Origin: Halioglobus sp.
Lineage (GTDB): Bacteria > Pseudomonadota > Gammaproteobacteria > Pseudomonadales > Halieaceae
DNA: 48,484 nt
Direction of reading: 5' to 3'
Assembly (NCBI GenBank): GCA_020443325.1
Contig: JAGRIK010000339.1
Span: 1 to 48,484, forward strand
In this document: in pieces, positions 1 to 48,484 of the stretch
Position numbering within the stretch: position 1 is the stretch's first letter
Layout of the letters: each line of letters opens with the position of its first letter
The notes under the pieces: generated by a model
What the model was told of the DNA's origin: nothing
Database searches by the model: none
What the model saw: the letters and a program-made list of their open reading frames with translations, nothing else
Position numbers and translations under genes: made by a program

Positions 1-831
1 CAGGATGGCCTGGTCCAGCGCGTTCCAGCCCAGGTCCAGCACCTCTGTCACCAGCACGCCGGTGCCGATTGCGACGGCCTCGCCGGGTTCGATATACACC
101 TGCACATCGTAGCGGCTGGCGAAATCGCGGATGCAGGCTGCCAGCGCGCCCGTCTGGTAACCGGGGCGCGTAATATGGTGTCCGCCGCCGAAGTTCACCC
201 ATTCCATGCGGCGCAGCAGGTGGCCGAACTTGTCTTCCACGGCCTGCAGCGTGCGTTGCAGTGGTGGGAAATCCTGCTCACACAGCGTGTGGAAATGCAG
301 GCCGCTGATATGCTCAAGTGCGCCCTCGTCGAGGTGTGACAGGGGAATCCCCAGCCGCGAGCCCGGCGCACAGGGATCGTAAATCGGTACTGTGCCCTCG
401 GAGTGTTCCGGGTTGATGCGCAGGCCGAATTTCAGCTGCGGCCTGCGTTCGCGCGCCGCGAGTGCAAGTGGCCGAAAGCGCTGCCATTGCGCGCAGCTGT
501 TGAACACCACATGATCCGCGATTTCCAGAATTTCCCGCAGATCAGGTTCAGAGTAGGCCGCGCTGAACACATGCACTTCGCCGCCGTAACACTCGCGTCC
601 CAGGCGGGCCTCGTGCAGGCCGCTGGCGCAGGTGCCACTCAAGTGGCGGGACACCAGCGGCGCCAGTCGCCACATCGAAAAGGCTTTCAGGGCGGCCAGT
701 ACTTTGGCGCCGCTGTCTTCGGCCACCTGTTGCAGGATCTGCAGGTTGCGCTCCACGGCGACCTCGTCCACTACAAAACAGGGTGTCGGCAGTCGGGCAA
801 GGTCGAGTTTTTCAAAGTCCGTGAATTGCAT
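1..831 (-). CDS. nspC: Carboxynorspermidine/carboxyspermidine decarboxylase, 3' end cut by window
   Basis: PLP-dependent fold-III decarboxylase of the alanine racemase-like barrel family that removes the carboxyl group of carboxy(nor)spermidine to give spermidine or norspermidine in the cytoplasm. Reading from ATG 831, the start MQFTDFEKLDLARLPTPCFVVDE is followed by the PLP-lysine motif AALKAFSMW, and later by FGLRINPEHS, ISGLHFHTLCEQ and WVNFGGGHHITRPGY, all typical of NspC. It begins 18 bases after the dehydrogenase stop, so it is the third gene of a speA - dehydrogenase - nspC operon. 277 codons are visible and the C-terminus lies outside the window. Its Shine-Dalgarno is weak, which suggests coupling to the gene before it. 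Whether the product is spermidine or norspermidine cannot be read from sequence. Confidence 0.93.
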   Translation of the reverse strand, partial: MQFTDFEKLDLARLPTPCFVVDEVAVERNLQILQQVAEDSGAKVLAALKAFSMWRLAPLVSRHLSGTCASGLHEARLGRECYGGEVHVFSAAYSEPDLREILEIADHVVFNSCAQWQRFRPLALAARERRPQLKFGLRINPEHSEGTVPIYDPCAPGSRLGIPLSHLDEGALEHISGLHFHTLCEQDFPPLQRTLQAVEDKFGHLLRRMEWVNFGGGHHITRPGYQTGALAACIRDFASRYDVQVYIEPGEAVAIGTGVLVTEVLDLGWNALDQAIL

Positions 832-849
832 ACGCTCGTGCCTGTTGTT

Positions 850-2061
<1,212 letters not shown>

Positions 2062-2077
2062 AGGTTAGTCCTCCGAC

Positions 2078-4024
2078 TTATTCATGTTCAAAATAGGTGT
2101 ATCCGTGCAGGCTTTCCTTGAAGGCCTGCAGTATCGCCTGGCGTTGCGGAATACTGATCTTGCCGCTGCGCACAGCCTCTTCCGCTCGCAGGCGAAACTG
2201 CTCCTGCATCTTCTTCGGTTCGTACTCCACGTACTTGAGTACATCGAAGATGCTGTCGCCGTGAAACTCACGGACAAACTCGAATGTGCCGTCGGGGTTT
2301 ACCGCCACATTCACCACATTGGTATCGCCGAACAGGTTGTGCAGGTCGCCGAGCGTCTCCTGGTACGCGCCCACCAGGAAAACGCCGAGGTAGTAGTCCT
2401 CGTCGGGTTTCAACTCGTGCAGGTTCAGTGTGCGGCTGATGCCCTCCGGGGTAGAAAAATGATCGATCTTGCCGTCGCAGTCACAGGTCAGGTCCGCCAA
2501 CACGGCTGAGCGGGTTGGCTCCTCGGTCAGGCGGTGAATGGGCATGATCGGGAAGACCTGGTCTATCGCCCACATATCCGGCAGAGACTGGAACAGGCTG
2601 AAGTTGCCGTAGTAGATGTCTGACAGCAGCTCGGGCAGGTTCTCCAGTTCGGGCGGCACCCGGTTCAGGTGGGGCAGGATAGCGGCGATACGCTGCAACA
2701 CTGCCAGGTAGAAATTCTCACCCAGCGCCCGCTCGCGCAGCGAGGCCTGGCCGTGGTGGAACTCTTCGCGTAATTCATCGCGGTAGAAGAGGGCATCGTT
2801 GTAGCACTCCTGGAAGTTCTTCTCGCTGACCGTGCTGAGCACTGATTGCAGGTTGCTCAGGTTTTCGCTGCAATCCTCGGGCAGTGCCTCGGGCAGCGTT
2901 CCGGGTTTGCTGTCGCGCACGTCGAGGATGTTGAATAGCAGCATGGACGAATAGGCCACGGTAGCGCGGCCCGACTCGGTGATAATCACAGGATGGGGGA
3001 TATCCAGGGGATCCAGGGTTTCACAGATGCTTTCGACGATGTTGGTGCAATATTCATGCAACTGGTAGTTCATGCTGTGGGTACTGTTGGTGCGTGCGCC
3101 CTCGTAGTCCACGGCCAGGCCGCCGCCGAGGTCCAGGTAACCCATGGGTGCGCCTTCCTGCACAAGCCCCGCGTAGAAGCGACAGGCGTCCAGCACCCCG
3201 CTGCGCACGTTGCGAATATTGGGTATCTGCGAACCCAGGTGGCAGTGCAGCAGTTGCAGGCAGTGCAGCATGTCGGCCGCGCGCAGCTCATCCACAATCG
3301 TGATCAGTGCATCGGTGGAGAGCCCGAAGATGGAGCGATCCCCGCTGTCCTGGCTCCAGTGGCCATCAACCACAACGCTGTTCTTGATCCGCACACCGAT
3401 AAGGGGTTCGACATCCAGGGCGCGGCTGCGCTCGATAAGCAGTGGCAGCTCGTTCAGTGATTCCAGCACGAAGAAACAGGCAATGCCCATCTGGCGGGCA
3501 TAGAGGCCAAGATCGAGAAATTCCGCATCCTTGTAGCCATTACAGATGATCAGGCTGTCGTGATCGCGCAACTGGGACAGCGCAATGATCAGCTCCGCCT
3601 TGCTGCCCGCCTCCAGCCCGTGGTGGTAACGGCGGCCGTAATCCGCGATCTCCTCGATCACGTGGCACTGCTGGTTGACCTTGATCGGGAAGACGCCGCG
3701 GTACTTGTTCTGGTAGCCGCCCTGTTCAATGGCCAGCGCAAACGATTCGTTGAGCACCTTAATGCGATGATCCAGCAGGTTGCGGATGCGCAGGACTGCC
3801 GGCATGTGCAGACCGCGAGCCCGCATGCCGAGCACGATATCCATCAGGGAGACGACAACCTGGTGATCGCCGAAATCGACATTCACCTGCGCTTCGCCCT
3901 GGGCGGAGAGATCGAAGTATCCCGCACCCCAGGTGTTGATGCCGTAAAGCTCCGCGCTGTGCTCACTGCTCCAGTCATCACCGGTGCCAGCTGCTATTGT
4001 ATGGTCCGTCAGCTCTTTCAGCAT
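2078..4024 (-). CDS. speA: Biosynthetic arginine decarboxylase
   Basis: PLP-dependent fold-III arginine decarboxylase, converting arginine to agmatine as the first step to putrescine. The 648-residue length is normal for SpeA. The PLP lysine lies in FPIKVNQQCHVIEE (about residue 115), followed by GLEAGSKAEL, the glycine-rich LDLGGGLAVDYEG and the C-terminal SpeA regions ITESGRA and DLTCDCDGKID. An upstream in-frame ATG at 4045 exists, but 4024 is chosen because AGAGGA precedes it and nothing precedes 4045. It is the first gene of the polyamine operon. The agmatine-to-putrescine enzyme is not in the window, so it must be encoded elsewhere. Confidence 0.95.
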   Translation of the reverse strand: MLKELTDHTIAAGTGDDWSSEHSAELYGINTWGAGYFDLSAQGEAQVNVDFGDHQVVVSLMDIVLGMRARGLHMPAVLRIRNLLDHRIKVLNESFALAIEQGGYQNKYRGVFPIKVNQQCHVIEEIADYGRRYHHGLEAGSKAELIIALSQLRDHDSLIICNGYKDAEFLDLGLYARQMGIACFFVLESLNELPLLIERSRALDVEPLIGVRIKNSVVVDGHWSQDSGDRSIFGLSTDALITIVDELRAADMLHCLQLLHCHLGSQIPNIRNVRSGVLDACRFYAGLVQEGAPMGYLDLGGGLAVDYEGARTNSTHSMNYQLHEYCTNIVESICETLDPLDIPHPVIITESGRATVAYSSMLLFNILDVRDSKPGTLPEALPEDCSENLSNLQSVLSTVSEKNFQECYNDALFYRDELREEFHHGQASLRERALGENFYLAVLQRIAAILPHLNRVPPELENLPELLSDIYYGNFSLFQSLPDMWAIDQVFPIMPIHRLTEEPTRSAVLADLTCDCDGKIDHFSTPEGISRTLNLHELKPDEDYYLGVFLVGAYQETLGDLHNLFGDTNVVNVAVNPDGTFEFVREFHGDSIFDVLKYVEYEPKKMQEQFRLRAEEAVRSGKISIPQRQAILQAFKESLHGYTYFEHE

Positions 4025-4406
4025 GATGTGTAACGTCCTCTGCAATGTCTTTGCCGGTGGCTGCGTTCAGGCTGCCCGGTTAATGCGCCAGTGGGATGGT
4101 GTTGCGCACAGTAAAACGGTATATCAAGAAGATGACAAATCTGAATTCAGCCGGCTGCCAAACGCATGCCCGCCCATAACGGCCGACGCCAGCGTGATTA
4201 CCCGGGGGAATTTTGATTCGGCGGCGATTTTATTACCCCCTGAAGAGAACGCAAGGTTTTTTTGGCGCGCTCGCCCTGGCTCGGAGCTGGTGATAGCGCA
4301 ATATTCACACCGGCTAAGGCCCCAGGTGCTAATTTGTACCATTGTGAAGAGGTGAAGGGCGAGCGTAGTATGGTTCCAGGACAAATGCTCTGCCCAGGAG
4401 AAACAA
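4025..4406. other. Divergent intergenic region between speA and the DUF1161 gene
   Basis: This 382-base gap has no convincing gene; its open frames are short, lack Shine-Dalgarno sequences and resemble nothing known. It must carry divergent promoters. A candidate minus-strand promoter is listed separately. Around 4202-4247 a G-rich arm (GGGGGAAT) and a matching C-rich arm (ATTACCCCC) could form an imperfect hairpin of unknown role. Confidence 0.5.
4110..4138 (-). promoter_or_regulatory. Candidate sigma-70 promoter of the polyamine operon
   Basis: On the minus strand, TTGTCA (4138-4133) and TTTACT (4115-4110) are separated by exactly 17 bases. The -35 box matches 5 of 6 positions and the -10 box 4 of 6. 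The position, about 90 bases ahead of the speA start, is reasonable. It is a pattern match only. Confidence 0.3.
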
Positions 4407-4631
4407 ATGCGTAAGTTTACACTGGTACTGCTGGCGACCCTCGTCACATCACCTGCGATTGCACAACCCAAAGACTGTGACGAGCTCAAGGCCGAAATCG
4501 ATGCCAAAATATCCGCGAACGGTGTAGCGAGCTTCACCACCACAATTGTGGACCGGGATGCTGCCGAGGATGGCAAAGTCGTGGGCACATGCGATAACGG
4601 CACCAAAAAGATCGTCTACAAACGGGGCTAG
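4407..4631 (+). CDS. Small exported DUF1161 family protein
   Basis: A 74-residue protein with a signal peptide (MRKFTLVLLATLVTSPAIAQ, cleavage after AIA), leaving a mature domain of about 55 residues. CDELKAEIDAKISANGV, the two cysteines (CDEL and GTCDNG) and the ending KKIVYKRG match the DUF1161 family of small periplasmic proteins, whose function is unknown. AGGAGA lies upstream of ATG 4407. It is a stand-alone gene ahead of mltD. The family assignment is from memory of the pattern; the two cysteines probably form a disulfide. Confidence 0.82.
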   Translation: MRKFTLVLLATLVTSPAIAQPKDCDELKAEIDAKISANGVASFTTTIVDRDAAEDGKVVGTCDNGTKKIVYKRG

Positions 4632-4761
4632 TCGCCGAGTGGTGAAAGCCACAATTCCATAGTTGAGCGTTGACGATTCCTCAAATTCCGGCGGCGCGGG
4701 GTTACAGTATCCCGGATTTCTGATATAACCTGCCCAACTAATGGATAAAAAGGGGTGTGGT

Positions 4762-6273
4762 ATGGTCAGGGCAATTTTCTTATTGGCGTTGCTGTTGCCC
4801 AGCCTGAGCCTGAGCGCCTCCAACTTTCCCCGGCCAGCCTCGCTGGAACCCGCCATACAGTTCTGGATAAAAGTGTATACCCAGGTGTCGACCAACCAGG
4901 GTTACGTGCACGATGATGAAACGCTGTCGGTGATCTATGAGGTTATCGATTTGCCGCCCACCGCCAGTCGGGAGGTGCGGAACCAACAGATAGACGCGGC
5001 CATAAAGCGGGTACGGGGTGCGCTGCACAGCCTCGGCCAGGGTAAGCGCAGCGGGCTCAATGCCACAGAAAAGGCGGTGCTGGCCTCCTGGCCTGAGGGA
5101 ACTACTTCCCGCACCTTTGCCCAGGCCGCGGAGAATGTCCGCTTCCAGACTGGCCAGTCGGATCGCTTCAAAGAGGGGCTGGTCCGCTCAGGCCAATGGA
5201 AACCCCATATCCGCGCGGTTCTGGCGAAGTACGAGCTGCCGCAGGAACTGGAAGTGCTGCCGCACGTGGAATCCTCTTTCAATCCCTTTGCCTACTCCAA
5301 GGTCGCCGCCGCAGGCATGTGGCAGTTCATGCCGGCTACTGCGCGCGAGTACATGCGGGTTGACCAGGTGATAGACGAGCGTATGGACCCGTTCATTTCC
5401 TCTGACGGCGCGGCCAGACTGCTGAAGACAAACTTCAGGGTAACCGGAACCTGGCCACTGGCCCTCACCGGATACAACCATGGCGCTGGCGGCATAAGCC
5501 GCGCGGCGAAGGCATTGGGTACGACGGATATCGACGTTATCGTACGCAATTACAAAGGGCCTGCATTCGGTTTTGCCTCCCGCAACTTCTACGCATCTTT
5601 CCTGGCGGCGTTGGAAATAGACCGCAACCCGGGCCGCTATGTCGGGCAGGTGCAACTCGATGAGCCCACCGATTACGACGTGGTCACCGTGCAGGAGTAT
5701 GTATCCGCGCAGGCGCTGGCACGAGAGGCGGGCATCAGTATCGAAGAACTCAAGATGCATAACCCGGCCCTGTTGGCACCGGTATGGCAGGGTGAAAAAT
5801 ACATTCCGCAGAACTACCCGATTCGCGTACCGGCCGCACAGTTGAGGCAATCCCTGGACAGGACTGTGGCATCGCTGTCCGGTGGCGGACGATTCAGTCA
5901 ACAGAAACCCGACCGGACGCACCGGATCGCACAGGGTGACTCCCTGTCCACTATTGCCCGGCGCTACGGCGTTTCTGTGTCCAGCCTGATGAGCGTGAAT
6001 GGGCTGCGCAATCATTCCATCCAGGCCGGCAAGACACTGCTTCTGCCGGGAAACCTCGGGCGCGAGCCCCTGTCAGCCGAACAGATTGCGGTCACGCGGG
6101 CTCGTCTCACTGGCGGACAGCCAACGGAATATACCATTCGCTCCGGCGATTCGCTGTGGAGTATCGCGCGGCGCTTCAAGGTTTCCACGCAGCAACTGGT
6201 CGCCTGGAATGATATTTCCGCCAAGAAACCGATCAAGCCTGGCCAGAAACTCAGGGTTGCCAGTGCGGGTTAA
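4762..6273 (+). CDS. mltD: Membrane-bound lytic murein transglycosylase D
   Basis: Peptidoglycan lytic transglycosylase that cleaves glycan strands to anhydromuropeptides in the periplasm. Start 4762 is preferred over the in-frame ATG at 4741 because AAGGGG precedes it; this gives 503 residues and a signal peptide (MVRAIFLLALLLPSLSLSAS). The SLT domain carries the catalytic Glu (about residue 170) in LPHVESSFNPFAYS, then AAGMWQFMPATA and LTGYNHGAGG. Two clear LysM repeats follow at about residues 385-429 and 454-499 (GDSLSTIARRYGVS; GDSLWSIARRFKVS). There is no obvious lipobox, unlike E. coli MltD, so it may be soluble or held by LysM binding. Confidence 0.94.
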   Translation: MVRAIFLLALLLPSLSLSASNFPRPASLEPAIQFWIKVYTQVSTNQGYVHDDETLSVIYEVIDLPPTASREVRNQQIDAAIKRVRGALHSLGQGKRSGLNATEKAVLASWPEGTTSRTFAQAAENVRFQTGQSDRFKEGLVRSGQWKPHIRAVLAKYELPQELEVLPHVESSFNPFAYSKVAAAGMWQFMPATAREYMRVDQVIDERMDPFISSDGAARLLKTNFRVTGTWPLALTGYNHGAGGISRAAKALGTTDIDVIVRNYKGPAFGFASRNFYASFLAALEIDRNPGRYVGQVQLDEPTDYDVVTVQEYVSAQALAREAGISIEELKMHNPALLAPVWQGEKYIPQNYPIRVPAAQLRQSLDRTVASLSGGGRFSQQKPDRTHRIAQGDSLSTIARRYGVSVSSLMSVNGLRNHSIQAGKTLLLPGNLGREPLSAEQIAVTRARLTGGQPTEYTIRSGDSLWSIARRFKVSTQQLVAWNDISAKKPIKPGQKLRVASAG

Positions 6274-6312
6274 CGCGTCGCGCGCCGCGATGCGCTGACA
6301 AGCATTGCGAGT

Positions 6313-7050
6313 ATGGACGGCGACGAGCAGCACGACTCCACCTACATCGCAAAAGGCGAACTGCGCGGCAATGCGCGCGCGGTGCGCCCAAAGGATGCCG
6401 CTACCCTGCTGATAGTGCGGCACGGCGGCAGGGAGCCGCGTGTGTTGATGGGCAAGCGGGCCGCCAGCCACAAGTTTATGCCGAACAAGTTCGTGTTCCC
6501 GGGTGGCAGGGTGGATCCGGGCGACAGCCGTATCGTGCCGCCGCACGACCTGCATCCGGAGGTGATGAAACGCCTGTGCCGCGGGTGCTCGGAAACAAAG
6601 GCGCGCGCGCTGGCGCTGGCTGCGATACGCGAGACCTACGAGGAGACCGGGCTGGTTATAGGCGAGCCCCACACGCCCACGCTGAAAACACGCTCCCCGC
6701 AGTGGGCCGATTTCCTGCAGCACGATATCAACCCGCGGCTGGATGTCCTGCATCTCATCGCCCGTGCCATTACCCCGCCCTACCGCAACCGCCGCTTCGA
6801 TGCCCGTTTTTTCATGATCGACGCCGAGCATATCCAGGGCGAGATTCACGAGCGGCCGCAGGGCTCTGGCGAGTTGCTGGACCTGCACTGGGTGGGGCTT
6901 TCCCGCGCACGGCAAATGGACCAGCTCCCGCACATCACGCGTTCTGTACTGCAGGAGCTGGAGCGACGACTGCGCGCAGGTGAAGGGCCGGAGGGGCGCG
7001 GCCCCTTTGTCTACATGCGCTATGGCAAGTCGGTGATCGACTCGATCTAG
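6313..7050 (+). CDS. Nudix hydrolase
   Basis: A 245-residue Nudix hydrolase, expected to cleave a nucleoside diphosphate linked to another group (substrate unknown). FVFPGGRVDPGD at about residues 60-71 leads into the Nudix helix, with RETYEETG at residues 106-113 supplying the catalytic glutamates. A long insert between the glycine pair and the helix resembles the Nudix subgroup related to NUDT19/CoA diphosphatase, but that is inference. The start lacks a strong Shine-Dalgarno. It lies 39 bases after mltD, and its last 4 bases overlap the stop of the convergent lipoprotein gene. Confidence 0.85.
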   Translation: MDGDEQHDSTYIAKGELRGNARAVRPKDAATLLIVRHGGREPRVLMGKRAASHKFMPNKFVFPGGRVDPGDSRIVPPHDLHPEVMKRLCRGCSETKARALALAAIRETYEETGLVIGEPHTPTLKTRSPQWADFLQHDINPRLDVLHLIARAITPPYRNRRFDARFFMIDAEHIQGEIHERPQGSGELLDLHWVGLSRARQMDQLPHITRSVLQELERRLRAGEGPEGRGPFVYMRYGKSVIDSI

Positions 7051-9089
7051 GGCTGCTCCGGCGGGCCGATCAGCGGCGCCTTCACCGGCGAGGCGAGGCC
7101 GATATAGACCACCATCGCGTTGCCGACCGGGTCCGTCTGGATCGGTATGTCCTTCCAGTTGTTGGTCAACCAGACATTGCCGGAGGAATCGATTTCGACG
7201 GCGGTATTCCTGTCCAGCAAATCGCTGTGATAACCGGTGTCATCGGGTGACACCGCATCACCGACCTTCAGGCCCTCCGGGCAGGCGCCCTCCCTGGCGC
7301 CGCAGAAATGCGACAGGCCGCCCCGTGTGAAGTTCGCCACCCAGACATTGTCCGAGCCATCAACCGCGATACCCCAGGCGATGGTTAAACCGCCGGGCGC
7401 GGTGTAGTCGGGTAAGAGAGGATCATCCGGCCGCGTGTTGACCTGTACCCCATCGAGGTTAACCATCGCCACGCCAGCATAGGTGGCGGGCGGTTTGTTG
7501 ATCGGCGGTGGGCAGGGCAGGTCAATTTCGCCGGAGAGGGAGACCCAGACGTTGCCGAGGCTGTCCGAGGCAACGCCCATGGGCAGCGAGGATGAACCCA
7601 GGTCGTAGTCGCGCAGCCGTGTGCCATCGCTGGCGAAAGCCATGATATTGCCACTTAAGGTGCCGCTCACCCAGGCGACATCGTGGGTGTCGAAGGCGAT
7701 GTCAAACGGCTTGTCAAAATTGTCCTCGGAAATCGCCTGCCAGTTATTCGGGTCGCCGTTGCGATAGACGGTGACGTCAACCTGCTCGCCGTCGATCATC
7801 TGTCCGTTGCAACTCGCTATCCAGATGTCGCCCTGTGGATTGGCCACAGTACCCTGTGCCCAGCCGATGCCGCCCTGGGTCCAGCCGCCGTCCTGCGGGT
7901 TGTGGTAGAGCGGGTCGAAATGCTGGGCATCGGGAGATAATGGCATGCCATCAGCGGTGAACTGGGAGACGCTGTTGTTAGCGATGTCGATCGGACAGGT
8001 GCTGCCCTTGAAGCCGTAATTGCCCACCCAGATGTCGTTGGTCTGAGGTGCGATCGTCACGCCGAAACCTGCACCCAGCACGCCGCCGCCGGTAAACGTA
8101 TCCACGTTGCCCGTGGCCGGGTCCATGCGGAACAGCAACTGGCTGGCACAGTCCGGCAGGACGTAAGTTTCACTGGTTACCAGGTTGTTGACGATCCACA
8201 TCTGCCCGTCCTGGTCAAATGCCATATTGCCGGGCCCCGCGAGATTCGTGGGGTTACCCTTGAACAGGAGGGACAGGGTCCAGGCAGAGGGGGCGTTGTT
8301 TCCGAGGTCCGGTTGGTAGGCGTCGGACGCCACCAGGTTGAACAGCGGTAGCGGATTCAGCCACGGCGTCTTCGCCAGGTTGGCCATCGCTCGAAACGTG
8401 TCCTGCGCAGCGCTGCCGTCCAGCGGTAGCGTCAACTGCAGTATCGATTGGCAGACATCGGCATCACTGGCACAACTCGCCAGCAAATTACCCAGTTCGT
8501 TCAACGTGCGCAGTGCGCTGAATGTGGATTGCGGGTCGTTGTCGTCATTCGTGATCGTCGCGCCGGGCTCACCGGTTTCGACATTGACCAGGTTGCGAAG
8601 CAATCGCGGTGCCATTCCCAGGCCAATGCTGTTGCCCGCCAGCGTGGTCCCGTCGATAAACTGTGCCAGCGCAAACGCCGACGCCACCGTGGTCAACTCG
8701 TTGATGGTGATAGTGTCTACATCCGGCGCGGCTCCCAGCACGCTCGCCAGGACAAAAGACGTAGGTACATCCTGCGAGGCTATACGGCCGCCCTTGCTGG
8801 TGAGGTAGATGACAGCGGCGGAATCGCCGGGCTCGTTATAGCTGAATTCAAACGCGCCGCTGTCGTCGGTGCTGCCTTCGCCCAGTACCGCTGCGCCGTC
8901 ACTGCTGCTGTAAACGCTGACCGTCGCGGAAGCAACGGGTATGCCGCCACTGAGCAGCAGGCCCTGGATGCGGGTGCCGACATTGTTATTGCTGTTGCTG
9001 TTGCCCGAGGAGCTGCAGCCCGCCAGGAGTGTAGAGAGGGCAGCCACCAGCAGGGCGAAAATCAATGGATGTGCGGGGCGAGCGAACAT
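7047..9089 (-). CDS. Outer-membrane-type lipoprotein with NHL/Vgb-like beta-propeller
   Basis: A 680-residue putative lipoprotein. The signal MFARPAHPLIFALLVAALS is followed by the lipobox LAGC (Cys25), then a Ser/Asn-rich linker, a carboxypeptidase-regulatory-like beta domain (GTRIQGLLLSGGIPVASATV) and a C-terminal half with repeats such as FDQDGQMWIVNN, DSLGNVWVSLSG, DGSDNVWVANFT and DSSGNVWLTNNW, typical of streptogramin-lyase/NHL-like propellers. Start 9089 is chosen because GGAGAA lies upstream; the in-frame ATG at 9113 has no such site. Many cysteine pairs in the propeller suggest disulfides. The function is unknown: it may be a surface sensor or an adhesin-like scaffold. It is not in an obvious operon. 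Confidence 0.8.
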   Translation of the reverse strand: MFARPAHPLIFALLVAALSTLLAGCSSSGNSNSNNNVGTRIQGLLLSGGIPVASATVSVYSSSDGAAVLGEGSTDDSGAFEFSYNEPGDSAAVIYLTSKGGRIASQDVPTSFVLASVLGAAPDVDTITINELTTVASAFALAQFIDGTTLAGNSIGLGMAPRLLRNLVNVETGEPGATITNDDNDPQSTFSALRTLNELGNLLASCASDADVCQSILQLTLPLDGSAAQDTFRAMANLAKTPWLNPLPLFNLVASDAYQPDLGNNAPSAWTLSLLFKGNPTNLAGPGNMAFDQDGQMWIVNNLVTSETYVLPDCASQLLFRMDPATGNVDTFTGGGVLGAGFGVTIAPQTNDIWVGNYGFKGSTCPIDIANNSVSQFTADGMPLSPDAQHFDPLYHNPQDGGWTQGGIGWAQGTVANPQGDIWIASCNGQMIDGEQVDVTVYRNGDPNNWQAISEDNFDKPFDIAFDTHDVAWVSGTLSGNIMAFASDGTRLRDYDLGSSSLPMGVASDSLGNVWVSLSGEIDLPCPPPINKPPATYAGVAMVNLDGVQVNTRPDDPLLPDYTAPGGLTIAWGIAVDGSDNVWVANFTRGGLSHFCGAREGACPEGLKVGDAVSPDDTGYHSDLLDRNTAVEIDSSGNVWLTNNWKDIPIQTDPVGNAMVVYIGLASPVKAPLIGPPEQP

Positions 9090-9162
9090 GGGGATTCTCC
9101 GGCCGTGAGGCAATAGGGTAGTGGGTGAATGATAATGATTATAGGTTAACAGCCGCCCGTTT

Positions 9163-10131
9163 TTATACCCCGGGCATTACCTGCTCGCCGAGCAGGCGCA
9201 TCGACCGATCCACAAGCTCCAGGTCCGGGCCGCCAAAATTCATCAGGCAGGCGATGTGCCCGATACCGATGGCCTCATAGCGGCGTATCTGGTCTATGCA
9301 TTCGCCGGGCTCGCCGATGATGAAATGATCGTCACAGAGTGCGCGCAGCTCCCGCTCGGATTTTCCAAGGCCGGTGACACTCTCGTGTCCCCAGGCGTCG
9401 TAGAGCGCGAGTAGTGCCCTGGCGTAAAAGGCCTCAGCCGCTTTTTTACCGGCGGCGTTTGCAACCACACACACTATCCTGTTCAGCGCGGGCTTGCGTG
9501 GCGCCCTGCCGTGAGACGCGAGCGCTTCGTGGTAAGCCCGCACAAGGGCGACAACCTCGTCGAACTTTTGCGTGGTACTGATCAGGTATTTATCGCCCAG
9601 CCGCGCGGCCCTGTCGATCGCGACCTTCGCGTGGCCACCCACATAGAGTGGCGGGTTGGGGCGCTGCACCGGCAGGGGGAAGAGTTCAAAATCCTGCAGA
9701 TCGAAACCCTCGCCGCGCAGCGTGACGCGCTCTCCCTGCCACAGTCGGCGGATCAGTGAGAGGCCTTCCTCAAGCTGATTTCCCCGGTGTTTGCCGAGCA
9801 TGCCGAACGCGCGCATGTCACGCTCGGAGTAGCCGTTCGCAACGCCTAACCTGAGCCGACCGTTAGAGAGTACGTCCAGCATCGCAGCCTCCTGGGCCAC
9901 GCGCACCGGGTGGTGAATCGGCAGAAGCAGCATATTGGTGCCGAGCCCGATAGTCCTGGTCACTGGCGCAAGGGCCGCGAGCGCCATCAGCGGGTCCGGG
10001 TACATCATCTGCTGCGAATGGTGTTCATGCGCCCACAATGTGTGAAAGCCCAGCGTTTCGGCCAGCGTCGCCTGTGCGCGCATGGCGTCGAAATTGGCGT
10101 GGGATTGTATCGGTGCGAATCCGAATTCCAT
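9163..10131 (-). CDS. LLM-class flavin-dependent oxidoreductase
   Basis: Bacterial luciferase-like monooxygenase or F420/FMN-dependent oxidoreductase, 322 residues, cytoplasmic. The TIM-barrel motifs are plain: MEFGFAPIQSHANFD at the start, FHTLWAHEHHS, IGLGTNMLLLPIHHPVRVA, GRLRLGVANGYSERD and PLYVGGHAKVAIDRAARLGD. GGAG precedes ATG 10131. The substrate cannot be predicted; members oxidise aldehydes, alkanesulfonates or drug-like compounds. It lies upstream of the lipoprotein gene on the same strand with a 73-base gap, and downstream of the P460-like gene. Confidence 0.88.
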   Translation of the reverse strand: MEFGFAPIQSHANFDAMRAQATLAETLGFHTLWAHEHHSQQMMYPDPLMALAALAPVTRTIGLGTNMLLLPIHHPVRVAQEAAMLDVLSNGRLRLGVANGYSERDMRAFGMLGKHRGNQLEEGLSLIRRLWQGERVTLRGEGFDLQDFELFPLPVQRPNPPLYVGGHAKVAIDRAARLGDKYLISTTQKFDEVVALVRAYHEALASHGRAPRKPALNRIVCVVANAAGKKAAEAFYARALLALYDAWGHESVTGLGKSERELRALCDDHFIIGEPGECIDQIRRYEAIGIGHIACLMNFGGPDLELVDRSMRLLGEQVMPGV

Positions 10132-10167
10132 GGTTTACTCCGGGCGCATTAGCTTGTCAGAGGCTAC

Positions 10168-10794
10168 CTAGAACAGGTTTTTCCACCAGGCCTGTATCGC
10201 GCCGATGGTTGCCATCGCACGCAGCTTCCACAGTGCGATGGAATCGCCCTCCTGCAGCTCGGCCGGGCCGCAGCGGGGGTCCGAACGCTGCAGCGCACCT
10301 GTCATCTTGCGGTCAATCGGGATGGGCTCGCAACCGTGATCACTCTCGCAGATAAAGTCCCAGGGGTCACGGGCGGGCAGGTGGCATGCGAAACAGTTGC
10401 CGCCGAAGCGATTATTCACCTCCGCAAACCCGCGTGTACCAATCGTTGAGCCCTCCTCGGTGACCTGCAGCTCGAAGAACTCCCAGTCGTTGGTGACCGG
10501 GCTGAACCCCTGCTCGCGCTTGACCATCGCCTCGGTTGGCACCAACTGGACGACAGAGCCGACGGGGTAGGGGGCACCCTCGGGAGCGTTGGCGGCGGCC
10601 ACCGTGGCCGCGGTATCGCCCAGCAGGTTGCTCACATAGAAATGGCGTACCGGCTCCATGTCGCGAATACAGCCAAAACTGTCGGCCTGGACATCGACAG
10701 GGGTCATGCCGGGCGCCGCTGAAACAGGGCTGATACCGGGAAGGATAAGGGTTGCGATCAGCGGCAGGAGGGTGCGACGGACAAGGTCGTGCAT
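10168..10794 (-). CDS. Periplasmic cytochrome P460-like c-type haem protein
   Basis: A 208-residue exported protein with a signal peptide (about residues 1-26, ending VSAAPG) and one haem c motif, CFACH, at residues 134-138. The preceding region (YPVGSVVQLV, AMVKREQGFSP, DWEFFELQV) resembles the cytochrome P460 fold, in which a cross-linked haem c oxidises hydroxylamine or handles NO. This resemblance is from pattern memory and the cross-link lysine cannot be located with confidence. Extra cysteines (CIRD, CESDHGCEP, RCGP) follow or precede the haem site. A clear GGAG lies before ATG 10794. It sits just upstream of the LLM oxidoreductase but need not be functionally linked. Confidence 0.6.
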   Translation of the reverse strand: MHDLVRRTLLPLIATLILPGISPVSAAPGMTPVDVQADSFGCIRDMEPVRHFYVSNLLGDTAATVAAANAPEGAPYPVGSVVQLVPTEAMVKREQGFSPVTNDWEFFELQVTEEGSTIGTRGFAEVNNRFGGNCFACHLPARDPWDFICESDHGCEPIPIDRKMTGALQRSDPRCGPAELQEGDSIALWKLRAMATIGAIQAWWKNLF

Positions 10795-11046
10795 AGGTTG
10801 TACTCCATTATTGTTATTGGCCCGGGTGTCCGGATGTGGCTAAGAGTATACGTGGATCAGGCGGGGTTGGATTCCCTCACAAAGTGTCAGTATATCTTAC
10901 ATTCTGGCGGCCATTTTGAGGTCAAAAGTCCATATATTTAATAAATACAATAACTTAAATACTTTGGTATGAGGTTTGCTTACCTTAGCTTAGCGAAGGC
11001 TAAAAAAGCTTTGGCATATTTTTCATAATATTTTTGGAGACGTATC
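10795..11046. other. AT-rich intergenic leader before the PEP-CTERM gene
   Basis: The last 130 bases are far more AT-rich than the surrounding DNA and contain a small hairpin (TTAGC at 10990-10994, loop GAAG, GCTAA at 10999-11003) followed by A residues. TTTTTGGAGA directly before ATG 11047 is the ribosome binding site. No complete promoter consensus is obvious. Confidence 0.45.
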
Positions 11047-11889
11047 ATGCTGAATTTAAGGAAGGTAAATTTAGCGCCAGCAAAGAGGACTCTTTTGGCG
11101 TTACAACTCGCCGCTCTCCCCACCCTTGTTCCTGCAGTGGCGCACGCGGTGCCCACGCCGGTTGACTTAACGGGTTGGATCGAGAACGGATTTCACGGAA
11201 ATAACGGCGCTGGCACGTGGACCGTGCAGCCGGGTAACGATTCGGTGTTGCAATCGATCAACGGCCTACCGACGACGTTCTTTAAACCCGGAAGTAACGC
11301 GCAGGGCACCGCGCTGAGTGGGACCATTAAGGTCAATACCTCCAGTGATGACGACTTTGTCGGGTTCTTCCTCGGCTACCAGGACGGTGAGTTAAACAGC
11401 ACCAATGCCGATTTCTGGATGATCGACTGGAAGCAGAGCAACCAGAGTCCTGCCGTGGATGGCCTGGCGCTGAGCCATGTCACTGGCAATATGTCCACTG
11501 CCCCGGAAAATGATTTCTGGCAGCACGTGGGTACCGTGAATGAGGTACAGCGTGCCACTAATCTCGGCTCTACGGGGTGGGTGGATTTTCAGGAGTACTC
11601 GTTCGACCTGATTTTCACCGCCACACAGATTCAGGTGAAAGTGGATGGGGTTGTCGAATTGGACTATGCGGGTAACTTTACCGACGGAGCGTTTAGTTTT
11701 TATAACTATTCCCAGTCCAACGTCCTTTACGCCGGCATCACCGAAGAGGACCTGCCCGACCCCTGCGACACCAATCCCCCGGGACAAGGTGGTTGCCCTC
11801 CGACCAGCGATGTACCTGTACCTGGAACACTGGGACTGCTGGGTTTAGGTCTCATGGGTTTAACGCGGATACGCCGCAAGCGCTCCTGA
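11047..11889 (+). CDS. PEP-CTERM sorting-domain extracellular protein
   Basis: A 280-residue secreted protein. It has an N-terminal signal (LLALQLAALPTLVPAVAHA), a beta-rich lectin/concanavalin-like region (WTVQPGNDSVLQSINGLPT; DDFVGFFLGYQDG; FDLIFTATQIQVKVDG; FSFYNYSQSNVLY) and a C-terminal sorting tail: a PVPG motif, a glycine/leucine-rich membrane segment (TLGLLGLGLMGL) and a basic end (RIRRKRS). Such tails are recognised by exosortase and found in exopolysaccharide-producing bacteria. DDDFVGFFLGYQ resembles the thrombospondin-C/type-1 dockerin-associated lectin fold, though that is tentative. No exosortase or exopolysaccharide genes are nearby. A terminator follows directly, so it is monocistronic. 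Confidence 0.85.
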   Translation: MLNLRKVNLAPAKRTLLALQLAALPTLVPAVAHAVPTPVDLTGWIENGFHGNNGAGTWTVQPGNDSVLQSINGLPTTFFKPGSNAQGTALSGTIKVNTSSDDDFVGFFLGYQDGELNSTNADFWMIDWKQSNQSPAVDGLALSHVTGNMSTAPENDFWQHVGTVNEVQRATNLGSTGWVDFQEYSFDLIFTATQIQVKVDGVVELDYAGNFTDGAFSFYNYSQSNVLYAGITEEDLPDPCDTNPPGQGGCPPTSDVPVPGTLGLLGLGLMGLTRIRRKRS

Positions 11890-11909
11890 TCACTGGCGCG
11901 GCGAACAAG

Positions 11910-11933
11910 AACCCGGCGAAAGCCGGGTTTTTT
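11910..11933 (+). terminator. Rho-independent terminator after the PEP-CTERM gene
   Basis: An 8-base stem AACCCGGC (11910-11917), GAAA loop, and GCCGGGTT (11922-11929), running into six T residues ending at 11933. It lies 20 bases after the stop codon. Confidence 0.92.
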
Positions 11934-12068
11934 CTGATCAGCTTGCTGTGGGTATCGGGCTTTTCAGTGGCGTGGCAATCTGTGTATTGGATTCTGATAG
12001 TACGGTAGCCGTGCTATGTTGCAGCACTCGCCGTTCACCCGGGGATATAACGGCAAACGGCCCTCCAA

Positions 12069-12692
12069 TCAGGGCGGAAACGAAGCAAAGATAGCCGTGG
12101 CAGTCTCATTGTATTTGTCCTGGTCTTCGCTGTGATTACCCTTCATACGCGACTGGATAACGCTGCGCCACACCGATTTTTTCAGCCTGGGATCAATCAT
12201 GTCGACGATGAAGGTGCCCTCAGTGTAGTTGCTGACGCTCACTTCGGTCTGGCTTCCAACGCAACTCCAGCAATTGTAACCGGCGTAGCGGTTATAGCGG
12301 CCGTAGTAGCCGGCATAGCCGACGCCGATGCCCGGCGTATTCCAGGTCTGTACACTGGTTTTGTTTTGCGTGAACAGGCTCCAGCTCACCAGCAGGTCCG
12401 CCTTGCTCGTGTCTTCCACCATTTCATAGCCCTTGTTTTTCAGCGCGAATGCCAGGGCGTCGTCAATGCGGTCATGCTGCATATCACTGATCTGCAGGGG
12501 GTTGTCGCCCAGCACCTGGCCGGATTCGTCATAGAACGCGATTTTTTTCACGGCGCTGAAGTCGTAGTCTGCCTTGTAGTCTATGGTCGGTGTGGGTGGA
12601 CCGCTGACGCAGGCGGTAACAAGCGCGCCCAGAAGTGCCGCGAGAAGAATAAGCGTGGGCGAGCGCGGGACGGTTTGGGCTGGGTACTTCAT
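12069..12692 (-). CDS. DUF4136 domain lipoprotein
   Basis: A 207-residue lipoprotein with a signal and lipobox (LLGALVTACVSG). The body matches DUF4136: IDYKADYDFSAVKKIAFYD at the N-terminus, then RIDDALAFALKNKGYEMV and KADLLVSWSLFTQNKT, and the ending EDQDKYNETATAIFASFP. Function unknown; members are probably outer-membrane lipoproteins. A Tyr/Gly-rich stretch (GYAGYYGRYNRYAGYN) sits in the middle. ATG 12692 is chosen over TTG 12695, with GGAGATTTTG just upstream. It is transcribed away from the PEP-CTERM gene's terminator and is followed upstream by the DUF3080 gene on the same strand. Confidence 0.85.
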   Translation of the reverse strand: MKYPAQTVPRSPTLILLAALLGALVTACVSGPPTPTIDYKADYDFSAVKKIAFYDESGQVLGDNPLQISDMQHDRIDDALAFALKNKGYEMVEDTSKADLLVSWSLFTQNKTSVQTWNTPGIGVGYAGYYGRYNRYAGYNCWSCVGSQTEVSVSNYTEGTFIVDMIDPRLKKSVWRSVIQSRMKGNHSEDQDKYNETATAIFASFPP

Positions 12693-12772
12693 CAAAATCT
12701 CCTTCAGTGGCGGCGTCCCGGGGGTCCGGGTGCTTGCAGTGTAGCCAATTTAACGCGCCGGGGCACGGTGCA

Positions 12773-13852
12773 CTACCTTGCCGCGAGCCCTGCTTCGGTA
12801 TTGCAGCCCTGTTGTATGCGATCGAGTTGTGCCAGGTGCTGCCCCGGTGCACTGGCAAGGGCCGCCACATGCTGGTTCCTGTCTGTGAGCCAACGGCGAT
12901 AGCGCGGCGGGAGAATCGCGCTTAGCTGTGCCTCCAACGCCGCAACAGGCGCCTCCATTTCGAGGTAGTGTAATTGCGACTGGGTGGCCAGCGGTTGTAT
13001 CACGCCGGTAAAGTAGCTGCGCGCCAGTGCGAGACGCCGCCGGGTCATGGGGTTGACGTTGACTGCGCTGCAGACGGCTGCGCTCGCTAAACTTTGCCCA
13101 GCAATCGTGTCTGCGGCCACCAGCCAGTCGACCTGGCGGGACCAGGCTCGCCGCTTTTGGCCGCCGCCGCCCCCTGCGATTTCGCTGAGCAGTAGCTCGA
13201 ATGCGCGATTGCGCGCACGGTAATCGCCGCTGAGCCAGCGCCGGGTCTGGTGGTTGATCGTCTCCAGCGCAGATACCGCCGCACTGGAGTCGCTGCGCGG
13301 ATACTCGCCGGTTATGGGCGCCGCGAGCCAGAAGGAGCGGTATTCATCGCTGCCCAGCGTGGCGTTGAAAATCAGTGCGGGAAGTTGCCCCTGTTTTTCC
13401 CGCCGGGCGGCTTCGAGTTGATCGGCCAGCGGGTGTCTGCCCCCATCGCGCAGGCGTTGGATACAGGCTGGCGCCAGGCGCAGGTACTCCAGTTCCAGCA
13501 GGAGGCGCTGCGAGGGTTTGGCGAATTGCGCGAGACGGGTCTGGCGCTTGACGAAATTGGCCTGCAGTGCACAGCTGCCCAGTTGCAGGAAATCGAGGCC
13601 GTCGATGTCGCCGGGAGGGATTGCCAACTGCAATTCCCCGGCCCCGGGTACCGGTGCTGCTGTGACGTGCTCGATAGCGGGCACCGCGACAGACAGTGCA
13701 AGATCGAGCTGATTCAGGTAGCGCTTGAAGGCTGAATCGGGCTCACCCGACTGGCAGGCTGGCAGCAGGGCGATGGCCAGGTAGCCCAGGTACCGCGCGA
13801 CCCGGCCGGGCCCGGGCCGGGGTACAGGCCGGGAAGTGTGCCGCTGGCGCAT
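12773..13852 (-). CDS. DUF3080 family putative lipoprotein
   Basis: A 359-residue protein with a basic N-terminus, a hydrophobic segment (YLGYLAIALLPAC) and a lipobox-like ALLPACQSG. FKRYLNQLDLAL near the start, PSQRLLLELEYLRLAPACIQRL in the middle and RYRRWLTDRNQHVAALA near the end fit DUF3080, a family of alpha-helical gammaproteobacterial lipoproteins of unknown function. Start ATG 13852 has GAGG about 10 bases upstream. The assignment to DUF3080 comes from recalled family features and is moderately sure. It is mainly helical with many Arg and Leu residues. The next gene on the strand starts 80 bases downstream. Confidence 0.7.
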   Translation of the reverse strand: MRQRHTSRPVPRPGPGRVARYLGYLAIALLPACQSGEPDSAFKRYLNQLDLALSVAVPAIEHVTAAPVPGAGELQLAIPPGDIDGLDFLQLGSCALQANFVKRQTRLAQFAKPSQRLLLELEYLRLAPACIQRLRDGGRHPLADQLEAARREKQGQLPALIFNATLGSDEYRSFWLAAPITGEYPRSDSSAAVSALETINHQTRRWLSGDYRARNRAFELLLSEIAGGGGGQKRRAWSRQVDWLVAADTIAGQSLASAAVCSAVNVNPMTRRRLALARSYFTGVIQPLATQSQLHYLEMEAPVAALEAQLSAILPPRYRRWLTDRNQHVAALASAPGQHLAQLDRIQQGCNTEAGLAAR

Positions 13853-13959
13853 ACGCGGGTTCCCTCAACAGAATCCCCCGTTATAGCGCAACGGGCCGCC
13901 CGTTGCGGCATCAAATCCGCCCGTAACCCATCGGGCAGCGGTGCGAAACCTTGCCGGGT

Positions 13960-14580
13960 TCAGCCCAGGTGTGCGTTTGCGCGCTGGTACCAGTCCTTCA
14001 GGTGGGTGCATTCATCGGGTACGGCCTGTTTAATCCACGACAGGAAATCGATGGAAACCAGCAGATCGATATCGGCGACGCTGAAGTTGTCGCCCGCCAC
14101 CCAGGTCGAGTTGGCCAGGTGTGCGTCCAGTTCGGGCAGGATATGGCCAATTTGCATCAGTCCGCGCTCCACCATCTCCGGAATCTGTGGGGTATCCAGC
14201 GGGCCGGGCAACGCGCGGTTGACGAAGGATTTACCCCGATTGCGCAGCGCGGAGGCGATAGCCATCATCAGGCCGCAAAACAGTTTGTGTGACCAGCTGA
14301 TGACCAGCGCTCGCTCGCCGGGGGTAGCGCCCATCAGTGGCGGCTCGGGGTACAGTTCCTCCAGATAGCTGTACATGCCGATCACCTCGGTGAGCAGGGT
14401 GCCGTCGTCCAGTACCAGCGCAGGCACACTGCACGCGGGGTTGATCTGCCTGTACGCATCGGTAAGCTGCTCGGCGGTCATCATATCCACCTGTTGGGTG
14501 TCGATTTCTATGCCCTTGAGCTTCATAAACAGGGCCAGCCGCCGCGGGTTCGGCGCAGGATCGTAGGTGTATAGTTTCAT
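13960..14580 (-). CDS. Glutathione S-transferase family protein
   Basis: A 206-residue cytosolic GST. The N-terminal thioredoxin-like domain begins MKLYTYDPAPNPRRLALFMKLKGIEI and contains the cis-proline glutathione-binding motif NPACSVPALVLDDGTLLTEVIGMYSYLEE. The C-terminal helical domain has the N-capping region STWVAGDNFSVADIDLLVSI. Start ATG 14580 is chosen because AAGGAA lies 9 bases upstream and the homologous part begins there; an in-frame ATG at 14676 would add an unrelated 32-residue leader. A serine follows the proline pair near the N-terminus rather than a typical catalytic residue, so the subclass is uncertain. Confidence 0.9.
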   Translation of the reverse strand: MKLYTYDPAPNPRRLALFMKLKGIEIDTQQVDMMTAEQLTDAYRQINPACSVPALVLDDGTLLTEVIGMYSYLEELYPEPPLMGATPGERALVISWSHKLFCGLMMAIASALRNRGKSFVNRALPGPLDTPQIPEMVERGLMQIGHILPELDAHLANSTWVAGDNFSVADIDLLVSIDFLSWIKQAVPDECTHLKDWYQRANAHLG

Positions 14581-14700
14581 AGGCTCAATTCCTTGTAGGT
14601 CACGCATCTGGTGGCGCAGGAGGCGGGAAAACACCGCAATGTGATCAGGGTGCCAGTGTGTCGTGCTTTCCCCCAACGGGCAATAGTTTCAATCGTCACG

Positions 14701-14729
14701 TTTTACCGCCGCGCATAAGTGGCTATAAT
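14701..14729 (+). promoter_or_regulatory. Candidate sigma-70 promoter for the cytochrome c5-like gene
   Basis: A perfect -10 box TATAAT at 14724-14729 lies 30 bases before the GTG start. The -35 region (TTTTAC at 14701-14706, 17-base spacer) is weak. Confidence 0.5.
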
Positions 14730-14758
14730 GCGCGCCTGATCAATGAGAGGAATGTACC

Positions 14759-15187
14759 GTGATTAATCGTATAGCAATCAGTTTCCTGGCGATTGTGCTG
14801 GCCGCAGGCGCCTATGCCGCGGATTTGACCGATGCCCAGCGCGCCGCCATCGAAGAGCGCATCAAGCCTGCAGGTGAATCCTGTATCGAAGGGGATAACA
14901 CCTGCGGTGCACCGGCTGTAGCCGCAGCGCCAGCCGGGCCACGCACCGGTGAAGAGGTATACAACTCCGCGTGTATGGCCTGTCACAGCACCGGCGCCGC
15001 AGGTGCACCGAAGGTCGGTGATGCCGCCGCCTGGGCCGATCGTATCGCCAAGGGTACGGACGTGCTCTATGTCAGTGGTCTAGAGGGCGTGGCAGGAACG
15101 GGCATGATGGCCAAGGGCGGTTGTGTGAACTGTTCCGACGAGGAGGTCCACGCCGCGATTGATTATATGGTGGTCAACAGCCAGTAG
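14759..15187 (+). CDS. Cytochrome c5-like periplasmic electron carrier
   Basis: A 142-residue class I c-type cytochrome. It has a signal peptide (IAISFLAIVLAAGAYA), then a linker, then the haem site CMACH at residues 72-76, preceded by GEEVYNSA as in cytochrome c5. The probable axial Met is in GTGMMAKGGC (residue 116 or 117), and CVNC (122-125) forms the disulfide typical of c5 proteins. It ends HAAIDYMVVNSQ. The start is GTG 14759 with GAGAGGAA upstream. It shuttles electrons between membrane respiratory complexes and periplasmic reductases or oxidases; the partner is unknown. A linker-region cysteine pair (Cys42, Cys49) is unusual. It is monocistronic, with its own promoter and terminator. 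Confidence 0.9.
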   Translation: MINRIAISFLAIVLAAGAYAADLTDAQRAAIEERIKPAGESCIEGDNTCGAPAVAAAPAGPRTGEEVYNSACMACHSTGAAGAPKVGDAAAWADRIAKGTDVLYVSGLEGVAGTGMMAKGGCVNCSDEEVHAAIDYMVVNSQ

Positions 15188-15205
15188 GTGCGTCAGTCCA
15201 AAGCG

Positions 15206-15238
15206 AGGCCGCCGTGCGTTGGCACTGCGGCCTTTTTT
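15206..15238 (+). terminator. Rho-independent terminator after the cytochrome c gene
   Basis: Stem GGCCGC (15207-15212) with GCGGCC (15227-15232), extended inside by GTGC/GCAC around one mismatch, followed by six T residues (15233-15238). Confidence 0.85.
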
Positions 15239-15337
15239 CTTTGTGGCGGGTCAAGCCTGCGCCCTGGGTACATCTGCGGCATCCCCTGTTAGTATCAGGC
15301 AGGACAGGCCAAAGGACTTGAATCGGGAGATTCAGCT

Positions 15338-16462
15338 GTGAACAAACCTACTGTGGCATTGGTTCTCGCGTTGACGTTGCTCACTGCCTGTTCCGGTGAA
15401 GTGCCTGCACCGCCCGCGCTGGAGGTGGTGGTAGACACCGTCGAGCGCGAGCCTTTTCAGCCAATTTACCGCCATGTGGGCCGGTTGCAGGCGCAGGATG
15501 ATGTGGCGATTCAGGCGCGCGTGACAGGCTACCTGCAAAGCCGGGATTTTCGCGAGGGTGAACTGGTAGAGGTGGGCGATGTGTTGTTCACCATCGATGC
15601 CTCCGAATATGAGGCCGCGCTGGCCAGCGCCAGGGCGGACCTCGCCTCTGCGATCGCCAATCAGGTCAATGCGCAGGGCAACTTCCTGCGCGGCCAGGAG
15701 TTATTGCCCAGGGGTGCTATTTCCCAGTCTGAAATGGACAACCTGAAAGCCAAGAAACGCGATGCCGATGCCCGTATCGAGGCGGCGGAAGCGCAGGTGA
15801 CCCGCGCCGAGGTGAATCTCGGGTATACGAAAATCCTCGCACCCATTACCGGTCGTATCGGTCGCAGCGCCGCCAGCGTGGGCGACCTGGTCGGCCCCAA
15901 CTCGGGGAATCTCACGACGCTCGTCAGTATCGACCCGATCGATGCTGTGTTCCAGGTCAGTGAAGCGACGTATGTGGCGGCGATCGGGCAAAACCTGGAT
16001 CACGACCGGGAGTTGCGTTCCATTGACCGTATCGAGGTCAGCCTGGAACTGACCACCGGCGCGATGTACCCCGAGGTGGGCCAGATCTACTACATTGCCA
16101 ATCGCATCGACCAGGCCACCGGTACGCTGGAGACGCGGGCGCGTATTCCCAATCCCCATTCGGCGCTGGTGCCGGGCCAGTATGTGCGCGTTGTCCTGCG
16201 TGATACTGAGTTACGCGAGGGTCTGTTTCTGCCGCAGTCCGCCGTCCAGGCGGACCAGCAGGGCAGTTTTGTGCTGACAGTGACCGCTGACGGCACCGTG
16301 GAGCGACACAACGTCACACTGGGAGAGCGGCGTGAGCACAAGGTGCTGGTTGAGGAGGGTGTCGAGGAGGGCGATCTCGTAATCGTACGTGGTTTGCAGC
16401 AGGTGCGCCCGGGAATGACGGTGCAGAGCAAATCCATAGCCGGCCTCGAGCAGCAGGAATAA
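15338..16462 (+). CDS. RND efflux periplasmic adaptor (membrane fusion) lipoprotein
   Basis: A 374-residue AcrA/MexA-type adaptor. The signal peptide ends in a lipobox, LLTACSG (Cys18). It shows the barrel-sandwich halves (VAIQARVTGYLQSRDFREGELVEVGDVLF; YTKILAPITGRIGRSAASVGDLV), a helical hairpin between them (about residues 95-160), a beta-barrel and a membrane-proximal domain. It links the inner-membrane pump to an outer-membrane channel. GTG 15338 has GGGAG upstream. The permease gene begins 3 bases after its stop, so the two form one transcription unit. No TolC-like channel or TetR regulator is next to it, so the pump probably uses a channel encoded elsewhere. Confidence 0.93.
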   Translation: MNKPTVALVLALTLLTACSGEVPAPPALEVVVDTVEREPFQPIYRHVGRLQAQDDVAIQARVTGYLQSRDFREGELVEVGDVLFTIDASEYEAALASARADLASAIANQVNAQGNFLRGQELLPRGAISQSEMDNLKAKKRDADARIEAAEAQVTRAEVNLGYTKILAPITGRIGRSAASVGDLVGPNSGNLTTLVSIDPIDAVFQVSEATYVAAIGQNLDHDRELRSIDRIEVSLELTTGAMYPEVGQIYYIANRIDQATGTLETRARIPNPHSALVPGQYVRVVLRDTELREGLFLPQSAVQADQQGSFVLTVTADGTVERHNVTLGERREHKVLVEEGVEEGDLVIVRGLQQVRPGMTVQSKSIAGLEQQE

Positions 16463-16465
16463 CGC

Positions 16466-19400
16466 ATGTTCAGCGCCTTTTTCATCGATCGGCCCAAGTT
16501 TGCGCTGGTGATCGCCATCGTCCTGACGCTGGCCGGGGGCCTGTCGGTATATATGCTGCCGGTGACCGAGTATCCCCACATCTCGCCGCCGAATATCCAG
16601 GTGAGCGGCATTTACCCCGGCGCGTCGGCAGGGGTTGTTGAAGCGACGGTGGCGGCGCCGATCGAGGATGCCGTGAACGGTGTGGAGGACATGATTTATA
16701 TGTCCTCAAAGAGTGCGAACGACGGCAGCTATTCGCTGACCGTGACGTTCAAGGTGGGTGCGGATGCCGATATGGCATTGGTGCGGGTGCAAAACCGGGT
16801 CAAGCTGGCGGAGCCCTCGCTCCCGGCAGAGGTGCGAGCGATGGGCCTCAGCATCGCCGAGCGTTCACCGGACATGCTGAAGATCGTCAGCTTTACCTCG
16901 CCCGACAGTTCACTCGATTACAAGTTCATTTCCAATTACGTGAAGATCAACGTGCAGAGCGCCCTCGCACGTGTGGACGGCATTTCCTCTGCGGATATTC
17001 TCGGCGAAGCGGACTACTCCATGCGGCTGTGGCTCGATCCCGATCGCATGACCAACCTGGGCCTGTCTGTACAGGATATTCGCAGCGCGCTGCTCGAGCA
17101 GAACGTGCAGGTGGCGGCGGGAAAAATCGGTGCGCCCCCGTTTGACGGCTCCCTGCAGACGGAGTACACGCTGCAGGCCAAGGGTCGGCTGCAGGACGTC
17201 GAAGAGTTCAACAATATTGTCCTGCGCGCGCGCAACGATGGCTCCGCGATTTACCTGCGGGATGTCGCGCGAGTGGAACTGGGCCAGGCCGAGTACAATT
17301 TTTCGGGTGCGATCGACGGTCGCCCGGCGGTCAATGTCGCGCTCTATACGCTGGCCGATGCCAACGCCCTGGCTGCGGGTGCCGCAGTGGACAAAACCGT
17401 GAAGGAATTGTCTGCGTATTTCCCCGCCGGGCTGGATTACGTGACCAGCTACGACACCACGCGCTATGTGTCCACGGCCGTCAGGCAGGTGCTCATATCG
17501 CTGTTCCAGGCCGTGGCGCTGGTGATCGCCATTACCTTCCTGTTTCTGGGCAACTGGCGCGCGACCCTGGTGCCCACCGTGGCGATACCCGTGTCGCTGG
17601 TGGCGACGTTTTCCGTGTTGCAGCTACTGGGCATGTCGATCAACACGGTCACCCTGTTTGGCCTGATTCTGGCGATCGGTATCGTGGTGGACGACGCTAT
17701 CCTGGTGATCGAAAACTGCGACCGTCACATGCGCGAGGATCCGACCATGACGGCCAGGGACGCCGCGCTGGTGACGATGCGCGAGGTGGGCGGCGCGATC
17801 ATCGCCACCACGCTGGTATTGCTCGCCGTGTTTGTGCCGGTGGCCATGCTGCCCGGTATTACCGGCGAAATGTACCGGCAGTTCGCGGTGACGATCTGTG
17901 TCGCGGTGGTCTTCTCGTCGCTTAACGCGCTGACCCTGAGCCCTGCATTGTGTGGCCTGCTGCTGCAATCGGGTGAGCGCCGGGATGCCATGTGGTACCA
18001 GAAGTTTCTCGCCGCGTTTGGCAAGCTGACCGGGGTCTATGACAGGGGCGTGCAGTGGGTGCTGCGCAAACTGCTGTTTGTCGGCGTCATCTTCCTGGCC
18101 TGGATGGCGGCCCTGGCGCTCGGCGTAATGAATACACCCACAGGGTTTGTCCCGGCCGAGGACAAGGGGCTGCTGCTGGTCAACATCCAGTTGCCGGATG
18201 CCTCATCCCTTTCGCGCACACATCTGGTGGTGGACAAGGTCACCGCTATTCTGGAACAGGACCCGGCGGTGGAAGTGGTCACCGCTATCACGGGGTTTTC
18301 TGTGCTCAGTGGAGCAATGAGCAGTAATGGGGCCACACTGTTTGTGGTGCTTAAGCCCTGGGACCAGCGCACCGAACCGCAAAACCTGGCGTTTAACGTG
18401 GCCGCTCGCATCACAGGGCGCGCATTTATCGAGGTGCCCGAGGCGCAGGTATTCGCGATTGCGCCCCCGGCGGTGCCGGGTATGGGGGCGGTGGGCGGCC
18501 TGGAGTTGATGCTGCAGGACACACTGTCGCGGCCGCCGGCAGAACTGGCTGCCGTACTGAATGACATCATCGTGGATGGCAACCAGACGCCGGGGCTGGA
18601 GCGCGTATTCAGCACGTACCGGGCCAATGTGCCGCAGTATTTTATTGATGTGGACCGCATCAAGGCGAAAAACCTCGGGGTCTCTCTCAGTGAGATTTTC
18701 CTGACACTGCAGGCGCAGATGGGTTCACTGTACGTGAACGACTTCAATAAGTTCGGCCAGACCTACAAGGTGATCATGCAGGCCGAAGCCCCGTTTCGGT
18801 CTGACCTGGCCGACATGGATCATTTTTTCGTGAAGTCCTCGAGCGGCGAAATGATCCCGCTGGACTCGCTGGTTACCACGCGACCGGTGCTGGGTCCGGA
18901 CGTGGCGCCGCGCTATAACATGTTTCGCGCCGCCTCCGTGCGCGCCAATGTGGCACCCGGCTACAGTTCCGGGGAGGCGATGAAAGCGTTCGAAAACCTG
19001 ATCGCCACCACTGTGCCGCCCGGGTATCGGATGGAGTGGACAGGCATGGCTTTCCAGGAGCGGGAGGCCGGCAGCACGGCGGTTTTTGCCTACGCCCTGG
19101 CGTTGATTTTCGTATACCTGTTCCTGGTGGCGCAATACGAGAGCTGGTCGATCCCGGGCGCGATCATCCTGGTGGTGCCGATGGCTATTGGCGGCGCCAT
19201 CGCGGCCCTGCTGGTATCCGGAGTCGCGCTGAATCTCTACGCCCAGATCGGGGTGGTGTTGCTCATCGGGATGGCCGCGAAAAATGCCATTCTGATCGTC
19301 GAGTTTGCGCGGCATCAGCGGGAAGAGGAGGGCGTGGATATTCTGGTCGCGGCGCGCGAGGCGGGCCGCTTGCGCTTCAGGGCCGTGTGCATGACAGCGG

Positions 19401-19618
19401 TCTCGTTTATCCTCGGCATTCTGCCGCTGGTGTTTGCCAGCGGAGCGGGTGCATTCGGGCAGCGCTCGCTGGGCATCACCGTGTTTGGCGGAATGCTCGC
19501 CGCGCTGCTGGTCGGTACAGTGTTTATTCCCGGTTTCTACGCGATTGTGCAGACTGCGCGGGAGCGTGTTAAGCAGAAGCTTGGAGGCTCAGGCAAAAAG
19601 CCCCTTGAGCCCCGCTAG
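16466..19618 (+). CDS. RND multidrug efflux permease (HAE-1 family, AcrB/MexF-like)
   Basis: A 1050-residue inner-membrane proton/drug antiporter with twelve expected transmembrane segments and two large periplasmic loops. The first segment is [20 protein letters not shown]. Proton-relay aspartates 409 and 410 lie in [14 protein letters not shown], and the relay lysine (about 939) in [14 protein letters not shown], as in AcrB. The length is normal and all parts are present. Start ATG 16466 follows the adaptor stop by 3 bases. Its last 30 bases overlap the end of the convergent rep gene. The substrate range cannot be inferred; MexF-like features (asymmetric periplasmic loops, [16 protein letters not shown]-type region) are only suggestive. 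Confidence 0.95.
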
Positions 19619-21586
19619 CGTCTCCTGGCCACGTTCAGCATTGGCTTGTTCTGTGTCCTGTCCACCGCCCTGCCATTGCAGGTCTTCCTGCGGCAGCTCA
19701 GCGATAAAACGGCTGGGTTCGCACTGGATCGTTTCGCCAAACTGGCGTCGTTTCAGCGCCATGGTCATCGTCAGGGTCTGCTGCGCGCGTGTAATGCCCA
19801 CGTAGGCCAGTCGCCGTTCCTCCTCGATATTGTCCTCTTCGACACTCACGCGGTGCGGCAGTAGATTTTCCTCCATACCGATAATGAACACGTGCGGATA
19901 CTCCAGTCCCTTGGACGCGTGCAATGTCATCAGTTGCACGCTGTCCGGCCCTTTCTCCTCCTCGTCCTGCTGTTCGAGCAGGTCGCGCAGCACGAGCCGG
20001 GCGATGGCTTCGTCCAGCCCCACCTGCTCGCTGGCCATCACGCGCTGCAGGCCATCGACGAGGAAATGCACGTTGCCCATACGCCGTTCCGCCACATCCT
20101 CGCTGGAGCTGAGCTGGCCGAGCCAGCCTTCGTAATCGATATCCCGGATCATCTGGCGCACGCCGTCAACGCCGTTGTGTCCTTCACAACTGCGGCGCAC
20201 ACCGTCCATCCAGTGGCGAAATTCCTGCAGGCGTTTCCGCCCGCTTTCCGATACCTCATCCGCACCGATGCGGTTGCAGGCCTGGTTCAGGCTGCAGCGG
20301 TTGGCGAGCGCGAAGTTACCCAGCGCCTCCAGTGTCGAGGTGCCCAGCTTGCGCCGCGGTACATTCGCGATCCGCAGGAAGGCGTTGTCGTCGTTCTCGT
20401 TTATCACCAGTCGCAGGTAAGCCATGATGTCCTTCACCTCATTGCGCGCAAAGAAGGAGGTGCCGCCGCTGAGGTGGTAGGGTACCTGCTGCTGTTGCAG
20501 TGCCAGTTCGATAAGGCGTGACTGGTGGTTGCCGCGGTACAGGATGGCGTAGTCGCCAAAGCGCGTGCGCTTGCGCAACTTGTGGTCGAGGATTTCCGCC
20601 ACAACCTGGTCCGCTTCCTGCTGCTCGTCCGCACAGCGCAGAATACGCAGCGCTTCCCCGTAGCCGAGTTCGCTCCACAGCTGCTTCTCAAACACGTGTG
20701 CATTGTTGGCAATCAGGGTATTCGCTGCCTTGAGGATACGCGCTGTGGAGCGGTAGTTTTGCTCCAGTTTCACGATGTTCAGCGCCGGGAAATCCTCCTG
20801 CAACTGCACCAGGTTTTCCGGCCGTGCGCCGCGCCATGCGTAGATGGACTGGTCGTCGTCGCCCACCACGGTCAGCCCCCCACGCATCCCGATCAGCTGT
20901 TTGACCAGCAGGTACTGGCTGGAGTTGGTATCCTGGTATTCGTCGACCAGCAGGTAGTGAATCTGGTTCTGCCACTTTTCCAGTATCGCCGGATGATGCT
21001 CGAAGAGTATCGTGGGCAGCAGGATCAGGTCGTCGAAATCCAGTGCATTGTAAGCTTTCAGGGCGCGCTTGTAGCGCAGGTAGGCCTGGGCGCAGAGGAT
21101 GTCCGCCGGGCCCGTTGCGGCGGCGAGTGCCTGCTCTGGCAGAACGCGGTCGTTCTTCCAGCTGGAAATGCGTTGGGCAATGGTGTTGGCCAGGTCGCCC
21201 TCGGCGCCGTGTTGTTGAATCAACAGGTCGCGGATCAGTGTCCGGGTATCCTCGGCGTCAAAAATGGAAAACCCTGATTTCATCTCCAGCGCCTTGCGCT
21301 CTGTCCGGATAATCCTGAGCCCCAGCTGATGAAATGTGCTGACCGTGAGTCCTTCAGCGCTGTTCCCGCGCAGCAGTCGACCCACGCGTTCCTTCATTTC
21401 ACGCGCGGCCTTGTTGGTAAACGTGACGGCGGCCACGTGGCTGGCGTTGATGCCGCAGGTGTCCACCAGGTAGGCGATCTTCTCGGTGATTACACTGGTC
21501 TTGCCGCTGCCGGCACCGGCGAGCACCAGCAGCGGACCGTCGATATAGCGTACTGCCTCGCGTTGGCGTGGGTTGAGTTTCGTCAC
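19589..21586 (-). CDS. rep: ATP-dependent DNA helicase Rep
   Basis: Superfamily 1A 3'-5' DNA helicase that helps the replication fork through protein blocks. The 665 residues match Rep length. It begins [33 protein letters not shown] (Walker A), then [18 protein letters not shown] (Ia), VDEYQDTN (II), [15 protein letters not shown] (III), LEQNYRST (IV), [25 protein letters not shown] (V) and [15 protein letters not shown] (VI). The start is GTG 21586. The [13 protein letters not shown]-type insertion fits Rep rather than UvrD. Its upstream neighbour is a 36-codon ORF and then ppnP, tightly packed. Its 3' end overlaps the RND permease gene. Confidence 0.95.
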
Positions 21587-21590
21587 GCGC

Positions 21591-21701
21591 TCAGCTCGCG
21601 CGCACGAGTTTGGCGACTTTGCGGCCGAGCATTTTTATAACGCCGGGTGCGTGTGTGTTGAGTCGATCTAGCAGGACCTTGTTTGTGTCAGGGCTATTCA
21701 T
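21591..21701 (-). CDS. Possible 36-residue small ORF between ppnP and rep
   Basis: An ORF starting ATG 21701 whose start codon overlaps the ppnP stop (ATGAATAG arrangement) and whose stop lies 4 bases before the rep GTG. The product begins [20 protein letters not shown] and continues with [16 protein letters not shown], which is basic and amphipathic. The pattern LLDRLN...APG...LG.KV weakly recalls the N-terminus of PaaI-type thioesterases, so it may be a gene remnant. No Shine-Dalgarno is visible, so translation would depend on coupling to ppnP. Not identified. Confidence 0.3.
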
Positions 21702-21975
21702 AGGTACAGAGGTAGGCAGTCTCTTCGGCGACCCGGAGCTGGAATTTTTCATTGGCGGCGACCACAAACTGGTCTCCGACACCATAGGTCTGCCAATCGC
21801 TGCTGCCCGGCAGTTTCACGGTTAGTGCGCCGCTGACGACGGTGATGGTTTCCAGCTGGGTGGTGCCAAACTCGTATTCACCTACTGCCATCACGCCGAC
21901 TGTGGCTGGAAGGCTGGCGGTCTGGAATGCAATCGAAGCGACATTGCCATCGAAGTACTGGTTGATCTTGAACAT
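21694..21975 (-). CDS. ppnP: Pyrimidine/purine nucleoside phosphorylase PpnP (DUF1255)
   Basis: A 93-residue cupin protein. The family (E. coli YaiE/PpnP) phosphorolyses several nucleosides to base and ribose-1-phosphate in the cytoplasm. [19 protein letters not shown] at the start, [26 protein letters not shown] and the ending [16 protein letters not shown] are hallmarks. The length is normal. A GGAA-type Shine-Dalgarno precedes ATG 21975. It lies on the same strand as rep with only the small ORF between. Confidence 0.95.
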
Positions 21976-22144
21976 TGGGATTCCTCGGCGAACGGTATAG
22001 AAAAAAGGGGGGGAGATTTTCGCGTTTTTTGCCCGGAAAGTAACCTGAAATTTTCAGGAGTTACCCTCGGCAGGCAATTGTACCGTGGGTGAGGGGGCTG
22101 CTCGACAGGGCGTTAAAGGGAAGGATTTGCTCTCGAACAGGGCG

Positions 22145-22175
22145 AAAAAAAAGGCTGGCACAATGCCAGCCTTTT
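22145..22175 (-). terminator. Rho-independent terminator after the DUF1329 gene
   Basis: A perfect 10-base stem, AAGGCTGGCA (22151-22160) and TGCCAGCCTT (22164-22173), with a 3-base loop. On the minus strand it is followed by a run of eight T residues (22152-22145). It lies 38 bases past the DUF1329 stop. With T residues also on the plus side, it may work in both directions. Confidence 0.93.
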
Positions 22176-22212
22176 CGTTTTGCGCTAGCGAAACAGCGCG
22201 GATAGCGCTCGG

Positions 22213-23580
22213 CTAGCGAACACCGCCGCGTTTCATGCCCTCGGCAGTGAAGTACTTGTCGTTCTTGTCGACGCCGTTCTTGAATTTCCCCTGGATCGGC
22301 TTGCCGCTCAGGTTGTAAATGTCCTGTAGCAGGTCGTAGGAGCCGTAGGACGAGCCAAAGCCGGTCTTGCGGTCATACAGGTTGGCCCCGTAGCTGTACT
22401 GTACTCGCCACAGCTCGCCCCGGCCGTCATACATTTCTCCGGCGACTGCGGTCCAGCTGTCCTCGTCGATGTAGAACGTGCGGCGGCTGTACAGGTGGCG
22501 CTTGCCCTCTTTCAGGTTGGAGTCGACAACCCATACACGGTGTTTCTCCCAGCGAATCTTGTCCGGGTTGAGAAACTTCTCGCCCAGCAGGTCCTCGACC
22601 TTGCCCTGGAAGATCATGTCGTAATTGGCCGCGGGGACAATCATTTCCTTCTTGCCGACCAGCGTCCAGTCGTAGCGCTCGGGGGAGCCGTTGTAGACGA
22701 AGGCGTCATCGTAGGTGGACGTGCCCGCTACCCCGGGGTTTGGCGTGTCGAAGGAGACCGCAGGTGCCAGGCGCACGCGGCGCTGGCCAACCAGGTATTG
22801 CCATGCCTTGCGGCCTTTGCCCTCGGTGTAGTCGGCACCGGGCTCGTGCACCAGCAAAATCTCACCGGCGCGACGGGCAGGTGCATCGTAGTTGATGCGC
22901 AACTTGGTGAAGGGGGTCTCACCGACAACCTTGTCGCGGTTCTCTTCCTGGTACATCGGGAACACGGAGACTGAGGAGCCGGTAGTGGACAATACCGGTT
23001 GGCCGTTTGAGCCGACATAGTAAACGTCCGATTCCAGTGACGAATCCTCGGCGTAGCGAATCATGTGGTTCCACATCACTTCCAGACCCGATTGTGGAAT
23101 CGGGAAGGGTACGCCGGGCAGGTTGCCATCAATTTTCTGCCCATCCTCAACCAGGGTCGCGCCGGTGGCATTTTTCAGCGAATTGGCGTAGTACCAGTCC
23201 GGCCTGATCGTGCCGCGGTGGGTGGGGTAAACATGAATCTTGTAGCCATCTTTGCCAAACTTTTCGAACAGGGCCTGGGTACCCGGTGTGAGGAATTCAG
23301 CGTATTCCTTCCAGTTGCTGCCGTCGATAGTGTAGAGCGGCTTCTCGTCAGGGTAGGCGTTGACGTAGTTGTCAGAGCCCGGGACAAACTCCTCAGGGAT
23401 CGGTGTACCCTTGGGATCCCAGGGTGGAATGCTGCCATCGGCATTTCCTGCCGCTTCTGCGCCGACGGGTGTCAAATCCTTTCCCAGTCTGGCTGCCTGA
23501 TCGGGGGTTACTGCCGCCAGGGCAGTGCTGGTCACAAGTGAAGACAGGCAGAACACTGCCAGCGTTGATTTAATCGTCAT
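22213..23580 (-). CDS. DUF1329 family exported protein
   Basis: A 455-residue periplasmic or outer-membrane-associated protein with a signal peptide (MTIKSTLAVFCLSSLVTSTALAA). The mature start VTPDQAARLGKDLTPVGAEAAGN and later blocks (GTIRPDWYYANSLKNATGATL; GKRHLYSRRTFYIDEDSW; FLNPDKIRWEKHRVWVVDS) are typical of DUF1329, a large LolA/outer-membrane-lipoprotein-sorting-like family common in aerobic proteobacteria that degrade hydrophobic substrates. The function is undefined. In other genomes it neighbours DUF1302 and MMPL-type exporters, which are absent here. GGAGCTCG lies before ATG 23580. Ends at a strong terminator. Confidence 0.9.
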   Translation of the reverse strand: MTIKSTLAVFCLSSLVTSTALAAVTPDQAARLGKDLTPVGAEAAGNADGSIPPWDPKGTPIPEEFVPGSDNYVNAYPDEKPLYTIDGSNWKEYAEFLTPGTQALFEKFGKDGYKIHVYPTHRGTIRPDWYYANSLKNATGATLVEDGQKIDGNLPGVPFPIPQSGLEVMWNHMIRYAEDSSLESDVYYVGSNGQPVLSTTGSSVSVFPMYQEENRDKVVGETPFTKLRINYDAPARRAGEILLVHEPGADYTEGKGRKAWQYLVGQRRVRLAPAVSFDTPNPGVAGTSTYDDAFVYNGSPERYDWTLVGKKEMIVPAANYDMIFQGKVEDLLGEKFLNPDKIRWEKHRVWVVDSNLKEGKRHLYSRRTFYIDEDSWTAVAGEMYDGRGELWRVQYSYGANLYDRKTGFGSSYGSYDLLQDIYNLSGKPIQGKFKNGVDKNDKYFTAEGMKRGGVR

Positions 23581-23697
23581 TATTCGAGCTCCAATTTATC
23601 TGTTATAGAGGGCTAGGCGAACTGTAGAGCAGTCCGAGAGAAATATCTACCGCTCTTTGCCCCAATGTTATTTGTACGGAGCCCGGGCCGGGCGCCT

Positions 23698-24948
23698 TCA
23701 GGCCACGCTGGCGCTCTCGGGGTCAAACGTAATCCGCAATTCTTTCATCGCATTGACGAAGAATGACCTGACGAACCTCGGTTCGCCCTGCAGGCGGGGA
23801 TTTCTCAGGCGCGGAATCAGCTCCTCGAACATGATATTCAATTCCAGGCGGGCCAGATGGGAGCCAATGCAAAAATGCTGCCCAATCCCGAAGGAGCGCA
23901 GCTGGTTATAGAGGTCGGGCATGCGCTCGGCACGCCTGATGTCAAATTGCATCGCATCCTCGCCGAAAGTGGCCTCGTCGTGATTGGCCGCGTGATAATG
24001 CAGCACCACCTTGTCTCCCTTCTTGATCTGCTGTCCGCCCAGTTCGGTGTCTTCCATCGCCGTGCGGCGCATGGAGATAAACGCGGTGTTGTAGCGCAGG
24101 ATCTCCTCGCAGGCGTTGCCGATTTTGTCCGGATTGTCCACCAGGTACTGCAGCTGCTCGGGGTGCTCCATCAGCAGACGCATACCCTGTGCGATCACTG
24201 TGCGGGTGGATTCGTTGCCTCCCACCAGGATCAGGATAAACATCCAGCCAAACATGTCCTCGGAGATAGGCGCGCCCTCCAGTTCCGCGTCCAGCAGGGC
24301 ACCGGTAATATTGTCCATCGGCGACTCGCGGTGCTTGGCCGCGAGGTTCATGGCGTACTGGATAACCTCCAGCGCGGCCATTTGCCCCTCAACTTCGGAA
24401 ATGGTCATATCGGGGTCATCGGCAAAGATCATGGTGTTGGTCCAGTCGAAGAACATTTTCCGGTCTTCGAGGGGGACGCCCAGCAATTCCAGAATCGCAA
24501 TCAACGGCAGCTCTGCCGCGACTTCCTCTACGAATTCACATTCGCCCTTGCTCGCCACTGCGTCAATGATACGCCTGGCGTGTTCGCGAAATTTGGGGGC
24601 GTAGGATTCGACACGCTTGGGCGTAAACGCATTGCGCACGATGCGCCGTACTTTCTGGTGCAGGGGTGGATCCATATTGATGATGGAATGGCAGAAGCTG
24701 GCGTCTACCATCTCTTGCGGGTACTCCATCGGGAATGCAGTCCGGGCCGCCGATGAGAACAGTTTGGGGTTCTTGGACACAATATCCATCTCAGCGACAC
24801 GGGTGACAGCCCAGTAGGGGACCCCAGTGAGCGGGTCGTCCAGCTTTACCACCGGGCCCGCATCGCGAATCTCCTTGAGCTTGCCGTATGGCATGCCGTC
24901 AGCATAGGTATCCGGGTCGAGCAGATTGGCAAAGGGACACTGGTTCAT
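23698..24948 (-). CDS. Cytochrome P450
   Basis: A 416-residue soluble bacterial P450 monooxygenase. The haem ligand Cys360 is in FGIGQHFCIGSHLARLE. The K-helix ExxR is in CEEILRYNT and the I-helix in LILVGGNESTRT, where the usual AGxxT is GGNEST. MNQCPFANLLDPDTYADGMPYG at the start and NMDPPLHQKVRRIVRNAFTP in the middle are standard. It probably takes electrons from a ferredoxin, which is not encoded nearby. Such P450s (CYP125/CYP142/CYP107-like range) often act on fatty acids, terpenes or steroids, but the substrate here is unknown. GGAGAGCCCC precedes ATG 24948. A palindrome lies upstream. Confidence 0.93.
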   Translation of the reverse strand: MNQCPFANLLDPDTYADGMPYGKLKEIRDAGPVVKLDDPLTGVPYWAVTRVAEMDIVSKNPKLFSSAARTAFPMEYPQEMVDASFCHSIINMDPPLHQKVRRIVRNAFTPKRVESYAPKFREHARRIIDAVASKGECEFVEEVAAELPLIAILELLGVPLEDRKMFFDWTNTMIFADDPDMTISEVEGQMAALEVIQYAMNLAAKHRESPMDNITGALLDAELEGAPISEDMFGWMFILILVGGNESTRTVIAQGMRLLMEHPEQLQYLVDNPDKIGNACEEILRYNTAFISMRRTAMEDTELGGQQIKKGDKVVLHYHAANHDEATFGEDAMQFDIRRAERMPDLYNQLRSFGIGQHFCIGSHLARLELNIMFEELIPRLRNPRLQGEPRFVRSFFVNAMKELRITFDPESASVA

Positions 24949-24993
24949 GGGGCTCTCCGAGGGTTACGGTGAAAAAAGGCCAGGCGGTTAAGG

Positions 24994-25015
24994 CGAACTA
25001 ATAACTAGTAGTTCG
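24994..25015. promoter_or_regulatory. Inverted repeat upstream of the P450 gene, candidate operator
   Basis: Perfect 7-base arms CGAACTA (24994-25000) and TAGTTCG (25009-25015) flank an 8-base AT-rich spacer, 46 bases ahead of the P450 start. The size and symmetry suit a TetR/AcrR-type repressor site. No regulator gene is nearby and no run of T follows, so a terminator is less likely. Confidence 0.4.
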
Positions 25016-25124
25016 TAGAGGATTGTGGCACAGGCGGCTTGTGGGTTAAAGCATGGCAGGACATAAAGAATCATCAAGTTCAACCGGATGGACCGGGGCC
25101 GGGTGTGTTTGGAAAGTATAATTC

Positions 25125-26933
25125 CTATCGTGTCGCGAGCCAGTTGCGCCAACCGCCGTAACCCGTGATGTTGTGGGCGCCTGCCAGGCCATACCCTTCG
25201 CAGATAAAGCCGCTGAGCCAGCTGCCGTCAGCCATTTCCACTTTTCCTATCCCCAGCGGTGCGGGAATACCGGCGACAAAGCTGCCAAAGTTGCCGTGTG
25301 GCAGGGACCACACCTCCACTTCAATCGCGGTACCGTCGACGTCGTCCCTCACCATCGCGGGGCGCTTGCCGTCCGGCAGTGCGTAGAGCTGGTAGCGGGG
25401 TGCGCTGCGGGTCTCTGACACCAACTGCCCGCCGCGCTCGGTGAGTTGCCAGTTCAGCGGTTGGCCCTGCAGATGGGCGCCGCACACAACCACTTTGATT
25501 CGCTCTGGCACGGCGGCCGTTGTGCCATCCGTTGCTGGCGGTGCCGGATGACCGGTTGCGCCCAGTGGTAGCTGGCATGCACGGTGCAACAGACCGGCGT
25601 AACTCAGTAAGCGGATGTCATCGAACGCCCCGGAGAACAGGGTCACTCCCCACGGTACGCCGCAGTCTGTAAAGCCCACGGGGATGGCCGTGGCGCTGTA
25701 GTCGAGCAGGTTGACGAAGTTGGTGTAGGTGCCCAGCAGCGAGTTGTTCACAATCGGCTGCTCGGCCATTTCTGCGCGCGTGTAGAATCGGGGGCAGGTG
25801 GGTGTGACGATAAAGTCCAGATCCTGCAGCAGTGCATCGCACTGTCGTTTCAATGCGGCCAACCGGTACTGCGCGGCAAAAGCGTCCGCTGCGCTCTTGC
25901 CCTCGGCTGTGGCGATGATGGCGTTGATCACCGGCAGCATGGACGCGCTGTCGACATCGCGTGTGGCTAACCAGCGCTCGGCTACCCACGGTCCCTCGTA
26001 CAGTAATCTGGCCGTCTCCAGAAATGGCTCGAACGCCACGGAGACCGCTTCTCCACCCAGCGCCTCCAGGCGCTTCACACTGGCGTCGAACAGTGCCCGG
26101 GTTTCAGCGTCTCTCTGGAAGTCCGGCTGCGCCGGCACGCCGAAGCGAAAGTGCCCGGCGCCGGCCGTCTCGAAATAGCGCTGCCGATTGTAGAATGTGT
26201 TCGGTCTCGCGTAGGGATCCTGCGGGTCATAACTGGCTGCGATGTCCAGCAGTTGCGCCGCGTCATCGCAGCTGAGCGCAAATATACTCACGCAATCCAG
26301 TGTTCGGCACGCGGGCACTACCCCGCGTGTGCTCAGCAACCCCCTGGTAGGCTTGTGACCGACAAGGTTGTTCAGCACAGCGGGAACGCGGCCGGACCCC
26401 GCCGTGTCGGTACCCAGCGCAAAACTGACCTGTCCCAGCGCCGTGGCTATCGCCGAACCGGCGCTGCTGCCGCCGGAAATGTAGTCGGGGTTGAAACTGT
26501 TCTTGCCCTCACCGTAAGGCGAGCGCGTGCCTACCAGGCCAGTTGCAAACTGGTCGAGATTGGTCTTTCCCAGCGGCACTGCTCCGGCGGCGATCAGGGC
26601 GCTGACGACGGCGGCACTTTCCCCGGGGGTGTACGCAAAATCGGGGCAGGCGGCGGTGGTCGGAATTCCCGCCAGGTCGATGTTGTCCTTGATGGCAAAG
26701 GGCACGCCATACAGCGGTAAACTCTCGGGGCGTTTCCCCTCCAGTGCGGACAGGTAGGGCTCCAGCTGGGCGTCGCTTAACAGTGAGATCCAGGCGTTGT
26801 ACCCCGACTGGCGCCGGGCTTGTGCTGTGAGTTGGCCAATCAGTTCGCGGGGTGTGAAATCCCCCTGCAAATAGGCTGATCTCAATGCCTGTAGGCCAAG
26901 ATTGTGGACAGAATCCGTGATCGCGTCGTTCAT
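25125..26933 (-). CDS. atzF: Allophanate hydrolase
   Basis: Amidase-signature enzyme that hydrolyses allophanate to two ammonia and two CO2, the last step of guanidine (or urea) use by the carboxylase route. It has 602 residues in two domains. The N-terminal amidase shows the Lys-Ser-Ser triad region: VPFAIKDNIDLAGIPTTAACP, GGSSAGSAIATALG and GTDTAGSGRVPA. The C-terminal domain (from about residue 470: IKVVVCGAHLQGQPLNWQLT) matches the AtzF C-terminal decarboxylating domain. The start ATG 26933 follows the carboxylase stop by 3 bases, with GGAG upstream, so the two are co-translated. It is the last gene of the operon. Confidence 0.95.
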   Translation of the reverse strand: MNDAITDSVHNLGLQALRSAYLQGDFTPRELIGQLTAQARRQSGYNAWISLLSDAQLEPYLSALEGKRPESLPLYGVPFAIKDNIDLAGIPTTAACPDFAYTPGESAAVVSALIAAGAVPLGKTNLDQFATGLVGTRSPYGEGKNSFNPDYISGGSSAGSAIATALGQVSFALGTDTAGSGRVPAVLNNLVGHKPTRGLLSTRGVVPACRTLDCVSIFALSCDDAAQLLDIAASYDPQDPYARPNTFYNRQRYFETAGAGHFRFGVPAQPDFQRDAETRALFDASVKRLEALGGEAVSVAFEPFLETARLLYEGPWVAERWLATRDVDSASMLPVINAIIATAEGKSAADAFAAQYRLAALKRQCDALLQDLDFIVTPTCPRFYTRAEMAEQPIVNNSLLGTYTNFVNLLDYSATAIPVGFTDCGVPWGVTLFSGAFDDIRLLSYAGLLHRACQLPLGATGHPAPPATDGTTAAVPERIKVVVCGAHLQGQPLNWQLTERGGQLVSETRSAPRYQLYALPDGKRPAMVRDDVDGTAIEVEVWSLPHGNFGSFVAGIPAPLGIGKVEMADGSWLSGFICEGYGLAGAHNITGYGGWRNWLATR

Positions 26934-26936
26934 TAC

Positions 26937-29900
26937 TTACCGTTCTCCTTCACTTGATTGTTCATCTGCCGCTGCGTCCAGCCACAGCAGGGTTTGTCCT
27001 GCGGTGACGGGCTGACCCTGCTGCCTGATGATCTTTGTGGCAGTGCCCGATTGTGCGGCGCGGATGTCAATTTCCATCTTCATCGATTCGAGTATCATGA
27101 CAGTCTGGCCCGCCTCGACGCTCTCACCTTCCTCTATGAGTACCTTCCAGACGCTACCCGATACGGGGCTGTCGACGGCGCTGATACCCTCGGGTAACTC
27201 TGCCTCGTCGGCCTCTGGTGCAGCGCTTTCGTGCTGCGCGTAGGTGAATTGCCCGTCGCGTTTCCACTGCGCCAGTTCGTTGGCAAAGGCAGCCTGGCGC
27301 CCTCGCGTAAAATTCGAGATATCATCGTTGTTCTGCAGCAGGAACTGCTGGTACTCCGCAAGATTGAAATGTGTCTCTTCAATCTTCAGCGGATAGTTAC
27401 CCAATGGAAAATCCCGCCGGATTTTTTTTAGTTCCTCGGCGTCCACAGGATAGAAGCGAATCTGGTCGAAGAATCGCAGCAGCCAGGGCTGTGTGAAAGC
27501 TTCCGTCTGGCGGTAGCGATTCCACATCTGCAGGGTGCGACCGACAAACTGGTAGCCGCCAGGCCCCTCCATGCCGTACACACACATATAGGCGCCACCG
27601 ATGCCCACGGAGTTTTCCGCTGTCCATGTACGCGCAGGGTTGTATTTTGTGGTGACCAGCCGATGCCGGGGGTCCAGCGGTGTGGCCACCGGCGCGCCCA
27701 GGTACACGTCGCCCAGGCCCATCACCAGATAGGACGCAGAAAAGACAATATCTTTCACAGCGTCGATATCCGCCAGGCCATTTATGCGGCGGATGAACTC
27801 GAGATTGCTGGGGCACCAAGGCGCATCCGGGCGGACCGACTGCATATACTTTTCGATCGCCAGACGACAGGCTTCGTCATCCCAACTCAATGGCAGGTGA
27901 ACGATGCGTGAGGGGACGGAGACGTCGTTGCCGTGAAGCAACGCGCGCGCCGCGAGATCGACATGGTGCAACAGTTCACCCATGGTGATACGTTGCGAGT
28001 CGTAGTGAATTTGCAGGGAGCGAATGCCCGGTGTCAGTTCGTGTATCCCGGGAAGGGGGTTTGCCTCGAACCACAGCATCAGCGCGTGCACCTTGAAGCG
28101 GCGCTCGATGTCCAGTTCCTGTGGCCCCAGCTCAATCAGCAGGAAGTGATCGCCGGCGAGCCGGCAGATCACCTCGTCACCGGGGATGGCAACGCGGTGA
28201 ACAATGGGGGAGGACGGCTGAACCGGGGTGCTGACAGTCGGGACGGGCGCTGCGAGTTGCTCGATACTTGCGAGTTGGGCTGCCTCCAGTGCGACCGCCT
28301 GCTCGTAACTCACGGGCTCAAAGCGCAGGGTGGCTCCCGCTTGCAATTGGCCGAGCTTCCACAGGTCGGCGGTGATGACTGTAGCCGGGCAGACGAATCC
28401 TCCCAGCGAGGGCCCGTCGGGGCCGAGAATGACCGGCATATCCCCGGTAAAATCCACGGTGCCAAAGGCGTAGGCATTGTCGTGGATGTTGGAGGGGTGC
28501 AGGCCTGCTTCGCCCCCCGTTTCCCTTGCCCAAACGGGCTTTGGGCCTTTCAGGCGGACGCCGGTGCGGCTCGAGTTGTAGTGCACTTCCCACGGCGTAG
28601 CGAAAAACGTGGTGATGTCGTCATCCGTAAAAAAATCCGGCGCCCCGTGTGGCCCGTAGATGACGCGCAGCGTCCAGCTGTTGCCAATCTCCGGCCGCAG
28701 GGATTGCGGCACTTCCCGTGCGTCGATTGCTGGCGTATTGCCGTGCTTCGGCAGGTGCAGCACGTCTGCCACGCGCAGGGCGCGCCCCACGTGACCGCCG
28801 AACTGGCCCAGCGTAAACGTCGATTTGGAGCCGAGGTAATCCGGGCACTGGAAACCGCCGGCCACTGCGAGATAGGCGCGGGCGCCGTCACCGCTGACCT
28901 TGCCGAGCTTGAGAACCTGCCCGGCGTATACTGTGATTGCCGTAAACAGGGGCAGCATTTCCCCGTCCACACTCGCTTCGATGGTCGCGCCTGTGAGCGC
29001 AATATGTGTGGTGCGATTCAAGAGAAGTGTCGGGCCATTGAGTGTGATTTCCAGCGCCGCCGCATCCGGGTCGTTGTCCAGCAGGCGATTGGCGAGTCGA
29101 AATGACAGGGAATCCATCGGGCCGGAGGGCGGCACACCCACATGCCAGAGGCCTCTTCGTCCCGGATAATCCTGCAAGGTGGTTTGTGTGCCGGCCGCCA
29201 GCACCTGCACCGTGTTCGGAGAAAAAACAAACTCGGCGAGACTACGCGTCAACAGTTCACCGCGTTGGCAGGTGCTTCCAGCCAGCACTGCCTGGAGATA
29301 CTCCAGATTGGTCTCGATGCCGTAGATTTCACTGGCCGCCAGTGCTTGTGACAGTTGTTCCAGGGCCGCTGCGCGGTCGACGCCGTGTACGATAACCTTG
29401 GCGAGCATGGGGTCGAACAGCGCCGGTACCTCTATGCCGGATTCAATCCAGTGATCAATGCGCAGTCCTTGCGCCTGTGGCCAGCTAACGTGGGACAGCA
29501 GGCCTGCCGAGGGGCGGAAATCCTGCGCCGGGTCTTCCGCGTAAACGCGCACCTGGATAGCGTGGCCGCGTGGAGAAAGTGTCGCCTTCAGGGTGTCCAG
29601 GTCTGCCAGTTCACCGGCTGCCAGCTGCAGCATCCAGTCCACCACATCAACCCCCCACACTTCCTCACTGACGCCGTGCTCAACCTGTAGCCGGGTGTTT
29701 ACCTCAAGAAAATAAAATTGCTGACTGTCCGCGTCATAGATGAACTCAACGGTACCGGCGTTGCGATAATTGACGGAGGCCATCAGTCGTTCTGCGGTCG
29801 CATGCAGTTGCTGCCTGGCGGGTTCGGGGAGGTTGGGCGCTGGCGTTTCCTCTATGACTTTCTGGTTGCGACGCTGGGCAGAGCAATCGCGCTCACCCAG

Positions 29901-30566
29901 TGAGAGTGTTTTGCCGCGGCCATCGCCGAAGATCTGTACTTCGATGTGCCGGGCATTGGCAATGTACTTTTCCAGAAAAACACCGTCGTTGGAAAAGTAG
30001 TTCGCGCCCAGGCGCTTGACGCTATCCCAGGCGGTGCGCAGGACTTCGACATCGTTGCAAACCTGCATGCCGATCCCGCCACCCCCCGCAGTGCTTTTCA
30101 GCATCACCGGATAGCCCACGTCTGCGGCCCAGGCAACGGCATCGTCGAGTGTTGTGAGCAGGGGTGAGCCCGGTACCAGTGGGACGCCCGCCCGCTCGGC
30201 GGCATCGCGTGCCTGGTGTTTCAGGCCGAACAGTTCCATTTGCTCCGTTGTCGGGCCGATGAACACCAGCCCCTGCGCTTCGCAGCGCGCGACAAATTCG
30301 GTGTTCTCGCTCAGGAAGCCATAGCCCGGATGAATCGCCTGGGCGCCTGAATCCTTTGCGGCCTGCAGCACCTTATCGATGTCCAGGTAGGTTTCGGCGG
30401 CAGAGCCGGCCCCGAGGCTTATCGCGCTGTCAGCGCGTTGCACATGCAGCGAGTGCGCATCTGCCTCGTTGTACACGGCGACTGACTCTATCCCCAGTCG
30501 TTGCAGTGTGCGAATGATTCGTGTGGCGATCGCGCCGCGATTCGCGATGAGTACCTTACTAAACAT
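26937..30566 (-). CDS. Guanidine/urea carboxylase (biotin-dependent)
   Basis: An ATP- and biotin-dependent carboxylase of 1209 residues. The biotin carboxylase domain comes first ([23 protein letters not shown]-grasp [41 protein letters not shown]). Next are the AHS2/KipA-like ([20 protein letters not shown]) and AHS1/KipI-like ([16 protein letters not shown]) carboxyltransferase parts, and last the biotin carrier with the biotinyl lysine in LESMKMEID (about Lys1163). ATG 30566 is preferred over TTG 30587 because GGAAGAG precedes it. Members were named urea carboxylase, but those encoded with both DUF1989 subunits and a guanidine-I riboswitch, as here, mainly carboxylate guanidine to carboxyguanidine. 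The true substrate preference is inferred from context. Confidence 0.93.
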
Positions 30567-30592
30567 AATGTTCTCTTCCTGATCCAATGCGC

Positions 30593-31231
30593 TTAATTGA
30601 AGATCAGTACTTCAATCGGTGTGGGGTTGTAGGCGTTGCAGGGATTGTTGAGTTGCGGACAGTTGGATATCAGCACGATGACATCCATGCTGGCGGTTAG
30701 CTCGACATATTTTCCCGCGTCGCTGATGCCATCCGCAAAGCTCAGGCCACCCTCGGGTGTAATCGGCACATTCATAAAGAAATTGATGTTGTGCGTGATA
30801 TCGCGCTTGCTCATCCCGAACTCCTCGTGCTCGGCGACAGCGAGTAACCACGAGTCGCGACAGGCGTGCATACAGCGTTTGTCCAGCGCATAGCGCACCG
30901 TATTGGACTCCGTCGCGCAGGCACCGCCCAGCGTGTCGTGGCGCCCGCAGGTGTCGGCGACGATCTCCAGCATCGGATTACCCTCGTTGCTGAACAGCAC
31001 GGAGCCTGCGGTGAGATACACATTGCCCTGTTCACGAATAGTATCGATCGCACTGTAGCGTTCGCTGGTGTCATGTTCGCTGTAGAACAGGGTGTCGGCG
31101 GCCTGGTTGCCCTCGAGGTCCAGTATGCGAATGGTCTGGCCCTTCTTCATCGGGCGCAGATAGTAATCTCCCGCCCCTACCACCTCGCGATACACCGCCT
31201 GTTCGGCTTGCAATACACTTTCCTTAATCAT
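30593..31231 (-). CDS. Carboxyguanidine deiminase subunit (DUF1989; urea carboxylase-associated protein 2)
   Basis: A 212-residue DUF1989 protein. [24 protein letters not shown], then [27 protein letters not shown]-type metal or catalytic region around [20 protein letters not shown], and [21 protein letters not shown] match UAAP2. In the characterised pathway two DUF1989 subunits form a heteromer (CgdAB) that deiminates carboxyguanidine to allophanate and ammonia. Start 31231 is chosen over ATG 31246 because GGAG lies 7 bases upstream. It sits between the other subunit and the carboxylase in the same transcript. Confidence 0.93.
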
Positions 31232-31264
31232 GGTATGTCTCCGCAATCAGTTGTCCGACGTCCC

Positions 31265-31987
31265 TCATGTGCGCCCCAGTGTGTAGAGTTCGGTATTCAA
31301 GAAACCGCGCTGGTTTTCGGCGCAGTGGTTTCTACAGATATCGTCCTCCGTCACCTCACAGCTTGTGCGAATCTCGAAACTGACAGGTTTCCGGGGGTAT
31401 TCCGATGCCGGGTTCAGGGGATGAGGACAGGTATGGAGTACGACCAGGGTATCCATTTCGAAGCGCAGGTCGATATAGCGCCCGGCTTGCGCTGCATCGC
31501 TATCGAATGTCAGTGCACCGGTGTCATCCACAGATACCTTGCTGAACAGGTTGAGATTGGCCGCGAGATCCTTTTTCCCCAGCCCATATTTGGCCACCTC
31601 CACCAGGAAAGAGTCGTAGCCGTTCAGTTGCCATTCATTGCGATACTGCTGGTAATTCCGCTCGCCCCATTTCTCTGCGACTATTTTCTTCGTGGTGTTC
31701 CCGCACACCGTGTCATGCCAGCCGGCAGAATCCTCGACGATGGAGCAGAACACGCGGCCCATGTCGGAATAGAGACAGTTGCCACGGGTTAATTTGAAGG
31801 TGTGCTGGCACTTGAGGGTATCCGGTGCGTTGTATCGCTCCAGATAGTTATAGGGATTGTAAAACAGCATGCCGACGTTGGCGCCGCCTGCGATGTCCGT
31901 CAGTCTCAGGGTCAATCCCTGCCTGATGAACAGTGACCAGTGGCTGCCGCCGGGTATCGTGTCACGATAATGAACAGAGTTGCTCAT
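31265..31987 (-). CDS. Carboxyguanidine deiminase subunit (DUF1989; urea carboxylase-associated protein 1)
   Basis: A 240-residue DUF1989 protein, paralogous to the next gene: MSNSVHYRDTIPGGSHWSLFIRQG, LRLTDIAGGANVGMLFYNPYNYLERYNAPDTLK, and the cysteine/histidine region DSAGWHDTVCGNTTKK. It ends CRNHCAENQRGFLNTELYTLGRT, with extra cysteines. It is the second subunit of carboxyguanidine deiminase. ATG 31987 is preferred because GGAG lies 7 bases upstream; in-frame upstream codons to 32059 add an unlike leader. Its start overlaps the stop of an upstream 64-codon ORF (ATGA). Confidence 0.93.
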   Translation of the reverse strand: MSNSVHYRDTIPGGSHWSLFIRQGLTLRLTDIAGGANVGMLFYNPYNYLERYNAPDTLKCQHTFKLTRGNCLYSDMGRVFCSIVEDSAGWHDTVCGNTTKKIVAEKWGERNYQQYRNEWQLNGYDSFLVEVAKYGLGKKDLAANLNLFSKVSVDDTGALTFDSDAAQAGRYIDLRFEMDTLVVLHTCPHPLNPASEYPRKPVSFEIRTSCEVTEDDICRNHCAENQRGFLNTELYTLGRT

Positions 31988-32178
31988 AGCTTGTCTCCAC
32001 CTGTTTGGATTGTTTGCCATTGGTAGCACCGCTCGCCCAGGCCAGTCGCCGGGACGCAAGGCGCCGCCAGATACACTGGCCGCGCGCGGCTTGGGGTTAG
32101 CAGATAGGGATTGAGTCCGTCAGGACGCCTGGACCACAGCATCACACTGCACCGCGGGCCGTCCCGATTGAGATACAC
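31984..32178 (-). CDS. Possible 64-residue ORF inside the guanidine operon
   Basis: An ORF from GTG 32178 filling the 233-base gap between the ABC ATPase and the first DUF1989 gene. The stop TGA overlaps the next ATG as ATGA, an arrangement that usually marks coupled real genes. The product (VYLNRDGPRCSVMLWSRRPD..., ending WQTIQTGGDKL) contains three cysteines and is not recognised. The words LVYLNRDG and PVYLAAPC weakly recall an alpha/beta hydrolase family. The frame stays open back to the ATPase stop, so the start is unsure; CAGGA lies upstream of GTG 32178. It could instead be a decayed gene or a leader. Confidence 0.35.
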   Translation of the reverse strand: MYLNRDGPRCSVMLWSRRPDGLNPYLLTPSRARPVYLAAPCVPATGLGERCYQWQTIQTGGDKL

Positions 32179-32220
32179 CAGCCAGGGCGTCCTGGTGGTG
32201 GGTGAAAGAAATAAACGCCA

Positions 32221-33129
32221 TCAATCCATGACCTCGACATCATCGCCAACATGGGTCATGCGAATCATGTGCAATTCGTCGGTGTCATCCTCCGCGGTTG
32301 GCGGGTGAATCAGTTCTTCCAGGCGTTTTTTTGTCGCGAGAAACTCGGGTGAAATCACCTGGTCGGCGGTTCTTGGCCTGGGTACCGGGACTTCGATCAA
32401 CTCTTCCACCTCACCCGGGTTTGCCTTCAGTACCAGGATGCGATCGGCAAGGTAGATAGCCTCGTCGAGGTCGTGAGTGATAAACAGCACGGTGATATCG
32501 ATATTGCGCCAGATCTCGATCAGGTTTGCCTGCATCTTGCTGCGCGTTTGCGCATCCAGCGCGCCAAATGGCTCATCCATCAACAGTATTCTGGGCTTGT
32601 TCGCCAGTGCCCTGGCGATAGCGACCCTTTGTTTCATGCCGCCGGATAACTGATGGGGATAGGCGTCTGCGAATTTTTCCAGGCCAACGAGATCGATCCA
32701 GTTCAGCGCTTCACTTTCTGCGGTGGCTTTGGTGTGCCCCTGCATCTCGAGGCCGAACATCACATTGTGTTTCACGCTTAGCCAGGGAAACAGGGTGTAA
32801 CCCTGGAAGACCATGCCGCGGTCGGGGCCGGGCTCAAAGACCGGTTTATTGTCCAGCAGCACTTCGCCGCTGCTGGGCGACTCCAGGCCGGCGAGAATCC
32901 TGATCAGCGTCGATTTTCCACAACCCGAGGGGCCGATGACGCAGACGAATTCACGCCTGTGTGTTTTGAAGTTGATGTCCCTGAGGGCGGTTACCAGCCC
33001 CTGCTGTGAGTTGAATTGCTTGCCGAGGTGTTTGACCTCGAGTATCACTTCACGCTGCTTCAATTTGTCAAACCGGGCGCTCACCGCCTCGCTTTGATCC
33101 AGGTAACTGGGGAGTTCTATCGCTGTCAT
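32221..33129 (-). CDS. ABC transporter ATPase of the guanidine operon
   Basis: A 302-residue cytoplasmic ATPase of the nitrate/taurine (SsuB/TauB/NrtD-like) group. Walker [10 protein letters not shown] is at residues 66-74, the Q-loop in [12 protein letters not shown], the signature [15 protein letters not shown], Walker [17 protein letters not shown] and the H-loop in [18 protein letters not shown]. It energises uptake with the permease and binding protein just upstream; the start lies 3 bases after the permease stop, with AAGGG upstream. Transporters of this kind co-occur with urea-carboxylase-region genes and most likely import guanidine or a guanidine compound. Confidence 0.93.
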
Positions 33130-33132
33130 TGT

Positions 33133-34101
33133 TTAACCCTTCACCTGTTCTTTTTCCCAGGGGAATAAACGCTTGCCCAGCCTGGCCAACACAATATCCG
33201 ATACCACACCAATGATGCCGATCATGATGATGGCGGCGTACACGTTGTCGAAGTTTTTGTAGCGCGCCTGCTGGGTGATAAACCAGGTAATGCCCGAACT
33301 GGTGCCGATCAGTTCGGCGACAATCAGGTACGTCCAGGCCCATCCCAACAGGATTCGCTGGTCGCGGTACAGGTCGGGCAGGATGCCCGGTATCACGACC
33401 CGGAACAGGAGCTGGAATTTTTTCGCGCCCAGCGTTAACGCCGCTTCCAGTAACGCTACATCCAGCTTGCGTGTGGTATTGGCGATGATCAGAACCTGTT
33501 GAAAGAAAGTCCCGATAAAGATAATCGCAATCTTGGGGCCATCGTGAATACCCAGAATTGCGACAGCCAGTGCGCCGAAAGCCGGCGCGGGCAGATAGCG
33601 GAAAAATTCAATGAAGGGTTCCTGCAGCCTGGAGATCGCGACATAGGTACCGCACAGCACACCAAGGGGAACCCCGATTAGCGATGACAGCGTGAAGCCC
33701 CAGAAAATCACCTGGATGCTGTGCCACAGGCTTTCGTGTAGCCACTGTTCACTGCTGCGTGTCGGTTCGGTGGTGAACGCGGTATAAAACGCAGTCGCCA
33801 CTTCATGGGGTGCCGGAAGATAGATAGGGTTAGCCCTGAAACCCTCTGGCGGCGCCGTTTTCTGCTCGGCTGCCAGAAGCTGTTGATCAAGGAACACCTG
33901 CTGCTCAACCAGCATGCCTGGCTTGAGCCAGGTGATGGAGCCGGGCTCCACAATTTCAATTTTGGGGTGCCACAAAAACGGCACATAGCTGACCAGTGAC
34001 CAAACCAGAATCGGCAACAGGAACGACAACAGGGTCAGGGTCGTAACCTGTTTTCTGGTCAGGGCCTGCCGTACAGCAAACCAGCGCGTCGATTGTGACA
34101 T
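33133..34101 (-). CDS. ABC transporter permease of the guanidine operon
   Basis: A 322-residue inner-membrane permease of the BPD_transp_1 type. The first segment is TLTLLSFLLPILVWSLVSYVPFLW. A long periplasmic stretch follows (about residues 46-105, including EAEQKT-like and ANPIYLPAPHEVATAFYTAF), larger than in most SsuC/TauC relatives. The EAA-like coupling loop is in LLEAALTLGAKKFQLLFRVVIPGILPDLY. It begins 64 bases after the binding protein gene, with a hairpin between, and its stop is 3 bases from the ATPase start. It forms the channel for the solute carried by the binding protein. Confidence 0.92.
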   Translation of the reverse strand: MSQSTRWFAVRQALTRKQVTTLTLLSFLLPILVWSLVSYVPFLWHPKIEIVEPGSITWLKPGMLVEQQVFLDQQLLAAEQKTAPPEGFRANPIYLPAPHEVATAFYTAFTTEPTRSSEQWLHESLWHSIQVIFWGFTLSSLIGVPLGVLCGTYVAISRLQEPFIEFFRYLPAPAFGALAVAILGIHDGPKIAIIFIGTFFQQVLIIANTTRKLDVALLEAALTLGAKKFQLLFRVVIPGILPDLYRDQRILLGWAWTYLIVAELIGTSSGITWFITQQARYKNFDNVYAAIIMIGIIGVVSDIVLARLGKRLFPWEKEQVKG

Positions 34102-34132
34102 GTGAGAACCCTTATACAGTCGCAGTCTGTCT

Positions 34133-34150
34133 GCCCCGCTTGCGCGGGGC
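34133..34150 (-). promoter_or_regulatory. Intercistronic hairpin between binding protein and permease genes
   Basis: A 7-base perfect GC-rich stem, GCCCCGC (34133-34139) and GCGGGGC (34144-34150), with a 4-base loop. No T run follows on the minus strand. Such stems commonly shield the 3' end of binding-protein mRNA and lower expression of the membrane parts. The role is inferred. Confidence 0.55.
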
Positions 34151-34165
34151 TGCAGTCAGGTATGC

Positions 34166-35158
34166 CTACATACCCAGTGTGATGGAAGGGTCTATATAAG
34201 AGTCGATGGCCTGCGGATCCGCGTACACCTCGTATTTGACATTGAAGTCGTCCGAGATTTTGGTTGAGCCGTACAGTGACTGAATGCCTTCTCCCTGCTG
34301 CATCACAGCTTGCGCCTCTTCAAGGCTGAGGATTTTTGTGCCATCCAGGATGGCCTTGTACTGCTCTGCGGGAAGCCCGACCCTGGCGGCCATGATAGAC
34401 AGCGCGTCGGCCTGGGTGTCCTCATCGTAGATATAATCCACCACCCTGTACCAGACTTTGGCCACTTTCTCCCAGTCTGCCTTGCGGGTGGCCAGCGATG
34501 CGGGGCTGACGGCCAGCACATCGTAGATCAGGCCCGGAGCGTTTTTCGATGTAGCCACAGCCGTTGACCCGGGCACCTGGGCCAACGCCTGACCTGAGTT
34601 GGGCTGCCAGGCAACGATGGCATCGACATCACCCGATGCCAGCACCTGGGGAGTTTCATTGGTGGGAACATTGACCAACTTGACGTCGGTTTCGGTGAGG
34701 CCTGCAGCTTCCAGCGCGTTCAGCAACAGCAAGTGGCCGACGAAGCCCACTTCGACACCGATGGTTTTACCCTTGAGGTCCGCGACCGATTTGATACCGG
34801 AGCGGGCCACGATCATGTCATTGCCGTTGCTGAAATCGTTGACGAGAATCATCACGCCCTGCGCTCCCGAGGAACCGGTGACCAGTGTGTCACCATTGGT
34901 CATGGTAACGGCGTCGAGTTTGCCTGCGGCAAAGGCGTCCATCGAGGCCACGTAATCAAACCACTCAAACTCGACGTCGACCCCCGCTTCCTCGAACCAG
35001 TCTTTTTCGATGGCGACTTCCCAGGCAACCCAGCCGGGCCAGTCACTGTAGCCAATTTTCAGGGGCTCAGCGGCCTGCGCGGCAAGGCTGAATACGGCGG
35101 CGGCAAGTGTTGCCGCAACGGCAGCGAGCATTTTTTTAATGGGTGTAACGTTGTTCAT
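34166..35158 (-). CDS. ABC transporter substrate-binding protein (urea carboxylase-region type)
   Basis: A 330-residue periplasmic binding protein of the NMT1/SsuA-like fold with a signal peptide ([22 protein letters not shown]). Following it are [56 protein letters not shown], and [26 protein letters not shown], as in the family annotated as the urea-carboxylase-region binding protein. In guanidine operons it likely binds guanidine or a guanidinium compound; that is inference. It is the first gene of the operon, right behind the riboswitch. GGAGGA precedes ATG 35158, part of which may be masked by a local ACTC/GAGT pairing. Confidence 0.93.
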
Positions 35159-35215
35159 GAGACTCCTCCAAAGAGTTGCACAGTGGCTGGTGCACGCGAG
35201 ATCCCGCTTTCGCGT

Positions 35216-35321
35216 TCTCCCGGGCTTTTATCCCTCCGTGTAACCCCCTGGTCACAGGAGGTCGATAACTCTCGGACCAGCCATCGCTGCAGCGATCTTG
35301 CGCAGCGACCGGAACCCTAGA
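35216..35321 (-). ncRNA. Guanidine-I (ykkC) riboswitch
   Basis: On the minus strand the conserved ykkC words appear in order: CTAGGGTTCCG (35320-35310), then a variable stem (TCGCTGC with GCAGCGA), CTGGTCCGAGAG (35280-35269), a second variable stem (ACCTCCTG with CAGGGGGT, loop TGAC), ACACGG, and GGATAAAAGCCCGGGAGA ending at 35216. This is the full guanidine-I consensus. It lies 57 bases before the binding-protein start. Binding of guanidine switches expression on in known examples. Downstream, ACGCGA/TCGCGT can form a further hairpin without a T run, so control of translation is likelier than termination. Confidence 0.95.
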
Positions 35322-35389
35322 TATCTATTGGTTTTGCGTACTTGTCCCTGTTAAAACGACAGGGGATCTCCGGCACTGTAGACAGGAAA

Positions 35390-35406
35390 AGCAAACATTA
35401 TGCCAA
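35390..35406 (-). promoter_or_regulatory. Sigma-54 promoter of the guanidine operon
   Basis: On the minus strand TTGGCATAATGTTTGCT reads across 35406-35390: TGGCAT with GG at -25/-24, and TTGC with GC at -13/-12, the exact spacing of the sigma-54 consensus TGGCAC-N5-TTGC. Predicted transcription start is about 35379, some 58 bases ahead of the riboswitch. Confidence 0.8.
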
Positions 35407-35478
35407 CACACCCGAAACCCACGTTCTAAAGGGACGTTAGCGGATCACATTGCGCACGATGCCTGAATACAGCGCGGG

Positions 35479-35495
35479 GGCACCGTAACGACGCA
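35479..35495. promoter_or_regulatory. Second, weaker NtrC-like site of the guanidine operon
   Basis: GGCACCGTAACGACGCA reads as an imperfect TGCACC-N5-GGTGCA palindrome with one good half. Its centre is about 108 bases upstream of the predicted start, a usual enhancer distance. Confidence 0.45.
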
Positions 35496-35501
35496 GGATA
35501 T

Positions 35502-35518
35502 TGCACCACAGTAGTGCA
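35502..35518. promoter_or_regulatory. NtrC-like enhancer site of the guanidine operon
   Basis: TGCACCACAGTAGTGCA matches the NtrC palindrome TGCACC-N5-GGTGCA at 11 of 12 defined positions. Its centre is about 131 bases upstream of the predicted sigma-54 start, just beyond the comM stop codon. Confidence 0.8.
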
Positions 35519-35534
35519 GTCGTGTCGGCGCGCT

Positions 35535-37037
35535 TCAGGCGCGATAGCCCAGCGCTTCGCTGATGTGGGGGAGGCCAATCCTCTCACAGCTTTCCAGATC
35601 TGCAATGGTGCGGGCCACCCGCAGGGTCCGGTGCAGCCCTCTGCCAGACAGGCGCATTTGCGTGGCGGCTGCTTCAAGCGCCTTTTTTTCTATGCTCCCA
35701 AGTAAGCAGGTACTTGCTAACGCATCCGGCGAAAGCCGTGCGTTGGGCACCCCCTGGCGTTGTTCCTGGCGTGCGCGGCTGCGGTTCACCCTGGCCTGCA
35801 CCGTCGCGGAGTCCTCGCCGGTATAACGGGGTGTGAGCAAGTCACCCGGCGGCAGTCGATTGACCTGTACATGCAGGTCAATACGGTCCAGCAGGGGGCC
35901 TGATACGCGCGACCGATAGCGCTGGATCTGGTCGGGTGTGCAACGACAGGGGTGCTCCGGATCGCCAAAATAGCCGCATGGGCAGGGATTCATTGCGGCG
36001 ACCAACTGGAACCTTGCTGGATAGGTGACCTGCTGGCTGGCGCGGGAGAGCGTGATTTCGCCGGATTCCATCGGTTCTCGCAGGGATTCCAGGCAGTGGC
36101 GGTTGAACTCCGGCAGTTCATCCAGGAAGAGTACGCCACTGTGTGCAAGTGATATCTCGCCGGGTCGCGGCCGACTGCCACCGCCGACAAGCGCCGCTGC
36201 CGTGGCGCTGTGATGGGGGCTGCGAAACGGCCGCTGGAAGCAGAGTCCTGTCCTGGCCGAACCGCCTTCCGACAAGCAGCCGTGGACATCGCGCAGCGCT
36301 AGGCCGGCCAGGACATCCTCTGCACTCGGCGGCGGGAGTATGCCCGGCAAGCGGCTGGCCAGCAGGGTTTTTCCGGTGCCGGGTGGCCCCCAGAGCAGCA
36401 GGTTGTGCCCGCCGCTGGCAGCAATTTCCAGTGCACGCCGCGCACCCTCCTGGCCAACAACATCCCGCAGGTCGGGGTGGGTGGGGTTGGTGGTGCACAC
36501 GTCGGCACACGCTGCGGTAATGGGTTCACTACCGTTGAGGTGGGCACACAGTGTCAGGATATCGGGCGCGGCAATGACGCCGGCGCCAGGCACGTAGGCC
36601 GCCAGTGCAGCGCTGCTGGTGGCGACCACCAGATGCCGCCCGGCCCATTTTGCAGCTGCCGCCGCAGCCACCACGCCGGGAACGGGTCGAAGGCTGCCAT
36701 CGAGCGCCAGCTCTCCCAGGAACTCGTGCCGTTGCAGTGCGTCCGCAGGCAATTGTCCCGAGGCGCTGAGAATGCCCAGGGCAATGGAGAGGTCGAAGCG
36801 ACCCCCTGCCTTGGGCAGGTCTGCCGGTGCGAGGTTGACAGTGATGCGCCTGTCGGGAAAGGTAAAATGCGAGTTGAGGATTGCGCAGCGAACCCTGTCC
36901 TTACTCTCGCGCACGGCTGTCTCCGGCAACCCGACGATATGAAAGGCAGGCAACCCATTGGATAAATGAGTCTCCACCTGCACCAGAGGGGCTTCTATGC
37001 CCGCCAGCGCCCTGCTGTAAACGACCGACAGTTCCAT
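35535..37037 (-). CDS. comM: ComM/YifB family Mg-chelatase-like AAA+ helicase
   Basis: A 500-residue AAA+ ATPase. ComM is a hexameric helicase that drives branch migration during natural transformation. The N-terminal ChlI-like domain reads MELSVVYSRALAGIEAPLVQVE...LPAFHIVGLPETAVRESKDRV. Then come the Walker A (LLWGPPGTGKTLLASRLPGILPP), Walker B (GVLFLDELPEFNR), a zinc-ribbon-like MNPCPCGYFGDPEHPCRC, and the C-terminal lid RLSGRGLHRTLRVARTIADLE. Start 37037 has GGAAGAG upstream; an in-frame ATG at 37124 adds 29 unrelated residues overlapping ubiK's surroundings. It lies 55 bases after ubiK on the same strand. Together with the pilus genes at the right it hints at natural competence. Confidence 0.95.
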   Translation of the reverse strand: MELSVVYSRALAGIEAPLVQVETHLSNGLPAFHIVGLPETAVRESKDRVRCAILNSHFTFPDRRITVNLAPADLPKAGGRFDLSIALGILSASGQLPADALQRHEFLGELALDGSLRPVPGVVAAAAAAKWAGRHLVVATSSAALAAYVPGAGVIAAPDILTLCAHLNGSEPITAACADVCTTNPTHPDLRDVVGQEGARRALEIAASGGHNLLLWGPPGTGKTLLASRLPGILPPPSAEDVLAGLALRDVHGCLSEGGSARTGLCFQRPFRSPHHSATAAALVGGGSRPRPGEISLAHSGVLFLDELPEFNRHCLESLREPMESGEITLSRASQQVTYPARFQLVAAMNPCPCGYFGDPEHPCRCTPDQIQRYRSRVSGPLLDRIDLHVQVNRLPPGDLLTPRYTGEDSATVQARVNRSRARQEQRQGVPNARLSPDALASTCLLGSIEKKALEAAATQMRLSGRGLHRTLRVARTIADLESCERIGLPHISEALGYRA

Positions 37038-37092
37038 GGCTCTTCCTTGAGCGTGTGCCTGCGTTATTGAAATGCGGGAAGGTGCTCCCTGA

Positions 37093-37356
37093 TCAGCCCG
37101 CCTTGGTAAATGCCTCCAATTCACTGGTCAACGCTTCCAGCGACGCCTCCAGCGCAACAACCCTGGCCCGGGTCCGCTTCAGAATCTCGGCCTGCGCGTC
37201 GAACTCCTCGCGGCTCACCATGTTCAAGCGTGACAGCGCTGACTGGGCCAGTGAGCGCATGTTTTTATCCACCTCGTTCTTCACGCTGCCGCCGCCGACC
37301 AGTTCGCTGACCTGCTGCAACATTTCCCAGGGTGGAGGGGGTGGTTTAAGTGCCAT
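37093..37356 (-). CDS. ubiK: Ubiquinone biosynthesis accessory factor UbiK (BMFP family)
   Basis: An 87-residue coiled-coil protein. MLQQVSELVGGGSVKNEVDKNMRSLAQSALSRLNMVSREEFDAQ and the heptad-like tail (ILKRTRARVVALEASLEALTSELEAF) are typical of YqiC/BMFP proteins, which trimerise, bind lipids and assist UbiJ in ubiquinone synthesis. The N-terminus carries a proline run (KPPPPPWE). The length is normal. It is transcribed divergently from the torF-glnK-amtB unit, sharing its upstream region, and is probably the first gene before comM. Confidence 0.9.
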   Translation of the reverse strand: MALKPPPPPWEMLQQVSELVGGGSVKNEVDKNMRSLAQSALSRLNMVSREEFDAQAEILKRTRARVVALEASLEALTSELEAFTKAG

Positions 37357-37432
37357 GAGTGTGCCGTCTTGTGCTGTATTGAAGTAAGCCGAAGTCTAGA
37401 ACATTTGGACTCGGGGGCACAGCGCAGAGTGA

Positions 37433-37449
37433 CGCACGAATACAGTGCA
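37433..37449. promoter_or_regulatory. NtrC-like site upstream of the porin-glnK-amtB operon (distal)
   Basis: CGCACGAATACAGTGCA fits TGCACC-N5-GGTGCA at 9 of 12 defined positions. Its centre is about 131 bases upstream of the predicted sigma-54 start. Confidence 0.6.
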
Positions 37450-37450
37450 A

Positions 37451-37467
37451 TGCACCAATATAGAGCA
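37451..37467. promoter_or_regulatory. NtrC-like site upstream of the porin-glnK-amtB operon (proximal)
   Basis: TGCACCAATATAGAGCA has a perfect left half (TGCACC) and a partial right half (AGAGCA). Its centre is about 113 bases upstream of the predicted start and 18 bases from the distal site, consistent with two NtrC dimers bound side by side. Confidence 0.65.
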
Positions 37468-37544
37468 ATAAAACTGCGCATCTCAACCCCGCAAAGTGCG
37501 AGAAAATATAGGTATGTTATTGAAAAATAATAAAAATAACTACT

Positions 37545-37561
37545 TTGGCACAGACCCTGCT
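37545..37561 (+). promoter_or_regulatory. Sigma-54 promoter of the porin-glnK-amtB operon
   Basis: TTGGCACAGACCCTGCT: TGGCAC (37546-37551) and CTGC (37557-37560), with the GG and GC pairs at the exact -24/-12 spacing. Predicted start about 37572, leaving a 96-base leader. The rest of the 311-base gap between ubiK and the porin gene (37357-37667) is AT-rich and shows no gene. Confidence 0.85.
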
Positions 37562-37667
37562 ATCTCACAGCGACAGATCGGTAATGCGCACGAAATGCGT
37601 CCGCAGCAATAAATTGACGCTTTGCAGAGTCTGTATTCTGACCTTACACAAACAGGAGTAGAGAAAC

Positions 37668-38402
37668 ATGTTAAACAAGAAACTGGTATCCACAGCGGTA
37701 GGTACAGCCCTTCTGGCAGGCATCGGAGCAACATCCGTACAGGCGTTTGACCTGAGTGCGAATGTTGCTCTGGTCTCTGATTACCGCTTCCGCGGTATTA
37801 CACAAACCGATACTAACGCGGCGATACAGGGCGGCTTTGACGCGTCCTTTGAGCCTGGCTTCTACATTGGCACCTGGGCTTCATCTGTCGATTTTGGCGA
37901 TGTCGACGATGGCAGTGGTAGTTATGGCACGATGGAAATCGACTACTACGCCGGATGGTCCGGCCCGATTGGCGATACAGATTTCGGTATCGATGTGGGC
38001 TACTACTACTACCAGTACCCCGGTGACACTGTCGATCCCAAGGGTGACTACGAGGAGTTCAATGTCACGGGATCCTGGAAAGATCTGTCCATCGGCGTGA
38101 CCTACTCCGATGACTTTTACGCCAAGACGGGCGAGTACTGGTACTACGCCGGTGACTACAGCCTGACCTTTGCGGAAGACTTTTCCGTGGCATTCCACGC
38201 CGGCTACAACGATTTCGAGGATGTGGGCTTCTTCGCCACGACCGAAGACAGCTACACCGATTACTCGATCACGCTCGGCTACACCTTCAAAGGCGTTGAT
38301 TTCTCCGTGGCCTGGGTTGGCACAGACCTGGATGACGATGATTGCTGGAACACAAACTACTGCGACGATACTGCAGTCTTTTCCATCAGCAAGAGCCTGT
38401 AA
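37668..38402 (+). CDS. TorF family putative outer-membrane porin
   Basis: A 244-residue beta-barrel protein with a signal peptide (LVSTAVGTALLAGIGATSVQA). The mature start FDLSANVALVSDYRFRGITQTDTNAAIQGGFDASFEPGFYIGTWAS is the hallmark of the TorF/TIGR02001 family. Alternating aromatic strands (YYAGWSGP, GYYYYQYPGD, WYYAGDYSLTF) continue to the C-terminus. It is unusually acidic and tyrosine-rich. The family often precedes glnK-amtB in proteobacteria, so a role in letting small nitrogen compounds across the outer membrane is plausible but unproven. AGGAG lies upstream of ATG 37668. First gene of the NtrC/sigma-54 unit. Confidence 0.9.
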   Translation: MLNKKLVSTAVGTALLAGIGATSVQAFDLSANVALVSDYRFRGITQTDTNAAIQGGFDASFEPGFYIGTWASSVDFGDVDDGSGSYGTMEIDYYAGWSGPIGDTDFGIDVGYYYYQYPGDTVDPKGDYEEFNVTGSWKDLSIGVTYSDDFYAKTGEYWYYAGDYSLTFAEDFSVAFHAGYNDFEDVGFFATTEDSYTDYSITLGYTFKGVDFSVAWVGTDLDDDDCWNTNYCDDTAVFSISKSL

Positions 38403-38804
<402 letters not shown>

Positions 38805-38838
38805 ATTCCCAATCGACTGTTAGTAGAGAGTTATTCCC

Positions 38839-40092
38839 ATGGAAAACAATATTTTTGAACTACAGTACGCCCTGGACACGTTTTACTTCCTGATCTGCGG
38901 TGCACTGGTAATGTGGATGGCAGCGGGCTTCGCGATGCTCGAAGCTGGCCTCGTCCGCTCCAAGAACACGACTGAGATTCTGCTCAAGAATATCTCGTTG
39001 TATGCCGTGGCATGTACGATGTACATGATCTGTGGCTATTCGATCATGTATGGTGGCGATGAGTTTACGCTATTTCTGCAGGGTATAGTCGGCGATGGCG
39101 TAGAGGGAGCAGCAGAGCCTGCGACGTACGCGCCTTCGGCAGATTTCTTCTTCCAGGTGGTGTTCGTGGCGACCGCGATGTCCATCGTCTCCGGCGCAGT
39201 GGCCGAACGGATGAAGTTGTGGGCGTTCCTGGCCTTTGCGATTGTGATGACGGGCTTTATCTATCCAATGGAAGGCAGCTGGACCTGGGGTGGCGAAGCC
39301 GTTTTCGGTATGTACACGCTGGGCGACCTCGGATTCTCGGACTTCGCCGGCTCAGGCATTGTACACATGGCGGGTGCCGCTGCGGCACTGGCAGGTGTAT
39401 TGCTGCTGGGTGCACGCAAAGGCAAGTACGGCGCGGATGGTTCCGTCAGGCCGATTCCCGGCGCCAATCTGCCGCTGGCAACACTGGGTACCTTCGTTCT
39501 CTGGTTGGGTTGGTTCGGTTTCAACGGCGGTTCAGTGCTGGCGACAGCCAGTGTTGAAAGCGCGAATTCCGTGGCGATTGTGTTCATGAACACTAACGCG
39601 GCGGCCGCAGGTGGACTGATTGCTGCGCTGATTACTGCGCGAATGATGTTCGGTAAAGCCGACCTCACGATGGCCCTCAACGGCGCCCTGGCGGGACTGG
39701 TCGCTATCACAGCCGAGCCATCCACGCCTTCCGCACTGCAGGCCACATTGTTTGGTGCTATCGGCGGTGTTCTGGTGGTGTTCGCGATTGTTACGCTCGA
39801 CAAGTTGAAGATTGACGATCCTGTCGGTGCGATCTCTGTGCACGGTGTCGTTGGACTCCTGGGCCTGCTCCTGGTACCTGTTACCAACGGTGACTCGTCC
39901 TTCAGTGGCCAGCTGATCGGTGCACTGACGATCTTTGTCTGGGTCTTTGTCACCAGCCTTATTGTCTGGGGAATCCTCAAGGCCGTCATGGGTATCCGTG
40001 TCAGCGAGCAAGAGGAATACGAGGGCGTGGACATGGCCGAGTGCGGCATGGAAGCCTACCCCGAGTTCGTCGGCGCCAGCGGCAGTCATTAA
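38839..40092 (+). CDS. amtB: Ammonium transporter
   Basis: A 417-residue inner-membrane ammonium channel of the Amt/Rh family with about eleven transmembrane segments. It begins with the membrane helix FYFLICGALVMWMAAGFAMLEAGLVRSKNT, then ...GFIYPMEGSWTWGG and the pore motif FAGSGIVHMAGAAAALAG (pore His), LGTFVLWLGWFGFNGGS, and the second His in AISVHGVVGLLG. There is no cleaved signal peptide of the E. coli type; the N-terminus MENNIFELQYALDTF is short. The C-terminal tail (EEYEGVDMAECGMEAYPEF) binds GlnK. A strong terminator follows. Confidence 0.97.
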   Translation: MENNIFELQYALDTFYFLICGALVMWMAAGFAMLEAGLVRSKNTTEILLKNISLYAVACTMYMICGYSIMYGGDEFTLFLQGIVGDGVEGAAEPATYAPSADFFFQVVFVATAMSIVSGAVAERMKLWAFLAFAIVMTGFIYPMEGSWTWGGEAVFGMYTLGDLGFSDFAGSGIVHMAGAAAALAGVLLLGARKGKYGADGSVRPIPGANLPLATLGTFVLWLGWFGFNGGSVLATASVESANSVAIVFMNTNAAAAGGLIAALITARMMFGKADLTMALNGALAGLVAITAEPSTPSALQATLFGAIGGVLVVFAIVTLDKLKIDDPVGAISVHGVVGLLGLLLVPVTNGDSSFSGQLIGALTIFVWVFVTSLIVWGILKAVMGIRVSEQEEYEGVDMAECGMEAYPEFVGASGSH

Positions 40093-40128
40093 AACAGACT
40101 TTGCGGGCGCATCGAATGATGCGTGTTT

Positions 40129-40155
40129 GGGGGGGCTTTCGGCCCCCCTTTTTTT
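40129..40155 (+). terminator. Rho-independent terminator after amtB
   Basis: Stem of G residues plus C (40130-40136) paired with G plus six C residues (40142-40148), 5-base loop, followed by seven T residues (40149-40155), 37 bases past the amtB stop. Confidence 0.95.
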
Positions 40156-40183
40156 ATTTAGAGGTACTGATACCCAAACCACG

Positions 40184-40303
40184 GTGCAATCGTCCCAGAC
40201 ACAAGGTAAACAGCTGCTGGATCTCAAGGAAGCCTATGACAAAGGTGTAATTTCCGAGAAAGAGTATGAGAGAACCAAGGAAGACATTCTCGACCAGGAT
40301 TAA
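40184..40303 (+). CDS. Orphan SHOCT-like mini-ORF
   Basis: A 39-residue frame after the amtB terminator whose product GKQLLDLKEAYDKGVISEKE-YERTKEDILDQD matches the SHOCT domain (short C-terminal domain), normally found at the end of larger proteins. The only plausible start is GTG 40184 (a GAGGT lies 18 bases upstream, too far). There is no partner domain: further upstream the frame runs through the terminator into amtB in another frame. It is either a very short stand-alone SHOCT peptide or the remnant of a deleted gene. Confidence 0.4.
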   Translation: MQSSQTQGKQLLDLKEAYDKGVISEKEYERTKEDILDQD

Positions 40304-40464
40304 TCCATTCACATCACTGCACCGATGTCTCGCAGGGTACTGCGGGGCTCGGCAGTCGAATCCGGGATATAACCAGAACGTATTCCGCGATATCAATAGA
40401 TATCATGGCGCGAGGTGGTTGACTGCCCGCGCCCGCTTGAAATAGTCTGTGACAGTAAGTCAGT
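40304..40464. other. Intergenic stretch upstream of the pilus-operon riboswitch
   Basis: From the SHOCT mini-ORF to the aptamer (the gap to the first pilin gene is 440 bases in all). No gene is seen. It contains the promoter candidate listed next; the remainder shows nothing recognisable. Confidence 0.5.
40419..40448 (+). promoter_or_regulatory. Candidate sigma-70 promoter of the minor-pilin operon
   Basis: TTGACT (40419-40424) and TAGTCT (40443-40448) with an 18-base spacer. The -35 is strong and the -10 weak. A start near 40455 would place the aptamer at the very 5' end of the transcript, which supports it. Confidence 0.4.
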
Positions 40465-40556
40465 TCTGAAAAAGGCAAACCCACTGAAAAGTGGGGACGC
40501 AAAGCAACCGGTCTAAGGGGCGAAAGCCCGATGATAGCGGAGCCGCCGGAATGGAT
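40465..40556 (+). ncRNA. Cyclic di-GMP-I (GEMM-I) riboswitch aptamer
   Basis: The class I consensus is present in order: GGCAAACC (40474-40481), P2 arm CACT with GAAA loop and AGTG, GGGACGCAAAGC, CCGGTCTAA, P3 arm GGGC with GAAA tetraloop and GCCC, GATGATAGCGG, then GCCGCCGG. The spacing equals the well-studied Vibrio Vc2 aptamer. It senses c-di-GMP and sits about 190 bases ahead of the first pilin gene, so it should control the minor-pilin operon. Confidence 0.95.
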
Positions 40557-40660
40557 AGTGACAACACAGTGTACGGTGGGGTGCACCTTGTACCGCGCCC
40601 TTCGCCCACCACTGATACTGGTACAACACCGGTACTCGCCCATCCCACGCCTTCGCTAAT

Positions 40661-40744
40661 CAACCGCTTCTCTGCCGCGCCTTTTCAGTTGTGCAAATGG
40701 TGGTGTTCGCTATAGCCCACCGTAAGGCGAGGTAGAAGCGGTTG
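40661..40744 (+). promoter_or_regulatory. Likely expression platform of the c-di-GMP riboswitch
   Basis: CAACCGCTTCT (40661-40671) is the perfect complement of AGAAGCGGTTG (40734-40744), which spans the bases between the Shine-Dalgarno (GAGG, 40729-40732) and the first base of the GTG start. Pairing would block initiation. The aptamer itself carries CAACCG (40505-40510), which could compete for the same GCGGTTG. No terminator is visible, so control of translation is likelier. Confidence 0.5.
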
Positions 40745-41319
40745 TGACGTTAGCCAGGGACAGTGGTTTTACCCTTATCGAAGCGATGGTGACGCTTGCG
40801 GTGGTAGCCGTGGTGCTGTCCGCAGGCGTTCCGTCCTTTAGCGCAATGATCAAGAATAATCGCCTGGCAACGGAAAGCCACGCACTGCGCACTGTGCTCA
40901 GTGCGGCCCGATTCGAGGCACAGGCACAACGCTCGGCTGTAACTGTATGCCGTAGCACAAACGCCATCGACTGTAGCACTGGTGACTGGGGTGCAGGTTA
41001 TATGGCTTTCATCGATCTCGATGGCGACGCACAACTCGATGATGGCGAGCAGTTGCTTGAGTATCGGGTGCAGAACACCCAGGGGATAGGGGTCAGCTAC
41101 AGCGAGGCTGGTGGCATCCTGCGTTTTGACAGCAGTGGCAATGCGGCTGAAAGTAACGGCACTTTCACTTTCTGCGACGATCGCGGTGCCGTGGCAGCGC
41201 GCGGGCTGGTCGTTTCCGTCGTTGGCCGGGTCAGGCCCGCAGTGATGTCAGAGCGCGAAGGCTCGACCCACATTGTACAGGATCACGATGGCAATGATGT
41301 TACCTGCAATGTTGTCTGA
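40744..41319 (+). CDS. fimT: GspH/FimT-type minor pseudopilin (first copy)
   Basis: A 191-residue type IV prepilin-like protein. The short leader is cleaved at Gly8/Phe9 in DSGFTLIEAMVTLAVVAVVLSAGVPSF, with Glu5 of the mature protein present. The GspH domain follows (LRTVLSAARFEAQAQRSAVTVCRS, GAGYMAFIDLDGD) and ends with a FTFCDDRG block and a cysteine-bearing tail NDVTCNVV. It is thought to help start pilus assembly and to bind DNA in competence. The GTG start follows GAGG. First gene of the pil operon, behind the c-di-GMP riboswitch. A paralogue follows. Confidence 0.88.
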   Translation: MTLARDSGFTLIEAMVTLAVVAVVLSAGVPSFSAMIKNNRLATESHALRTVLSAARFEAQAQRSAVTVCRSTNAIDCSTGDWGAGYMAFIDLDGDAQLDDGEQLLEYRVQNTQGIGVSYSEAGGILRFDSSGNAAESNGTFTFCDDRGAVAARGLVVSVVGRVRPAVMSEREGSTHIVQDHDGNDVTCNVV

Positions 41320-41401
41320 TCGTAGTTCTGGCCGCGTGACCGGGCATGAGGGTCGCGTTGATTCTATAGCGAAGCGGGTATGGCCGCTGGGAGGCTGTTA
41401 A

Positions 41402-42025
41402 ATGGCACATTGCGAATACAGCATGCGAGTCGTCGCTTGTGAGAATACATACTCCAATCGAGCGAGTGGCTTCTCAATCATTGAGGTAATGATCGTACTG
41501 GTCATTGCCTCAATTCTGGTGGCGGCGGCCGGCCCGGGGTTTCAGGATCTCATGGGCAATAATCGCGCGCTTTCCGAAGTGTACACCTTGCGTGCCACGC
41601 TCAACCATGCGCGATCGGAGGCGTTGGCGCGCCGCGCGCCTGTGGTGGTCTGTCCCACCCGGGATGGTCTCGCCTGCGCGGACACCGATGACTGGTCCAC
41701 CGGGTATATGGTTTTCGTCGACACCGACAACAATAACATCGCAGACCAGAATGACCCTGACGAAGAGATTATCCAGTTCGAAACGGGGCCGCGTTCAGTA
41801 GACCTGGCGTTTAATAACGGGAACAGGCGCGTGCGCTTCGGTGCCCAGGGCGTTGCGCTGGGCTTCGAGGGAACCTTTACTTTTTGTGATGAACGCGGCG
41901 TAAAAAATGCCCGTGGCCTCATCATAAATCCTGTAGGTACCCTGGCTGCTGCAACCGATACGGATGATCCGGAAGATTTGATAGTGGATGATGCAGGGGG
42001 CGACAATGTTACCTGCGCCGAGTAA
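41402..42025 (+). CDS. GspH/FimT-type minor pseudopilin (second copy)
   Basis: A 207-residue prepilin with a longer leader (23 residues if ATG 41402 is used; ATG 41423 gives 16) and cleavage before FSIIEVMIVLVIASILVAAAGPGF. The GspH domain matches the first copy closely: LRATLNHARSEALARRAPVVVCPTRDG, DDWSTGYMVFVDTDNN, GTFTFCDERG and a tail GGDNVTCAE. The two genes are tandem paralogues. It starts 82 bases after the first and overlaps pilV by 20 bases. A role in pilus priming is inferred. Confidence 0.88.
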   Translation: MAHCEYSMRVVACENTYSNRASGFSIIEVMIVLVIASILVAAAGPGFQDLMGNNRALSEVYTLRATLNHARSEALARRAPVVVCPTRDGLACADTDDWSTGYMVFVDTDNNNIADQNDPDEEIIQFETGPRSVDLAFNNGNRRVRFGAQGVALGFEGTFTFCDERGVKNARGLIINPVGTLAAATDTDDPEDLIVDDAGGDNVTCAE

Positions 42026-42638
42026 AGCCTGCTCCCTGGGAGGCCGTCGCCAGTCCGGATTTACCCTCATTGAGGTAATGATCTCCGCGGTCATTCTTTC
42101 GATTGGGGTACTGGGAATTGCCGGTGTGCTGATGATGTCCAAGGTATACCAGCACGAGAGCATCCAGCGGACCCTGGCAGTGGAACTGGCCGATGGCATC
42201 TTCGAGCGCATTCGCAGGAATCCAGCAGGAGTGACCGGCTACGATACCGGGCTGCAGGCTCCGTTGGGCAATGCCAGTATAGCCGATGAGCCAGATCCCG
42301 ATTGCCGTGGCACCAGCTGTGATGCAACCCAACTGGCAAGCCACGATCTCTGGGACTGGGAGCAGCTCCTGGATGGCGCCTCGGCGACAGTCACCGAAGG
42401 TGAAGAAACCATCAATACGGTGGGTCTGCGGAACGTTCGTGCATGCATCGACTTCACCGCCGATGCGGGCAGGGTCAACACCGGAATAGTGGATGTGGTT
42501 ATCCAGTGGCAGGGGCTGAAAGAAACCTCCGATGCAGTGGCTGCCAATGGCGTGGTCTGCGGTGAAGCCGGAGATGAGGACGCCACCTGGCGCCAGCTCA
42601 TTGTGAGTAGCTACGTAATAGATGAGACAGAGTTGTGA
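42006..42638 (+). CDS. pilV: Type IV pilus minor pilin PilV
   Basis: A 210-residue minor pilin. The leader is cleaved at the Gly before FTLIEVMISAVILSIGVLGIAGVLMMSK, followed by the PilV hallmark LAVELADGIFERIRRNPAG and a C-terminal cysteine-containing domain (ACIDFTADAG; VVIQWQGL). ATG 42006 is chosen over 41988 because AGGGGG lies 6 bases upstream. It forms part of the PilVWX-FimU-PilE/PilY1 tip complex that primes pilus assembly. It overlaps its neighbours at both ends, showing tight coupling. Confidence 0.9.
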   Translation: MLPAPSKACSLGGRRQSGFTLIEVMISAVILSIGVLGIAGVLMMSKVYQHESIQRTLAVELADGIFERIRRNPAGVTGYDTGLQAPLGNASIADEPDPDCRGTSCDATQLASHDLWDWEQLLDGASATVTEGEETINTVGLRNVRACIDFTADAGRVNTGIVDVVIQWQGLKETSDAVAANGVVCGEAGDEDATWRQLIVSSYVIDETEL

Positions 42639-43666
42639 TGCAATCCCGGGCTATCAGGCAAACAAGGAGATCTGCGAAGGGCTTTACCCTCGTGGAACTC
42701 ATGGTCGCGATGCTGCTGGGCCTAATTGTTGCCGGTGGTGCCAGTGCCATATATCTTGCTTCCAAGCAGTCGTTGACCGAAACCGAACAGGTCGCCGCCC
42801 TCTCTGAAAACGGTCGTTTTGCGCTGCAGTTGATTGGCAACTCCACGCGTCATATCGGCTTTTACGGCGGCGCCAGCCCGACAGACATCCGCTGGGATGC
42901 ATCCCTCAGCGCGGTTGTAGGCGATTGCTCTGGAGATGCGGCAGCCTATGACACCGCAAACTCGATATTTGCTGTTCGCGCCAATTCTGCAACGGTCCTG
43001 GGCTGCATAACTGATGCAGTTCCAGGCACAGATGTCCTGGTTATCAAGGGTGTCGATCCCAGCCCGCTCTGGGATGCCGACCCGGACGATCCCGACGCGG
43101 AGCGTGATGGTGATATTTCTTTCCCTCCCGGCACCTGGAGCGATCAGCAGGTGTACGTCATTGCCAACAGTGAATCAGGTATTCTAATGGACGGCGCTGA
43201 TACGCGGCCCAGTGTAGGACAGGGCGCAGAACTGGCGTTTGGCAATGCGTGGCCCTACCAATTGCAAATTTTCTATATTCGAGCGGGTGCCACCCCCACC
43301 CTGAGCCGTAAAGTGCTCGCTTGGGACGGTGTCGCAGGTGCGATGTCCGTGCAGACCCAGGATCTGGTCCAGGGCGTGGAAAATATTCGCTTTATCTTCG
43401 GTTACGACAGCAGCAACAACGGCAGGGTGGATACCCTGGCAAACTTGACCGAGGTAACCACCGCCAACGCGTGGGACCAGGTGATTTCACTACAGGCATT
43501 CATCCTGCTGCGCAGCGATCTGGCCGACCCGAATTACGACAATGCGAAAACCTACCAGATGGGTGATCTGGCGGTCACACCGGGTGACAATGTGCGCAGG
43601 ATTCTGCTGCATTCCGACATGGTGATGCGCAACCCAAGACTGGTCCTGAGTGGAGGGGCGTTTTAG
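42638..43666 (+). CDS. pilW: Type IV pilus minor pilin PilW
   Basis: A 342-residue minor pilin. The leader MQSRAIRQTRRSAKG precedes FTLVELMVAMLLGLIVAGGASAIYLASKQSLTETEQVAALSENGRFALQLI, which is the typical PilW N-terminus. The long C-terminal domain is beta-rich and ends MVMRNPRLVLSGGAF. The stop of pilV overlaps its start (TGATG); a GTG at 42635 is an alternative. It is a core component of the minor pilin complex. The pilX start overlaps its last base. Confidence 0.9.
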   Translation: MQSRAIRQTRRSAKGFTLVELMVAMLLGLIVAGGASAIYLASKQSLTETEQVAALSENGRFALQLIGNSTRHIGFYGGASPTDIRWDASLSAVVGDCSGDAAAYDTANSIFAVRANSATVLGCITDAVPGTDVLVIKGVDPSPLWDADPDDPDAERDGDISFPPGTWSDQQVYVIANSESGILMDGADTRPSVGQGAELAFGNAWPYQLQIFYIRAGATPTLSRKVLAWDGVAGAMSVQTQDLVQGVENIRFIFGYDSSNNGRVDTLANLTEVTTANAWDQVISLQAFILLRSDLADPNYDNAKTYQMGDLAVTPGDNVRRILLHSDMVMRNPRLVLSGGAF

Positions 43667-44166
43667 TGACAGGCTCAAGTAGCACTATTCAAAACCAACG
43701 CGGCATCGCACTTGTGACTGTGCTGCTTTTTCTTGTGGTCGTCTCCTTCATCGCGGTGACCGTTGCACAAAACAGTGCACTGGGTATGAAGATGTCAGGC
43801 AGCATGCAGGATTCGTACCTTTCGTTTGAGGCGGCTGAAGCCGGGGCCTACGCGGCGCTCGGACTAGCCGGCAGTGATCAGGACCCTTTCCTGCGACAGG
43901 AACTAGTCGACGAACCGTTCGCGGGGGTCGACGTTCACCCCTTGCGGAACCAGGCTGCCAATCCCGACGATGTTCCAGTGGACGTGGATGTACGGCTCCT
44001 TTCTACACAGCGCGCCTGCCCTCGGCCCCCGGCAGGTCGCGGTGGCTCCAGTGTGGCGGTTTTCGACTGTGATTATTATCGCGTTGACTCTGAGCACGAT
44101 GTACCGGGGCGGGCACGCACACAGGTTAAACTCGGCGTGATCAAGACCGTGATCGGCAGTACCTGA
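43666..44166 (+). CDS. pilX: Type IV pilus minor pilin PilX
   Basis: A 166-residue minor pilin of the PilX/GspK-like type. Start GTG 43666 overlaps the pilW stop by one base. The leader MTGSSSTIQNQRG precedes IALVTVLLFLVVVSFIAVTVAQNSALGMKMSG, with no Glu at position 5, as is normal for PilX. The remainder (FEAAEAGAYAALGLAG; a cysteine-bearing tail FDCDYYRVDSEH) is short. It interacts with PilY1, encoded next. GGAGGGAA precedes pilY1, 50 bases downstream. Confidence 0.88.
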   Translation: MTGSSSTIQNQRGIALVTVLLFLVVVSFIAVTVAQNSALGMKMSGSMQDSYLSFEAAEAGAYAALGLAGSDQDPFLRQELVDEPFAGVDVHPLRNQAANPDDVPVDVDVRLLSTQRACPRPPAGRGGSSVAVFDCDYYRVDSEHDVPGRARTQVKLGVIKTVIGST

Positions 44167-44215
44167 TGCGTACGCCATTGGATTTGACGGGCGAGTAGCC
44201 CGGAGGGAACACTCA

Positions 44216-47200
44216 ATGCATAGCACAGTGGATAAAATATTGAGACTTGGGCCTTGTTTTTTGGTGCTTGCACTATTTGGCACTGTGTTTCCAGCCGTCA
44301 GTGATGATACTGAAATCTATCAGGCCGAATATGACCTCAATAGTACCGGCGCCCGCGCTAAGGTGCTGATCGTCTTTGATGACTCCGGCAGTATGAGCAC
44401 AATGGTGGAACAGCAACGCCCGGAATACGATCCGGATGAAACCTATGAAGTGAGCTTTCCCGCCGGCCGGATTTACTGGTCTACCAACGGGAATACACCG
44501 TCCAGCAACAGCAATGATTATTTCCTGGCCTCCAAGAATCGCTGTGAGTCGTCTTTCGATTCGCTGGACGACAGCGGCAGGTTTACCGCTGAGCGCGCGA
44601 GGCGCTGGGTAGATTCGACTGTTCAGCAGGGACAGTGTACTACGCAGTGCCCGGCTGGGTCGCAGTATCGGGATCCACCCGGCTGGAACAACGAAGGCTG
44701 TTATGTATGGACGACGACCAACATACCAGTAACCAAGCTGGTCTACGATCGGAATGACCAGTCGGGGAACAGCTGTCCCAACGGCCTGACCTATGTTGAC
44801 CCTCCGGGCAATAACAACGACGCCTGTTATCGAGAAGTGACATCCAGCAACCCCATAGGCGGATGGATCTATCGCTCCAATGACTCCAACAATCGATGCT
44901 GGAGCGGCCAAACCTACCTGTATGTTGACCCCCCGGGGAACAACAACGCATACGATGCCTGCTTCGATTATGTCACCCAGCCGGAATTTACCCAGCAGAC
45001 AGACTGGGTCTGGTCCGGGCAGCCGATAGAAGTGTGCGAGGAGGATACTCATGTCCCCGGCTCATGGCAGAGCCTCACCAGCAGTGTTAACTCGCCCACA
45101 CACGTGGAGTGCCGTGATGATGTCACTAACAGCAAGGACGGGAACGGCGCAGGCCAGGGTGCGGGGTACCCGCAAACAAACGTTCTCAACGGTAACGAGT
45201 ACGGCCCCAATCCTGATCCATCGGTGCAGTGGGGTGGTTCGCCTTACACGTTCTATACCTCGCATTACCTGAACTGGTACCACGATGACAGTCTGGTTGA
45301 ATCTCGCTCCAGGCTGGATATAGCCCAGGAAGTGATATCCACAATTATCTCCACCAACACCGGCATCGATTTTGGGCTGATGGAGTTCAACTATGATGAG
45401 GGTGGTCGTATAACGAATCGGATCATACCAAATATGACCGCACTTCAGCGCCTCAACCTGATCGCCGACGTGAATCGGATGGACCATGCCGGTAGTACCC
45501 CGATGTGTGAATCCATGTACGAGGCCTACAACTACCTCGCAGGCAGAAATGTCGAGTATGGAAACTCGGCAAAGAGCGGCAGTGACAGCAGGGGAACTTA
45601 CGATGTACTGAGTAAAGACATCCTGGCGGAAGTTCTCGGTAAGTACGTCAGTCCCAATACAGAGTGCGCCTATACCTATGTCATTCTGATGACCGATGGT
45701 TTCCCGCAGAGGGATACCGGCGCCAACCAGCGGATCAAGGACATTACCGGAAGAGACTGCGATGACTACGAGGACGCAGACGGCAATACCACAGAAAACT
45801 GCCTGCCCCAACTCACGGAGTACATGGCCAATAATGACCTCGCGCCCAATACGGACGGGGACCAGTTCGGTATTACCTACACTATCGGTTTCACCACCGA
45901 TCAGGAATTACTGAGGGATGCTGCAGAAAATGGTAAAGGCGAGTACTACACGGCAAATAACGCCGAGCAGCTTACCGAAGCGTTCCAGGGCGCGATCGTG
46001 GGTATTCTTTCGGAGGCCACCACATTTACCTCACCCGCGGTCGCTGTTGATACGTTTACCCGGACCCAGAGTCGCGACGAGGTTTACTACGCGATGTTCA
46101 AGCCTGGACCCTCGGTGGACTGGATAGGCAATATCAAGAAGCTCAAACTTGATGCCGACGCGGTCCTGGTCGATTCCAACACCCAACCGGCGTTGGACGC
46201 TGTTACAGGCGACATTAAATCGACTGCTACGACCTTCTGGAGCGTCGGTGTGGATGGCTCGGATGTCGATAAGGGTGGGGTAGGCGCATTGTTGGCCCTG
46301 CGGGACCCCGCTACCCGTGCGATCTACAGCAATACGGGCACAAATGGTGCGCTGGAAGCATTCAACACAAGCAACTTTGACGCCGATGCGCTCGGCCTGG
46401 GATCGAGTGCCGCACTCTACAGCTTGCTGGGAGCGGCAAACCAGGCGGCGTTTACTAAACAGCTGGCCTGGGCACAGGGTTTTGACGCCTATGATAAGGA
46501 CGGGGATTCAGTAACCAATGAACCCAGAAATTGGATACTGGGCGATATCCTGCACAGCCAACCTTTGGTGCTCAACTACGGTGCGCTGGGTGATGCCACA
46601 GAGGATGATCCCGACCTGCGGCTGGTGGTGGGGTCAAACGCCGGTTTTGTGCATATGTTCGGGAACGCCGATGGCCAGGAGGATTGGGCGTTCTTTCCAA
46701 AAGAGCTGGCATCAATTCTATCCGAGCGTAGAAGGAATGCCACCTCTGCCGACAATATCTATGGGATGGACCTGACGCCTGTTGCCTATACCTACGACAG
46801 TAATAATGACGGCACCTTTGATGCAAGTGAAGGCGACAAAGTCTGGGTTTATCTGGGTATGCGCCGAGGTGGGCGCGCCTATTACGCTATGGATATTTCC
46901 AACCCCGATAGCCCATCGTTCATGTGGCGAATCGACAACAGCACCACGGGCTTCAGTGAATTGGGCCAGTCGTGGTCCCAGCCCGTGGTCACGACGATAC
47001 CGGGCTACAAGGATAACAACGGCATCCACAAACCTGTCCTTATATTCGGGGCTGGCTATGATACTGGGAAAGACGCCACATCAGTCGGGACCCCGGATCA
47101 ATCGGGTCGTGGCATATTTGTAGTGGATGCGCAGACCGGCGCGCTGGTCTGGAGTGTGACTCCCGCAGCCAACAGCGCCACGAACAAGTCTGAACCCGGT

Positions 47201-48109
47201 CTGCTGCATTCCGTGCCAAGTGGCGTAACGGTGCTCGACAGTAACGGTGATGAGGTAACGGACCGAATTTACTTCGGCGATACCGGCGGGAATGTATGGC
47301 GTGTTGACCTGCCGGGCGCCACGCGGCCCACCGCCAGCCAAACTACCTGGCAGATTAACAAGTTGGGCGATTTCAACAGCGGTACTGTGGCGACCGACAG
47401 GCGTTTCTTCAGTGCTCCGGATGTGGTTCGCATTCGTCTTGGAGGAGATGCAGTGGATGCGGTGATTATTGGTACGGGCGACAGGACCAATCCGAATTCG
47501 ATCGATGTAAATGACCAGATATATATGATCCGGGACATGGCAGTCACGCCCTATACCACGGCAAGGCCCAACAGTTCCGTCTGTGCGCTGCCGACGACCA
47601 ACGATTTCCGCTGTCATTTGCCGCTGGCGGTTGGCGATCTCTATGACATATCGGACAACGATATCAACACAGGTACCGACGACGAGAAGACCGCTGCGAT
47701 CCAGGCCCTTGCCAATGCTCATGGCTGGCGTTTCCAGTTCCCGAATAGCGGTGAGAAGAACCTTGCCAGGACGGTCACCATCAACGGCCGGGTATATGTA
47801 CCCACATTTACACCGTCCAGCCTGTACAATGATATCAATTCGTGTGAACCACAGGCGGGTACTGGGCAGATGTATGTTTTCGATATTTACGACGGGGATC
47901 GGAACGTCATCAATCTGGGCTCGATCATTCCCAATGCGGTGTCACTCCATTTCGGTTCGGATGGGTCGATCCATGTACTGCTACCTCCAGGCGCACCGGC
48001 TTCAAGTATCGAACACCCTGGCGCGATAAATTGTGCGGGCGGGGTCTGTGATATAGACGAATCTCTGCGTCCTCCCTATGGTAACTTCTGGTACCAGGAG
48101 GAGTACTGA
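44216..48109 (+). CDS. pilY1: Type IV pilus tip adhesin/assembly factor PilY1
   Basis: A 1297-residue exported protein with a signal peptide (about residues 1-29). A von Willebrand A domain with MIDAS DDSGSMS follows at about residue 54, interrupted at residues 145-252 by a cysteine-rich region of three roughly 41-residue repeats built on DPPGxNN...CY/F. The domain then resumes (DFGLMEFNYDEGG; YVILMTDGFPQRDTG). The C-terminal half is the PilC/PilY beta-propeller, with Ca-binding loops DSNNDGTFD and DSNGDEVTDRIYFGDTGGNVWRVD. It caps the pilus with the minor pilins, and acts in adhesion, surface sensing and control of retraction. AGGGAA precedes ATG 44216. Confidence 0.95.
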   Translation: MHSTVDKILRLGPCFLVLALFGTVFPAVSDDTEIYQAEYDLNSTGARAKVLIVFDDSGSMSTMVEQQRPEYDPDETYEVSFPAGRIYWSTNGNTPSSNSNDYFLASKNRCESSFDSLDDSGRFTAERARRWVDSTVQQGQCTTQCPAGSQYRDPPGWNNEGCYVWTTTNIPVTKLVYDRNDQSGNSCPNGLTYVDPPGNNNDACYREVTSSNPIGGWIYRSNDSNNRCWSGQTYLYVDPPGNNNAYDACFDYVTQPEFTQQTDWVWSGQPIEVCEEDTHVPGSWQSLTSSVNSPTHVECRDDVTNSKDGNGAGQGAGYPQTNVLNGNEYGPNPDPSVQWGGSPYTFYTSHYLNWYHDDSLVESRSRLDIAQEVISTIISTNTGIDFGLMEFNYDEGGRITNRIIPNMTALQRLNLIADVNRMDHAGSTPMCESMYEAYNYLAGRNVEYGNSAKSGSDSRGTYDVLSKDILAEVLGKYVSPNTECAYTYVILMTDGFPQRDTGANQRIKDITGRDCDDYEDADGNTTENCLPQLTEYMANNDLAPNTDGDQFGITYTIGFTTDQELLRDAAENGKGEYYTANNAEQLTEAFQGAIVGILSEATTFTSPAVAVDTFTRTQSRDEVYYAMFKPGPSVDWIGNIKKLKLDADAVLVDSNTQPALDAVTGDIKSTATTFWSVGVDGSDVDKGGVGALLALRDPATRAIYSNTGTNGALEAFNTSNFDADALGLGSSAALYSLLGAANQAAFTKQLAWAQGFDAYDKDGDSVTNEPRNWILGDILHSQPLVLNYGALGDATEDDPDLRLVVGSNAGFVHMFGNADGQEDWAFFPKELASILSERRRNATSADNIYGMDLTPVAYTYDSNNDGTFDASEGDKVWVYLGMRRGGRAYYAMDISNPDSPSFMWRIDNSTTGFSELGQSWSQPVVTTIPGYKDNNGIHKPVLIFGAGYDTGKDATSVGTPDQSGRGIFVVDAQTGALVWSVTPAANSATNKSEPGLLHSVPSGVTVLDSNGDEVTDRIYFGDTGGNVWRVDLPGATRPTASQTTWQINKLGDFNSGTVATDRRFFSAPDVVRIRLGGDAVDAVIIGTGDRTNPNSIDVNDQIYMIRDMAVTPYTTARPNSSVCALPTTNDFRCHLPLAVGDLYDISDNDINTGTDDEKTAAIQALANAHGWRFQFPNSGEKNLARTVTINGRVYVPTFTPSSLYNDINSCEPQAGTGQMYVFDIYDGDRNVINLGSIIPNAVSLHFGSDGSIHVLLPPGAPASSIEHPGAINCAGGVCDIDESLRPPYGNFWYQEEY

Positions 48110-48484
48110 TGACCGGCTACAGAAATTGCCAGCTTAAACGCAGCGACGCAAGCAGGGGCTTTACGCTGATTGAAGTGATGATCGTTGTAGTTATTGTCGG
48201 TGTCTTGTTGGCTATCGCCGTTCCCGGTTACCAGAGTAGTATGGAGAAAGGGCGGCGTTCTGATGCGAAGTCTGCCCTACTGGATGTGGCCAATCGACAG
48301 GAACAGTTTATGCTGGATCGGGGAACCTATACCCTCGATATGACGCAGTTGGGCCTTGATGCAGACCCTTACATTTCGGAAGATGAGCACTACAGCGTCG
48401 ACGCCGCTGTCTGTGATGGAGGCGCGATCACCCGCTGTTTCGCGCTTACCGCGACACCCAGGTCGAGCTCGCCACAATCGCATG
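48109..48484 (+). CDS. pilE: Type IV minor pilin PilE, 3' end cut by window
   Basis: The start ATG 48109 overlaps the pilY1 stop (TGATG), with AGGAGGAG upstream. 125 residues are visible: a leader of 17 residues, cleavage before FTLIEVMIVVVIVGVLLAIAVPGYQ, then SDAKSALLDVANRQEQFMLDRGTY, the PilE/ComP-like region. Its position after pilY1 fits PilE, a minor pilin, rather than the major pilin PilA. The C-terminus lies outside. Confidence 0.88.
   Translation, partial: MTGYRNCQLKRSDASRGFTLIEVMIVVVIVGVLLAIAVPGYQSSMEKGRRSDAKSALLDVANRQEQFMLDRGTYTLDMTQLGLDADPYISEDEHYSVDAAVCDGGAITRCFALTATPRSSSPQSH

What the first reader, a model, noticed from the sequence alone, without database searches (positions are those of the whole stretch)
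25125..35518. Guanidine operon under apparent double control by sigma-54/NtrC and a guanidine-I riboswitch
Directly seen: a full ykkC consensus (35216-35321), a well-spaced sigma-54 promoter (35390-35406) and two NtrC-like palindromes centred about 131 and 108 bases upstream of the predicted start. The transcript would then encode transport, both DUF1989 subunits, the carboxylase and AtzF. Established: guanidine-I riboswitches bind guanidine and turn genes on; NtrC activates sigma-54 promoters when nitrogen is short. Inference: an AND gate, expressed only when nitrogen is limiting and guanidine is present, so this marine bacterium uses guanidine as a nitrogen source.
Basis: partly seen in the sequence, partly recalled or inferred. 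Interest (0 to 1): 0.8.

Follow-up and report, generated by a model that had tools for sequence, protein, structure and literature searches.

The report
Guanidine-use operon with two locks
A set of genes for eating guanidine sits behind a nitrogen-starvation switch in the DNA and a guanidine-sensing switch in the RNA, and the same pairing recurs in many related bacteria, which suggests guanidine serves them as emergency nitrogen food.

Summary
On the minus strand lie a Guanidine-I aptamer (35215-35331, 91.6 bits, cut-off 63), a sigma-54 element (35406-35390, best score of the window) and the window's only perfect NtrC palindrome (35502-35518); the second NtrC-like site is weak. The operon encodes an ABC importer, both DUF1989 proteins, a carboxylase with the guanidine-type Asp, and AtzF; the genome has rpoN and ntrC. 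The pairing is general: upstream of 224 thinned aptamers, nearly all from Pseudomonadota, 192 have a sigma-54 element, and NtrC palindromes are enriched almost sevenfold over Markov sequence. Importer genes without Guanidine-I directly before them mostly keep sigma-54 (53 of 63). So nitrogen control looks like the constant layer and the riboswitch a movable second lock, before the whole operon (here) or only before the catabolic genes. A published ntrC mutant of Burkholderia cenocepacia supports NtrC control of what, by gene content, is such a cluster. In this window the AND gate is inferred: start site, ligand response and expression platform are untested. Each half was known; I found no held paper joining them.

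The parts
35502..35518 (.). perfect NtrC palindrome (minus strand TGCACTACTGTGGTGCA)
   Evidence: only 0-mismatch TGCACN7GTGCA in the window; conserved in L032
35479..35495 (.). second, weak NtrC-like site
   Evidence: 3 of 10 mismatches, not above chance alone; half-sites kept in L032
35390..35406 (-). sigma-54 -24/-12 element; predicted start ~35379
   Evidence: top-scoring site of the window; near-identical in L032
35215..35331 (-). Guanidine-I riboswitch aptamer
   Evidence: RF00442, 91.6 bits
35198..35220 (-). hairpin sharing the aptamer's 3' end (GAGA with TCTC, GAAA loop); possible expression platform, no U-tract
   Evidence: not conclusive
34166..35158 (-). ABC substrate-binding protein
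   Evidence: TIGR03427 below cut-off, SsuA-like below cut-off; NMT1 families
33133..34101 (-). ABC permease
32221..33129 (-). ABC ATPase
32155..32198 (-). Guanidine-II-like element in the ATPase-UAAP1 gap; first loop ACGC instead of ACGR
   Evidence: RF01068 24.4 bits, below gathering 32; the corresponding gap of L034 holds Guanidine-II of 43 bits; same variant in L032
31265..31987 (-). UAAP1 / DUF1989, carboxyguanidine deiminase subunit
   Evidence: TIGR03425 335.3 bits
30593..31231 (-). UAAP2 / DUF1989, carboxyguanidine deiminase subunit
   Evidence: TIGR03424 334.8 bits
26937..30566 (-). guanidine (urea-type) carboxylase with Asp in VDFTGD
   Evidence: TIGR02712 1824.6 bits; residue
25125..26933 (-). 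allophanate hydrolase AtzF
   Evidence: TIGR02713 760.6 bits
37433..37561 (+). neighbouring NtrC sites (37433, 37451; one mismatch each) and sigma-54 element (37545) before Gcw_chp, glnK and amtB: internal comparison, not part of the operon

Best explanation
Transcription of the whole guanidine import and degradation operon starts at a sigma-54 promoter fired by phosphorylated NtrC when nitrogen is short. The transcript would begin about 48 nt before a Guanidine-I aptamer, so most transcripts stay unproductive unless guanidine is bound. A Guanidine-II-like element before the catabolic genes may add a second guanidine check. Together this approximates nitrogen shortage AND guanidine. Across Pseudomonadota the nitrogen layer is the near-constant part; the riboswitch is a movable part that either gates the importer too (as here) or only the enzymes. 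Shown: elements, positions, recurrence, gene content. Inferred: activity, AND logic, growth on guanidine.
For: Aptamer 91.6 bits; sigma-54 top of window and perfect NtrC site; no sigma-70-like promoter by a simple consensus scan of 35130-35700; rpoN and ntrC present. Recurrence: sigma-54 score >=12 in 129 of 158 unique upstream regions (119 at 55-110 nt before CTAGGG), against 6 of 158 on the reverse strand, 1 of 158 further upstream and 3.35 of 158 in Markov sequence; 192 of 224 after thinning, and gapped dinucleotide pairs found without a matrix fit TGGCA..TTGC. NtrC palindromes with up to 2 mismatches in 111 of 191 against 16.6 expected. Importer genes without Guanidine-I directly before them keep sigma-54 in 53 of 63. 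Two Guanidine-I aptamers in a B. cenocepacia replicon, each with sigma-54, in a cluster whose H111 counterpart by gene content is down in an ntrC mutant.
Against: No terminator-like site and no clear ribosome-site trap in the leader, so how the aptamer acts is unresolved. The second NtrC site is weak. The sigma-54 matrix is an approximation from recall, and the counts had no matched shuffle of their own. 32 of 224 thinned aptamers lack a sigma-54 element at this threshold, as does one of the named Pseudomonadota plasmid loci (Thioclava, 9.6); one of the two B. stagnalis elements lies at an unusual 219 nt. 80 of 191 promoters lack a good NtrC site. The H111 data suggest some transcript without added guanidine. 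The Guanidine-II-like element fails its cut-off.
Confidence: 0.8

Rival explanations
1. The sigma-54 element is used but the activator is not NtrC (another enhancer-binding protein), so the first input is not nitrogen status.
For: The genome has 9 matches of more than 220 bits to the NtrC profile, only one over the cut-off; 80 of 191 thinned promoters lack a site with up to 2 mismatches.
Against: Perfect NtrC palindrome here; enrichment 111 of 191 against 16.6 expected; the neighbouring glnK-amtB promoter has a similar layout; H111 ntrC mutant data.
Confidence: 0.1
2. Detoxification: the operon removes guanidine as a poison, with nitrogen control incidental.
For: Guanidine-I also controls guanidine exporters (PMC12186494, passages).
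Against: The operon has an importer and an NtrC-type promoter. Of 284 unique aptamers 272 precede importer or degradation genes; none of the other 12 was recognised as an SMR exporter, though most of those 12 were judged by eye.
Confidence: 0.07
3. The aptamer is a relic and the operon is controlled by nitrogen only, as in relatives without Guanidine-I.
For: No recognised expression platform; 53 of 63 importer genes without an aptamer directly before them have sigma-54; the Guanidine-II-like element looks degenerate.
Against: The aptamer matches the model over its full length at 91.6 bits with two non-standard pairs marked; the four nearest importer relatives on the tree also have it; GGGAGG goes with CCTC in 51 of 74 against 31 of 146 for GGGAGA, a hint of a downstream helix.
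Confidence: 0.1

Closest known systems
Guanidine carboxylase operon of Vreelandella boliviensis (PMC12508155)
   Same: Importer, CgdAB, carboxylase, AtzF; Guanidine-I at the start and Guanidine-II inside; grows on guanidine; operon proteins high on guanidine, most not detected on ammonium (abstract and passages)
   Different: No word beginning 'ntr' in its main text (sigma-54 was not searched there); the ammonium versus guanidine comparison cannot separate the two inputs. It has mgdH/mgdL, which the window's operon lacks by gene content; the window's inner Guanidine-II-like element is below threshold
NtrC regulon of Burkholderia cenocepacia H111, I35_7283-7286 (PMC5491218)
   Same: Urea-carboxylase-type cluster down in an ntrC mutant under nitrogen limitation (passages); a replicon of another B. 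cenocepacia strain has two divergent Guanidine-I aptamers each with sigma-54 there
   Different: The paper files it under urea use; 'riboswitch' and 'guanidine' do not occur in its main text; divergent layout. That the H111 genes are our locus is by gene content, not by sequence
Sigma-54 regulon survey (PMC12316311)
   Same: Predicts sigma-54 control of 102 COG3665 genes, 59% called urea carboxylase (passage)
   Different: 'Guanidine' does not occur in its main text; 'riboswitch' only in a reference

Membership tests
Guanidine-I riboswitch (RF00442) | covariance score over gathering | tested here: met
   91.6 against 63 bits
Guanidine-I riboswitch (RF00442) | binds guanidine | not testable with these tools
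   needs in-line probing
Guanidine-I riboswitch (RF00442) | expression platform (usually an intrinsic terminator) | tested here: inconclusive
   no terminator-like site; hairpin sharing the 3' end, stem excess over Markov modest
Sigma-54 promoter | GG-N10-GC element, TGGCA...TTGC | tested here: met
   recurrent, near-identical in L032
Sigma-54 promoter | rpoN in the genome | tested here: met
   497.7 bits, cut-off 277.35
Sigma-54 promoter | start site dependent on RpoN | not testable with these tools
   5' RACE in a mutant needed
NtrC-activated promoter | NtrC site about 100-150 nt upstream of the start (range from PMC5491218, passage) | tested here: met
   perfect palindrome centred ~131 nt upstream of the predicted start
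NtrC-activated promoter | paired NtrC sites | tested here: inconclusive
   second site 3 of 10 mismatches
NtrC-activated promoter | ntrC in the genome | tested here: met
   762.7 bits, cut-off 558.6
Guanidine carboxylase pathway | carboxylase, both DUF1989 subunits, AtzF | tested here: met
Guanidine carboxylase pathway | Asp rather than Asn at the substrate-specificity position | tested here: met
   Asp aligned with K. lactis Asn1330; Asp in 61 of 61 motif matches, all from kin operons, so no Asn control. The rule is from PMC12186494 (passage); that the residue is 1330 is recalled
TIGR03427 urea-type substrate-binding protein | score over cut-off | tested here: not met
   147.6 of 333.9 bits
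Guanidine-II riboswitch (RF01068), 32155-32198 | covariance score over gathering | tested here: not met
   24.4 of 32 bits

The most novel reading that the evidence does not exclude
In Pseudomonadota, NtrC/sigma-54 nitrogen control is the conserved core of guanidine assimilation, and guanidine riboswitches are movable second locks whose position sets different logic for uptake and breakdown: importer on nitrogen shortage alone with enzymes needing both signals, or everything needing both. Most Guanidine-I riboswitches of this phylum would then be the RNA half of a nitrogen AND gate.
Probability: 0.65. Interest if true: 0.72.

Novelty: new variant of a known kind. Interest (0 to 1): 0.62.

Why it matters
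Whether guanidine is mainly a poison or a food for bacteria has been debated since its riboswitches were found. Promoters of the nitrogen-shortage type, placed before guanidine importers and enzymes over several groups, argue for food. The finding also predicts that published tests comparing guanidine with ammonium mix two signals, gives a clean two-by-two experiment, and re-reads a cluster filed as urea genes in an NtrC regulon.

Tried and rejected
Exporter-type Guanidine-I as internal negative control: not available, because none of the 284 unique aptamers sampled was recognised as preceding an SMR exporter (272 classified by tblastn against importer and degradation genes, the other 12 mostly by eye, L231 and L250 by Pfam). 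Expression platform: a contiguous-stem test gave 180 of 222 with at least 5 pairs, but Markov sequence gives 60%, so it is not decisive; a run of five T within 60 nt after the aptamer in 19 of 167. The search of viral contigs for the desaturase-like protein gave nothing. Guanidine-II was scanned in 17 importer-kin loci without Guanidine-I; 8 of 17 have it.

Rows dropped or not seen: places below the cut-off (3; 3) were not fetched; searches list further places that got no locus and were seen only if they lay on a fetched stretch; L302-L306 and L343 were not located by the motif; L053 was left out (too little upstream sequence). Near-duplicates with identical aptamer and 100 nt upstream were removed (313 to 284). 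Aptamers were placed by motif; in 16 stretches checked by covariance the 18 motif-placed aptamers and the Rfam matches agree, L350 having none by either. The sets overlap. The nine plasmid stretches L348-L356 are not in the 284; of their 10 motif-placed aptamers 8 have a sigma-54 score of 12 or more. The sigma-54 matrix is approximate and recalled; the consensus GGcacg-N4-ttGC was also seen in PMC5491218.

Novelty searches of the held open library. Papers: passages only of PMC12186494, PMC12508155, PMC5491218, PMC12316311 and PMC11410670; the others only as search listings. The main paper on guanidine as nitrogen source (Sinn et al. 2021) and Schneider et al. 2020 did not appear in these listings and were not read.
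Full report
What is there. Reading the minus strand, the order is: NtrC palindrome (35518-35502), weak second site, sigma-54 element (35406-35390), Guanidine-I aptamer (35331-35215), ribosome site and ATG at 35158, then importer (three genes), a 233-nt gap, UAAP1, UAAP2, carboxylase and AtzF down to 25125. The aptamer passes its family threshold by 28 bits and is the only match in the genome as held (365 contigs, about 90% complete). The sigma-54 element is the best of the window. The second-best, at 37545 (+), lies behind two one-mismatch NtrC sites and before a Gcw_chp gene, glnK and amtB; it serves as an internal comparison with similar geometry. The genome has one rpoN match and one NtrC match over cut-off.

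Is it conserved? RF00442 was searched in 390 genomes of the order (111 with a match), 369 of the class (29), 398 of the phylum (43) and three subgroups (30 of 150, 32 of 150, 13 of 99); these sets overlap. Together with relatives of the importer protein (80 loci), 284 unique aptamers were placed. A sigma-54 score of 12 or more lies within 350 nt upstream in 240 of the 282 with at least 150 nt of upstream sequence (summed over gene classes), and in 192 of 224 after thinning relatives. The first set gave 129 of 158, against 6 of 158 on the reverse strand, 1 of 158 in the -700 to -350 stretch and 3.35 of 158 in Markov sequence. The median distance from the -12 C to the aptamer core CTAGGG is 71 nt in the order, 24 in the order of G787, 51 in the family of G1031 and 65 in the family of G940: typical of each group. 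An enumeration of gapped dinucleotides without any matrix returns pieces of TGGCA-N-TTGC as the strongest signals. NtrC palindromes with up to two mismatches occur in 111 of 191 promoters, 16.6 expected. Against the reading: 32 of 224 lack the sigma-54 element, and 80 of 191 lack a good NtrC site.

Which layer is basic? Of 80 importer genes with at least 250 nt of upstream sequence (window included), 17 have Guanidine-I within 450 nt before them and 63 do not; some of the 63 have it elsewhere in the locus. Sigma-54 is present in 15 of 17 and 53 of 63 (no shuffle was run for this count, the nearest background being the 3.35 of 158). The -12 C lies a median 261 nt before the gene match with the aptamer and 65 without it, so the aptamer sits between promoter and gene. 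On the importer tree the riboswitch label needs five changes, at least three forced by well-supported branches. Of 59 loci with catabolic genes on the stretch and a readable importer upstream, 15 have Guanidine-I before the importer; 14 have it only before the catabolic block, all 14 with sigma-54 at the importer; 30 have no Guanidine-I; sigma-54 is before the importer in 53 of 59. Fifteen of the 30 were scanned for Guanidine-II and 8 have it (two further loci scanned there are not among the 30). So uptake can be nitrogen-gated alone with breakdown gated by both, or everything gated by both, as in the window.

Experimental support elsewhere. For B. cenocepacia H111 the passages of PMC5491218 list a urea carboxylase (-6.0 in the ntrC mutant under nitrogen limitation), a urea-carboxylase-related periplasmic protein and a urea-carboxylase-related aminomethyltransferase, and file the cluster under urea use. 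In another B. cenocepacia strain a 1.1-Mb replicon carries two divergent Guanidine-I aptamers (76.7 and 76.6 bits), each with a sigma-54 element (16.1, 16.8), beside UAAP1 and a carboxylase with the Asp motif. The annotated B. stagnalis counterpart shows the gene order. The link to H111 is by gene content. In V. boliviensis the operon proteins are high on guanidine and most are not detected on ammonium, which fits but does not separate the two inputs.

Substrate. The carboxylase has Asp (VDFTGD) where the K. lactis urea amidolyase has Asn1330. A review states Asp for guanidine and Asn for urea enzymes (PMC12186494, passage); that this is the position meant is recalled. All 61 motif matches in the loci scanned have Asp; there was no Asn control among them.

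Weak points. The leader has no terminator-like hairpin with a T-run. A hairpin taking the aptamer's 3' GAGA with TCTC is possible; across relatives GGGAGG goes with CCTC (51 of 74) more than GGGAGA does (31 of 146), while TCTC is equally common in both (25 of 74 and 49 of 146), and relatedness was not removed beyond the thinning. Translational or Rho-linked control is therefore an inference. If the importer itself needs guanidine for expression, a leak or another entry route is needed to start the loop.

Second guanidine element. In the ATPase-UAAP1 gap the window has a Guanidine-II-like element, 24.4 bits against 32. The corresponding gap of L034 holds a full Guanidine-II (43 bits). Window and L032 share a C in the first loop (ACGC), where seven of the other 13 riboswitch-bearing kin examined show a canonical pair and six show none by this pattern. 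It may be decayed or altered in specificity. As a single RNA it does not fold better than shuffles (z -0.50).

Verdict. Each component is known; the joining, and the finding that the nitrogen layer is the constant one, were not found in the held literature (searches listed under Tried and rejected). New variant of a known kind.

Noticed in passing
L032:13016-14841; also L040, L045, L047, L050, L086 and others: A fatty-acid-desaturase-like membrane protein (PF00487) occurs in 15 and a xylose-isomerase-like TIM-barrel protein (PF01261 in L032) in 20 of 80 importer-kin loci, adjacent in 6; a Guanidine-II-like pair lies within 400 nt upstream of the desaturase-like gene in 9 of 15. In G628 it lies directly behind Guanidine-I with a sigma-54 element (L250). 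By analogy with MgdH/MgdL it may hydroxylate and cleave alkylguanidines (inference). Absent from the window; one weak match of 26% identity in the genome. Of 8 papers listed for guanidine, riboswitch and desaturase, two were opened on that word and mean NapI; six were not opened on it.
   Followed up: partly
window 32155-32198: Guanidine-II-like element below threshold with an altered first loop, shared with L032.
   Followed up: partly
window 40464-40550 (+): c-di-GMP-I riboswitch, 87.2 bits, before type IV pilin-like genes in 40744-43663 and a 1297-aa ORF (44216-48109) with no NCBIfam match at E 0.001; L032 has one too at 4227-4313 (-).
   Followed up: partly
window 37433-40092 (+): NtrC/sigma-54-type promoter before a Gcw_chp protein, glnK and amtB.
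   Followed up: partly
window 10964 (+): A third sigma-54-like site scoring 15.9 (TTGGTATGAGGTTTGCT); what follows it was not examined.
   Followed up: no
L228, L231, L236, L244, L267: Guanidine-I before ureohydrolase-like genes (L231 is PF00491; the rest by eye), with sigma-54 scores 16.1, 18.6, 11.5, 17.4 and 3.2: guanidinase-type operons may share the nitrogen gate.
   Followed up: no
L031, L119: Guanidine-I before an unidentified exported-protein-like gene, with sigma-54 scores of only 0.8 and 9.1.
   Followed up: no
L274, L279, L280 (all of family f262): Guanidine-I loci without a sigma-54 element (scores 3.5, 1.7, 2.4); this would fit a lineage where NtrC works without sigma-54 (recalled); the family is unnamed.
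   Followed up: no
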